From assembly GCA_944989445.1 (NCBI GenBank), contig CALYLW010000067.1:603905-667904 (forward strand): a stretch of 64,000 nucleotides of DNA. The letters are read 5' to 3'. The DNA is from Ampullaceana balthica. Taxonomy: Eukaryota; Mollusca; Gastropoda; Lymnaeidae. Numbering within the stretch: the first letter of the stretch is position 1; every line of letters begins with the position of its first letter. The notes beneath the pieces are model-generated. The model was not told the origin of the DNA. It did no database searches and saw only the letters and a program-made list of their open reading frames with translations. Both the position numbers and the translations under genes were made by a program. Shown here piece after piece: positions 1-64,000 of the stretch.

Positions 1-337
1 TTTGGTAAACTTCATTAATTTAGTTACTAAATTACTGTGTCTTTTCAGTCACCTGGTGGGGTGCACTGAACACTCAGTTAATACAAATTTATAATTAAAT
101 AAGAACAATATTTTATGTAGTTTAACTTAAATTTTATTTGTACAACACTTAATATTGGGGCCGTCCATAAATGCCGTCACGTGATTTTGGCCGATTTTTA
201 CCCACTCGCTCGTCACAAAAACGTAGACCCCCCCCCTCCAATATGACACCACAAAGCTTTGCGGGCCCCCCCTCTCCCCCTCCCCCCATAAAAGCCGTAT
301 TTTTATTTGAAAATGAGCATATTTCAAATCATTTTTT

Positions 338-374
338 AAATCCTTTATATTAACTCGTGGTGTCTGCGGCGGAC

Positions 375-407
<33 letters not shown>

Positions 408-811
408 CGCCAAAACTTTTGATCGATTTTTAACCCACTTGCTCGCAAGATAGCGAGCTGAAATTTTGCAGGCAGTTTCGTACCGATGATAAAAACAACG
501 TATCAAAATTTCAGATCGATCGCATGTACCGTAATTAAATTATTGATTTTTTAGATTATTTTTTTTATTCCTATGTATCATGCTATTTTTTGAGATAGAG
601 CGTCGCGGTGCGTATTATATTGAACAACCTTTCTGTCGCGCAATAAGGTGCGTATTTTATTGACAGCTCTTTTTATAAACATATTCCTGATCGGTGCGTA
701 TTATATTAAACATGTTTTACGACACAACTTCAATTTTGTATTTCTGGATGGTCTGGCGCTGCGTATTATAATGAACATTCTTTTAGTTACTTCTCGTACA
801 TAAAGGATTTA
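338..811 (+). repeat. Dispersed repeat with AAATCCYTTATAT ends, copy 1
   Basis: This interspersed repeat is bounded by AAATCCTTTATAT on the left and its inverse (ATAAAGGATTTATAG) on the right. Its core includes the phrase TTTCAGATCGATCG...GTACCGTAATTAAAT. Related copies are at 7528-7946 (same orientation) and at 13974-14409 and 22461-22966 (inverted). No coding capacity is visible, so it is probably a non-autonomous DNA element. Confidence 0.55.
375..406. repeat. (CTTG)8 microsatellite
   Basis: Eight perfect tandem CTTG units lie inside the dispersed repeat. The inverted relative near 14375 keeps only a few CAAG units, so the tract has expanded or contracted independently. Confidence 0.9.
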
Positions 812-1126
812 TAGTCAAAAACTTGGTTTTTTACGGGTTGTTTTTATTGTCATTTAAATATGTATTTAGTGTAAGTCTGCAGTCTGCACTCTTAACTCTG
901 CGTGTTAAGCTGTTGAAAACGTCATTCATTAAATAAATTGTAAGCAATCAAATATTTAAGTGGAACTTTTATTTAAAGTTGTGATTTATATGTGACGTCA
1001 CATTTCTTAACACCCCCCCCCCACCTTTTTTTATGTGCGTGACGTCATTTATGGGCCATTGGTCATATTTGATGAAAATTTTGCGTGTCCTCTTTTTTCC
1101 ATCTGACAATTATGTTAACCCTAGGG

Positions 1127-1342
1127 GTGACACTACGAGCTACTGCACTGGGTGACACCAACTCTAGTGACGCCTCTGTTGTGACCTTCGATTATTGGGA
1201 ATTTTTAATAATTAAAATCTGTACAAATTATTCCGAATATCAATTGAAAAAAATAGTTTGTGTGGGGGGGGGCACCGGGGGGCGGGGGTTGACACCACGA
1301 ATTTACCGCACCGAGTGACACCAACCTAAGCTACGCCTCTGC
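1127..1342. repeat. Two partial ends of a GACACCAAC...ACGCC element
   Basis: Two similar segments (about 1127-1181 and 1271-1342) each run GGGTGACAC...GAGTGACACCAAC...CTACGCCTCTG. The same terminal sequence occurs at 16084-16641. They look like stacked or deleted ends of a non-autonomous element with CAGWGGCGT termini. Confidence 0.4.
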
Positions 1343-2560
1343 GTGATTGTATTTAATTATGTCTGTAATATAATATTATTTATCAACCTGAAATAATCAG
1401 GAGCTTCACTTCTCCCCAGTGGTATTAGAAGATTAAAATAAGAGGAGAAAGATATCAGATTATGTTATCAATTTTATCTTCAAAACAAAATCAGTCAAAC
1501 ATACACCCAATTAATATTAACGCTTAGCTAATCAATTGCCAGCCTCATCTTGACACTACAGCGTCACATACTCGGCGCCCCGTTTTGAAAGGTATACGGT
1601 AAATTATATTTAGTTTTAAGACCTTAGTTTATCTATCGCGAGCCTTTTGTGAGACGTGGTGAGGGTAGCAAATAAAGGGGGAAAAAAAGGGGGGGGTGCG
1701 GCTTACCACTGTGTTCACCACATTATGTCGAGTTTACCTGTGTGCGATTTTAAACTCTCGGTCATGTCAAGGGACGCCACCCTTGGGGCTGTTAGATAGA
1801 CAGGTTGTCTATCTTGGTGACTCCATGGTCAAATGCATCAATAAGGACTACATTACACAGCAGTCAGGTATGACTAAAATATCAATTTGTCATTGAAATC
1901 TCATCATGATCCTAATTTCATTAGCATATTTATCATTTCTTTATTGATAGTAATTACTAATAGTATGTGAATTTTATCAATTCTGTAGCCAAAGCCACCA
2001 ATAGTACGTGTACAGAACAGAAGGGCTCTCATTCTGATACTTTTTTCGATTCTTATCAATCACATTCTTATACCCACCGGTCATTGAAGCCCTAATAGTT
2101 GTATAATATGATAAGGCGTGTGCAATCCTTCATTGTAAAACTTAACTAAGTCTTGACTCAAAGATTCATGATGGGAACCGTTACTTTTTTGTCTTGTGAT
2201 ATTCTTATGTTTCTGAATGATCCATTTATTTTGACAACGTTGGTGTTGTAGTGCTTCCCACCCCTCTCTTCTAAATTCTCTACACTGAAAGTGTCTCTTG
2301 AATTATGCTGCTAAGATTGACATCGTATACAAAATGATAGGCGCCATAATGATCAGATTATTGATCGTGCATGAGTCATGAGCCCTTATGACATAGGTGA
2401 AAGAGTAAAATATGTTTGATATTTAAGCTGACGCACTTCCACGCGATGTTTCAAATCTTCGTTTCAATCTTCTGATTTTTTAAGCGAGATGTGTTTTAAA
2501 GAGAATCTTTGACTTGAAGTCTCTAAAAACTTCACCTTACCAATCAACAGCCCCAAGTGC
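1343..2560. other. Intergenic, nothing recognised
   Basis: The only notable feature is a poly-A/poly-G run near 1680-1700. Short ORFs here have no recognisable domain or splice context. Confidence 0.5.
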
Positions 2561-2830
2561 GGGTTATCTTATCTTATCTGTTGCAGACGCTCCTTCTATG
2601 TAGAAGATTATTGCGTCCTACGCTAATCTATGGTTTGTGTCTAGTCCTGCATTTTTATTAGAGATTTAAATGTTGATAGAGTGTTGGTTTTTCCTGGTTT
2701 CCTCAGGCAACCCATTCCACGCTCGAATTCCGGACGGGAAGAACGAGAATTTGTATGTGTTTGTTCTTGCATACGGAATAAGAAAGGTGTTTTCATCCTT
2801 ATGTCTATCTGAGGGTTGTATTAAGTTTGG
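2561..2830 (-). mobile_element. CR1-like LINE 3' end, fragment
   Basis: This stretch closely matches the 3' part of the CR1-like copy at 36361-36915 (shared phrases such as GACGCTCCTTC..AGAAGATTATTGCG and CGGAATAAG.AAGGTGTTTT). It starts with the TTATCTTATCT short-repeat tail. The element's sense strand is minus, and only the 3' untranslated portion is present. No clear gene is seen from here to 3700. Confidence 0.6.
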
Positions 2831-3700
2831 TTAGAAGTAAATCATCATGTGTTAACTGCACACAAAGGCAAACATTTTTTAACATTATATTTATATTATA
2901 TGATAGAGTCTGTTAGATTTATATGAAAAATTGTCACTATATGATAGATTGTCGTTATGTTTTAGATTTTCCTTATATTTTAGATTGTGTTATATGCTAG
3001 ACTGTGTTAAAGTTAAGTATTGTTCTCTGTGTGCAATTTTATCTCTCTCACAGCCCTGTCCCTTGGTCAAGTCATTAGATAGGGTCCAACATAAAGTCAC
3101 GTCTTGAAACGGTCAATGCAACTTTGAGCCTAGATCATCTGGGACATAATTTGACACGCATACCAAAGTGGTCGCCAGTTTTATTTGGTCACACAGGCCT
3201 CTGTCCACACGTTGACAGCATCCCTCCCCCACACCACACACACCAATAGCGTTAAACCTGTCAGTCAACCGCGAAGCTCCAACATTTCCCTCCCGTGGTG
3301 TGTGTTGTGGGTGGGTGAGACTGGGTGGTCATCTCTATGTGCATGAAGTTGATTATCTGTCTAATTTGATCCAGACATTTTAAATTCGGACATATTGAAG
3401 TAGCAACTAAATCTTCCGCCATCCTTTCCCTCCATCCCCTTCGTCTATCCCTTCCCTTTGTCTTGGGCTACTGTTATCTTTTGGCCTATAAAAAGAGATC
3501 GAACTGTTAAAAAGATGCCCTCGTTGCTTGACTGAATGAACTAAATTGTTATCATCCTGTGCTGTTGCTTGATTGATGAAGGTACAAACGAGTGGACTAG
3601 ATACTAAATACACACTATAATGAGATAACATCTCTGGGTTGTGGTGATAACGATTAGATAGGTAGGACTTTGTGTCCTCGCGTGTTTATAACTGAACAGA

Positions 3701-3830
3701 GGCAATCACAAGGCAGCAATAACATTCACAGTGGAGGACACATAGGCAATCACAAGGCAGCAATAACATTCACAGTGGACGACACAGAGTCAATCACAAG
3801 GCAGCAATAACATTCACAGTGGAGGACACA
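3701..3830. repeat. 44-bp tandem repeat, about 3 copies
   Basis: Units begin with CAATCACAAGGCAGCAATAA at 3703, 3747 and 3791, a 44-bp period. An inverted single copy lies at about 5540-5600, just beyond the transposon at 3858-5533, so that transposon is flanked by inverted copies of the same unit. Confidence 0.8.
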
Positions 3831-3857
3831 TCAATTTATTTCCAGATCTGACTCTGA

Positions 3858-5533
3858 GGGGCCGTCCATAAATGACGTCACGCGATTTTTTCCGATTTTT
3901 GACCCCCTCCCTCCACCTCGTCACGCGTCGTCACAAAAACTTAGACGTTCCCCTCTAAAAATACGTCACACATCTTTGACCCCCCCCCCAAAAAAAAATA
4001 ATATTTTATTTTAAAAAAATCCAAATAAGTATGTTTCAAATCACTTTTATTGTCCTTTAAGAATTTATTATTTATTTAGTGAAGATCTACATTGTAATAT
4101 CGTAACTCGCGTGAAGCATTTTTTAGAAACGTTTAACTGGCCTTCAGAAAACGAACTGTGTTTTAACATCCTTAGATTATATTTTATGTTAATGCATACA
4201 AATTAAACATTGACTATTAATCATCACGGTTAATGTCTTTGTTTAGAAAAATAAATTATTTTTTAAAAAACATTTTTAAAATGTATTTTTTTAAAAATCC
4301 CTCAATTGACTGACGGGCATCCCGTAGGAAAGAGGTCGGCGAACAGAGGTAAGTAACCTCATCTGGGGTCAAAAAGGGAATTCTTGGGGGTAATGCACAC
4401 TCATTTGGGACATATAACATCCACTACAATCCACTAGATATATTAAAATACGTCATGTATACGTGTACGCTTGGAACATATGCCCATTATTGAACCGGTT
4501 CCTTCCAGAAAATGCATTTTTAAAAAAAATTGGCAACTATGTAGATTTCTTACCTACGTACTATACGAAGACACCTAAATCTACCCTACTTTCATTTATA
4601 TTGACACCAGTGACAATAATCTTAATCCACATGACTTGTCTGCATCACGTATCATTTCTGTGATATTTAAAATTAATGCCTTAAAAACTGAGCTAAGAAG
4701 AAAAGTTGTTTTGTGCTCCTCTCGAATTGCAATGTCAAGAATTTGATGCATTCAATAAATTAATGAATAATTGACTAATTTTAAATGGACTCATTTACAT
4801 TTATATCTAGAAGACCAGAATGGCCAGGGGCGTTTGACCAAAAACCCATCGAACAATTATATCAAACTTAAAACGTTTTTAATTCTATCAAATAGATTCC
4901 CCCCCCCCTTCCGCGTTTAAAGAAAAAGGATATTCCGTGTCGTTTTGACTTAAAATATCTACACATAATCCTATTCAGATCATTTTAAGACACTTTTGCA
5001 TGCTTGTAAAACTCACCAGTAGCATTTTCGGGTGGTTAACGACGCTCCCCCAAATCCCCGAGTCATGTAAGCAGTACCTAGAGTCTAGGGGTTGTGGGGG
5101 GGGGGAGGTAACGCACACATAAACTTGTATATTTTGGCGTAATGGGCAAAAAAGTCCATGAGAGAACCAAACGGAGCTGCGGTTACATCACAAATGCTTT
5201 GATGTCAACATTAAACGACGCAGTGTAACAATTTCATATGTTATCTTGTGGATTCTCAAACTTAAGGATTATAATTAGATTTAATTTTCGTGTCTTGATA
5301 GCTTACGCCAACCAGCGTCTGATGGCCTACCGACCGGCACATTGAGAAGCACTGATTTTTTAAAAAAAGAGTCATTAAATAAATTGTAAGCGACCAAATA
5401 TTTCAGTGGAAGTTTATCCTTTTGATGTGACGTCACATTTCTTCAACCCCCTCCCTCCCCCTCGTCACGCATCGTCACAAAGTGTGACCCCCCTCCCCCC
5501 CCTAGGTGCGTGACGTCATTTATGGACGGCCCC
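3858..5533. mobile_element. TIR transposon, GGGGCCGTCCATAAA family, copy 2 (1.68 kb)
   Basis: It has near-perfect terminal inverted repeats starting GGGGCCGTCCATAAATGACG and a TGA duplication on each side (3855-3857 and 5534-5536). It shares long internal stretches with copy 4 at 40830-42434, for example around 4590-4700 versus 41620-41730. A short reading frame near 4463-4663 is related to one at 41593-41865 but is broken. The 3-bp target duplication suggests a PIF/Harbinger-like element, but no transposase domain can be recognised. Confidence 0.7.
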
Positions 5534-5604
5534 TGAGACACAAGTTGCCTCGCATTGTCCTCCACTGTGACTGTTATTGCTGCCTTGTGATTGCCCACGC
5601 ACGT

Positions 5605-5740
5605 TTTTAGTCATATTAAATCAAAGTACTTGAACGTATAAGTTTTAAATTATTTTCTTCTTTTTAGTCCGCTTATAAAAACGTGGTTTTTTAAAATCTT
5701 TTTTTTACTTCTATTTATTAATTTAGCTTGATCGCAGTCC
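5605..5740. repeat. Single arm of a foldback repeat
   Basis: The sequence CACGTTTTTAGTCATATTAAA...TCCGCTTATAAAAACGTGG matches the arms of the inverted repeats at 14425-14765 and 30925-31200. Only one arm is present here. Confidence 0.55.
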
Positions 5741-5916
5741 CTCCCTTTGCCACGAGTCCAGCCATGACCCTCAGTGAACAGACGGCCAAAGTCTAGCGTC
5801 ATTTTCCCTTGGGCACACATGGACTAGGCCACCCCATGGAGTAGATTTTTTTTTAATTTCTCAATTTTTTTTTCACTCTATTTTTCATAAATGGAAAATC
5901 CATCCCATGGTTAAAA

Positions 5917-6063
5917 GATGCGCACCAAACAGTATAGTTGTATTGTAGTAATGCGCGATGTGCACCAAACATGTCATCTTGTACAGTTGTATTGAAGTAA
6001 TGAACGATGTGCACCAAACATGTCATCTTGTACAGTTGTATTGAAGTAATGAACGATCTGCAC
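5917..6063. repeat. 49-bp tandem repeat, about 2.5 copies
   Basis: Units start GATGYGCACCAAAC at about 5917, 5957 and 6006, with a partial unit at 6055. The two complete units are almost identical; the first is deleted internally. Confidence 0.75.
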
Positions 6064-6076
6064 GATTAGCATTTAA

Positions 6077-6322
6077 GGGGCCGTCCATAAAGTAAGTCAC
6101 GCTCCAGGGGGGAGGGGTGTAAGAAAGTGTGACACTTTGTGACAGGGGGAGGGGTGTCCGGCTATGCGTGACGTCACGGTGTTTTATATTAAATTTTAAT
6201 TATTTTGTAAATAAAAAACATTTTTGTTCAAAGTGCGACGTACTTTAGTCCGAGATTTGTGACAGGGGGAGGGGGAGTTAAAAACGGTCAAAAATAGCGT
6301 GAAGTACTTTATGGACGGCCCT
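6077..6322. mobile_element. 246-bp MITE with GGGGCCGTCCATAAAG ends, copy 3
   Basis: This is a short non-autonomous element. Its left end is GGGGCCGTCCATAAAG and its right end is CTTTATGGACGGCC plus one mismatched terminal base. TAA is duplicated on both sides. The interior is GTGACAGGGGGAGG-type sequence found again at 43640-43735. Confidence 0.75.
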
Positions 6323-6439
6323 TAAACGTAGTTATGCTTTTACTTTTCTAACTTTCTTAGTAGAAAAATCGTGTATTATGCTATCGTTTCAATATGGAAC
6401 TGTTCATTATTAATGTCAATAAAAATCATTTATTTCACA

Positions 6440-7130
6440 TTAAATTGCTTCATTTAGTAGGTCGAAAATGGGGTTGGCGTCTACGTGGCTCGACAGACGA
6501 GAAGGGTTTCGGAGCTGCAGCTGACCGCAGCCTGAAACCAACAACTCCTGGCAGGCAATGTCGAAGTCCGATATGTCAGGTGTTAGTTACATATGATTAC
6601 AGTCGCTGTATGGATCTTAGACAGAGCATTAGATGCAATGCCGATGATGAAAACCACAGTGCCCGTTGAAGGTCGGTTTATTCCGAGGCGACCGTTTCGT
6701 CCCCCCCCCTCATTTACTAGCAACGCCATTGAGCGGTGCCGGTTTAGGGCCAGGAGCGCCAGTACGTATTCGCAAAAGGTACCACGAAGAACGTAGCGGA
6801 CGCCAGCTCTGAGAAAACCTTCCAATGGGATTACACACTACGTCTGTCATTGACGATCCCCCGCTTTGCGGCAGTCCTAGCCATAGAGACGCATATGCTT
6901 TGCCGGGGTGGCGCCGAAGTTGAAGCTATTTGAAGTAGGGAAAATTTCACCCCTCCTTGTGAGGTCACTTTTAGTGGGATTATCTTCGACTATGTCCTGG
7001 ATGCCCAGGCGGCCGCTTCAGAAGCGACCGTTCCGGGGGGGGGGTCTCTCAGCTGTTAGGTCCCTTTTGGGGAGGGGTGGGATAGCTGAGGGGGTTTTCC
7101 GGCAAGACCCATGAAGAGCACTTGGCTCGG
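6440..7130. other. GC-rich segment of unknown origin
   Basis: This block is clearly more GC-rich than the flanking DNA and has overlapping short reading frames on both strands (for example 6583-6825 on minus, 6908-7114 on plus). None has a domain I recognise. It may be a fragment of an unclassified element or of a decayed gene. Confidence 0.3.
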
Positions 7131-7386
7131 GGCTGCTGATATTCTTCCACATGTAGTATATTTAGTAGGTAACATGGGATTATACACGAATTTTTTTCTT
7201 GCAAGGGCACTAACCTACATGGCTTTAGTTTCTACAAAGTCAATAAACTATTCTACAACTTGAACTTTGCAGCTGTCAAATATCATACAAAGGTATTTAG
7301 CTTGTTTTATTTGGTCCATTTTTTTCTCACTACGCCTCTCAATAGGTCTTATCATTCATTTTGAATCATTTGCAACAAATAGGAGA

Positions 7387-7512
7387 CACTATATTTATTA
7401 CACTATATTTATTACACTATATTTATTACACTATATTTATTACACTATATTTATTACACTATATTTATTACACTATATTTATTACACTATATTTATTACA
7501 CTATATTTATTA
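7387..7512. repeat. 14-bp tandem repeat, nine perfect copies
   Basis: The unit CACTATATTTATTA is repeated nine times with no mismatch (126 bp). The 110-codon reading frame that crosses it owes its length to the repeat, and 14 bp drives it through all frames, so it is not taken as a gene. Confidence 0.95.
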
Positions 7513-7527
7513 CCCATCTTAATTATT

Positions 7528-7946
7528 AAATCCCTTATATTAAGTTCGAAATCCTGTCGTCATCTCGTTCGCGGGCGGAAAAACAAAGGTCTAAAATGAC
7601 ACACTTCCCGTGATGCCATCGAGCTGAAATTTGGCACATAGACTCGTGTTACCTAACAATGCATCGTATCAAAATTTCAGATCGATCGAACGTACCGTAA
7701 TTAAATTAATGCATTTTTAGTTTATCTCTATATAACATATGTAATTCAAATTCACGGTTTGTTATTGTTTTTCTTTCACGTGCCATTTGATTTCACGCGT
7801 TGACGCCACCCGTCGATATCCACACCCCCTCCCATCCCTTCCCCCGGTTTTAAAGCCAGGGGATATCACTCGGTGTCAGTCTGTAAATGTTTGTCGCGTT
7901 TGAACATAATCAATACTTTTAGTTATGTCTCATATATAAGGGAATT
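7528..7946 (+). repeat. Dispersed repeat with AAATCCCTTATAT ends, copy 2
   Basis: Left end AAATCCCTTATATTAA and right end ATATATAAGGGAATTATAG form short inverted termini. The core matches the inverted copy at 22461-22966 over most of its length. Confidence 0.6.
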
Positions 7947-8212
7947 ATAGTCAAAAACTTTGTTTTTACGGGTTTGTTTTATTACTATATGTTCGCGTAA
8001 TGCTGGGTCGTACGTAGTCAACAAGCTCTCGAAAATGTCCTTTATTTTCAACTGAATTGATGTCTTCCTCATGAACACTTTCACGATGACCTCTCGACGC
8101 CGAATTTTGTTTTTTCTAAGAATCTATTTATATCAAGTATTCTTGGGAGAATTTCCTTCCATTTTTTATTTCTTTATCAATATTCTGTTGTTGTAGTTTA
8201 TCAAAAGTGATC

Positions 8213-8680
8213 TTAATAACTTTTCGCCATTAGGCAAAACTTGAAAAAAAACACCCAATCGCGATTAAGCTTTCTTGTGTTACCTTTGTCTTTGATTAAA
8301 CTACAAGGACGTTTTACTCCTTCACTGAAATCGGCGTGTACATTTTGAATTGCAAACAGACATTGACGTACCATGAATACTCTTGTATTATCGTCAATCT
8401 TGTTAAAATATAATCCAACATCTTTCATAGAAATAGTCGGAATAATTTGTGCTACTAACTCTAAATCAGAACTTGATGAACTTTCTACTTCTTCGCCAGT
8501 ATGTGAGGCAGGTCTTTCCTCTTCAACAACATTTCAAGAAGTTATTTCACCTGCTTTTTCGCTAGTACTTGAGGCAAAAATATTAAAGGATTTACAAGTT
8601 GATTCGCAGAGACGTATTTCAATAGAGCCCCAATGTTTTTATTCTGCATTTCCTCCCTTGCCTTCTTTTTTCCAGTAATA
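8213..8680 (-). pseudogene. hAT transposase N-terminal fragment (ZMYM1-like)
   Basis: Read on the minus strand, the frame has an acidic/serine stretch and then a segment like the TTF-type zinc-finger region of ZMYM1-like hAT proteins (DVGLYFNKIDDNTR, then RKLNRDWVFFFK before a stop). In-frame stops occur upstream near 8540 and 8660. No catalytic region follows. It is best read as a decayed hAT relic; the family assignment is from recalled family resemblance. Confidence 0.45.
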
Positions 8681-9039
8681 TAAATTACTACTTTCAATTT
8701 AAAAACAATATTTGACCCCCCATGCCATGTAGAATGTAGATACTTGTTCGCGCATCAATCTGGCATGTCGAAAATCCATGCAAAATCTGTCGTGGCGATA
8801 TCAATAGTATACTCGGCACAGCGGTGATGTGTTTTGTATAGTTTTCTTATAAAAGCGTCATCTGTGACGTATACCACTTAATTTTCCAAACAAATCGATA
8901 ACATTTTTGAGCGATTTTAACTTTCTGAACGGTTTAGCGTTAATTTTAACAAAAAGTATGTAATCAAACAAATGTGCGAATCCGCTTATTACGACTCGAA
9001 AGTACGAATATTTTTGTTTAATCCGGGTTTTCCCCCTTC

Positions 9040-9163
9040 AATAGAAAAAGGGCGGTTGTCAGAAATGGCTGTACTTTTCAAATGCCCACAAGTGCCGCCC
9101 TCTAAATGTGTTCCGCCCGGTGCGAACCGCACCCACTGCACCCCCTTGCTACGCCACTGCGAA
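9040..9163. repeat. Partial hAT-like end (CAGTGGCGTAGC terminus)
   Basis: The right end reads GCTACGCCACTG, the inverse of the CAGTGGCGTAGC terminus seen intact at 12465. The opposite end was not found, so this is a truncated copy. An AT microsatellite follows at about 9180-9225. Confidence 0.45.
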
Positions 9164-9600
9164 TAACATATATACAATTTTAATATATATACCGGTATGT
9201 ATATATATATATATACATGTATAAATGTCTTGTTTTGTTTGTTTGCATGATATAGTCCAAAAAGCAACACACACGCAGTGTGTCTACCAGTTTAAGAGTT
9301 TGAGAATGGCTGTGACTTGAACTAACAGTTATCTCCTGCCCTTGATTCCTGTCACTGGATTTCTCCAACACATGTCACCGTCGAACTTTTTTTTTACGAC
9401 ATGAAAGGGAGACAATCATAATTTTATTAATTTAAGTCACCGGTTTCAGTTCGACTTGAGTGACTAAAATAATGTCACAAGCAAGGAAACGAACGAAGAC
9501 TAAGATTTGTATTTAAGTGTACGTGCAGTTTGCCCAGCACACCACCACCCCCCCCCCAATCTTCAACCACACGCACACAATATATCGATCGCCTGACCCC

Positions 9601-9700
9601 TCAATAAATCTTATCTTATCGTTTACAGACGCTACTTCTGTAGGCCTACAGAAGATTACTGCGTCCTTCGCGTATCCATGGTTTATGTCTAGTCTTGAAA
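9601..9700 (-). mobile_element. CR1-like LINE 3' fragment
   Basis: CTTATCTTATCGTTTACAG, then GACGCTACTTCTG...AGAAGATTACTGCGTCC, matches the 3' terminal region of the copies at 2561 and 36361. It is truncated after about 100 bp. Confidence 0.55.
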
Positions 9701-9737
9701 ATACGTAAATAAGTGAATGTTTCGTCAATCGATATTT

Positions 9738-9830
9738 GTGAAGCTGTTGTGATGGTCCATTTTAAGACTTGTAAAACTTTTTGTGTTGGTCCATTTTAAG
9801 ACTTGTAAAGCTGTTGTGTTGGTCCACACC
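9738..9830. repeat. About 34-bp tandem repeat, 2.5 copies
   Basis: TGGTCCATTTTAAGACTTGT recurs at about 9751 and 9785, followed by a partial unit. No other feature lies between 9830 and 10150. Confidence 0.65.
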
Positions 9831-10246
9831 AAGATTTACAGAGCTGTAGTATTCTGACCCCTGTAGCTTTGGCAAGCGCCAGTTTTATCTGTGACTGCAC
9901 AATTGACAATTAATTAACATGAGTGTAGATATTCAGTGCTGGCCAAAGTGTGTGTTCTGCTGGCTATTGTAGTGGTTCATTGCGGTATGTGAACTATTAT
10001 TGTTTTCTTAAATTCTGTTTATGAAACAAAAGTAGATGTCGAGACCGAAGGATACAGAAATAAAACACAACTTTAAACTGATCTTATAAATGTTGATGTT
10101 GACAAGTAACTCGAATGTGTGCTCAGGAAGCTCACGACATTATTCAAAGTGATCAGTCTGTCTTGTGTACCTATGTCTACCTGATGGTTGTATTAGATTC
10201 TTTGGGTTGTATTACCAATTTAGAATTAATTGCCTTATGTATTATT

Positions 10247-10632
10247 TAAGGCTGCGAAAATTAATTTGATCGATTAAAATTCGATTAAAATTTAAGAAAA
10301 TATTTCCACTTTTTTCCAATTTATTAATAATTTATATTTTTTTGTAACTTAAGTACATACTTTAGCCTTGTATTATTATTATTTATTTAGACATGCATAC
10401 GTAAACAAAAAGGTTTTACTTCCTTATTTTTTGCATAGCAGAACAAATTTGCTGTTATATGTCACACAATTTGGGAGCCATGGATTTACCGCGACTTAAA
10501 CGATTTCGCCAAATAATGAATCGCTACTTAACGGGATCTATATATGCGTTATAAAAATAAAATTAATCGAAATTAGTCGATTAAATTTTTTCCAGATTAA
10601 TCCAACAGAATTTGTTTAATCAGTACCAGCCT
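10247..10632. mobile_element. hAT-derived repeat inserted in CR1
   Basis: It starts GGCTGCGAAAATTAATTTGA and ends in the matching ...AATTTG..AGCC context. Its interior (TTATTAATAATTTATA, GGGAGCCATGGATTTACCGCG) matches the hAT element starting at 34539. It is a non-autonomous or internally deleted relative. Confidence 0.5.
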
Positions 10633-10785
10633 TAGTATTATTACTACTTTGCTCTTCTATTCTCTAGTGTTTAAAGGTTAAATGATTTAACTAATGGTGT
10701 TATTCTTGTCAGCGAAATATATTCTCCTGGAATGAATCTGGAAGCTTTTTAAAAATTAGTTCTAGTTAGTTTGTTGGGTCCCATA

Positions 10786-11066
10786 CATGGGCATAGGGAA
10801 GGGGGGCAAGGGGGTGCATTTGCCCCCCCCCTACATTTGAGAAAAAAAGTTTTTAATTTATTAAATGCATTAATAAATGTTGTATTTTAGCTATTAGAGC
10901 ACTAATTTGGAAGTCTTATTAATTTCTAAGGCTTTTTTCAACCCTTATTTTATACTGAACTTGAATTTAATTGAAAATTGTACCTGTATGGCATTGTCAG
11001 TTAAAATTAAAAAAAAGTGGGATTTTTTTGCCCCCCCCCCTGGAAAAATTCCTAGCGACGCCCATG
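10786..11066. mobile_element. 281-bp hAT-type MITE with 8-bp target duplication
   Basis: The ends are CATGGGC... and ...GCCCATG. The octamer GTCCCATA occurs immediately on both sides (10778-10785 and 11067-11074). Removing the element restores the CR1 sequence found uninterrupted at about 36830. An 8-bp duplication is typical of hAT elements. Confidence 0.75.
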
Positions 11067-11631
11067 GTCCCATACAGAAGATGCATATTCTAGAACATGT
11101 AGGTCTCACCAAAGGAAAGTAGATTTTCAGTTTTATATTCTTAATACATCTGTAAAAAGTTTCTCTTTATAGAGCCTTTTTTTAAAATTACTACATCGAC
11201 ATGGGGATTCCATGATAATTTCTGATTTATTATGACTCCTAAATACTGCATTTACTTGTTATTTTTGACTCTGTACTGTGTGTTTTCTGTCTGTTTATAA
11301 ATGGGGTGGGGGAGTAAGGGGTAAATGTGGGTTGGTTGAGATGATGTAACAAAAGGTAAAACATTTAAAACAAAACATGCTGAAATGCGCAGACGGTGAG
11401 GAGCATGTACGATTTGTGTAACACCTTGTGGTGAAGTCACTCAAGGGAGAGAAAGATGTCCTAGTAATACTAGTAAGAAAATTGATAGTTCTGTATGAGT
11501 TCGTCACTAAAACTGTATGTAGTTCAACCACCCAACTATTTCAGGCAGTGACTGAATGTAAGAACTTGAAGCTCAGACATCAAAACATTTGGATGATGTT
11601 GGCGTGACCTGACCACAACACACCCACCAAG

Positions 11632-14600
11632 ATGTCTGCCAACAGCACCGAGATCTTGCCGGGTGCCAACACCACTCATCTGGATCCTTACATTGAGATG
11701 GATGGTCTGCCCTTTGATTTTATGAAGGTAGGTCTCTCCCAGGTTGGTAGGCCATCAAGAACAAAATGAAAGCTACAGAGAAAGAAACGGGTGGGGCGGG
11801 GGAGGTTGAGCTTTATATGGCCACAAGCTAGTAGGTTATCGTTACTTGTGTTTATTTACTTTTTAATTATTGAGAAATTCTCAAACTTTTTATTTCATTT
11901 TTAAAGCGCAGTCCTAATTTATTTATATTACACGAAAATACCTTTAGTTATGGCTGACTCCTTTTTTAAAAAAAAAGGTGGGTCTATTTTGTCGTTTAAA
12001 ATAGATGTATCATGCAATCATCATTCAGCAGCCAGAGTTCTAGGCCTCCTTAGTTTTGTTTTTAATCCAGAGATTGCGCTGTCCTGCTTTGATTCATTAA
12101 AGATATGATAAGGAAAGGATTCCAAGAATTTGAAAATTTTAAGGAATAGGCAGACAAAATGTGCAAATATGGGAGGGCAGAAGGAAGCCCCAAAACAAAA
12201 AAATGATTTAAGAACTTACAAAAATTTATTAGAGCTGAACAACAGGAATCGAAAGAAAGAAAACAACCTGTGTTAAATGACCATCCCAGAATTAAACCGA
12301 CTAGAAACTCAAAGTTACCATAGTGCTGGCATACGTCACAATGTCTGGTGTCCATGGAGATGTTCAGGCCATTCTTTTATTAAATTACTCGGTGCGTCTG
12401 ACATGATAATTTATTTCGTTGCTGCATCAACCCATTGATGGGCAGCGGTGTATTGGGGGGGGGGCAGTGGCGTAGCTAGGGGTGCAGGGGGGACAGATGT
12501 CCCCGGGCGCCACGTTAGGGGGCTCCAAAATGAGTAGAATTAATGGGAAGAATTAAAAAGAATTGTACCAATCAAAGTAAAGAGGGATTCTAAAACATGC
12601 TGGAGTGCACGATCAGAAGCTGTTGAAGCTATTTATAAAAGACTATATGAACTAGTAGGGCTGTTGGAAAAATTATCAGAAGATGCAACTATGACGCCTG
12701 ACAACAGAAGTGATGAAGAAACTTTACTGGCAGGTATATTAAATTTAAACTTCCTAGTTTTTGTAAATTTCTGGAACATCATGCTTGGGAAAATTGATCG
12801 TGTCCAGAAAAGGTTGCAGGATCCTACTATGAATTTCAAGGAAGCAGCATCTTATCTTGAATCGCTGGTGCAAGAACTTGTCAACATTCGTGATAATTTT
12901 AGCCTAGTTGCGATAGACAATGGAAAAACAAGATGCACAACTTTGGGAATCGAGGTTGACAGAATGGTTTGGACGACATGGGAGGATACCTGGAGAATTA
13001 GCAAGAGATGCAGGACTTTCGGCAGAAGGAGAAATTGCACGTGTTATGAACAGCCTAACTGATAGACTCCAACAGGAGATATCAATACGATTTTTGTCTA
13101 AAAAAACGTAAACACAAAATTTGTATTTTTAATAAACGTCAAAACTCTTCTCGCTGAAACAAATGTCGATACACTTCGTCAAAATTTCTTAGATTTTGGA
13201 AATTTCTATGACACTGGTGTCAAGCTGTGAGCGGTCCATCAGCAAACTGAAGCTTATTTTGTCTTATTTACATGCTTCAATGGGACAAGATCGTCATAGT
13301 GATCTTAAACTCCTTAGCATCGAAAGAGAAACACTTGAGAATATTAATTTTGACAATGTGATTGGAGAGTTTGCGACTGTCAAACCAAGGACAATCAATT
13401 TGTTGTAGACTATGTCTATTCCAATCATGTATAATTAGTAGAGTCACTTTTTTTCTAATAAATTGTTTAAAATCGCATAGAGAATTATTAATCTTTATTC
13501 TACTTCATTAAAATACCAGATGCTTCGTAAAATGAACCATATAAACCGTAAAATTTCAAAATATTTCTAGGGGGCTCACCGAGCCCCCAGAAATTGTCGG
13601 TTGGGAAGGGGCGCAAAATTTGTGTCATGTCCCCGGGCGCAGATGACCCTAGCTACGCCACTGGGAGGGGGGAGACAAAAGCCCTGGGTGGCACTATATT
13701 AAGGGTGTATAATTATCGTCGTTAATTAAGTTCTAAAAATTAAAAGGTTAAAAGAAATCTGTAACCGTCTCTGCAGCTGAAAATTCCAACTCCATATTGG
13801 ATATACATTCTTCTGACACTTATGCTCCTGAACTTGAGAAGCAAAAGACTGATGTGGTATGAGAACTTGACACTGATATTGGTACCTGTAACTGTAATTG
13901 ATTCTTCAAGTTTGTCTGCCGCTCCTTTTGGGAGAGGTAATAAAAAAAACGTTAAAAAACGAGTTTTTGACTATAAATCCTTTATGAACGAGACATAACT
14001 ACAAGAATGTTTATTATAATACGCAGCGCAAGACCATCCAAAAATACAAAATGGTAGTTATGTGTCGGAAAACATGTTTAATATAATGCGCAACGATCAG
14101 GAATATGTTTATAAAAAGTGTTATAGGCGCCTTATTGCGCGACAGAAAGTTTGTTCAATTTAATACGCACCGCGAAACTCAAAAAATAACATGATACATA
14201 GGGATAAATAAAATAATCTAAAAATGCAATATTTTAATTACTGTACATGTGATCGATCTGAAATTTTAATACATCGTTTTTATCATCGGTACAAAACTTC
14301 CTGCAAAATTTCAACTCGCTAGCTGACGAGGAAGTAAGTGGGTTAAAAATCGATCCAAAGTTTTTTCGGCACTCAAGCAAGCAAGCAGAAACTTAATATA
14401 AAGGATTTAAAAATAAAGGTTAAAAAGGATTTTTAAAAACTACGTCTTTATAGGTGGAGTAAAAAGAAGAAAATAATTTAAAACTTATAAGTTCAAGTAC
14501 TTTGATTTAATATGACTAAAAACGTGGGGCGGGAGCTTATGAGCTTTAACATAAGCGGTTCACTCATTCTCTCACTTTCACTTATAGATATCTCTTTTGC

Positions 14601-17600
14601 CTTCTAAATTATAAATCTTTAATTTTTATACCAAACACCCGCCCCACGTTTTTAGTCATATTAAATCAAAGTACTTGAATTTATAAGTTATAAATTATTT
14701 TCTTATTTTTAGTCCACTTATAAAAACGTGGTTTTTAAAAATCCTTTTTTACCTTTATTTATTTTATTCTTTTTAGTCCACTTAGCAACCTGTTTTTTTT
14801 TAACCTCTATTTATTTTACCAAACACCTTATCAGCGCCCGCCCAACGTTTTAATAACACAGCGATGAGGTTACGGTGTGAACTCGGCACGTGAAATGTAA
14901 CAACAGCAGACGGATACAGATGCATATATAGAGATAAACTTTTAAAATGCATTAATTTAATAACAGTACATTTGATCGATCTGAAATTTTAATGCAATGC
15001 ATTGTCAGCCAAGATCTATCTGTGTTAAAATTTTGAGCTCTCTAGGGCCATCAGAAGTGGTTAAATTTTACGTTGGAAAATTTGAAAATTGCGGACAAGA
15101 ACGAAAACAATGCGGACAGACATGAACGAAAGCAAGTTAATAAAAACGTGTTAAAAATGTCTGTACCCTATTGTATTCCAAAAAAACAACCAATCAAATG
15201 TCAACAACTTTCAGAAACTTAAACGATAAAAGTAAATGGCCCAAACGTACTGACGACATCATTGGTCATAGACGAACAGAAGAGCTTAATGAATTTTACT
15301 ATTGTAAAATAAAATTACTCGCTTATGATACAGAGAAAAGAATGAAACAGGACGTGGATGATTGACATTTTAATGGAAGCACACATGCCATTGATAAGCC
15401 ACGACTTTTGTTGAAATTACGGGAAATAAAACTGTACTAATGAATTCAAGCACACTTGATTTATTAAAGTTTATTACGCTATTTATGCTCGAAGTCACCC
15501 TGCCTAAAATAATCATATTACTTCGTATTTTCCTTACAATTGCTATTAAGGTCGGTCCACACCTCACAAACGCTCGCGAGCATTTGCCCAAGCATCACAC
15601 GAACGCACTATAAAATTCGCCAATAAAATAGTGCGTTCGTGTGATGCTTGGGCAAATGCTCGCGAGCATTAGTGACGTGTGGACCGACCTTTAGTATTGC
15701 CTGCTGTGTGAGAGAAGCTTCTCTATTACGATCAACGAAGAGTACACCAATTATAATCCATGCGATGCTACATTGTGTGAACGACAACTAAGATTATTTC
15801 AAGAAAGGAAAGCCCTTCAATGTCTTGTTATAATAACAATTCATAGTGTTCTTATTAGTACTTTCAAATAAAAATTGTCTTTCGTCTTAATTATAATCAT
15901 ATTTATGGGGGGAAAGGGTTGGGCGGCAAACTTGGCATGTGCCCCGCGCGGCAGAAAACCACACAATAAGATGGGGTGTGTTCATTGAACAAACTGGAGG
16001 TTCTGTGGAAATTGTTGATACAACACGTTGGAGTGCTCATCAAGTAGCCATTAAACCAGTGAGAGTTAAGTTGAAGGTGTGGTCAGAGGCGTCAATAGGG
16101 TTGGTGTCACCCGGGACGTTAGCTCGTGGTGTTACCCCCTCATGATTTAACCCATAGAACTCCTCCGAGTCTTCCAGTGCCAAATAACGGGAACATACCG
16201 AACGTAAATTTTGATGTCACCCCTTCTGATGGTGTCACCCGGGGTGATCCGCCCACCGCAACCCCCTAGTGGCACCATTGGGTGTGGTTGTTAAACCAGT
16301 TCATGTTGATTCATCATTATTGGAATTGGATTCGGCAAGGCATTCGGATATAAACATGATACCCATTAAAAGAGATATTTTGACGGATATTTATTTTGAT
16401 GAAGTGAACGACATGCTTGCAACTTCGGGGATTAGATATTGAAAAATTACAAGTTAAATTTGCTGTAACAATACCTAAAAGTTACATGTTCTTTCCACCC
16501 ACCGATCCTCGAGCAATAATTGCATTTCTTGTCAGCGTTTTACTGTTCATCAAATCTTATTTCAACAAGAAAACACCATTGGGTCATTGAGGGGAGGGGG
16601 GGGGAGTGACACCAACCCAATCAGTCCCATCTACGCCACTGCTAACATCGATACCAAATCCAATGGGATCAAATATTATATTAAAAATGCTTACTCTCAT
16701 TATTTCTTCTCTCCCCAACAAGATGTCGGCTGTAGACTGGGACGATGTCCACGATGGCACCAAGTTGACCCCACGCGCCTACACCGCGTGGAACGCCCTG
16801 AACATCCTGCGGGTCTCCCTGGCCGCCTGGATTGTGGCCAGCCACATTGCCATCATTGTGTTTGCGCTGGCCAAACAGGCACTGCGGTCTCAGCCCAAAA
16901 ACCTTCTCATCGTCAACGTGGCCCTGACCAATTTGCTGATGGGTGGATTTGTTGTGCCGGTTAAGCTGCATTTCGTATTGAATCCTCACATTGTTGACTG
17001 TGACCTGGCCATTGTGAGTATGCAGTAAACTTGCACAGATAAAACATTCCAAATTTTACTAAATAGTTTTTACTGTATCTTACTTCAATAATTTTTCATA
17101 TGAGGTGATATGGGATAAAGATATGCGAGGGGTAAATATTGTCCCGTTAATTTAAGGAGTTTTAACAATTTGTTCAAGTCTGCACCAGTTGTAATTCTAC
17201 CTAATTTAGATGAGTTCTAATTTAGATGAATGTTAATGTAGATGAGTCATAACATGTCTGACTAAAGCGTAACGGTAAATACTATTTTTAAAATTATTGT
17301 TTACTGTAACTTTTAAGTTTACACAATATAAAAGTTCTGCCCCGTTTTTGTGTTTGTTTGTTTTTTGTTGTTGTTGTTTTTGTGTTTTTTTATAAATATT
17401 TTTTAAAATTTTTATTATATAATATATATATATATATTATTACCTTAACCCTCGTATCTCGAGCTTTCAGCACCTGATTTATTGTTGTACTTTCTTTCTT
17501 TCAAAATTACCCGTATTCAGGTAAATAGCCTACCTCCTTTTCTTTCTACTTAACCTGGTTGTCTGACTCTTTTCAAAGGCTATTATAACTACATTTAAAT

Positions 17601-18426
17601 ATCGCAAAATTCTTTGAATTTGACGAGCAGGTTGATTTATTTAGTCTTTAATTTCAAAACTTTCCTTTTTGATCCCAAGGGCTGGACGTTTGTTGCTGAG
17701 TACTTCCAAACCTCCGTGTCCCTGTTTGCTGTCTTGAGTTTAGTATTTGAGCGTTTTGTGTACGTTTACACAGAGAAAATGCAGAAGAACTTGCGACCCA
17801 AGGTGGAGAAAATCGGAACGGTCCTACTTTTCCTGGCACCGTGGATTCTTTCGTGCTTGATCCTAGTTCCGACTTTCTACGGAGGACTCCTCATCCGATA
17901 CCAGGATCAGGGCCAATGCCTGTACAAGGTCGATGATGGCTACTTCGTGGCATCGCAGCTTCTCGCCTTCTTACCCGCAGCTGTAGGGGTTTTCCTTCTC
18001 GCGCCATTCACCGGCCTCCTGGATTGCCTTCGCCCAAACAGATGCTTCTATCGGCCGCTGACTCCTAAAGGCGAGTCCATGACAGTAACCATCTTTGTTA
18101 GCCTCGTTTCCATATTTGCCGAGGCCCCCTACTGCATCGTCCGTGTTCTCATGATGAGGATGATGTGCAACAATCCTTTTTGTACCAAGTTCAGCGAGGC
18201 TCTTACTGTAACTATTTGGATACGCGTCTGCAAGACGGCTATTTTCCCGTTTGTGTGGTTGGCCTACACCGACATCAGGGACGCCATGTTGTGCCAGTTG
18301 AACTTCGGCTACAGCTCGGACGACGAGGATGACGAGGATTTTGATGACGTGGACCAAGGACCAGATTCACAAAAAATTCCACTTACGCCAGCTGCAAGCT
18401 TACCGTCTAGAGTCCCTGATCTTTAG
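11632..18426 (+). CDS. Rhodopsin-like GPCR, orphan, three exons
   Basis: Exons are 11632-11727 (donor AAG|GTAGGT), 16723-17013 (acceptor AACAAG|ATG, donor ATT|GTGAGT) and 17680-18426 (acceptor CCCAAG|GGC). All junctions are phase 0 and give 377 aa. The short extracellular N-terminus has N-glycosylation sequons (NST, NTT). Seven hydrophobic segments follow: TM1 about 60-82, TM2 93-115, TM3 from 134, TM4 175-197, TM5 217-239, then two more. Cys125 before TM3 and Cys209 in loop 2 can form the usual disulfide. Motifs are unusual: TM2 has LTNLL where LAxADL is usual, DRY is ERF (153-155), the TM6 CWxP is AEAP, and TM7 NPxxY is FPFVWLAY. The C-tail is strongly acidic. The ligand is not predictable. 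The start was chosen for its sequons and matching phase; the first intron is 5 kb and transposon-filled. Confidence 0.82.
12465..13663 (+). mobile_element. hAT element with decayed transposase, in GPCR intron 1
   Basis: The termini CAGTGGCGTAGCTAGGG and CCCTAGCTACGCCACTG are near-perfect inverted repeats. The flanking octamers are G-rich (GGGGGGGG and GGAGGGGG). Inside, frames at 12664-13062 and 12920-13111 encode ZMYM1-like hAT sequence separated by a frameshift. 13196-13408 resembles the hAT C-terminal dimerisation segment (LSIERETLENINFDNVIGEF). The N-terminal zinc finger and most of the catalytic domain are missing, so it is non-autonomous. Confidence 0.75.
13974..14409 (-). repeat. Dispersed repeat with AAATCCTTTATAT ends, copy 3
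   Basis: This is an inverted copy of 338-811. It includes the same GTGCGTATTATATTGAAC-type tandem phrases and the GATCGATCTGAAATTTT core, and ends ATATAAAGGATTT. Confidence 0.6.
14425..14765. repeat. Foldback inverted repeat, arms about 115 bp
   Basis: The left arm (about 14425-14540) and right arm (about 14635-14760) are inverted copies centred on CTAAAAACGTGGGGCGGG and CGCCCCACGTTTTTAG, with a loop of about 95 bp. A related inverted pair occurs at 30925-31200 and a lone arm at 5605. It could form a long hairpin in RNA or DNA. Confidence 0.7.
14930..15110 (-). repeat. Dispersed repeat fragment, related to 30640-30790
   Basis: It contains GATCGATCTGAAATTTTAAT and CCATCAGAAGTGGTTAAATT. It is an inverted relative of the segment at 30640-30790 and shares a core with the AAATCCYTTATAT family. 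A short frame at 15171-15365 beyond it has no recognisable domain. Confidence 0.45.
15548..15691. mobile_element. 144-bp near-palindromic MITE
   Basis: Almost the whole element is two inverted arms of about 60-65 bp: AAGGTCGGTCCACAC at the left, GTGTGGACCGACCTT at the right, and complementary CGCTCGCGAGCATTTGCCC and GTGCGTTCGTGTGATGCTTG blocks inside. Only a short spacer (about ATAAAATTCGCCAATAAAA) separates the arms. The arms differ at only a few positions, so the insertion is probably recent. Confidence 0.8.
15905..16083 (+). pseudogene. hAT transposase fragment
   Basis: The frame contains a segment ending DTTRWSAHQVAIKPVRV, which resembles the SDTRWSAR region of ZMYM1-like hAT transposases. 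It is interrupted on the right by the TIR element starting at 16084. There is no start and no catalytic core. Confidence 0.35.
16084..16641. mobile_element. Non-autonomous element with GGTTGGTGTCAC ends
   Basis: The left end is CAGAGGCGTCAATAGGG followed by TTGGTGTCAC; the right end is GTGACACCAACCC...CTACGCCACTG. These form imperfect inverted termini. The interior has hAT-like debris (about 16290-16450) but no open frame. It ends only 81 bp before GPCR exon 2. Confidence 0.45.
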
Positions 18427-18822
18427 CCGCGTGCCTGCAGTAATGTAGAGCTAAACTCCTGCAATCAGTTCAAGTAAAATCAAAGGTGAAATTATAAAAT
18501 TAAAATGATTCAACGAACACTTCAGATATCTTAACGTAGCATAAATAATAAGCATGCAGCTATCAGCTACGACTAACCAGGACTAAAATCAAATGTTTCC
18601 ACTTATCCAAAGAAAGTGGCCAAAAATAAGGGACATAGCAACGGTACATACACGCTTCCTTCTCCCCTTTTAATTTTAGTGTAAGAATTATTTTATAGAA
18701 ACGTGACATTTATTCCGTATGTGGGCCTACCACCATGAAAGACATCACATCGAAGATTAGCTATATAACATACTGAAGGGGGGGTGTAAAAAACGCAGTC
18801 ACACATTGTCAGTAGTGGTTCA
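18427..18822. other. GPCR 3' flank
   Basis: AT-rich sequence after the GPCR stop, presumably including the 3' UTR. No distinct polyadenylation signal could be assigned with confidence. Confidence 0.3.
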
Positions 18823-19020
18823 TGCAATCACGTGACATTTTTGTCTGTACATGTCAAGGTAAGATGCCTCACACAGCAGTACATGCAATCACGTGACATA
18901 CATGTGTCTGCACGTGTCAATGTAAGATGTCTCACACATCAGTACACACAATCACGTGACATACCTGTGTCTGCACACGTCAATGTAAGATGTCTCACAC
19001 ATCAGTACACGCAATCACGT
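18823..19020. repeat. About 62-bp tandem repeat, 3 copies
   Basis: CAATCACGTGACAT recurs at 18825, 18886 and 18949, with a final CAATCACGT at 19012 (periods 61-63). Each unit also has TAAGATGYCTCACAC and a CACGTG-like core. The 63-codon frame across it is a repeat artefact. Confidence 0.85.
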
Positions 19021-22000
19021 TAGGTGTCACACTCCAGTGTTACTGTTACAGGCAGAAGAATGACGCGGATGGACGGACGCAGACAATAGAGGGGGTTTTA
19101 ATTGCACTTACTTTCCGTTTATTATATTATAGGAAATTACGCCCATGCATTTTCGTGTATTATACATGTAGTAGCTATTATGGTAGGTACTGATACCTGT
19201 AAATATTTAAACAATTGTTTATGTTTCTGATGTACGGATGAAAGCATTTGCCGAAATGGTCACGATGCAATTTTCTTTTAATTATAGATTGGCATTAACT
19301 GTTAATTGACACGTATTATTATTCCTGTTTCTGTTAATTTACTTATACATAAATGATGATTAAAATATTGTCTGATACAAGTCTGGAGGGTTCCGTGGTG
19401 TAATAATACAGGAGTAAATACAAGTGTGCCTTGGGTTACGAACAACAGAGTGTGTTTTTTCTCGGGTTGCCTAGCAGCCTAGTTTGACACTCGTGTCCAG
19501 CCTCGTTTTCATTGGCATTACTACATTGTACTTAAAGATTTCTTAAACCAGTGAGAAAATTGCCCGTATGAAAAATAGATTATATTTGTAATTTCAAATG
19601 TACAGTCCATAGATTTCATTTCTTCTGTCTAATTTTATTACTTGTACTTCACGCATTATTTGCGTAGTCTTGTAAACGACTGGATGTTATTAAATTTATG
19701 CTAATAAAAAAATGACGATTGTTTCGTCCTGAATCAAAATGTCTTTCAAAATGTATTTGTTTAATTGATTTCAATGTTTCGGGTTACGAACAGAGTTCAA
19801 TAAATGAAATGACTTAAGTTCGTAACCAGTAGTCAGCTGTTGATAAAATTTCATTGGATGCTTTAATTACTTTACAAAAAGATCCCAGGGAGATATTAGG
19901 CCTACCTCATCAACTCTTTCACCTACCAGCTCTTCAATAGTTAAACCTAACGTCACAGCCAAACTACACACTTACTATTAGCAACACATCCAGATTAGAC
20001 ACACATTCAGACTACACACTAACACATCCAGACTACACACTACAACATTATACACCACAAAAGAACAGCTGTGCAGGGTGTGTCAATGTTTCAACCTATC
20101 GTGCAACTGAATCTAAATGAATGGTGACTGGCTACCATTTCTTCTTCTTTTCTTTTCAGCAATCTATCATGTGTATTGTATTTATTTTTATGTCTACATA
20201 CCAACCGTTCCAGTAGCTCAAAGAGATAGCAATTTATTCACATATTTGTTTATCGTTGAACATGTGTGTGTGTGTGGGGGGGGGTGAGTTCACCTTTCAA
20301 TGAGTTTGAGCTGGTCTCAGCTATTGTGTCAGGTTAAATGTTTTTGAGTGAGGTAGTATTCAAAACTTCAGTTAGTGATTCAGACAGGTAAATATTGCCA
20401 CCCTGAATACTGCCAGATTAGTGAACTACCTGTTTTGGTTAATATCAATACCTTAAATGGTTTAATTATAATTAACACCTTATGCTGTTAATATCAACCT
20501 TTTACTTTTAGGTTAATTAATAACACAACCTTTGATTGGTGTATTTCAAACCTTCAGATATTTCATATCAAAACCTTAGATGAACAAAACCAAAATACTC
20601 CAGTGCTGTCCCAACGCAATTTTATTATATATTAAACTTTTCCTGAAGCTAAAGATCTCATTTTTAAAATTGTATAATTTTTCTTTGCTCTTTAAATATC
20701 AATTTAGACATATTTCATAATTACTTAAAAATTCTGATATATTATATAAGTACAAGCACCGTGAAAGCTTTCAATACCTTCAGGTGTCGTGTACACTTGT
20801 TCCAAAATAGAATTTGATTAAAATTTGAATGTCAACACTAACCTCACAGATTAGCAATTTTGAAAAGATGTAAGTTGGTCACCACATAATCATATTTATT
20901 AACATTTTGATGGCATAACAATATACATGAGAACATCAGAAATAAGACAAAAATATGGAAAATTAATTATGAAAATGTCTGTATACAAACATTTAGAAGG
21001 GGAGACTACTCCCATTTCATTTCATACCTCTATCCCCCACCCCACAGATAACTGAAGAAATAAAATGATGAGAAATACAAGTGTCATCAGCATCAGTCAA
21101 ACTGGCTCACTTGTATCTCATTAGCAAAACTAGTAGAAGTGGGAACAAAATCTTGTTTATTAGCACATCATAAAATGAAATCCACTGTAGCAAATATAGT
21201 ATTTGACGACTAGGATGAGATTGTATATATAAAAAAATGACCATAATATATCATAACATGCAACATAATACATTACTGGTAAAACAAGTGAATGAAAACC
21301 AGGGTTCTTGTTAATCATTTTATGCCCCAATACCCTTACAAATCCATTTTGATCATGGATTACAAACAAATATCTTCATTTCATGATATGCAGAAAAGTT
21401 TCATTAAACAACATTTAGATATTAGATTGTGCATGAAAACCTGCACGCTACTGCAGCTTACAATATAAACACTAACACTACCATAGCATACAAACAATGC
21501 ATATACCCAATTCATACGTTGAAGACCTAGTACACCATTGTAATTGTAGCATACATCCATTTAATTAAACTCTTGTTACACTACTTATACACAACTGAAA
21601 ATACAAAATATGTTCAGTTATTGAAATTAACAACACAGACTTCAAATATGAAGACATATAATTAACTTTTACCGCTAGACAAAATTAAGTATTTACCAGA
21701 AAGTAGAAAGCAATCCTAGACTGTCACAGACTGATATATAATGCTATCGTCTTTAAACACGGGCCAACAAGAAGACAATAAAAATCATATCAGGACAAAA
21801 ATTAACATTTTGACGTCATATACTTTAACATGTGGGGCTTTTTATTTTATTAAGTTCTTCCAAGATAAGCAAGAAAATAATTCCAAAACCAACTATAATT
21901 TTAAAATAGTTTCAAACTTTGAACAAAAAGGTTGTTTTTAGTTGAACACAAAATGTTGCACCCATGTTTGTAACTTTGGAAATGAAGAAATGGTTTGAGA

Positions 22001-22460
22001 TGTTTTCATATTTTAAAAATTAAAATTTTCCTAGAAAGATGATCAATAAAAGCCTTGTGATATCTTTAGTTGGATGGTGCTAATAAATCCACAATCTTCA
22101 TGACAGGTGTGCTTAACTGAATGACAAGAAATTAGCCAAACTAATAATAAAACATATTTGAACATTTTACTTGCAGCAAAAAGCATACATGCTGCTCAAG
22201 AAATATATTACATCGTGTTGAAATAAGTGTGAATGAAAAGGTCAATGTATTTTTTAAAATTAATAATTTGTGCCCTTAAATCTTTTTTCCATTTAAGTCG
22301 TTAAGACTTACTTATTTCCTATTTATGCGATTGCCGCTACACCAATATTCCTACAAGTACAAACTTCTATCAATCCTATCACATTAATCTAAAAAATTAA
22401 GAGAGCAGACCATAAGTTACAAACAATAAAACAAACCCGTAAAAACAAAGTTTTTGACTT
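19021..22460. other. AT-rich intergenic, nothing recognised
   Basis: Apart from short homopolymer and GT runs near 20265-20285 and a loose ACACATCCAGACTACACACT repeat near 19990-20040, I see no gene, RNA or mobile element. ORFs are short and without domain signal. Confidence 0.5.
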
Positions 22461-22966
22461 TAAGTCCCTTATATATGAGACATAACTAACAGTATTGATT
22501 ATTTTCAAACGCGACAAACATTTACAGACTGAATCTGTCTTAACTCAACTTTGCCTCATAACCCTGGGGGGAGGGGGGAAGTCTGGTCACCGATCGCTGG
22601 TCCGAGCTCAGCGTGACGCGTAAAATGTAAAAAAAAGCACGCCGGTACTTCGATGGGTCGCGTCAAAGCGTCAACTCAAACTCTCATGTGGAAAAAAAAA
22701 CAATAACAAACCGTGAATTTGAATTACATACGTTATATAAGGATAAACTAAAAATGCATAAATTTAATTACGGTACGTTCGATCGATCTGAAATTTTAAT
22801 ACGATGCATTGTTAGGTGAGACAGGTCCGTGTGCCAAGTTTCAGGTCGATCGGATCACGGGAAGTGTGTCATTTTTTACTTTTGTTTTTCCGCCCGCCCA
22901 AGACAGACAGAGAGAGATGACGACAGAACGACAGAGACGGCGGTAAAGTTGATATAAGGGATTTAA
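22461..22966 (-). repeat. Dispersed repeat with AAGTCCCTTATAT ends, copy 4
   Basis: This is an inverted copy of 7528-7946, bounded by TCCCTTATATATGAG and GATATAAGGGATTT. It includes the CGATCGATCTGAAATTTTAA core and CGGTTTGTTATTG-type sequence. Confidence 0.6.
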
Positions 22967-25900
22967 AAAATAGGATGATATTAACTATTGTAACTGGTCA
23001 ATATTTGAGATCAACACAGATGGACTCAAGGTTTACAATGAAGTTGAAGTGTGCATTTTAGCAACTTGCAACCTCTAAGAAATTAGAGAAAAGAAAAGAA
23101 GACTTTAACCTACAGTTTACCTCAAAATAATCCTTTTTCAGGGGAAACTATTCACCTTCTTAAAATATTATGATAATATTATAGTACCAATAAAGAGAAC
23201 ATTAGGAAAAAGTGGCAACACTAACATATTCCATGACATGCATCATTGTTTCACTCAAAACATAACACAATTTAAGGATACAGGTACTTTTTTTTTAGTT
23301 TTAGTTATACCTAACCAATTCATACTCTTTTAAAGTTACAATAAAATATCTTCAATTAGAAAGTGATATGGTGTGGATTGATGATTAATATAATAAACTG
23401 TAACAATCAATATTAGGCCTCCTATGAAGCAACATTAAAATCTATACACACAAAAATGATGTAACCATAAAGCTACTTTACTTTATGTTAAGGAACATAA
23501 AATAGATTATAGTGACATATGGAGATAGCAAAAGTTATCTTAAAGGCAAAAAAACTAATTCATTTCTGTCCAATGTTTATTGAACTTGATTCCAATATAT
23601 GGATCAGAAGAGTGTGGGTGTTCCCACAAGCAGTGCATCGGAGATGATAAGAGATCCTTTTGGTTAAAGAATAAAATCTCATGCTTGGAGGAATGCTGCC
23701 AATTAATCACACTCAAGAAAATACAAAATAATCCTTCTTAAAAAAAAATTATACCATTTAGCACGCAATTGAAAATCACATTTTTTTAAAATTTCTTATA
23801 ACTTGGCCAAAATTTTACTTTTATCAACTTAAATGCTGTGACAATTTCCAGCTGGTTAAAAGATGCTGAGGCAGTGAATTATAAATCAAGTATTAAATAT
23901 ATTTTAGCACTACTTCTCACAACTCTTTACACCCATAAAGAAAAGTTGAACATAAAAAATACAACATAAATTACTATCCTCAACACTTTCATAGAATATG
24001 TAAATTTTTTCTACCTAGATATAGTTACAAACACTCATCAAAACTTAATTAATTTGTGTGTTTTTTTTTAAACATGGGAATCAGAGTTTAAGTACTTCCC
24101 ATTAATTGTCATGACAGCGCGTCTATTTTATAAAAAATATTAATTGTTCCAAAATACCTATAATTGATATATGTATACGGTGGGACAAAAATCACTGCAC
24201 TATGACAAATATCAAGAATAAATTGCTAGTGTTTTGGAGATGAAAGAAATACCGGTATGGATGATATAAAAACATACTGCTGATACTGACACTAAATTTA
24301 TTTGGAGCAATTAATTGTAAGCAAAATCTAAGTACTCCTACTTAAAATAAGCAACAACAATTAATACCTTATTTATTTCAAACTAAAGACTAGAAATGTA
24401 TGTTTTCACATGACATCCCTATTTCTTTAAAAAGTAATAATCGATATCAAATTGATTTAACGAATACAATAATTTAATGCAACAACTACTAACTATTAAG
24501 TTGATCAACATTATATCAACAATGAATATAATGCATCACATCTATACCAGTTATCCCTTTGGTAAACCATTTTTATTAAATTAACTAAAGGCATCAATCA
24601 ATTGTATCATTAGTCTTTTTGTTTGTTTTTTCAAGAGAAATTTTTAAAAAAGGAATAATGTAACCAAATTTATCTCGTTTCAATGCACTTAGCACTTTCA
24701 AGCACAAGTAATTTCACAGCATCTACACAATTTTTATCAAATAAACTATATTTAATTCAAAGTGTTTTCATTTATTTAAACTTACACCACTACTAATCTA
24801 TATATTTTTTTAAAAATCAATTATAAGTGGCTTTTCTTTAAGATGAATCATTACAAAGCACTATTGTCAGTTCTTATAATTGACATTACTAGTTTTATTT
24901 AGAAACTAACTTTTAATTAAGATTTAAAATTAATTGATGTTTAATAGGAAAAGTAAATTGAATTACTGTATATTAATTTTAATGATGAGAACAATTTAAT
25001 TTTAATAGATGAAAAAAAAATTTATAAACAATATACAAAATAATCAAAATGCAAATAAGAAATTAATAAATGTGCATTCAATCTTTTTATCCATGAGCAA
25101 ATATATAGTGGTTTTAAAATTTTATAAAATTGATTACATACTGTACTTTATTCTTAAACTCACAAAAGTATGCATGCTTTATTTGATAAAAATATTAAAT
25201 TATAAGTCTTAAAGAAGTTAAACAAATGAAATTGTTTAATAGCTGTTGCAATTTACAGTTAATTTTTTACAGCCACAATAAGTTACATGATCATCAAAGT
25301 TACCTAGGAAATAAATTCTTTTACCAAATTGAGCCTAATCACAGTGTAGAATAGTAAACAGGTCAATAATTAATTTAAAGACACAGTGAAAAAGGCTAAT
25401 GTGTCTTGAGAGATGAACTTCAATGACTTTATGTTAACTTTATAACATTCCAATGTTCACTTTAAAAAAAATGTATAAACTGAAGTGGATCATTATTCTT
25501 CTTTATTATCATAAGCCCATTTTTACTGAATTATTATCACTCAGACCATCCCTTTTAAATATGTTATAGATTGAAAGTTCTCCCATTATTTCTTTCAAAT
25601 GACAAGAAAAACTAGGATCTAAATTAAAATTAGAGCAAACCGTGGGGGCCTCTCTCCCTGGGAAGAATACATGTCAGGGGTAGCAGAATATAGTTCAAGT
25701 TGGGTAACCCTGTTCATAGTCAAAATGAAATATGTTGATCAATTTTAAGCAAAACAAATGTGTTTGGACTTATATGAGCTGCTATCAATTGAGTTTTTTA
25801 AAAAATGTTTTGATGTACAAAGTCATTATGAGCATGAAGCTTTGAAATGTTTTTTGGCAATCCACACATTGCAATAAACTGAAATTAAGTTAAATGAGCA

Positions 25901-28288
25901 AAAACTCAACAAAATTAAATTTTCACAACAGAAAAATCAATATGGGACAATTAGGGAACAGAAATAAAACATGAGAGGAACAATCTAAGAGATTATAATT
26001 TTTTTAAGTAAATGGATGTTCTTCATTTAATTCACGAACATAACACATAATTGATTGGCACGGAGCCAAAAGGTTACCTTTACTTTGAAAATATAACATA
26101 AAAAGAAAATACATTTGAAATATTTTAGAAACATGAAGAAATCAGTTTATATTCCAATATTTTTTTATAGATAAGAAGAATAAAATAAATGCTTGAAGAA
26201 ACTTTTTAGATCACAACCATTTCTGTAGAACTAAGAGGTGTTGCTATCTTTTTTCTTCTTCCATAACATAAGACATGGTGAAATTAAAAACAAAATATTA
26301 TATTAATATGAACAATAATTTAAAATCTTACTTCTCAGTGAAGTTTTTTTTTAGAATTAGATAACTTTTCTTCACGGGGTGAAAAATAACAAAATGGCAA
26401 TTGTGGGATGTGTTAACTTAAGTACTGGACAATGTTTACGAAGAATATATATGAGAAAAGCCTATGAACTCAATTTTTTTTCAAATCGCAAAGACATACT
26501 TGCAACAGTAGAGCTCTTGTCACAATCACTGTCGAAGGGATCAAACAATAGTTATGCAAGGCAGTTATTGAAACTCATGCTCCATGATGAAAAGTATTTG
26601 TATCATTAAACTTTTTCACAGAAATGCAAATGCAGACACATGTCAAAAATTGCATTTGTTAAATCATAGTGCATTGTTTTTCATTGACGACTCATGCCTT
26701 TTAGTCACATGACATTTAAGAAATGTTTGGGGGACATTTACTTTATAATTTATTATGTTTTTGTAATAATATGATTTTCAGTGTTAAATTTGAACCTTTT
26801 GAACTTGAATTTAAGACTTAAGAAGCATACTCAATTCAAGTTCATTTGGAAACTAGAAAGTGACTGAACCATGAATAGAGGTGAAAGCTCTATATGCCTT
26901 AAAAATTGTATTGGCACGGGTGACGAGAGACCAGGACTAAGGAAACATTATTGTGAAAACTCAGTGTCTCAATAACTTTCCATTTTCAAGATATACACAG
27001 AGGTCCGTCTAAGTTCATTGGAGCTCACTGGTTACTTACTGACCATTAAGGTTTTTATTGTCATGGAGAGTGGGTGCATGAAAAACGTTTCACCTCAATG
27101 GGATAACAGGAAGTCATTCAAAATTGCGATTCAACATTTGACAGCCAAAGATCACTCAAACTCAAAGGTCATTGTGGATAGGTAAGCCTAAAAAGGGTCA
27201 GATTTTAATTACAATACTTGTCTTAGACAATGGGACAAAATCGCTAGCTAAATAATAGCATTATGTCATTTTAAAGCCCACAAATATCGCCTAGTGCTTC
27301 TGTAGTAAGTAGCCTAAACCATCCTATAATTCAAGAATGAATGTTGTTCTTCCATATTTGTTGACTCACCCATCAGACACACACAAAAAACACCAACATG
27401 AACTGCTGATGATAAATCTTAATTCAATGGGTGATTGTCCTCTTAAGGACCTGAAATTTATATTTAGTAGAGTTCCAAACCTGGAATGGACAGTAATTGA
27501 CATGTGCAACTAGCTGGTTTAAGAGAAGTCCTTCTTTCTATCCTTGTTGCATTAAAGACTGAGAAATTTGAACAGCAGCCCTGATCACCACACAATTTAC
27601 ATAGATAATTCATGTAAATATAAACGTTTTAAACATTAGTGTTCCTCCTATTTGTAATAACCAAAATTATAATAATGGCAGTTTTAACAACAATAAAAGG
27701 GGGACTTTCACTTTCTCACCTTTGTACTTTAATACTTCTTTCAAACCAATATCTCATCAATTAATTAATCACATTTGTATATTAGCATGACCTCACTATT
27801 CTTATTTTCATCAAATATTTAATAAAGTAAATTATCAGAAAATTTGATAAGTTAAGTAGAATAAACAAAAACACATTTGTAAACATTTTGTACTCACAGA
27901 GGAAAAAATTCAAGGCCAATTCAACGACATTAAGATCATGTTCAGGTGTAATTTTTTTAATAAAACTTTTAATATTCTTATTTCCTATCTTAAATAATAG
28001 TCTCAAACAATAACCATAATTAATATTTTCATATCACTTGCAGTCAAACAATGAAAGAAACTGAAATGCACTGCTTCAATGAACAAAACTGCAAGGAATA
28101 GATGTAATTTCTTAAATTTAAGATGTATTTCTTAAACCGGTAGTTGACATATTCTTTAGAAAATGAGAAAATGTTTATATTGGAATCTTATTACAAAAAC
28201 AGATCTTATTAAAAATAAATATATATATTTTGAACATGATGATTACTGAAGTCGAATGGATTTGGATGCTAATATACTTAGCTATGGG
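22967..28288. other. AT-rich intergenic and ABHD17 3' flank
   Basis: This long AT-rich tract holds no convincing gene. A 76-codon frame at 26379-26609 lacks domain, splice or context support. The part nearest 28288 should hold the 3' UTR of the minus-strand ABHD17 gene. Confidence 0.5.
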
Positions 28289-28477
28289 TCATACAACTCT
28301 TTCCTCTTGGAGAGGCAGTTGCAAGGACAAGGTTGCCTGTGTATCTTGGTGTGAAGAACTGTCTTCTTCATTATTAACAGTCAAATCTAAATCTTCATTT
28401 GCAGCTGGTAGAGCTGTATCTGTATTTTCAGGCACCATGTCAGTTCCATCTTGAACAATTTCCTCTGTGGCTGCTAG
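28289..28477 (-). CDS. Candidate readthrough extension of ABHD17 (62 codons)
   Basis: Directly after the ABHD17 UGA (28480-28478) the same frame stays open for 62 codons to a second TGA at 28291-28289. The first seven nucleotides from the stop are TGACTAG, the known UGA CUA G readthrough context. The extension is acidic, rich in Thr and Ala, has no Lys and one Arg near its end, and is less AT-rich than the DNA after it. It would make a mainly disordered acidic tail. An alternative is neutral 3' UTR that happens to be open, for which the composition bias and exact motif argue against. Confidence 0.6.
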   Translation of the reverse strand, partial: LAATEEIVQDGTDMVPENTDTALPAANEDLDLTVNNEEDSSSHQDTQATLSLQLPLQEERVV

Positions 28478-31400
28478 TCAATTGACAGCCAATTCCACAT
28501 TAATGAACTGTTTGAGTCTCTCTAGATATTGTCCATAAAGTTCCACATCATTGTGGCCAGCACCTTCAACCCACAGTGGTTCTACTGTTCTTGGGCAGCG
28601 CTCATATATTGTCAAACCATGGGAGAAGTCAATCACTTCATCCTCTGTGCCATGGATCACCAGAACAGGAGATGTGATTTTTGGCACTTTGTCAATGCTT
28701 AAAGAAAAATAAGGATTTAAAAAATTAGTTTATTTAAGATCATCAGAAACAAGTGCTGTTTTTTTTTAATTTTTGTGTAAATATTTTTGAAGTTAACCTA
28801 AAAATATGCTTTTACCCCTCTTATGGTAAGGAAATTAATGTAGATCTTTTGAGATGACACTGCATTTAACAACAAAAATTTTAACACATGTATATTGGAG
28901 ATCATCTTGACCATTAGGCTCTTTTTTTACCTCTTTTTTTCTCCAATTGGAAGGCATTTAACTCACCACAAGATAAAGGAATGGAAACTAGTTAAATATA
29001 TAATCAAAGATCTACAACTAATTAATAGACAATTTTTGGTAAAAAAAAATTTAAATTTAAATAACCAATCACATCAGAGAAATATTGGTTGTAGAGAAAA
29101 CCACAATATTTTATATAGATAAAGATACACTAAATGAAACAAATGTTTTATTTAACACAACGGGAGTCAAAGTGAAACCATGAACACATTTATACTGTGC
29201 CTTGTTTTTAATGACACCATAAGCTGAGAATAGAGAGATGCCATTCATTTAACAAGATAAAAATCAAAATTCAAAACAAAATGTGTGACAGATTGATGCT
29301 GTAGTAGGGTAAATTTAAGTTTATCCATAGAATGAAATAACACCTAAGTAATTTAGGCTTGCAATGGCAAATGGGAAGGTCCAAAGAAAAACCCAAACTT
29401 TAAGTCGGAAAACATAACACTTTTGTTTCAGCCAATATTTATGTGTCTTAAATTTATATCATTTAGGCATTGACACTTAAAGGACATGAATGAGACAAAG
29501 GAACCATTAATGGCTAAAAATAAAAAGTTAAAAAAATAAAGAGTTTCAATTTAAAAATATTTTAAAATATGTATGGAGTCATGGAGATTGTATCACATCA
29601 TATTTTTAATAATGTATAGTATGATTACAACACAAAGCTCACAAATGAAATAGACCTAATGGTAAATAAAGAACAAGTGCTTTACTTAACTAAATGTTCA
29701 GTTTGTTTGGAAATCAGAGGGACACATACTGCTATTTCATCATTAATAATTATTTAATCTTATGCAATTCCTAAAAACTTTCTCAATTAATGTTGAGATT
29801 GTGAAGATTTTAACCTAAATTAACTTTGATACACTGATATTTCCAAAGTCATAATGGAAACAATAAAGCTGAAAAAATTCAAGAAGGACAACTTAACACT
29901 ACGCTAGTTTGTGATTTAGCCCGTGCTGCTAATACTGCTACTACAGGACCACAGCACAGCACTGGAATATTGCTAACAAAGTATCTTTATGTCCAGACAT
30001 ATAGCTGGGGTATTTGTCGGACAGGTTACACTGCGCCGGATTGAAGCATGATTTAATATTTGGTTCGATATCACTTGCTCTGTAGCTCAGTCAATTAGAG
30101 ATCATGGGGTCAAGGATTCAAATCCTCCTGAAGCTTTACTACCATGGGGTGCTTATTAAAATTATGGTGAAGGAGATTGATGTTCATTTTTATTTTTCAT
30201 CCAAATTAGATTTTTTTTTAAAAATATTTATGCAGGCAATTTAGTACAGATTTGGATTAACTACTTAATTATAATAAATTTCTATATTTTATATTTTCTT
30301 ATACAAAAAGCGCTTATTTATTTATTTTAGATAAAATGTTTTAGCCCACTTAGGACTAACTTAAACTTAAAGATTGTTCTGTATTTACTGCATTCAAAGT
30401 CAAACTTTCGTAACCCTAGAACTGTCCAGTAAATTTTTCTGTATCATCCCGCCATTTTAGCATCTTCCATAGGCTTTTAGAAAATGACAAAATCCCATAC
30501 TAAATGATCTCAGAGACCCTAACATGTATACATTTTCTGAAAGTACATTGGATAAGGTTTCTTTTGGTATAGGAAATAATTTGTTTTTTACCACGTTTTT
30601 ATTAACTCGCTTTCGTTGGGCATTGTCCAAGATTTTTTCAAATCTGCCAACGTAAAATTGAACCACTTCTGATGGTCCTAGAGATCTGAAAATTTTACCA
30701 CACATAGATCTTGGATGACAATGCATTGTATCAAAATTTCAGATCGATCAAATGTACCGTTATTAAATTATTGAACTTTTAAGTTTATCTATAGTCTATA
30801 TAAAAGAATCTGTACCGTCTGCTTTTGTTGACATCCGTGAGTTCGCCCGTGACCACATCACAATGTTTTTAAAACGTTGGGCGGGCGCTTGTGAGGTGTT
30901 TGGTAAAAGAAATAGAGGTAAAAAAATATTTTTAAAAACCACGTTTTTATAAGCGGACTAAAAAGAAGAAAATAATTTAAAACTTATTAGTTCAAGTACT
31001 TCGATTTAATATGACTAAAAACGTGGGGAGTGTGTTTGGTATAAAAACTAAAGATTTCTAATTTAGAAGGCAAAAGAGAGATCTATAAGTGAGAGAATGA
31101 GTGAACCGCATATGTTAAACCTCATAAGCGCCCGCCCCACGTTTTTAGTCATATTAAATCGAAGTAGTACTTGAACTAATAAAAAATCTTTTTTTTACTT
31201 CTATTTATTTATAATGTATGTTGACACTGAACTTGACCTTCAGAGAGTGAGTAAAATTTTACTACTCATCTTCTGCATTTCAAACCACCCTCAAACTCTA
31301 TAACTTGTTCATCTGACATGAAACCAAGATTTTCAGATACCAAAAGCAATACTCTTTCAGAATATGTATAGTTATGTCATTTGTTGGAAAAATGTAACTT

Positions 31401-33483
31401 TGGTGAATTTTTTCCTTTCATATCCTTCAAATTTCGGTCAATCCAAGGGAAAATATATTACATTTATCATTTAACTGACTAAACAAATTCCTTTTTTGAA
31501 TTAATTCAATCAGTGTTTTATTACAATAATAATTGTGAAAACAAAGACCACAAACATGAATGTCTTTGATTATTTTTCTTTTCTGACTAAGACCCTGGTC
31601 GGTCTGATGAATGAGGTGAGGCTCGCAATGCTCGTGGCACCAAACTTTGCAAGCAGGACACCAGTGTCATTTCTGTTTTCTGCACTTTCAACTTTTTTTG
31701 TCTTTGCTTCTGTCACTGCAAACAAAACAGTCCTTCTTGCATCTCTATTGGACTACTTGGATTTCACCGCAGCTAAGTGTTTTTATTATTTCGTTACATT
31801 CGTTTCATTTGTGTACTATTTGTCCATTGAGGAAGGCTCTTTGCCGAAACGTTCGCTGTTGTGTTACGTCCTGTCAGGTCTACTAATACCCTGTTTTTAT
31901 GTTATACATTTACCTTGCCTTCCAATAACAACAGCTGACGCACAGAGGTATCTCAGTAAAACTGGATTTCTGACAATAAAATTAGGATTTTTTCTGAGCC
32001 TATTCTGCTCTATATCAATGCACTCCCAAACAAATTTGTCAGTAAAATCTCATCACTATGACAGAGAGGTGCAGTGCTAATTACGTCAATATTTGACTCT
32101 ATGTCATCCTCACTGGTACTGGCATTATCATCACTTAGTTGTGGACAGTCCATGAAATTACTATTTTAATTGGTCTCCAATTAAAATAAATTAAATAAAG
32201 ATATCCAATGTTAATTTTCTGATCCAGATGGACCCTCTCCAGTGTCTCCAGCGCCAGACATTTTGGCATTATTTCACTCGGCTTTATTCACAAAATAACA
32301 CTCGATAAGTACACATAGTAAAAACAACTACATAAGGAAACAGGAAGGAAATGCATTTATTAACAGTGGAAGCCCCGTACTGAACACAAATAATATAATT
32401 CGAATTTTTAATGACGATTTTACTAACTGCCATTTAGATCGGCCGGGACACCACAGAACATGGGAAAACTGGTCGGCCGTTAGGACAGTTCTAGGGTTAA
32501 TATCAAAGGGGTAAATTGGACAGTTTTTTTAATAAACCAAAAAAAATCAAATTACACAGCTATTTCTGAAACAAATAAAATATAAAGATTGTACACGTTT
32601 CGAAGAAAAATATGTCATGAGATCTTAAATAGAGGTGTCCCTTGGGCACATAGGCCTGCCTTGCCCCCACCTTCTGCTTGTCCAGTCGGAAAGAAAGCCC
32701 TGATTCTATGCCTCAAGTAGCTGGATATATACCCACTATTACCCACTGACCATTGCTGAAGTATTCTTATTTATGCCCACTATCTACAAGATATTTATTT
32801 ATCTGATATTGAGCATTAAATATTTTAGCAACTAACCTTGGAAAAGCATCAAAGAACCAGGTCCTTTTTGTTTCAGGAAAGGCAACTCTCATTCCTGACA
32901 TCAGTGGAGAATGAAGAATGACAGCTCCTACTTCATACCGAGATGCAAGATCTATGGTAGGCACTGTGCCTATACTTTGACCATACAGAATAATGTTCTG
33001 TGGACTTATTCCATACCGTGTTCTCAAAGCCTGCCAAGCTGCATCGATGTCTGCATAGATATTTTTCTCAGAAGGTTTGCCTCCACTAGCACCATACCCT
33101 GAATAATCAAAGCTGAATATGTTACAGTTTATCCTTGAACCTAAACCAATGTAAAAGCTACTCATCTGTCCCAAATCAACTGCATTTCCATGACTAAACA
33201 GAATGGTAAACTTAGCATTTGGAGTACACCTAGCAAACATGCAAACAATTCTGTTGTTTTTGCTAGTTCTTGTGTAGAATACTTCAATATTGTCAAGCTC
33301 TCTTTGACTGTACTGCCATTCCGCCCTTTCTGTGAGATGTAAACTGTAACGTGTTCCAGCTTCGTCAGATATAAGGTCGTACGTTTTTTCAGGTGGTAAA
33401 AACGCTAATTTTGCTGCTATACGCGATGGACAAGGAGGACAGCAAAAAAGGCAACAAAGCTCACTGAACGATAACCCGTTCAT
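28478..33483 (-). CDS. ABHD17: ABHD17-like protein depalmitoylase, two exons
   Basis: Exon 1 is 33483-32837 (donor CCAAG|GTTAGT) and exon 2 is 28697-28478 (acceptor TTTAAG|C). The phase-2 junction restores [13 protein letters not shown], giving 288 aa. The N-terminus has the Cys cluster (Cys10, 11, 14, 15, 18) that is palmitoylated for membrane targeting in the ABHD17 family. The alpha/beta-hydrolase core follows with [20 protein letters not shown], the nucleophile elbow GQSIG (Ser170), [13 protein letters not shown] (Asp235) and EGAGHND (His264). ABHD17 enzymes hydrolyse palmitoyl thioesters on proteins such as Ras and PSD-95. The length is close to family size. The 4.1-kb intron carries a piggyBac relic. 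The paralogue class (A/B/C) is not resolvable. See the separate entry for the readthrough extension. Confidence 0.93.
30077..30134 (+). pseudogene. tRNA-like relic
   Basis: GCTCTGTAGCTCAGTCAATTAG resembles a tRNA 5' half with A box, and GGATTCAAATCC resembles a B box/T-arm. The spacing between the boxes is about 13 nt too short for an intact anticodon arm. It is probably a truncated tRNA-derived SINE or tRNA pseudogene. Confidence 0.35.
30414..32496 (-). mobile_element. Decayed piggyBac element in the ABHD17 intron
   Basis: Perfect 14-bp inverted termini CCCTAGAACTGTCC (30414-30427) and GGACAGTTCTAGGG (32483-32496) are flanked by TTAA on the right and GTAA (one mismatch) on the left. On the minus strand, about 32270-32050 encodes an acidic N-terminal stretch ([17 protein letters not shown]). 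About 31650-31560 encodes a Cys/His C-terminal tail ([12 protein letters not shown]) like the piggyBac cysteine-rich domain. The catalytic region is missing. Foreign repeats (30640-30790, 30925-31200) are nested in its left half. Confidence 0.75.
30925..31200. repeat. Foldback inverted repeat inside the piggyBac relic
   Basis: The arms at about 30940-31030 and 31130-31185 are inverted copies around CTAAAAACGTGGGG and CCCCACGTTTTTAG. This is the same family as 14425-14765, including the loop sequence (AGAGAATGAGTGAACCGC). It is inserted within the piggyBac element, hence younger than it. Confidence 0.65.
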
Positions 33484-33683
33484 GATTTTATAAATAATAA
33501 GATACAAGGACTTTTTTAACGCGGAGACAGCTATTTCACCCGAAACATGTACCCATCCATTAAAAGTTCAAATTGCTCTAGCTGCCGATATGAAAGAGCT
33601 GATTGGAATGGTTTTACACTATCTACTAGCCAAACTATTCGAAGCACTTCCTTCTCTACTTTTAAGCCATCAACGCCATTTAA

Positions 33684-33701
33684 TGACGTCACCCCGGAAG
33701 T
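33684..33701 (-). promoter_or_regulatory. Probable ABHD17 core promoter: ETS + CRE motifs
   Basis: On the minus strand ACTTCCGG (33701-33694) is followed at once by TGACGTCA (33691-33684), about 200 bp upstream of the ABHD17 ATG. This pairing is common at broadly expressed promoters. A 67-codon frame (33734-33531) overlaps the motifs and ends 47 nt before the ATG. It is a uORF only if transcription starts upstream of these motifs. Confidence 0.45.
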
Positions 33702-33734
33702 AGATGCAGCGAAAAAGAAAACAATCAAGTGCAT

Positions 33735-34538
33735 GGCCAGGCTTAAAACTTGACTTGAAACTTTTGTTATGGCATTACCTGTATTTGGTTATTGTAATAT
33801 AATATTTGAATAATTGCAATTAATTATTACAGTAATTTTTGTATTTTTCAAAATTTAAACAGAAAATTTAATTAATTTATTTTGTAACCAAGGACCAAGG
33901 TTTCTCTAATTATATCTTCAGAAATTTCCAATCTGGTATTTGCTCAATCAGAAACTTCTAAAAGTACGTTCATTGTTACAGTTAACCTCATAAGTCTTAT
34001 TTATACCTATACTCAATTTCTTTTCACTTTCACTGATAAGTTTTAGCACAATCCAGTCCCCTCAATTATTCTATAAAATCTAATCACAAATTTTAACTTT
34101 GCTTCAGATGATATAAAAAAATATAACTTAATAGCTGGATTATCCAAAACGTGATAATTTTTAGCACAAACAAAATCATGAGTATCCTTGCCTTAAAGAC
34201 TGTTGATTTGTTCTCTCTCATTCTATACCCACCCACAAAAATCAAATTGATTCTCAGAGTTTTGTTTTCAGATTTCAACGTAGCTAAGACCAGTTAGAGG
34301 AGTTTGCTACGGCGGATTAAAAGGGGGGGGGTGGGCTGAACGGGCTAAAGCCAGGGGCCCAAATGATTTAAGGGCCCCCACTTATTATATTGTATAATAA
34401 AAAAGTGGGCAAATGTTTGCATGAATCCCTGAAAATATCATAAATATATTAATAAAATCTCAACTATTTATCACGAGAAAATCTCCAAGAGTGTGAAATA
34501 CCAGAAATCGTCATCGTTTGTAATATAATATATAAACC
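33735..34538. other. Intergenic, nothing recognised
   Basis: AT-rich, with one GGGGGGGGTGGGCTGAACGG to GGGGCCC patch near 34323-34380 that looks like the end of an unclassified repeat. No gene is seen. Confidence 0.45.
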
Positions 34539-36345
34539 AGGGCTGTGGAAATTAACGAATAATTAATCGATTAATAATCGTTAAAATTTTAATCGATTAG
34601 AATTAATTTGATTGATTAAAATTCGATTAAAAACTAAGAAAATAATTCTAATTTTTTTTTCCAATTTATTAATAATTTATATTTTTTGTTAGGGCTGTTA
34701 ACAATTAATTTAAATTTAATCGTTAACTTTTGAAAAATTAACGATTAATTAATCGTTAATTTCGATTAAAGCCAAAATTTGAAATTTATAATGTCTTAAG
34801 TAACATTGATTAAAAAAATTGAAATAACTGTGGGATGTTTTCTGTATATGGCCTCTTTTAACCAACAACGCAAACAGACAAGTGTATTGACATTATTTGG
34901 TTCAAGTGATGAGCGGGTCTTATTGATTATAACCAGCCGAGCTAAACAATCGTTCACATAGCTTTAGATTGTCTCAGCTGAAGTTTCTGATACTGTAGAG
35001 CATGTTTGGTTTCCAGGTGATCCATGGTAGCAATGTTCCCTTTGAGCAGCACGGCTTCGTATATATTTGACAGACGCCACGCAGGAGTTTAGAATCACCG
35101 CGCAGCAAATTTTTTAAAATATTGCACAAATAATGGACGTTGTGCAACTTTGCACACGAGTTGTTGTTTTTTAACTTTGCACACGGACCATCGAGACTAA
35201 GACTTAGAGCGAACATTGCATGGTAGGCAAACGATTTCTCTCAATGGACACAATAACCTTTATCAACATTTTGAACAGTCACGTCAGTCAATAGTTTAAA
35301 ACCAAAATGTTTGTTTCCTCGTCCGGAAATTAGTTTATATTTATCGGCCGAAATATTTTACTTTTTGACTTTCAGTACATTTATAAGTGTTGGGTCGATT
35401 ATTCGTTTAAAAAAATTTAATCGTTAAAGAATTTTAAAGATTAATCAACAAATCAATCGTTAATTTCCGCAGCCCTATTTTTTGTTACTTATACATACTT
35501 TTCCCTCGAATTATTATTATTTATAAAGACGTGCATACGTTAAAAAAAAATTTAAAAAAATTAAATAAAAAATTTAAAAAAAGATTTTTCTTCCTTATTT
35601 CTTGCATAGCAGAACGAATTTGCTGTGTTACGTCACAAAAGTTGGGAGCCATGGAATTACCGCGACTTTGAACAGTTGGGTCAAAAGGTATTTCTATTAT
35701 TGTTGCTGAAATAAAAATCTGCAAAGTATTCTCGAAAACTATAGACTCCACGCCAGATATTATGCATGTGGACCAGTTAAAATTAATCATCCGATATGTT
35801 GCACAATCTGGCCCTGTTGAGTGATTCATGAAGTTCATACCAATGTATTCCCATACTGGATCAGAAATCGCCCAAATTATTCTTAATTTTATTGAAGAAA
35901 ATGATATTCGAATTCAAGATTGTCGTAGACTGTCATACGACAATGCTGCAAATTTAATATGAGTGGGAAGATACAACAGAGTTCAGGCTATCCTTTATTA
36001 GAAGTGCAGTGTTGCTCATTATGTGCTGTGCACAGCTCATTCCCTTGATTTGTTTGGGAAAAGTGCAGCAGAAGGTTGTCCTGCTGCAGTCAGATTTTTT
36101 TGCCTTCTGCAAAATCTTTATACCTGGCTTGTTGCATCTACTCATCTTTGGCAGGTACTTCAAAAACCCGAAAAGGTTACCTTTGACAAAGCCTTGTCTG
36201 ACACAAAATGGTTAGCTCAACATGATGCTGTAATTTCTGTTAATAAATCACACCATGATAATATTGAAGCACTGGAAGAATTGGCAACTGACGAAAATTA
36301 GCCGCATACAGTCGACTAGAGGCAGAAGGATTTCGGAGGGAACTT
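34539..36345 (+). mobile_element. hAT element with ZMYM1-like transposase debris
   Basis: The left end is AGGGCTGTGGAAATTAACGA; the body matches the smaller copy at 10247-10632. From about 35640 a plus-strand frame with stops and frameshifts encodes hAT sequence, for example SYDNAANL near 35935 and CTAHSLDLFGKSAAEGCPAA from 36026. The best stretch is 36023-36301 (92 codons). Another element of the same terminal type is nested inside at 34691-35476. The right terminus was not found. Confidence 0.6.
34691..35476. mobile_element. Nested AGGGCTG...CAGCCCT element with 10-bp flanking repeat
   Basis: AGGGCTG and CAGCCCT ends bound a 786-bp insert flanked by ATTTTTTGTT on both sides (34681-34690 and 35477-35486). 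Removing it rejoins sequence found uninterrupted at about 10350. The interior has no readable transposase. The end sequence resembles that of its host element. Confidence 0.7.
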
Positions 36346-36360
36346 GAACAACTGGAAGTC

Positions 36361-36915
36361 GCTATTTTACTTATCTTATTTTGTCTGTTATAGACGCTCC
36401 TTCCATAAAGAAGATTATTGCGTTCTACGGTTATCTATGGTTTGTGTTTAGTCCTGCATTCTTATTAGAGTTTTAAATGTTGATAAAGTGTTGGTTTTCC
36501 TGGTTTCTTCAGGCAACCCACGCCACGCCCGAATTCCGGATGGGAAAAACGAGAATTTGTATGTTTGTTCTTGCATACGGAATAAGGAAGGTGTTTTTAT
36601 CCTTGTCTATCTGTGGGTTGTATTAAGTTATCTTTGTGTTGAATTTCTAAATTAGAATTAATTGCTTTATGTATTATTAATATTTTACTCTGGGTTCTTT
36701 TATCTGTTTTAAGGTTTAATGATTTAACTAATGGTGTTATTCTTGTAAGTTTTGAATATTCTCCAGTAATTAATCTGGCAGATCTTTGTTGAATTTGTTC
36801 TAGTTTATCAATGTTTTCTTTGGTGGATGGGTCCCATACAGAAGGTGCATATTCTAGTACATGTCTCACCAAAGTGAGGTAGCATTTTAGTTTTATATTC
36901 TTGTGGAACTCCTGA
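36361..36915 (-). mobile_element. CR1-like LINE, 3' part
   Basis: The minus-strand frame 36872-36597 encodes the tail of a non-LTR reverse-transcriptase protein (LEYAPSVWDPSTKENIDKLE, then QQRSARLITGEYS). The 3' UTR runs to a CTTATCTTATTT short-repeat end at 36361. It is 5' truncated. Copies at 2561, 9601 and 10150 belong to the same family. Confidence 0.7.
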
Positions 36916-37023
36916 GTTAACTGTTATTGGTGGAGATTTAGATCCATTAATTATTACAGTTCGCTCTCTGCCCAAAAGGAAGTCTTGGAACCAGTGATGT
37001 AAAGGACCTGAGATTCCACAGTA

Positions 37024-37630
37024 CAGTAGAACCCACAGGATCGCATTTCTGCCGACAATAGTCGGAATGCCGACATTAATGACAAGGACGGGGAATATTT
37101 TTTAAAAATATAAATAATCTTCAAAAAATATATTAACAAATGTAATACTTTTTTTTCATAAATAACCTGCTTAACAACCCATAACAGCGTCAGAATAATC
37201 TCCGTGATGATTTAATGTGACCTTTCTAGCGCGACTCGTTTGCCGACAATCAGTGTCGGCAATTTATCTTAGCCCTAGACTTCGATCGCTGCCGACAATC
37301 ATTGTCGGCAATAATAAAATAATGCGAAAACGAAAAGTGACAAACTCGCGCATATTCGTTTCAAGATGGGTGCCTTTACGGTTATCGAGCGTAAATCAGA
37401 TCTTAAAGCGATCGAAAATGGATTAAGGAATAAGTTTAGGTGGGACTGGCTCGAAGAAAAAGACAGTAATGGAGATTATCTATCAAAATATGTGCGAAAA
37501 TAAAATAAACCCGTGTGTTTCCTGTTTGTGTTTACTGTGATTGTAGACTTGATTATAGCAAGAAAGGCAAATCCTTCATAAAAAGACACGCTCACGCAGT
37601 TTGTTGCGCATACATCAAAAAGAAATAGTA
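37024..37630 (+). pseudogene. BED/C2H2-like transposon protein fragment
   Basis: A frame from ATG 37366 encodes 45 aa (…FRWDWLEEKDSNGDYLSKY…) to a stop at 37503. A shifted frame then continues CVYCDCRLDYSKKGKSFIKR and HAHAVC to a stop at 37628. Together this resembles the N-terminal zinc-finger module of some transposases. The upstream flank has CAGTAGAACCC and repeated CCGACAAT..TGTCGG palindromes (37060-37310). Confidence 0.4.
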
Positions 37631-38009
37631 TCATTAGTGCTCTTATTTATGTTATATTTCAAGCATTTAATCCTTCCAACTAAGCCGTATGGGATATGGA
37701 AGTTTTCTTTTTACTTCTTCACATTAACGTGTTTTTTTTTCCTTTTTTTTCCCCCATCTTTTAAATAATGATGCAGGATGGTGTCATTTCATGGTTCAAC
37801 TAAATATACATTATTATTTTTCACAATATAGCCATATGACTTAGATCAGTCATTTTCATTTTTTCCCATAATATTGAAGCATGATGTCATTTATTGATAT
37901 AAATTAATCTGCATTTTCTTTTCAGGATAGCTCTAAATTGGGTGTGTCATGTCCATCAAAAAATAAAGTTCAGACAATCTGGTTAAGGCTTACATTCAGG
38001 TCTAGAACC

Positions 38010-40795
38010 CACTTAACTGGAGCCCGGTTAACTCGTCAGCTCTATTAAGTCGACATTTTTTATTGGAACCGCCAAATTCTGTCTTTGTCTTTGCATTTTC
38101 TCATCGGTTAATTCGACGTCCAAATTTGCACCCCTAAAGTCCAAAAGTGGAGATATTATCCAAGACCAGGCAGGACAGCTAAAACTGTGGGTTGAGCATT
38201 ATCTGGAACTGTATTCAACAGTTACCACAGTCTCCAGGACCGCTCTAGATGACATCCCCGATATGCCTCTCATGGAAAAACTTGATGTCATGCCCACACA
38301 GAAAGAGCTGAGCAAAGCAATTGACAGTTTAGCTTGTGGAAAAGCCCCAGGGAATGATGGCATACCACCAGAAGCTCTAAAGAGTGGCAAGACAGCTTTA
38401 CTCCAACCATTGCACGAGCTTCTGTCCCTCTGCTGGGAACAGGGCTACATCACCCAAGACCTAAATGATGCAAATATAGTGACACTATATAAAAACAAGG
38501 GCGATAGAAGTGACTGCAATAACTATCGCGGCATCTCACTCCTTAGTATTGTAGGAAAGGCCTTCGCCCATGTCTTACTTACACGTTTACAGAGTCTAGC
38601 ATCCCGTGTCTATCCAGAATCTCAGTGCGGTTTCCGGGCTGGTCGGTCTACCATAGACATGGTGTTCTCCATACGGCAGCTGCAGGAAAAATGCAGAGAG
38701 CAACAAATGCCACTATACATTGCCTTTGTGGACCTTACGAAAGCCTTTGATTTCGTCAGTCGCAACGGGCTATTCCAAATCCTGGTAAAAATCGGCTGTC
38801 CCCCACACCTACTTGCCATCATCAGACAGTTCCTTGAAAATATGCAGGGCACAATGCAGTTCGATGGGGCTACGTCAGAAGCCTTTCCAGTCAGCAGCGG
38901 AGTTAAACAAGTTTGTGTACTTGCACCAACACTGTTCGCAATATTCTTCTCTGTACTGCTTCGATACGCATTCAAGGATGGCAGTGATGGAACCTGGTTA
39001 CACACCAGAGCTGATGGAGGACTTTTCAACACTGCCCGCCTTCGAGCCAAGACCAAGACGACAGATGTCCTAATTCGTGAGCTACTCTTTGCGGATGATG
39101 CGGCATTAACAGCACACACAGAAACTGGGTTGAAACAACTCGTGTCAAGCTTCTCCAATGCCTGCAAAGAATTTGGTCTGCAAATCAGCCTAAAAAGATA
39201 AACATCATGGCCCAAGACACACAACCTCCTACCATCAATATCGACAATGAAAACTTGGAGGTTTTGGACAGCTTCGCCTACTTGGGTTCCAAGGTCTCCA
39301 ATACACTGTCCATTGAAGAGGAAATAAACAGTAGAATTGGCAAGGCAGCTGCCACAATTGCTAAATTAAATAAACGGGTCTGGCAAAACACCAAGTTAAC
39401 AGAGAAAACCAAACCGTGTGTCTATAGAGCCTGCGTCATTAGTACACTGCTGTACGGGAGCGAGAGATGGACCACTTATAAATCCCAAGAGCGCAAGCTC
39501 AATAGCTTCCACTTGAGATGCCTGCGTCGCATACTTGGTATTAAATGGCAAGACAAAGTGACTAATACTGAGGTCCTAATGCGTGCCAATACCCAAAGTA
39601 TGTTCTCAATCCTTATTGAAAGACGCCTGAGATGGCTAGGGCAAGTTAAAAGAATGAGCCCTGGCCGCATCCCCAAGGACCTCCTATGTGGAGAACTGGC
39701 ATCGGGAAAGAGGAAGACAGGTTTAAAGATGTCTGCAAAATGGACATGAAAGCTGCCAGAATACGCAAAAACGACTGGGAGTGTAAGGCAGACTCTATTA
39801 CTACTGCTTTTTTCTAATTGTTTCATTCATAAGAAGTGGCCGTGTGCAAAATCCCTTTAACTATTGTTTAGAATTAATTAAATTGTGTCAGAGTTTAAGG
39901 TTCAAAAGGAGTTCCTAATTTATGTTTGCACATTTTTTAGAGAAGAGTTCGCTTTGTCATAAGTTATATATAGGTCATGATAGACAAACAAATAACGGCA
40001 ACGCCTTTGTGTAAAAAAAAACTCCAAAAACACGTGCATGTACTTTCTCATTTATTAATGATAGTGATGGGACGATACCAAAATCATAGGGTGCTTACTG
40101 TAAACAAGGCTCTCCATATTTTAAAATATATAATATAACAGACTACAGACAGTTTACCCACCCCAACTCTCAATCTCCCACACCATTGTTGTTGGTTAGT
40201 CCGATTCAAGTCATCAAGTTACCAAAGGAATTATGAGTTCATTGTAAGCCGAGGGAACGGACCCAAGGAAGATGGCTTGGAAGAGAATGGTTCGGGGACA
40301 ATGAGTGGATGTGTAGGTTACACGGGGCGGGTTATTTATTTGTGTAGCTTGTAAGTAAAGTCACGCAAGTGCCTTCCAAGGCACAGTATCGCTCAATCTG
40401 GGGAATCACCGCAAGACAGAAAAATACCATGTCACCACGGACCCGCTGCGCGCGCGTGGCATGGCGGGAAGGAGTAGATGAATTCGTTATAATTATGTAC
40501 TAGGGAAAAAACTGCGCTAACGCAATAAAGGGTTATATTTAAACTTAAACGGTCCTTAAAAACAAACAGTCTTAACAACCTTAGGAAATAGTGAAGAAAT
40601 AGGGTCCCGATATTCCGATACGATTCCGATTAATCATACCATCACTAATTAACGCACATCATGTACATAAAGAAATTTCAAGCGTAAGTTAATATTTTGC
40701 CACCATATTGGTTTTCGTTTAATTCGATCATTGGTTATCTCGACGCCATGATTCATACCCCAGCGCCGTCGACTTAACCGGGTTCGACTGTAATT
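38010..40795. mobile_element. Possible TIR element split by a LINE
   Basis: The left TCTAGAACCCACTTAAC...CCCGGTTAACTCG (about 37998-38036) and right CGACTTAACCGGGTTCGACTG (about 40769-40789) could be the inverted ends of one pogo/Tigger-like element. Both are followed inward by GGTTA..TCGA.G repeats. The LINE at 38126-39780 lies between them. Between 39785 and 40770 I see no gene. Confidence 0.3.
38126..39780 (+). mobile_element. 5'-truncated non-LTR retrotransposon (reverse transcriptase)
   Basis: The frame opens at about 38126 inside the RT, with no endonuclease domain. It runs through CGKAPGNDGIPPEAL, NNYRGISLLSI, CGFRAGRSTID and the catalytic FADDAAL box (about 39088). A one-base loss near 39193-39200 puts the downstream part in another frame (39207-39749), which has the usual C-terminal RRLRWLGQVKRM motif. 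It is dead by truncation and frameshift. The exact clade (RTE-like or other) is uncertain. Confidence 0.85.
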
Positions 40796-40829
40796 AAGTT
40801 TTTTTTAGTAAACTAAAGTGGTGAACTTT

Positions 40830-42434
40830 GGGGCCGTCCATAAATGACGTCACGCTACTTTGGCCGATTTTTCACCCCCTCCCCCCTCGTCACGCGTCGT
40901 TACAAAAAGTCAAACCCCCCCCCTCCAAAAATACGTCACAAAGCTTTGACCCCCCCCCAAAAAAAAACAACAAAAAAAACAACAACAAAACAACAACAAC
41001 AAACAAACAAACAAAAAACCAACTTAACAACAACTAAAACCCACCTTAATTTCTATTTGAAAATAAGTATGTTTCAAATCCCTTTTTTTTTGTCATTTAA
41101 GTATTTATTTAGTGTAGGTCTGCATTGTAATATCGTAACACACGTTAAGTATATGCACGTCAGAGGCATCTGATCTAAAAGTACCACATTGATATCAAAT
41201 CTCATGTTTTCTAAAAATTATTTGGTATGCGCTGGAACTGGAAGAGGAATATGGCGACTACTGTACGAACCCCACATTTGTACAGGAAAGTAGGGTGTCA
41301 TCTTGTGCGTCGCAAAATACAGTAATTCCTGCAAGTTGAAGACTGAAAATTACTATGACATTGATTCATTAATAAAATATACAATATTGTCATAACTTTT
41401 TACTCCGAAGCTCACGAGTTTTTTAGGTGTTTTTTTTTGTGTTGTTTTTTCCCATTTTTTTTAAATTTATTTTTTTTACAATTTCAAATACGTCACACAA
41501 GAGTTGTAAATATAATGCCACCAATGGACGAGGCTTGTTTAATTTTAAATTGTTGCATTTTCTTGTGGAGTATATAAACTAATGAAAAATACATGGCTAC
41601 CACTATCGGGCGGTTTATTTATATTGACACGAGTGACAATAATCTTAATCCACATGACTTGACTGTATCAAGTATCCTTTCTGTGATATTTAAAATTAAT
41701 GCCTTAAAAACTGAGCTAAGAAAAAAAGTTGTTTTGTGCAGTGCTACTCTCGAATTGCGATGTCAAGAATTGATACATTCAATAAAGTTAATGAATACTA
41801 TTATATCTAGAATGGCCAGGGGCCTTAGACCAAAAAAAATAATCGAACAATTATATCAATCTTAACACGTTTATAATTCTTTCAAATAGATCCCCTCCCC
41901 CCCTCCCAAATATTTTTAAAATGAATATTCCGCGTCGTTTTGGCTTAAAATATCTACACATAATCCTATTCATATCATTTTTAGACACTTATAATGCTGG
42001 TAAAACTCACCAGTTGCATTTTAGTGGCGGCTAACGACGCTCCCCCAAATCCCCGCCCGACGGAGCTGCGGTTACATCCCAAATGCTTTGATGTCAACAT
42101 CAAACAACAGAGGGTAACAATTTTATACAGTCTCTTGTGGGATCTCAAACTTAAAGGATTATAATTAGATTTAATTTTCATTTCTTGATAACTTACGCCA
42201 ACCGGCTTCAGATGCCCTATGGACCGGCACTTTGAGAAGCACTGATGGTTTTTAAAAAAATTAAAAAGTCATTAAATAAATTGTAAGCGACCAAATCTTA
42301 CAGTGGAAGTTTTATTTAAAGTAACCATTTTGATGTGACGTCACATTTCTTCAACCCACCTCCCTCACCCTCGTCACAAAAGTGTCACCCCCTCCCCCCC
42401 CCCTAGGTGCGTGACGTCATTTATGGACGGCCCC
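40830..42434. mobile_element. TIR transposon, GGGGCCGTCCATAAA family, copy 4 (1.6 kb)
   Basis: The termini match those at 3858-5533, with a TTT flank on both sides (40827-40829 and 42435-42437). The longest frame (41593-41865, 90 codons) is homologous to broken sequence in copy 2 and may be a transposase remnant, but it shows no recognisable motif. The AC-rich stretch at 40970-41040 is low complexity. Confidence 0.7.
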
Positions 42435-42479
42435 TTTGTCAAATAATATTGTATCTATTTGGTCATTCTTGTTTAAGCC

Positions 42480-42900
42480 TTTTGACAGATCATTTAAGCC
42501 TATTAGTTTTGTTTCACGTGATCTGTTTTTTTGTTGAAATGAAATTTGGGACACAATTTTAGAAAGATTTCAGAAAACGAAAGAGTGGGGACTATCTATG
42601 AATTCAGCCATTCATTTGTTGAAATATCACCTTGATTTTATTAAAAGATGGCGTTCTGAATTTGATTCCTATGACGAAAAAGGAAAATGACAATTTCGTG
42701 GAGAAAGAGTATAAACAATCTTTAAAACGACCAGAGAAAGTTTCAGTTTGATGAAAGGACATCAGCCGAAACGGTATTTTCCCCGAGACAAAAATTAAAG
42801 GCCGAGGTATTTCTGGTAATCTTTGACAATTTTCTTCAGCCCTACCACATCGGTTAGACGCATATACGGGAACGATGTTTGGTCTTGATTATAACCAATG
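42480..42900 (+). pseudogene. hAT transposase fragment (ZMYM1-like), plus strand
   Basis: The frame reads ILERFQKTKEWGLSMNSAIH, then LLKYHLDFIKRWRSEFDSY, as in ZMYM1-like hAT proteins. Stops and frameshifts follow, with a later recognisable RYFPR segment. It has no start or catalytic core and abuts an opposite-strand hAT relic. Confidence 0.45.
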
Positions 42901-42914
42901 CAGAAAATCAACAG

Positions 42915-43661
42915 TCACAAAGATATGATGTTGTAAAGGGTAAAAGTATTTTTAACCTCTCTGAGACAGTTCTGAGTACTAAAAAATTTCATCAAGTTCA
43001 CTTTCTGATGCAACATATTCAAAATAGTGTCGCTGGCCAGTTCTATGAAATGGTTTAATTTCGGTGGTAGTAAATTTAATGAGTCATTGTGTGCAAGGAA
43101 CGGACTGGAAATACACGATAAATTCTGAACGTTCAAATCACCAAAGGGGAAGTTAAGTTGATCCTGCAGTGATTGAATATGGTCACAAATCAAATTCATC
43201 AAAAGTTTTTTGTTTTAAATAGATTTCAGCACTTTTTGTTTTCTCGTTGAATTCGTACAATTTATCAAACATGTGAAAGTTTCCCTGAAATAATCTTGTT
43301 TTACAAAGATCAAGCTTTTTCGTAAAAGCAGACACTTTGTTCTTGAGAGTAATTAAATGTGTCTGCTTTCCTTGCAGAGATGAATTAAGTTTAATAATGT
43401 CTTTAAAAATGTCAGCCAAGTAAGCCAGAACAGCAACCCTTAAGCTATGGTTAAAATAATCAACAAGCTTTGATTTTTTTTCCCTCCATGAAACTCTCTC
43501 ATAGAATCACATATTTCAAACAGTCTGTTAAACACCCCCCTCCCCCAGTTTAAAAAAATATTATAACCAGTCTCTTTGGCCCGTGCAACTCGAATAGCCA
43601 CCAAAAATGATGGTCTTAAAGCCTTTTCATTGACTTTTGGGCCTCCCATAAAGTACATCAC
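42915..43661 (-). pseudogene. hAT transposase fragment (FAM200/ZBED5-like)
   Basis: Three minus-strand frames (43661-43440, 43419-43183, 43202-42915) follow one another. They read RLFEICDSMREF, then LADIFKDIIKLNSSLQGK with VSAFTKKLDL, then IQSLQDQLNFPF, in the order found in FAM200/ZBED5-type domesticated hAT proteins. The frame changes show decay. Confidence 0.6.
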
Positions 43662-43735
43662 GCTCCGGACGGGGGGTGGGTGTAAGAAAGTGTGACAGGG
43701 GGAGGCGGTCAGGCCATCTGTGATGTCACATTTAT
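43640..43735. repeat. Truncated GGGGCCGTCCATAAAG-type MITE
   Basis: GGGCCTCCCATAAAGTACATCACGC and GTAAGAAAGTGTGACAGGGGGAGG match the left half of the MITE at 6077-6322. The right half is absent. Confidence 0.5.
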
Positions 43736-43740
43736 TTTAT

Positions 43741-46601
43741 ATATATATGTTATTCTAATTTTTTTTATAGTAGAATTTAAATAGCTTTGACAATCATGTT
43801 CGCACCAGCCAATATTTCACTCAAATTGTGATATCAAGACATAAAATGTTGCGACAAAGTACGAAGCTCATATTTCAACGTTTTACCTTCGAGAATCTTT
43901 CCTCCTCTAATCCCAAACAACCAAATAACTGATGGACTTAGAGCTTCAGTAAGAGCAGATGCAGCAGCAGAATCTCATAAATTTCCTTCCTTGTATGCTG
44001 GTCGTGGAAAAGGGGGGGGGAGGGTGTCACGGGGAAATCAAACGTTTAATTTTAACTCTTGCTTTGGGTTTACCCATGACAGTGGTTGATTAATTGTAGG
44101 AGTCATTTTAAGTCTTTTAAAAGTGTATTTGCTACTACTGGAATGTCATTAGCATACTTACACATTTTAATACCGGTGCCGGTACTTGTTTCAGTAGCAA
44201 ATAAAAACCTCTTTTTAAATTGTAGTTAGTAATATTAATATTAGTAGTATACAAAAAATAAAAAGCACGCTAAAAAAATATAGTATAAATATCAATATAG
44301 AAATATGCTATCAGGTTAGGTAGAAGATGCGTTAAAATTAAAATCACTTAAAATACATTGACCATTGACATTTATTTTGTAGAAACCACTGAAAATACAC
44401 TAAACTGAATAAAGATTCGTTTGAATTATATTTGACAACCTCAGCGACATAGTGTGCTCTTAAACACTTCTGCAGAGTTTTATTTATTACTTTGCAATAT
44501 GCGTATCCCATATCAAATTTAAATATTTTCCAACTTTTATTATGTAAAAGTGTAGAATCGTCTTTGATATGTTGGTTTTTTTTTGGTTTAATTTTGTTAT
44601 TTGTTTTTGGTCAATATTTCATTTAGACGTCTGAGAATACTGAGATTAATTAGGAAGACTTGCAATTACGAAATGATTCTATGAAAGGGCAAGCCACTGG
44701 GACCTTTTAATATATTTTTTTTGACGCATCAAAAAATAATCTCTGAAATTAGCTGCCGAACTCGGCTCTCTGACATGACATTGATACTAATTATACAGAA
44801 TATTTTGTGGGTCCTTTGATACTAATTATACAGAATACAGATGAATGGGGGCCCTTCTTTGTCCATTGTTAGGTCCTCTTTATTTCATCAAGACTTAACA
44901 GAATGCTGCTTGCCATTATTTATTATTACCATGGTTTAAAATTGTACATTAACAAAAAATTAAAACTGAAAGATTTCTTGTTCCTACTTTGTTGCCAAAT
45001 TATAAAGAGTTTATTGGAACAGGGCGCTGTACTTGATTCTATTTTTAAAATCTCCCACAATTGTGATTAGCTTAGCATAGACATTTTAAATCAGCTATCC
45101 CAGGTGTTAAATGAGTATCTGGGATAGTTTGCCTACTAATAAATTACATTTACATAATAATAAGTTGTGATCGATATTATTAGGTAAAAATGTACAGATA
45201 TTTCAAAACAATGACAGTATTTTACTGTCCTTTTAATCACGAAGAACCAAACAAAAATTGCTACTTGGTCATTGAATTATGTGGAAATGACGGCTACATC
45301 AAGGGTGTGTTTCTCTTTCAATCATAGTTTGATTACCAGTTATAACTAACAGTCAATTAAAATGAAATAAATGTAGCATGGCTATGACTCAAAAGGACAC
45401 AGGTATCAACAAGTTTATTGTTCACAAAAGTATGTACAGCACAGTGAAAATAAAGGTTTAATAATTTTTCAATCATAAAATTGTTCCTTAGTTAACTTAA
45501 TAATTAACACATGCATAGCATTAACAAGTGACACATTTGGTCAGCAGAGTATTCATTTTTAAATTCCTCACACAATTTTTAAGATCTATTTCACTTCAGT
45601 CGTCTTTTATCACTTGTTACAAAACTAATGGGAAACGTAGAAAAACTACAAATGTAAAATTTTAAAAAATCTTCCATCCTAATCAATTAGTAACTAGATC
45701 AAAAGAATCCGCAACTTAACACATATTGACTATTTCGTGAGATTGAAGATTCTCGAAAATTGTTTCCTTTATGAGTTACTGGCTGGGATTTTGGTACTTC
45801 AACTTCAATAAATTACATGAATAGGGTTATTTTAAGAATCATTAAGTTCTTGTTATCAAATGAAATGACTAATAACCTTTAATTAAAATTCAACTGACTT
45901 GAAACTCCCAAGGAATTGGAGACTTAATTTTTAAAAAAAAAGATTTTTTTAAAAAGATATAATGAAAGACACCTTATTTTTATTTTAAAAAATCAACTAA
46001 AAAAATATAACAATTATAACGTTATAATTTCAAACAATGTCAAGCTGTGGTTATTTCTTTGGCACTGACAAAATTTTGCCAACTGCCTTACAAAATAAAA
46101 TAAGCCTTTCAAACTACGAAAGAGCTTTTATTCTAATCTAAACTATAACTTAAATTTTAAATTCAAGAAATAATTTTTCAAATAAACAACTTAAAGGTTA
46201 AAGCTAACGTTAAAGAACAGACAGAATTTGAAGAGTTCATAGCAAGTTTATGATATTTATCCATTTAAACAATCAAAGTCAAAGTACACGTATAGGTATT
46301 GTTTCAAATTTATAAATACAGCATCAGCATGTGAGTGTGAGTATGATAATACACCCATAAATGTCTCTGGACAATCAGTACGAAATTAAAATATCAAAGA
46401 ACACATTTTCTTTCTTCTTCAAATCTCCATATAATATACAGGTTCTCTATTCTTACAAAAATTATTCATGCTCAATGCTTTCAACATTATTTAGAATATT
46501 TCCATCAAGTTTTGTGCTATTCAGCCTAATTAGCACTTTAAGTTAGAGTACCATTTCAGTACCAATGGCTGGGGAGTTTTTGGCCAGTTTTATCAATTTA
46601 A
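43741..46601. other. AT-rich intergenic, nothing recognised
   Basis: No coding or repeat structure is recognised. The right part lies just downstream of the last zinc-finger exon and should contain its 3' UTR. Confidence 0.5.
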
Positions 46602-47125
46602 TTATTCACAAAAAACTGTTTTATGCACTGCTAACCAATGACGTTTAAGATGATGCTTATGTGTAAACTTGGCACTGCACAATTCACAAGTGAATCTACG
46701 ACCAGAGTGTGCCTCTACATGTTTTTGCAAGCCACTGAGTGAAAAAAATCCCATTAAACATGTTTTGCAAGTGTATGGGAGGTATTTAGCCTGCCTGTGT
46801 TCAGAATTCATATGTTTCTGGTAAAATATTCTGGATTCAATTAACATATCACAGAGGGGACACTTCATAGCAGTGTTAGTGTTAGGTTCTGACATTTTTT
46901 TGCCCTGAAGGCTAGAAACTCCATCCAGCATTTGAATCATGGCATCATACTGCCCAGGGGAGGCCATATCCATGCAAGGTCTAGAAGTGGCAGAAACGCT
47001 ATGTAATCCAGAATAGGATGGAGAGAACATCTCCAGATAGGGCTGTGTTTCTGGCTCTAACAGATGTTGGGATTGGCCTCCCACATGGACCAAATCTTTA
47101 GCAAATTTCCTGAGGCCCTTTCTTC
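46602..47125 (-). CDS. Zinc-finger terminal exon 18 (most distal, 3 fingers)
   Basis: Acceptor TTGTTTCAG|GA; 173 aa. A long linker of 87 residues contains many Ser, Pro and Met. Fingers start at Cys88 (CPLC, FYQKHMN), then CKTC with GFFSLSGL, then CELC with KHHLKRH. The protein stops at KTVFCE, so the fourth finger present in the other exons is cut off at its first Cys. Its closest relatives by motif are exons 2 and 3 at the other end of the array. Confidence 0.85.
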
Positions 47126-47650
47126 CTGAAACAATATATAATATAATATACACAAGAGAATTACTTTTTTTTTAAAAAGGCACACAAATCTGTTCCTTAC
47201 TAACAAGTCTTGTAATATACGATTCATACAATACAAATAAAATGAATTACATAAGACGGATATCTTCCAAAAATTAGCTTTAGAGACATTCAAAAACAAC
47301 CCACTTAGTTTTTTTAATTTATCAATTAATCAATTTGCTGGGCAGATGTTTTCCATTTTTTTTTAAAGCTCTAACTAGTCTAACTCTAAACAGGCAAGAA
47401 TTTTTTTATAATTTTAGAGATATTTAGGGGGGCATTAGTAAAAAAACACCCCATCTTAGCTATTAGTGCAAAGATTTAAATGAAATAAAATGCAAAATGA
47501 ACAGAAATAAATTCTCCATTGATTATTTATCCGTTTATTCTTCTTTTCTCATGTCTTGTTTTTTATTACTCCATGTGTTCACAAAAAACAAGTTTTAAAA
47601 AGTTATAAAAAATTCCAAACAAGAACTATTTACAAGCACAAATATCCTCT
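47126..47650. other. Gap between exon 18 and the piggyBac ORF
   Basis: AT-rich. A short TAGGGGGGC / ACACCCC pair at about 47425-47452 is the only thing resembling an inverted end, and it is too close together to be the termini of the transposase gene. Confidence 0.4.
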
Positions 47651-49258
47651 TTACTGGCTGCCAAGGTGTTGGGGAAAGCAAGTGTCCTTGCAGTAGTGGA
47701 TCTGGCACACATCACACCCATATGAGCTCTCAACAGCTCTTCCAGCAGGTGTACGTCGTTTTGCCAATTTGCAGCTGACGCAGGCCTTTTTGCGCCCTTG
47801 AAACTTCACAAGTTTGTGGGTGCTCACATTTTCAACTGCCACTGTCTTGCTTTTCCTCTTAGAGGCTGCCTTCTTTCTGCAAACGTAGCCTGCAATCAGC
47901 TGGTCTGAGAGGTCAAGGCGGTAGTCCAAGAGGGTGTACTGCTTGCTGGGCTTCGGTACGCACTTGTCAAACAAAATGAAGGCGTTGTTGACGGTGCTGT
48001 CGAAAACAAAGCTCAGCAAGTACCTCCAGTACTTTCTGCATTTCTTGATGGTACTGTAGTATTGCATAATTTGTTCTGCTTTACGCACACCTCTCATGCT
48101 CTTGTTGTACAGCTTGACAACGGCAGGACAAGGTACAGCAACTTTGGTGCGCCGTCGGCGATCCCAGCGTATCACTCGGCCCATGGTGTGTGAGGTGTTG
48201 CTTGACAAGAGGACAACATCTCTCTTGTCATGCCACACAGTGGCAATGAGTCCATCCTTCTGGTAGACCTCATGCTCCCCTTGCTTCAGCTTCCTTTTAT
48301 TTTTGAATGCTTCTGGAAGGTGTTTTCTGTTTGCTCGCACGGTTGAAGCAGCATATGTCTTTTCACGAAGAAGGCCGACAAGAAGAGCAACCGATGAAAA
48401 ATAATTGTCAAAGTACAGGTGGTGGTATTTGCCAAAGAAGGGTGAAGCCAGTTTCATCACCACATCATGGCCTAAGCCCTGATGAGTGTCATCACCTCTT
48501 TTGCCACAGTACACATCAAACTGGAGCAAGTAGCCAGTAGCGGATTCGTAGGCACAGCAGATTTTCATACCCCTCATGACTGGTTTTACTGGCACGAACT
48601 GTTTCAGAGTACTTCTGTTTTTGAAAGGGACCATTGCCTCATCAATGCTGATGTCTCTCATTGGCTTGTAGCAGGCAAGAAAGGTTCTGTTAGCCATATC
48701 CAGAAGTGGTCTGATCTTGGAAAGCCTGTCATTGCCTGCTGGTTGTGTGTCGTCCACAACGTGAAGATACTCCCCAAGCTTTCTGAATCGTTTCAGTGAC
48801 ATCACCTTGTTTATTCCGGGTACACCAAGCATGTCATCTGATGACCAGTACATCTCTTCCCTCGGTAGTTTGTGTATTCCTATGAGGATAAGCAATCCAA
48901 AGTAGGCCTTGATTTCTGGTACACTTGTTTCGTGCCACTCACTGTCCCCATATTTCTTCTCCGCAGTCTTCTGCATTGCATATTCGTTCGTTTGGTCCAC
49001 TATTGTCTTGAATATTTCTTCTTCAAACAACTGATAGAAATAAGAGATCTGCCGGTCATCATTTACATTGACATTTGCTCCAGTTTCTTGCTGAAAATGT
49101 TCGATTGGCAATGGTGTTGTACTTGTGCTCCACTCACTTTCATCCCCAAAAGCCTCATCCTCCTCCTCTTCACTTTCCTGCCAGTCTGAAAGATCGGATG
49201 TATGCGCGCTACTGACACTAATGTCACTACCGATCTCTTCCTCCGACTCAAAGTCCAT
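47651..49258 (-). CDS. piggyBac-derived transposase (PGBD-like), intact ORF, 535 aa
   Basis: The first in-frame ATG is at 49258 (a TTG 12 codons upstream is ignored), giving a single-exon 535-aa protein. The N-terminus is acidic (DWQESEEEEDEAFGDE), followed by the DDE_Tnp_1_7 core. The first catalytic Asp is in SIDEAMVPFK (Asp206) and the second in LYFDNYFSS (Asp284). Where active piggyBacs have GVDxxDQ this protein has GVRKAEQ (Arg392, Glu395), so both C-terminal acidic residues are changed. A C-terminal Cys/His domain (CVSC ... CDVCQIHYCKDTCF) is intact. No TTAA/CCC termini are evident nearby. It lies between zinc-finger exons 17 and 18, same strand. It is either a recently inactivated insertion or a domesticated gene. 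Confidence 0.88.
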   Translation of the reverse strand: MDFESEEEIGSDISVSSAHTSDLSDWQESEEEEDEAFGDESEWSTSTTPLPIEHFQQETGANVNVNDDRQISYFYQLFEEEIFKTIVDQTNEYAMQKTAEKKYGDSEWHETSVPEIKAYFGLLILIGIHKLPREEMYWSSDDMLGVPGINKVMSLKRFRKLGEYLHVVDDTQPAGNDRLSKIRPLLDMANRTFLACYKPMRDISIDEAMVPFKNRSTLKQFVPVKPVMRGMKICCAYESATGYLLQFDVYCGKRGDDTHQGLGHDVVMKLASPFFGKYHHLYFDNYFSSVALLVGLLREKTYAASTVRANRKHLPEAFKNKRKLKQGEHEVYQKDGLIATVWHDKRDVVLLSSNTSHTMGRVIRWDRRRRTKVAVPCPAVVKLYNKSMRGVRKAEQIMQYYSTIKKCRKYWRYLLSFVFDSTVNNAFILFDKCVPKPSKQYTLLDYRLDLSDQLIAGYVCRKKAASKRKSKTVAVENVSTHKLVKFQGRKKACVSCKLAKRRTPAGRAVESSYGCDVCQIHYCKDTCFPQHLGSQ

Positions 49259-49651
49259 TTCTTTCACCTCAATGTGTTGATGGTTTACTTGCAAATAAAG
49301 ACATGGAGAAAGTGGTCATTGGTAATAAATAATACATTTTATGTAATGTAAGTGAAAACATTCTGGTAATAAAGCATTAAAAATTAATTTTTGAACAATG
49401 ATAATTCTGTAACATTAGCCATGCCTTAAATAAACATGTCTAAAATAAAATCATCCTAAAGCAAAGAGATTAAATAAATTGGCAAACACAAATGACTAAA
49501 TTCTAAAAATGCCAACATTCGAAACATGAGATACCCGATACAAAAGGAATTAGCAACTTCAGGTTAGTATTTTTAAAGTCATGAGCATAATATTAAAACC
49601 AAATAGATCTAGATAAAACTGCAGTAGAATCACTTTTTAAAATTCGCCAAC
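49259..49651. other. 5' flank of the piggyBac ORF
   Basis: AT-rich sequence with no piggyBac-type CCCTAG terminus or TTAA pair. It may hold the promoter if the ORF is expressed on its own. Confidence 0.35.
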
Positions 49652-50118
49652 TTATTTTCTGCATGTACTGAGATGAAATGTGAATATATCTTGCTCATAT
49701 GAATGAAATGTTACTAAGCAAACAGGACAGAGTAACATTTTGTGCACATTTGTAACATGGTCTTTAAGATGGTGCTTGTGCTTGAACTTAAAATCACAAA
49801 TAGGGCATACAAAATTCCTTCCCTTGTGAGCCTCCATGTGAAAACCAAGGCCTCCTCTGCTTCGAAATATTTTACCACAAATTGTGCAACTTAACTGTAG
49901 GTGGGCATGAGACAAATGCCATTGATAAGATTCTGGAGTGTAAAATTCCTGTGTGCACTGCGAACATCTTATCCTGTTAGCAGTCTCAGAAGTTGCATGT
50001 ATATTCATTGGAGGAAATGGAAGGTTTTGTGAAGATGTTGCCTGAAACTTTGACCTTATAGGGAGTTGAGGGTAACGATGATTATTTCTGTATGCTTGCC
50101 GGTCAACAGGAAAAAAGT
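49652..50118 (-). CDS. Zinc-finger terminal exon 17
   Basis: Acceptor TGTATTTCAG|AC; 154 aa. Fingers start at Cys51 (CSQC, an unusual YTPESYQWH helix region), then CTICGKIFRSRGGLGFH, then CPICDFKFKHKHHLKDH. The final C2HC has a 14-residue loop (CPVC...HLSTC), longer than the usual 12. The KHHLK helix links it with exons 1, 3 and 18. The gap to exon 16 is 222 bp. Confidence 0.87.
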
Positions 50119-50340
50119 CTGAAATACAAAAAAAGGCCCTGAATACCAATAAGCCTAAAAACCTAATGAGTGATTAAATTTATCACTTAAAATTGTGCAC
50201 AGGGTAAAATAAACTAAAGATTCATCTTACAAATAAGCAGAAGCAAGTCCCATGGAACATTCTAACTATGTTTAAATTGAGCCTTTAACCAAGAGACGAA
50301 GACTCGTTTTAGTGCTCATAACAAAGCAAAATATTACCAC

Positions 50341-50804
50341 CTAGCTGCAGTGTAATACATGCTGATGAAATTCTAAGCCCAAGTTTAATGCCTTTGAGCA
50401 GACAGGACACAAGGCCAATTTATGAATATTTTTAAGATGGTTTTTTAGGTGTCCCTTTTGTTTGAACTTGAAATCACATATTGGACACATAAACTTTCTC
50501 CCCTCATGGGCTTGCACATGGTTCATTAGACCTGAAGATGTCAGAAAACCTTTTCCACAAAGTTCACACCAAAAAGGCATTTCATTTTTGTGATACTGTG
50601 CTATGTGTTGTTTTATTTTAATGCTGCTCTGTGGGATAACTTCTCTGCAGTATAAACATTTTCCATATTGAGCCAAAGGGAATGGACTCTGTTTTCCATC
50701 AAAATGTTTAGGTTGTTTATGAGGGTAAAGATGATGTTGGTCGGTAGACGAGCTTTGATGCCCATCATCATAAATGTAAGAATGATGTTCCTGCAATTCA
50801 GCTT
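50341..50804 (-). CDS. Zinc-finger terminal exon 16
   Basis: Acceptor TTTTATTTCAG|AA; 153 aa. The linker is rich in His, Tyr and Gln. Fingers start at Cys49 (CLYC, with one extra residue before the first His), then CELCGKGFLTSSGL, then CPICDFKFKQKGHLKNH. It closes with CPVC...HVLHC. The third finger is almost the same as that of exon 17 up to FKFK, suggesting shared ancestry. Confidence 0.87.
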
Positions 50805-50998
50805 CTGAAATAAAAAAAAAGGAAGTCTGATTTTCGCTTTCCAGTCCCTATATTCACATCAATAGTCACTATGTGCAACTTTTCATTTGAAAAGTAGTGG
50901 ATTCAATTTTAAACCCACATATCATGTACTGGAATTGTACTTTCTCTTACAATAACTTTTATGAAAAATACTTAATACACAGTTTACCAACTAACATA

Positions 50999-51459
50999 TC
51001 AATTCCCATTTTCATTTCTACTTATTCCCCGACAGTGAAGTACATGGTAATTAAATTCTTGATCCAATGAGAATATTTGTAAGCAAGTCATGCACTGCGA
51101 TTTCTTATGCACATTATTGAGGTGTCGTTTAACCTTTCCTTTCTGGGATAGTTTTGCCCCACAAATTGGGCATGGAAATGTTTTGCCTTCATGAGCCTGC
51201 TTGTGAAGATCAAGCCCAAGGCGAGATTGGTAGCCCTTCCCACAAAGGGAGCAGATGAATGGCAACTGATGGCCATGATTTCGTACAAGATGTGTGGTGA
51301 GCTCACGCCTATTCATAAATATCTCTGGGCAATATTGACAATGTGTGTAAGATTGGGACATCATCCTCAGTCTAAAACTATTCGTTCTATGAGAAGGTGT
51401 AGAAAAATTATCTTGTGTGGTGCTAGAGCTTGAATGGTGCAACTTTACAACATTGTCCT
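50999..51459 (-). CDS. Zinc-finger terminal exon 15
   Basis: Acceptor TTTATTTCAG|AG; 152 aa. Fingers start at Cys40 (CQYCPEIFMNRRELTTH), then CSLCGKGYQSRLGLDLH, then CPICGAKLSQKGKVKRH. It closes with CMTC...HVLHC and a short RGISRNENGN tail after the last finger, a longer tail than in most exons. Confidence 0.87.
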
Positions 51460-51713
51460 CTGAAATAAAATAAATGGTCTCAAGATAATTTAATAAACTT
51501 TTTAAAGTTTCCATAGAAGAATGTTAAGAACAGTATGTGTCCTTTGCTCAACATAAATTTTATGATTGAAACTGAAAGAACTGAAGGCAGTATGTTGTAA
51601 AAAATAATAATAAATTAAATCATCGAAAAAACAAGTTGTTGGTCAGAATTTTTTTTTAATGTGTAACAATTCTAATGAAACCACATAACATATTTTAAAC
51701 AAAATAAAATCAT

Positions 51714-52132
51714 TTACATTGATGGCCCTTGACAATGTAAAACATGTTTATCATAATCTTGGCCCACTCTGAACACAGCAGAGCATGTGAGACACTGAGA
51801 CATGCCATGAACCCCGCGAAGGTGCAGTTTAATTGTTCCTTTTTGAGTAAACTTTGAATCACAAATGGGACAGAGATATGATTTCCCTTTGTGTCCTCCC
51901 ATGTGAAGGTTCAGTCCAGTGGAAGTCAGATAGCCTTTCCCACAAAATGAGCAAACATAAGGGTTTTGTATGCCATGAGTATGAAACATGTGTTTATTTA
52001 GTACAAAATAATCCTCGAAAATTATTCTACAGTGCTGACACTGTAAATTAGCTGTTGCACTTTTCACTCTTCTGTTTGCTCTTGGGTGTTGTCGTGCTGG
52101 AGAAAATGATTTTGCAATGGAAAATTTCTCAC
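51714..52132 (-). CDS. Zinc-finger terminal exon 14
   Basis: Acceptor TTTTAATTTCAG|GT; 138 aa, the shortest exon product, with a basic linker (ARQHPRANRRVK). Fingers start at Cys31 (CQHC), then CSFCGKGYLTSTGLNLH, then CPICDSKFTQKGTIKLH, and CLTC...HVLHC. A candidate small exon (52311-52223) ends 90 bp upstream in the matching phase and would add Gly at the junction. Confidence 0.87.
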
Positions 52133-52222
52133 CTGAAATTAAAAGATTATAAAAATTCACTCATTTGCTAAACTTTAATAGTCATTATAAATATACACTG
52201 GGCATGGAACATAATTACATAC

Positions 52223-52311
52223 CATCAACAAGTGAAGGGGAAAATAATGCACAAGATTCTATCAATTCTCTTAAAAATGAGTTGGCATCCATAGAAAACT
52301 GCTGACAGCAC
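52223..52311 (-). CDS. Candidate short exon inside the array, phase-1 donor
   Basis: An open segment reads QQFSMDANSFLRELIES, then CALFSPSLVD, and ends GATG|GTATGT. The final G is the first base of a codon, exactly what the zinc-finger exons need. The upstream boundary may be TTAAG|G at 52311, or the exon may be a first exon starting at ATG 52292. The 90-bp intron to exon 14 is short but possible. It has no known domain. It could mark an internal promoter or a private exon of isoform 14. Confidence 0.45.
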
Positions 52312-52911
52312 CTTAACATTAAAAAAAATACAAATAACATATTGATCTTTATCAAAACAGTCTCACACAATAACAATGAAAATCAAAGCTTATTTTAAAA
52401 ACTATACCTGAATTTTTTTTTCAGATATAGGTAATAAAGACTTAATACAAAGTACAACTCTTGGTTTTTATTATTATTATTTTTTTTATAATGGTATTTC
52501 AAATGTTTTTGTTCAGTAGCTTTGATGAACATAGCTCAATTCTAAAAAACAAACAAAAACTTTTAAAGAAAACAAAATCTAGAATATAATATTACAGCGC
52601 ACATTATGATAATAAAACTATTATAAATTAACCAAATTGAATCATGTGAAAATTATAAGTAATATTTAAGATAATCTAAAAAGCCCCATAATTTATAACC
52701 TATGTCAAGAATAAAAAATAAATAATTACAATCTTTTTATTGATAAACTACCTTACAATTATATTTAGAGATTTTTATTAAAGTTAAAACAGCAGCAGCA
52801 ATGATAAAAAAAATATTTAAAAAATGCAGGTAATAGGTATCAACATTCACTTATTTATCAACATAAGAATGTGGCTTTAAAAAGTACAAAGATACAATTT
52901 AGGAACAATAT
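52312..52911. other. AT-rich gap between exons 13 and 14
   Basis: About 600 bp of AT-rich sequence with poly-T and poly-A runs. No finger remnants are seen. If 52292 is a first exon, its promoter would be here. Confidence 0.35.
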
Positions 52912-53342
52912 TTAGGAACCACAATATAAATTATGTTCAGCAAGAGAGGGACCAATTTTGATTATCAGTGAGCAAGAAGGGCATTGTGCCGACTGATGGA
53001 CAAACTTGAGATGCCGTTTCAACGTAAAATTGCGAGAGAATTTGTTATCACAAACAGGACAGGCAACTGTTTTCCCTTGATGCATATCCATATGATTACT
53101 TAATCCAGCCTGGCTCTGATATCCTCTCTTACAAATAGTACATGTGTACGGCATAGATTCACCATGCAATTTTGATATGTGAGCTTTCAGGCAATCTGAT
53201 GGGAAAGCTTGAAAACAAATTGGGCATGTTTCACATACAGGGAACGACCCAACCTCTCGACTTCCAAAGCTTCCTTGTTTAGAATGACTAACTGTTCTCC
53301 AATTATGCAAGACATGTTGTTGTCGTAGAGGCACAGGCACAT
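52912..53342 (-). CDS. Zinc-finger terminal exon 13
   Basis: Acceptor TTTGCTTTCAG|AT; 142 aa. Fingers start at Cys39 (CPICFQAFPSDCLKAH), where the loop is one residue shorter than usual, then CTICKRGYQSQAGLSNH, then CPVCDNKFSRNFTLKRH, and CPSC...HNLYC. Its helices and short first finger group it with exons 10-12. An open frame continues upstream of the acceptor to 53520, but that part overlaps the end of exon 12 and is intronic here. Confidence 0.86.
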
Positions 53343-53428
53343 CTGAAAGCAAAGAAGTGTTTATATTCATTTTTTTCTGTTTAATGGCTCTAACTGCATC
53401 AAAATGAGCACATTCCACTAGCATTACA

Positions 53429-53922
53429 TCATTTGATACAGTACAAAAGGTGCCGGTTGTAAACTGGACCAGTTTCAAACATATCTGAACATTTTGGACA
53501 TTGTGCACAGTTGTGAACAAATTTCATGTGTCTTTTTAAATGATAATTCCTAAAAAATCTTTTTTCACACACTGGACAGAGAGCATTTTTTCCTTTATGA
53601 AGATCCATGTGACTAATTAAGCCAGTAATGCTTTTGTAGCCACGTTCACATATATCGCATGAAAAAGGCATGGTCTTGCCATGGAGTTCTGAAATATGAG
53701 CTTTTAAATGTCTCTCAGGGATCATTTGTGAACAATTGGGACAAGAAATATTTTCTGATTCAGAATAGCTGCTTTTCATCCTGATGTTATGAGATGAATA
53801 TGTACTGCTTTTATCATTGGTGAAATTGCTGGCCAAATTATGGCTATTTGTTGCTTGCATTGTGGATTCACTTCTGGCACCTGGATACATATAGTGGCTT
53901 TGTTGTCTTTGTCCAAATTCAC
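53429..53922 (-). CDS. Zinc-finger terminal exon 12
   Basis: Acceptor TTTGATTTCAG|GT; 163 aa. The linker has MYPGARSESTMQAT and YSSHN, shared with exon 11. Fingers start at Cys60 (CPNCSQMIPERHLKAH), then CDICERGYKSITGLISH (identical in exon 11), then CPVCEKRFFRNYHLKRH, and CPKC...HLLYC. Its 5' half matches exon 11 while its 3' half does not. Confidence 0.87.
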
Positions 53923-54005
53923 CTGAAATCAAAGAGTAATGGATGGAGGTATATAAGGACTACTTTATACTTTGTAAGGGACATTTATAAAAATTATTTA
54001 TCAAT

Positions 54006-54496
54006 CTATTTTTTACAATAAATTAGATGCAAATTGTATTCATGGCCAGCTTTAAAAGTAGAGTGGCAGTTGGGACATAGTGATGATTTGTGAACAAGTC
54101 TCATGTGTCGATTCATTGTGAAACTTCGAGAAAACTTTTTATCACAAATCAGACATTTGAATAATTTTCCTCTATGTAGATCCATGTGACTGATCAAGCC
54201 AGTAATACTTTTGTAACCTCGTTCACAAATGTCACAAGAGAAAGGCATGGTCTTTCCATGAAGTTCTGAAATATGAGCTTTTAAGTATCTGTTTGGAATC
54301 ATCTTTAGACAATGGGGACAAAGAACATCTGCTTCAGAGTTGCCGGACAGCATCCTGTCATTGTGAGATGAGTATGTATTGGTTTTAAAAGAGTTGAAAT
54401 TGGATGTCCCATTATTGCTTAAAGTTGCTTGCATTGTCGAGTCACTTCTGGAATCAGGGTACATATGGTGGCTTTCATGTTTATGTCCAAATCCAC
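54006..54496 (-). CDS. Zinc-finger terminal exon 11 (hybrid of 10 and 12)
   Basis: Acceptor TCTGATTTCAG|GT; 162 aa. The linker and first two fingers (from Cys59) follow exon 12, including ISELHGKTMPFSCDICERGY. After MDLHRGK the sequence follows exon 10: FSRSFTMNRHMRLVHKSS and HLIYCKK up to the stop. The upstream intron resembles that of exon 12, and the sequence at the stop resembles exon 10. See the finding on unequal crossing-over. Confidence 0.88.
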
Positions 54497-55124
54497 CTGA
54501 AATCAGAGTAATTAAGGAAGTATTTAAGGACTATATACATTCTACGAGGCATAATACACATACAAGTATATTAACCAGGCACGATTTTTCAAATAACTTG
54601 AATTTTATTCATTTCCAGGTTTGTATGTAAGAACAATTGCACTGGAAATATTAATATTACATGAGATTATGTCAATGTATCCATTCCGAGTTTCAGAAAA
54701 GAAATTACATCAATTTGAAGGACATCCGTGAGACTAAAATTGATCCATGTGTTTAAAATTGACACCTAACAAAATTATTGGTGCCTGCTTAAAATGCTGG
54801 ATGAGAAAAGGATTATTTTCCATCAAGCCCTAGAAGCTCATGTTAAAATAAAGTGCAACATATTTTAACTGGTATGAACCCGAGTTGACAGATGTCTTTC
54901 ATCCTGCTTTAATTTTATGAGATAAGTTTGTTTTTTGGTTTTTATTAGATAAAATTAGATATCTTCATATGGCTAAGATTAGGTTGCGGGTCGAATCCCT
55001 TGTAGGCCAGAATAACTTGACTTGAATTTTTCCAATCCCTTTTTCAGTTAGACCAAGATTGTGATCATAACTACATCCCATAAGGCAATATAGGCATAAA
55101 AAACGTGTATCACTCTGGCACAAA

Positions 55125-55603
55125 CTATTTTTTACAATAGATGAGATGCAGATTGTATTCAGGACCAGTCTTGTAAGTAGAGTGGCAGTTAGGGCATTGT
55201 GATGATTTGTGAACAAGTCTCATATGTCGATTCATAGTGAAGCTTCGAGAAAATTTATTATCACAAATGGGGCATTTTATAAATTTCCCTTGGTGGAGAT
55301 CCATGTGACGAGAAAGTCCTAGGCTTGTTTCATAGCCTCTACTACACAGAGAGCAGACAAAAGGCATTGCAGATCCATGATTATGTGAAATATGAACACG
55401 AAGGTTTCCTTTGAAAAATGACTGGAAGCAATAAGGGCAAGTTACAGTAGCAAATTGTGATTGGCCAAAATCTTGATGATCTTCAGCTAGCTGGACTTTA
55501 ACACCTTTAGATGATGTTGGCCTGCCTGGAGCAGGCAGTTCATGTCCGTATGGACCAGCAAAACGTCCTAGGTCATAACGGAAAACTTTCCTTGATGTGG
55601 CAC
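55125..55603 (-). CDS. Zinc-finger terminal exon 10
   Basis: Acceptor TTTTGATTTCAG|GT; 158 aa with a Gly/Pro-rich linker unlike its neighbours. Fingers start at Cys55 (CPYCFQSFFKGNLRVH), then CSLCSRGYETSLGLSRH, then CPICDNKFSRSFTMNRH, and CPNC...HLIYC. The last two fingers are nearly identical to those of exon 11. The gap to exon 11 is about 630 bp without features. Confidence 0.88.
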
Positions 55604-55931
55604 CTGAAATCAAAAGAATGTTGAAATTCAGTGGTCCACTTCAGTCCTCAGAATACACTCATGGTAGATAAAACCAAATATTTAGTTTTTGTCAGCAGAT
55701 TCAAAGGAAGCCTTTAAAATCACGTATGCAATACTAAAATTTTAAGGAAATTTGATGTAAGGATCCAACTAAAGCAAAAGCATTAGGTTAATAATGAAAT
55801 GTATTCATCTTCAAAACATTAAAACTTCTTAGAAAATTTAACAGGTAACATGCAAAAATGAAATTGTTTAATTGTTGGGTTTTTTTGGGGGGGGGTGGAA
55901 GTAACACTGATGATTATAAATCTTCATTGTG

Positions 55932-56359
55932 TCAAGAGATGCCAGCCATCCCAAAGTTGCCACATTTGAGCACATGTTGGTTGAATTCAAAACCCAGCTT
56001 AAATAGCATTGAGCAAGTTGTACATTGCTCTAAACCATGAACAGTTCTTAAATGAGGCTTGATGGTGAATTTTTGAGTAAACCTGGAATCGCATATAGGA
56101 CATGTGAAAGTTTTTCCACGGTGAGATTGCATGTGACGAGCTAGTCCTGATGGGCTGAGATAGCCTCGTCCACATAATGAACATGAAAAGGGCATCTGGT
56201 CATTGTGGAGGTTTGTCATGTGTGATCGAAAATATGACATGTCTGGGAAAGTCTCTTTACAGAATGGGCAATAAGTGGATCCTGGTGACTGATTGAAAGT
56301 GGCTCCAAAACTAGTGTTGGAGAATCTCTTTTGTTTCCGTCTTTGTTGACAATGCATAT
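55932..56359 (-). CDS. Zinc-finger terminal exon 9
   Basis: Acceptor TTTCTTTCAG|AT; 141 aa with a short linker. Fingers start at Cys30 (CPFCKETFPDMSYFRSH), then CSLCGRGYLSPSGLARH, then CPICDSRFTQKFTIKPH, and CTTC...HVLKC. Fingers 2 and 3 are close to those of exon 8, suggesting a local duplication. Confidence 0.87.
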
Positions 56360-56613
56360 CTGAAAGAAATAAAATCCAGAATCTTCCTGTGGTACTCTAA
56401 ATTCTAAACAGCGTGTCATTTTTTAATTTAATATAAAAATAAGTTTACTGATTCAAAGCAACACATTAATTATGAGTTCACACAATTTGTAATTGAAATG
56501 AACTTAAATAATGTCAGACAACATTATTTACTAAATCACACACCAAGCCTCATACTATTCAAAGCACAATATTCAAATAATTATCCAAATATGCATGATT
56601 ACATAAGAACACA

Positions 56614-57131
56614 TTAAAACCAATTCTTAATCTGATTATTGCCTTGACTTGAATTTCCACAATTTAACACATGTTGATCAAATTCATGTCCAATTTTCAG
56701 CACATTAGAGCAATTCATACATTTAGCCAACTTGTGGACAGCACGCAAATGAGCTTTAATGGAGAATTTTTGTGTAAATTTTACACTGCAAACAGGACAC
56801 ATAAATGTTTTCCCTTTATGAGACTGCATATGGTGAGCCAAGCCCCGAGGTGTTTGATAACCTCTGCCACACAAAGTACATGATAAAGGTGCACTATTTG
56901 GATGATATTTAAAAATGTGTTCTTTGAGGTAGGCTGAACCTCTTAAAACATGAGAACAAACTGGGCATGATAAATCTGTTGAAGCTAAACAGTCAAATTT
57001 TGTAAGCTGAGTTCTTTGTGTTCCAGATAGATTATATCCTGCCTGGTTTGAGGGATATTGAACCGGTGCAACAGAACTTGAAAAATAACCCCTTTGATGA
57101 TTTTGAAATAAGTGACTTGATTCCATTACCT
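56614..57131 (-). CDS. Zinc-finger terminal exon 8
   Basis: Acceptor TTATCTTTCAG|AG; 171 aa. The linker is rich in aromatic residues and Gln. Fingers start at Cys55 (CPVCSHVLRGSAYLKEH), then CTLCGRGYQTPRGLAHH, then CPVCSVKFTQKFSIKAH, and CMNC...HVLNC, with an 11-residue tail. Upstream lies the largest gap in the proximal half, 57132-58151, which is AT-rich and empty. Confidence 0.87.
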
Positions 57132-58151
57132 CTGAAAGATAAATTATTTTTTGTTAAAATAGTTTTGCTACTTCACAAAACCATTTTTCAAGGCAAAAAA
57201 TCAATTAAAAAATCATGGATTTTATGGTGAAAATATCACACTGCAACACGTTTAATTTGTTTTTGAATATATCTACTTTAGGTTTTAAATCAATTGTTGA
57301 ACAAAATTCAGAGTGGACATTGAATTTGTTTTACCATTATTTTTGAAATTATTTTTATTGTTTTGTATTTACAGTCTTAAATTTAATTAACAAATTTTGT
57401 CTATATAAAAAAACCAACTATTTGTTGTTTAAGAAATTCTTTCCTTTATTTCAAAAAAAGTTAATTTGAAAAATGAAGAAAGGGGAAGACGGGCACATCA
57501 TCTAAAAATAAATAAATAAAAATATAATAAAATTTGACAAAAAACAAAATATCAATACCATTTCAATATTGTTCATTTTTCCTTTTTAATTTGTTTATAT
57601 TATGTACATACAATTTTCTATTTAAAAAAAACATAACATCATTAACAAATCTTTCATGTTTAAAAAGTAAATATTACATACATAGTTGCACTATTTATGG
57701 ATAGCTATAAAGTAAAAGAGAGATTGGGGAAGAATAACAGCCATTATTCTTTACCTTTAAGGTTGTACAGAAATATAATCAATAAGGTAAACATGAAAAT
57801 GTTGCAACAAAACATGTTTTGGTGTGCTATTTATTTTCAGGCTACCACCTATCTTGTTTAGCAAATTTATTTCTACAAAGCCTGATTGTCATCTCAACAA
57901 AAATTATTATAAAATTATCCCCCAAAAATATAATTTTTGTAATAGTTATGGATATGTTAAAGTGTATATTCAATTTACAGCAGATTTTAAAAAAGGTAAA
58001 GATCTTTAAAAGGTAAAGATCTTTAAAAAGTTAATCCAGGAAACCAAACAAAAAAAATTTGTTACACAAAGAAATATTTATGTAATTAATGAGTTTATAT
58101 TAATTTCTCATCACATATAAAAAGAAATAAAACTTAACTAAATGAAAATAA
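57132..58151. other. Empty AT-rich gap in the array
   Basis: About 1 kb between exons 7 and 8 without finger remnants. A direct duplication of AAAGGTAAAGATCTTTAAAA lies at about 57993-58029. Confidence 0.45.
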
Positions 58152-58597
58152 TCAAGTTTTGCATCTAACAACATGCTGTGTATAGTCTTGCCCAAGTTTG
58201 AATATTCCACTACATGATGGACATTTGGCTGACTTATGAAGCTTTTTAACATGCATTTTTAATGAGGAGTCCCTTGTAAAACTCTGATCGCAAACTGTAC
58301 AGTTGAAAGTTTTCCCAATATGCCTCTGCATATGATAATGTAATCCCATAATAGACTGGTATCCTTTGCCACACAATTTGCATTTGAATTGCACATGTTG
58401 ACTAGATAAGTGATTTTTAAGGCTAAAGTTGTCCAAGAAAATTTCATGGCAGTGTTGACACTGATATTCTGAGGCCAGAGGAAAGTTCTTGTGATGTGAA
58501 GAATTTAGACCTGACGAAGGGTGTAACCTTGAATAGGGAGCGGATGCTCGGATACGTTGCAATGTGTTGACTTCTTGCTTATTGGCGTAAGTGGGGC
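58152..58597 (-). CDS. Zinc-finger terminal exon 7
   Basis: Acceptor AATCTGTTTCAG|GC; 147 aa. Fingers start at Cys46 (CQHCHEIFLDNFSLKNH), then CKLCGKGYQSIMGLHYH, then CTVCDQSFTRDSSLKMH, and CPSC...HVVRC. The linker between fingers 1 and 2 is about five residues shorter than in other exons (QHVQFKC). It is most similar to exon 6. Confidence 0.87.
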
Positions 58598-58695
58598 CTG
58601 AAACAGATTAAATATCATATTTCTAGTTTGAGTCATAACTTTTTCCATCATTAGAGTAACTCCAAACCAATACATGATAATATTTCCCAGAAACG

Positions 58696-59174
58696 TTAAT
58701 TGAAGCCACAGTTTAAGACATGACTTTCATAGTCAACACCAAGAGTAAAAATTCCAGAACATGAGGAACATTTTGCAGAATTATGAACATTTCTCAAGTG
58801 CATCTTAAGAGAGAACTTGCGAGTCAGTTTACAATCACATATTGGACAAGGAAAGATTTGTCCCTGATGGGCTTGCATGTGGTACCGAAGCCCCATAGAT
58901 GTCTGATATCCTTTGCCACAAAGTGAACATGTGTAATGCATTAAGTGCCCATGAAAGCGTGAAATGTGACTTTTTAAACAAAAATCATCAAGCAAAAGCT
59001 CTGAACAATGTGGGCAAGGAATAAGTTGGCCCACTTTGGGGTTTCCTTGATATACACTTGACCCTCTTCTGTTACAGAAAGTATTAGATTCATGGTTAGA
59101 AGGCGTTGAAAAAGAGTCTCTATGCTGCATACTGGGACGTTGTCTACGTCCTCGTCCTCTATTAATTTTCAACC
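58696..59174 (-). CDS. Zinc-finger terminal exon 6
   Basis: Acceptor TTGTTTTATTTCAG|GG; 158 aa. The linker begins with a very basic stretch (KINRGRGRRQR) that could act as a nuclear signal. Fingers start at Cys53 (CPHCSELLLDDFCLKSH), then CSLCGKGYQTSMGLRYH, then CPICDCKLTRKFSLKMH, and CSSC...HVLNC. Confidence 0.87.
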
Positions 59175-59640
59175 CTGAAATAAAACAAATGTAAGAAATC
59201 TATTTCATTTCGATAGTAACAATGGCAGACACTACCTTCCCCTTAAAAAAAAATCATTAGTGAATTCATATAATCAAAATGAAAAATGTACAGTTCCAAG
59301 GTTTTTATAAATCTTAAGACAGCGCATTATATTTATTAGATGCAGATTATTAAAAGCAATCATCAATAGTATAATTATGATTATATATCTTTTATAAAAA
59401 AGGAACGACTAAGAATATTCTTGTCACTTTGCTACCATTTCAGGTTTTTAAAACAATGAATACAAGCCACATTTGTAAACATAAATATTTTAATTTTGAA
59501 GGAAATAACTGTCCTTTAAAAAGATAAAACGCCTGTTGCTATTACCATTCAAAATATAATACATCAAGATCAGTTTAACAAAATATTGCTAAAATCTAGA
59601 ACAAGATTAAAAAATAAGTACACTGATCCTCTTTTCTTAT

Positions 59641-60134
59641 CTAAAACTGTTCTTTTTTATTCCAATTTACATCTTGCACAGAGCACTGTTCTACATGGCT
59701 GTTGTAATCTTGAAATTTGACCAACAGGGAACATTTCGGACACTGCCCCGCATTGTGAACACCCATCAAATGGGACTTTATTGTGCCTTTACGAGTAAAT
59801 TTTGCATCACATATAGGACAAAGGAAAGATTTCTTTTCATGTGATGCTTGGATATGATAGTACAACCCAGAAGGTGTGAGATAGCCCTTCCCACATCTAG
59901 GACAAACATGAGGCATTATAACGCCATGGGTTTCTCGTAAATGTCTTTGTAGACTAAACCCATCAGGTAGAACTTCTGGACAATGAGTACAGCAGCAGTG
60001 GGTTTCAGCTGAAGTTGGGGTTGAATGTGTATCAACTCCAATGTTGTAATCAAACCTCTGCGGCCAATTCAACCCTGAAGCCGTTATCATCCTTTCAACG
60101 TTAGATGACTTTCTTCTTTTTCGAAAATTGGCTT
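59641..60134 (-). CDS. Zinc-finger terminal exon 5
   Basis: Acceptor TTCTTTTGTTTCAG|AA; 163 aa. A basic start (FRKRRK) is followed by fingers from Cys48 (CTHCPEVLPDGFSLQRH), CPRCGKGYLTPSGLYYH with a longer His spacing (HIQASH), CPICDAKFTRKGTIKSH, and CPKC...HVEQC with an 11-residue loop. A polar tail follows the last Cys. Confidence 0.87.
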
Positions 60135-60287
60135 CTGAAACAAAAGAAATTTATCAGAATTCATTTGACTCGTCGATCGTTTCAGTACTGATTTGTCAGA
60201 AAGATCTGGCTGTTTAAAAAAACAAAATATTTCCTTCGACAAACAAAAGAAAATGTATATAATATTGAATTTATTTTAAACAACCAG

Positions 60288-60778
60288 TTACTTCTTTTTG
60301 CAGTATAAAACATGAAATTCAAATTCTTGGCCAAGTTTTAAAATGGATGAACACTGACTGCATTGAGCGGACATGTGAATTCCTTTTAAGTGAGTTTTCA
60401 TGGTGCTTTTCTGAGTGAATTTTGAATCACAAATCGGACACATGAATGTTTTTCCTTCATGTAGACGTGTATGATGATGAAGTCCTGAGATGCTTGCATA
60501 GCCTTTGCCACAAAGAGAGCACGTAAAAGGCATGGTATCTCCATGATACTGCGATAAGTGTGTTCTCATTGCAGATTGATCTGGAAGTATTTCTGGACAT
60601 AAAACACATGGGTAGGCTTGATAAGTAGAATTCCCCAAGAAGCTCTGATGAACATTTGGAATAAAAGATGGCTTTGATTCCACAGGTGCATTGTGATTTC
60701 TTTTTAGTCTGGAAACCATAACTTTATTAACTCTTCCTGGCAATCTCTGAAGTCTGTGACCTCTGTTATAACTACTTT
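60288..60778 (-). CDS. Zinc-finger terminal exon 4
   Basis: Acceptor TTTTATTTTTCAG|AA; 162 aa. Fingers start at Cys57 (CVLCPEILPDQSAMRTH), then CSLCGKGYASISGLHHH, then CPICDSKFTQKSTMKTH, and CSQC...HVLYC. A minus-strand AATAAA lies about 20 bp beyond the stop (near 60268), a plausible private polyadenylation signal. Confidence 0.87.
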
Positions 60779-61207
60779 CTGAAAAATAAAATGTGGTCTT
60801 GTTTTCAACAACAAACAAACAAAACAAAAAAAACAAACAACTATTTTATACATTAAAGTTTATGATAGGCTTCAAACACGATTTGAAAATAAATACTATA
60901 TAGCAATATACACATCTCAAATAAAAAATGTAGATGACAGTTCATGAAAACAATGTTAGTGTACTTTATTTAATGACTCATTTATTATAATGTAAAAGAA
61001 CAATTTAGTAACTAATTCTTGAATAAAAAATCCTAAACTACATGACAATAAAGACTAAACGCTTTTAATTTTAACATGTCTATATTTCAAAAGAAAAAAA
61101 ATAAACTAATAACCTCATTTTAAAACATTAAACTTTAGTCACTTTCACAAATAAAAATGAGTATTGTTATTCTTATTTACTGATAAGAAAAAAAATGAAA
61201 AATTACT

Positions 61208-61728
61208 TTATGCTAAACCCTGTCCACAATTTATGACGTGAGAATTAAAATCTGGGCCAAAAGAAAACATTCCTAAACATATACGACACTCTTTCAATCC
61301 ATGAACTCCTTCAGTGTGGCGTTTTAGATGATGCTTATGTTGGAACTTTGCATCACAAACAGCACAAATAAACTGGCGACCTTTATGTGCCTCCATATGA
61401 TGTCTGAGTCCAGTTAGTGAAAAGAAGCCTTTCTGACACATAGAGCAGCTGAAGGGTAGAGCCCCTTCTTCTCTGTGGTTACCATTAAGATGTTTTTGAT
61501 ACAATATGCGTGAATGGAATACCTCAGGACAGTAGGAACACTGAAATACTTCTGTATTGAAAGATTGGAATCCTGTGACATCCGTGGGTTGAACATTGTC
61601 TCCTAAAAACGACCTTGAAACATTTTTTGTGGCAGATGACTGTGAAGACTGCCAAGAATGAAAAGCATTTCGCTGCCAATTAGAATGCCGATGTAATTGC
61701 TTAGCTCGAGGTATGGCCGCATAATCTC
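61208..61728 (-). CDS. Zinc-finger terminal exon 3
   Basis: Acceptor GCTTTGTTTCAG|GA; 172 aa. The exon is open from the acceptor, 74 codons upstream of the first usable in-frame start-like codon, which shows it is not an independent gene start. Fingers start at Cys63 (CSYCPEVFHSRILYQKH), then CSMCQKGFFSLTGLRHH, then CAVCDAKFQHKHHLKRH, and CRIC...HVINC. It is very close in pattern to exon 18. Confidence 0.87.
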
Positions 61729-61979
61729 CTGAAACAAAGCAATCGCATCTTTAATAGCATTTGATGTGTTGAATGACATTTTTAATAAGGAAAACATGCT
61801 TTTAAAAATCTGTGCAATGTGCAACATAAATGCTGCAGATGGAACAAGTTATGGAAAAATGAAAATCGGCACAGATGATTACAAATATTGTTACTTTCAA
61901 TATGTCATTCCCAAAAGTACAGCACACTATTTTACGAGGATGAAACCCTAATTTCTATCAAGTATACATTTGGTATCTG

Positions 61980-62503
61980 CTACTTTTTAGTTGAACATGA
62001 AATAATATGTTGGTTAAATTCTTGGCCTTGCTTGAAGTAAGATTCACAGTATCTACACTCCTTGAGAAAGTGTGTTCCTTCCATGTGTCTCCTCATAATA
62101 GTCTTGTGTTTCAGCTTCGCATCACAAACAAAACATGTAAACTTTTGTCCCCCATGTGTTTCTTGGTGATATCGCAAACCACTGTTCGTAAAGAACCCAT
62201 GTTGGCATTCATCACAATTAAATGGAAGCATTTTGGCTTCTTTGTGATATTCATTCATGTGCTTTTGATACATTGATGCATTTCCCAATGGTTGTCTGCA
62301 TATAGGACACGTGTCTGCAATGTGGGCAGTAGTTGATGAATTATCAATTGAATATGACCCAGGTGAATTCAAATGTGCATTGAAGCGCGTTTCTGTTATA
62401 TGGGGCATTAAAATAGTTTCTTTAATGTTTGAATGCCAGTCAACTTTACTATGAGTCCTCCTTTTTCTGGAGAGGGCTTGAGTTTTGTCAACACACAAGC
62501 TGT
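61980..62503 (-). CDS. Zinc-finger terminal exon 2
   Basis: Acceptor TCTTGTATTTCAG|AC; 173 aa. Basic SRKRRTHSK lies near the start. Fingers start at Cys65 (CPICRQPLGNASMYQKH), then CDECQHGFFTNSGLRYH, then CFVCDAKLKHKTIMRRH, and CRYC...HIISC. The YQKHMN pattern groups it with exons 3 and 18. Confidence 0.87.
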
Positions 62504-63170
62504 CTGAAATACAAGATACCATATCTCAAAGGAACATCATAAATTTTTAATGCTTAAAAATATTTAAAATTATAATTCATACATAGAAATTAAGTTTTGG
62601 CTATTTTTATAAAATGAACAAAGAGATGTTTCCATTTGTCCTGAATAATAATTACATTCCTGGTAATTTATGCACCAAGTAATTTTATACAACGAAAAAA
62701 AAATAATACAGATACTAAAAAAACAATAAGTTAGCTTTTACTTGCAAAAACTAAAATGTAGGCATACAAGTGAAATGTCGAAATATGAAAGTAACATTTC
62801 CTGCAATAATTTTTTTTTAAATTCTTATTATACATCAGATGAAGGTTTAAAAAGTTTTTTAAAAATTGGAATGAGCTTGATAATTAAAGTTAATTAGAAC
62901 ATACTTTCAAAAGCTTTTGGTTTAAACATATTTTCTAAATATCAGTGCTGTTTCAAAAGTTAGCTCTTTTTATCATTGTGAGTTTTCTTTTTCAATTATT
63001 CACTACATTCTATGGTTTTAGTCAAACATTAAAAAAGACAGACAAATGTAGATGATATTTAAGCTCTCATGGGGTGCCATGAAATTTCTGGTGAACATGA
63101 CAAACAAACAAGTACTACTCAACCTAAAATACAAATTTGGTTTTATTTCACATTAGAATGTACCTGATTG
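62504..63170. other. AT-rich gap between exons 1 and 2
   Basis: No finger remnant or further exon is visible. A minus-strand AATAAA about 30 bp past the exon 1 stop (near 63142) could serve exon 1. Confidence 0.4.
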
Positions 63171-63688
63171 TCAACCTATACAATATGCAGAATGATCAGA
63201 ATAACTTTCAACTGGAAAAAGACGAAAACATTTAATGCAACGCATCAGTTTATGTATGTTTTTCTCATGGCGTTTTAAATGATGTTTATGAAAGAACTTA
63301 AATCCACATATTTCACAAATATGCTTTCTTCCCACAAGATGTGTTTGCTTATGCAGTCTCATTGCACAGGTAGAGAAATATCCTTGGCCACATATAGAAC
63401 AAGAAAAAGGCAATGCATGAGCATCTTTATGAAACAAGTTCATGTGACGCTGCAACAGGGAAATATTTCCCAGGATCTCTCCACATAAATTACACTTGTA
63501 ATGCCAAGTACCATCAGCAAGCTCCATTCCAGAGTATGCTTGTGAACTATTTTGAACATGCCGAGAGGCATCCCATGTTTCATTTGACACAACAGTAGAT
63601 CTTTCTTTAGATCCCAGAAAATTTACTCGATCAACCATTGAAGCTCTATTATCCATTGGCACTATGGCGTTTCTATTAACATTCCAGT
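63171..63688 (-). CDS. Zinc-finger terminal exon 1 (most proximal seen)
   Basis: Acceptor GTCTTTTTATTTCAG|AC; 171 aa. Fingers start at Cys65 (CNLCGEILGNISLLQRH), then CSICGQGYFSTCAMRLH, where the usual GL before the helix is AM, then CEICGFKFFHKHHLKRH, and CIKC...HSAYC with an 11-residue loop. No exon is recognised between this acceptor and the window edge, so more proximal exons and the shared 5' part must lie beyond 64000. Confidence 0.86.
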
Positions 63689-64000
63689 CTGAAATAAAAA
63701 GACAAATCTTTCAACTAATGCCCCTTGACCTTTGGAGTTTTTTTTTGTGTTAATCCTCAACTTTTATGTTTCCCTGTGGCAGTAGATATATTTTAATTTC
63801 AAATTCACACATTTCAAGCCAACACACACAAAATAATCAAGTTATTTAAAAAAAAACAATGATAGCTTTATGCCAAAACTGTAACCAAGATTGTTTAGTA
63901 ACATTACCCAATTTATAACCTATAAAAATGTGGATATTCTTGGCTTGGTTTAAATAGCAACCAATCACAAACAAAAAATTTACAGCCAAAAAAGCTGTTT

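Follow-up and report, generated by a model that had tools for sequence, protein, structure and literature searches.

A same-strand array of zinc-finger exons

The window, a 64,000-nucleotide stretch of DNA from Ampullaceana balthica, a gastropod close to Lymnaea stagnalis, contains 18 zinc-finger ORFs on the minus strand, and all 18 were found where a sequence-only reading had placed them (Table 1). A profile built from these exons matched just the same 18 among the 2049 ORFs of the window (stop to stop, at least 20 aa). In every exon, the acceptor TTTCAG precedes the fingers, the first exon base is codon position 2, and an own stop closes the frame, exactly as that reading had described. The chance of an equal phase across 18 exons is about 8e-9. 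A blind rule choosing the best pyrimidine tract gave this phase in 14 of the 18 exons, versus 95 of 233 finger-less control ORFs. The sequence-only reading ended the array at position 63688, where the acceptor of the window's last exon on the right lies.

Table 1. Features of the locus. Numbering is that of the window, continued beyond its right end for outside features; E1 to E18 are each supported by acceptor, phase and stop.
Feature	Position	Strand	Remarks
Terminal exon E1, 3'-most, three C2H2 fingers	46602..47125	-	87% over 174 aa to Lymnaea stagnalis P0038 end
piggyBac-type transposase ORF, between E1 and E2	47651..49315	-	DDE_Tnp_1_7, E 3.2e-84
Terminal exon E2	49652..50118	-	65% to P0012
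Terminal exon E3	50341..50804	-	72% to P0001
Terminal exon E4	50999..51459	-	
Terminal exon E5	51714..52132	-	
Terminal exon E6	52912..53342	-	
Terminal exon E7	53429..53922	-	52% to Physella isoform X7 P0187
Terminal exon E8, duplicate of E7	54006..54496	-	dN, dS versus E7 in text
Terminal exon E9	55125..55603	-	60% to Physella X10 P0189
Terminal exon E10	55932..56359	-	71% to P0002
Terminal exon E11	56614..57131	-	
Terminal exon E12	58152..58597	-	
Terminal exon E13	58696..59174	-	
Terminal exon E14	59641..60134	-	
Terminal exon E15	60288..60778	-	54% to Physella X8 P0076
Terminal exon E16	61208..61728	-	63% to P0003
Terminal exon E17	61980..62503	-	64% to Physella X1 P0186
Terminal exon E18	63171..63688	-	52% to Physella X2 P0192, 94% to P0009
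19th terminal exon, outside window	64289-64701 (G000:C67:668193-668605)	-	
Constant exon, outside window	70022-71198 (G000:C67:673926-675102)	-	same genome

All 18 exons encode one common C2H2 module. In fingers 1 to 3, all twelve Cys/His ligands are invariant, and the contact residues of fingers 2 and 3 combined are distinct in each exon, in agreement with the earlier description of one module with diverged contacts. E1 lacks the fourth (C2HC) finger. A Met stands ahead of finger 1 in 12 of the 18 exons, at no position common to all, and the claim that no Met occurs at a shared place thus held. The distance from a stop to the next acceptor falls to 83 and 86 bases between neighbouring exons, and three of the gaps measure 83-98 bases, scant space for separate promoters. 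By raw count, AATAAA/ATTAAA was absent before the next acceptor in 4 of the 17 inter-exon gaps (after E3, E4, E8 and E13); E1 had none within 400 bases past its stop, and one overlapped the stop itself. A Pfam scan of ten window ORFs, comprising nine of the 18 finger exons and the transposase ORF, gave no match to FLYWCH. The transposase ORF is outside the exon system.

A constant exon upstream of the array

About 6 kb to the right of the window, upstream of the array and on the same strand, lies a constant exon of 392 codons plus one base from its ATG. Its donor, C|GTAAGTATA, is in phase 1 and matches the phase of the terminal exons; a single upstream donor of this phase had been predicted from the array. 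The split codon after the donor's C would give R in 8, H in 5 and Q in 5 of the window exons. The 19th terminal exon, located between the window's array and the constant exon, extends the earlier minimum of 18 isoform ends.

The sequence-only reading had expected a BTB or another constant domain upstream. BTB was absent from the seven constant exons of this genome and the ten relatives' proteins scanned. The N-terminal domain of the constant part, 84 residues long, is predicted to form a helix plus three strands. Pfam searches with the seven genomic copies gave nothing at E values up to 1 save one isolated SPX match (E 0.05), which fell far under the cut-off and was rejected. NOZZLE (E 0.00067), also below the cut-off, matched only the middle of P0258. 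Ficolins were dismissed as well, with a best E of 0.016 when nine close relatives were used; the seven divergent genomic copies gave no ficolin match even at E 10. The locus exposes a conserved protein domain without a counterpart in the Pfam copy searched. In the variable middle of the constant part, a K-x-E within IKKE is invariant and resembles a SUMO site, and the conserved tail FEVIEIDDEDED resembles a SUMO-interaction motif.

Gene models of related snails

The isoforms of relatives considered here are database gene models. Aplysia has 27 models with an identical 391-residue start and differing ends, and Biomphalaria has 21 with an identical 366-residue start. Two Physella genes show the same arrangement, with 6 models sharing a 380-residue start and 14 sharing a 365-residue start. 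Grouped by gene, these models comprise 68 different ends after identical starts, and H, Q or R opens all 68, as a codon divided C|AN or C|GN would demand. In a wider set of 120 listed proteins, H, Q or R occupied the junction in 91 of 96 when short read-throughs were excluded; the remaining 24 continued beyond the junction with R-K or R-E, which is what C|GTAAGT or C|GTGAGT would give. All six ends of Physella LOC131940994 had their best match at the window locus, among 104 ORFs of the genome under study, with all 19 exons of this locus included in the comparison.

The exons had been called mutually exclusive. This fits the 68 models grouped by gene; in at least five further models from snails (P0030, P0031, P0039, P0092 and P0250), however, more than one end is joined. 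One end may be spliced on to another in such cases, or these models may be wrong.

In several snail species the models start at the Met of the constant exon and have no BTB. Orthologues carry the database names myoneurin, ZBTB17-like, zinc finger 236 and Gfi-1-like, which probably derive from generic finger similarity. The genes so named resemble the snail genes in their C2H2 fingers, whereas the relatives scanned have neither BTB nor another named N-terminal domain. Names such as ZBTB17-like or myoneurin are therefore misleading for these genes.

Divergence of the ends

In ten hand-picked orthologous end pairs, contact residues were kept at 75/80 versus 134/160 other positions, a modest excess (Fisher P 0.04); 153 paralog pairs kept 400/1224 contact residues versus 1102/2448 other positions. 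The replicate was mixed overall. Contact residues were better kept in Physella-Aplysia (20/24 versus 29/48) and Biomphalaria-Aplysia (28/32 versus 39/64), but not in Physella-Biomphalaria (52/72 versus 107/144) or window-Biomphalaria (13/24 versus 27/48). The ends allow finger specificities to be compared between orthologs and paralogs inside one gene.

E7, E8 and E9 are related copies, and tandem duplication clearly shaped the array. Between E7 and E8, dN was 0.269 and dS 0.849, a dN/dS well below 1; for the last 72 codons of E8 and E9, the values were 0.142 and 1.30. A lineage-specific expansion was rejected, as the window exons did not cluster together in a tree that comprised 95 ends. This tree, built from few columns and with 37 of its 92 inner branches open, required 15 label changes versus a shuffled mean of 16.6, and 77 of 500 shuffles were as low. 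The scatter of the window exons on it suggests that most end types are older than the species.

A probable single gene with alternative ends

We consider it very probable, judging from sequence and gene models, that the locus is one gene that has at least 19 zinc-finger terminal exons and splices its shared exon to a single one of them each time. This reading is based on the constant exon with its fitting donor upstream, the 19 phase-matched exons with own stops, and the relatives' models of the constant part plus one end. Against it count the models that join several ends, the inter-exon gaps that contain no AATAAA or ATTAAA, and the mixed replicate on contact residues. The matching phases and the relatives' models likewise support the proposal that a mollusc, and not just insects, has alternative 3' terminal exons. 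Joining the shared exon to a single terminal exon would give one protein body with many DNA-binding ends. Such splicing would take place in this species with one end per transcript, the choice being regulated by cell or stage, and each end would bind its own DNA site. Going by motif resemblance, the constant part may serve all ends in common as an effector or assembly platform, probably one that represses and is linked to SUMO, and each end would take it to different genes.

The evident duplication of E7, E8 and E9 and the Met before the fingers in two-thirds of the exons would also fit 18-19 zinc-finger genes that stand separately in tandem, each having a promoter and a 5' exon of its own, like the usual C2H2 clusters. 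However, no Met is common to all exons, all of them open behind splice acceptors of the same phase, and three gaps are very short. The relatives' models link orthologous exons to one constant exon, and this genome has such an exon upstream, with a donor that fits, which makes separate genes highly improbable. We give just as little credence to the idea that most end exons are decaying duplicates and that few isoforms are made. The missing fourth finger of E1 would agree with decay, but all 18 frames are open with intact acceptors, and the ligands of fingers 1 to 3 are invariant. The low dN/dS of E7-E8, the contact residues kept in orthologous ends, and the six window-locus orthologues present as Physella isoform models also argue against it.

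Alternatively, the locus could be truly orthologous to lola or mod(mdg4) of insects, with a BTB exon further upstream and the constant exon merely a middle exon. It is lola-like in its design and in having C2H2 and C2HC fingers, and the bee lola fragment P0022 matched the exon profile with an E of 8.5e-15, but the best match of this fragment in the snail genome was modest (62 bits, 33%). Models from several snail species begin at the constant-exon Met without a BTB, and the seven genomic copies have none. TTK-type BTB domains, moreover, are reported only from arthropod transcription factors in passages of PMC11426971. Orthology is thus very unlikely, if slightly less so than the two preceding alternatives, and the single snail gene with swappable ends and a body of its own is preferred.

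A proposed family across this genome and beyond

Seven copies of the constant exon were found in this genome, which was read in part. Same-strand zinc-finger ORFs, at least 104 in all, lie downstream of six of them, and 95 of 95 multi-finger ORFs in the stretches examined share the strand of their constant exon. The ORFs at C170 and C822 encode mainly two-finger C2H2/C2HC ends; the form of the constant domain there would be the older one. In record P0252, the constant domain is followed by a sub-threshold FLYWCH match. Among viral contigs, 43 stretches matched a pattern, and none encodes a relative.

On balance, we favour the view that gastropods have a family of swappable-end transcription factors independent of lola, with a new N-terminal domain, seven copies, six of them with arrays, at least 104 ends, and regulated terminal-exon choice. 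If true, this would rank among the largest sets of DNA-binding isoforms known for such a small number of genes, and it may serve as a code for the identity of cells or neurons. The nervous systems of Aplysia and Lymnaea are well mapped and would permit a test of the arrays' role in neuron identity. Among the matches listed in full-text searches, titles and abstract beginnings gave no account of the locus or of such mollusc arrays.

Comparison with lola and mod(mdg4)

In insects, transcription-factor diversity arises by terminal-exon swapping on a BTB body. According to passages of the cited papers, Drosophila lola has one common N-terminal region and about 20 alternative C-terminal ends, most of them C2H2/C2HC (PMC1947980, PMC11426971), and in mod(mdg4) one common region serves at least 30 alternative ends (PMC11426971). 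The snail locus likewise has many alternative ends, and the donor of its one constant region matches the terminal exons in phase, as seen in its anatomy and the relatives' models, and its ends are C2H2 or C2HC fingers as in lola. However, mod(mdg4) combines a BTB with mostly FLYWCH ends and its end exons lie on both strands, whereas the 18 exons of the snail window are all C2H2 modules on one strand. Lola also trans-splices; with all snail exons on one strand, cis-splicing would suffice.

The common region of lola is a BTB, whereas that of the snail is another domain without a Pfam match, so common descent with lola is unsupported. The array had been proposed as an independent or very ancient equivalent of lola, and of these two, independent invention of the lola-like design fits better. 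Its use in snails on an unrelated body would give a clean example of convergent evolution at the level of gene architecture.

Structure of the zinc-finger exon array

Eighteen ORFs with one zinc-finger module apiece (E1 to E18, numbered from left to right, E1 being 3′-most) make up the array, and a profile built from them matched exactly those 18 among the 2049 ORFs of the window. The module consists of three C2H2 fingers and one C2HC finger, the last of which is missing in E1, and 13 of its columns are invariant, twelve for the zinc ligands of the first three fingers and one for a further cysteine. As the sequence-only reading had claimed, the exons share one strand and a TTTCAG acceptor upstream of the fingers (18/18), begin at codon position 2 (18/18) and close with their own stop codons. 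When the acceptor was chosen blindly by the best pyrimidine tract, the expected phase was obtained in 14 of the 18 exons, and the same rule distributed 233 finger-less control ORFs as 95, 92 and 46 across the three phases. The first exon base was always A or G, and the predicted junction residue after C was R in eight exons, H in five and Q in five. No canonical poly(A) signal was present in four inter-exon gaps of the array.

The window also holds four other features (Table). The DDE_Tnp_1_7 transposase ORF is of the piggyBac type, and an inverted-repeat scan of the surrounding interval showed no clear terminal repeats. The hydrolase exon looks like ABHD17. Two of the receptor-like frames had no Pfam match at E 0.001.

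Table. Features of the window (window coordinates) and of the constant-domain loci (contig coordinates)
Feature	Position	Strand	Content
Zinc-finger exon array	46602-63710	minus	18 ORFs
Transposase ORF	47651-49315	minus (that of the array)	open, 554 aa, between E1 and E2; Pfam DDE_Tnp_1_7
Reverse-transcriptase ORF	38032-39746	plus	RVT_1, further open frame behind; retroelement remnant or copy
Alpha/beta hydrolase exon	32770-33567	minus	Pfam Hydrolase_4
Receptor-like frames	16591-18423	plus	resemble a rhodopsin-type receptor by eye
Constant exon	C67:673926-675102	minus	392 codons and one base from ATG
19th end exon	C67:668193-668605		phase 1
C67 locus		same as constant domain	19 multi-finger ORFs, window included
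C124 locus		same as constant domain	25 multi-finger ORFs
C170 locus	G000:C170:82632-113967	same as constant domain	35 ORFs of two to three fingers, mostly in C2H2-C2HC or C2HC-C2H2 order
C822 locus	near 284 kb	same as constant domain	21 multi-finger ORFs
C822 locus	131 kb	same as constant domain	2 multi-finger ORFs
C822 locus	238 kb	same as constant domain	2 multi-finger ORFs

The constant exon and its domain

In the 1.10-Gb source assembly the window lies at G000:C67:603905-667904, and the constant exon, which encodes the shared N-terminal part, is found to its right with 92% identity to Lymnaea stagnalis protein P0038 over 392 residues. It is directly followed by GTAAGTATA, which fits the single upstream phase 1 donor that had been proposed for the ends. 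The 19th end exon is orthologous to the end of Physella X14 (69%). The array, donor and phase therefore fit together without further assumptions.

The reading had also suggested looking upstream for BTB or another constant domain. Pfam scans of the constant region gave no BTB and no family above cut-off. Comparison of 40 relatives showed strong conservation of residues 1-90, an invariant K-x-E (K189, E191) and a conserved tail FEVIEIDDEDED; by motif resemblance, the last two are a putative SUMO site and SUMO-interaction motif, respectively. AlphaFold, given the seven divergent genomic copies of the domain (47-87% to the first), predicted a single long helix accompanied by three strands (mean pLDDT 80, pTM 0.61).

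Isoform models in relatives

When the 18 exons served as queries, 29 matches were obtained, including exon-sized gastropod relatives in Lymnaea, Candidula, Arion, Plakobranchus and Bulinus and a bee lola fragment. Longer proteins were reached with a chimera in which six finger regions were combined into one query (best 120 of 780 matches listed), and ten of them, chosen by snail name or high local identity, were examined. The constant part was present in six (P0038, P0076, P0092, P0098, P0104 and P0144); P0030, P0031 and P0039 carry several fused ends without it, and P0090 one end without it. Models with more than one end also include P0250 and P0092, which seems to bear pieces of two.

Residues 1-90 of P0038 matched 142 proteins (best 120 listed), and every named protein among those listed came from heterobranch gastropods. 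For each gene, the listed isoforms, all of them database gene models, start identically and then diverge: 27 in Aplysia (numbers up to X28), 21 in Biomphalaria (up to X25, not counting additional entries from UniRef and a second assembly) and 6 and 14 at two Physella genes (up to X14 and X25). All ends of the 68 grouped models differ, and the Physella set of 14 includes P0206, whose end is short and lacks fingers. The first end residue was H, Q or R in 68/68, the residues encoded by codons split as C|AN or C|GN. The same held at the junction for 91 of the 96 listed proteins that are not short read-throughs, one of the five exceptions being cut there, and the remaining 24 ORFs continue into R-K or R-E, as if read through C|GTAAGT or C|GTGAGT.

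Two further proteins, P0204 and P0205, join the same constant part to a basic finger-less end of an unfamiliar kind, with no Pfam match. In P0252, a JGI record, a sub-threshold match (22.5 bits vs a cut-off of 23.6) to FLYWCH, the kind of finger borne by mod(mdg4) ends, comes after the constant domain.

A family of loci

Seven copies of the constant domain are present in the genome, and same-strand ORFs with at least two finger patterns lie downstream of six of them in the stretches fetched (Table); behind the seventh (C822, 113 kb), no multi-finger ORF was found down to 105 kb. In these stretches 95 multi-finger ORFs shared the strand of the constant domain and none was opposite; the eight opposite-strand ORFs with a single finger pattern may reflect chance. 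The total, window included, was 104, and the true exon number may be slightly lower, since a few ORFs overlap one another in C124, C170 and C822, or higher, since C822 and C170 were covered only in part. The blind acceptor rule gave phase 1 in 23/25 ORFs of C124, 29/35 of C170 and 21/21 of C822 near 284 kb. A phase 1 donor was recognised at these three copies and C67, and none at the other three. The second half of the C170 ORFs (RHKWQCE and the next C2H2 finger) resembles lola ends.

By best match among the 104 ORFs, the ends of Physella LOC131940994 were assigned to C67 (6/6), the finger-bearing ends of Physella LOC131937624 (13/13) and those of Biomphalaria (21/21) to C124, and those of Aplysia to C67 (8) and C124 (19). 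The constant regions agree with this assignment: that of C67 is closest to P0038, then P0076 (Physella X8), and that of C124 to P0155 (90%), then P0206.

Variation of the contact residues

DNA is contacted by helix positions -1, 2, 3 and 6, and in fingers 2 and 3 these residues differ among all 18 window exons. Ten exons are each the best match in the window for a counterpart from a relative. Among these ten orthologous pairs, chosen by hand (E5-P0006, 47%, omitted; for E7 the window duplicate E8 outscores the relative), contact residues were kept at 75/80 vs 134/160 other positions, and among 153 paralog pairs at 400/1224 vs 1102/2448; the contacts therefore vary most between ends yet are conserved within the same end. 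When repeated on strictly reciprocal pairs, the comparison was mixed, with a contact excess against Aplysia and between the window and Physella (30/32 vs 53/64 others) and none for Physella-Biomphalaria (52/72 vs 107/144) or window-Biomphalaria (13/24 vs 27/48). The duplicates E7-E8 gave dN 0.269 and dS 0.849, and E8-E9 dN 0.506 and dS 1.648 when compared in full, or 0.142 and 1.30 when confined to the final 72 codons; four other exon pairs tried were saturated.

Comparison with lola and mod(mdg4)

Among the matches listed, the literature search returned no account of such arrays in molluscs. Drosophila lola joins about 20 ends to one BTB region via cis- and trans-splicing (PMC1947980), mod(mdg4) has at least 30 ends, and TTK-type BTB domains have been reported only from arthropod transcription factors (PMC11426971). 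The snail gene has the design of lola, with many ends for one common region, but this region is another domain and not BTB. It is therefore not a lola-type BTB member, although its way of working matches.
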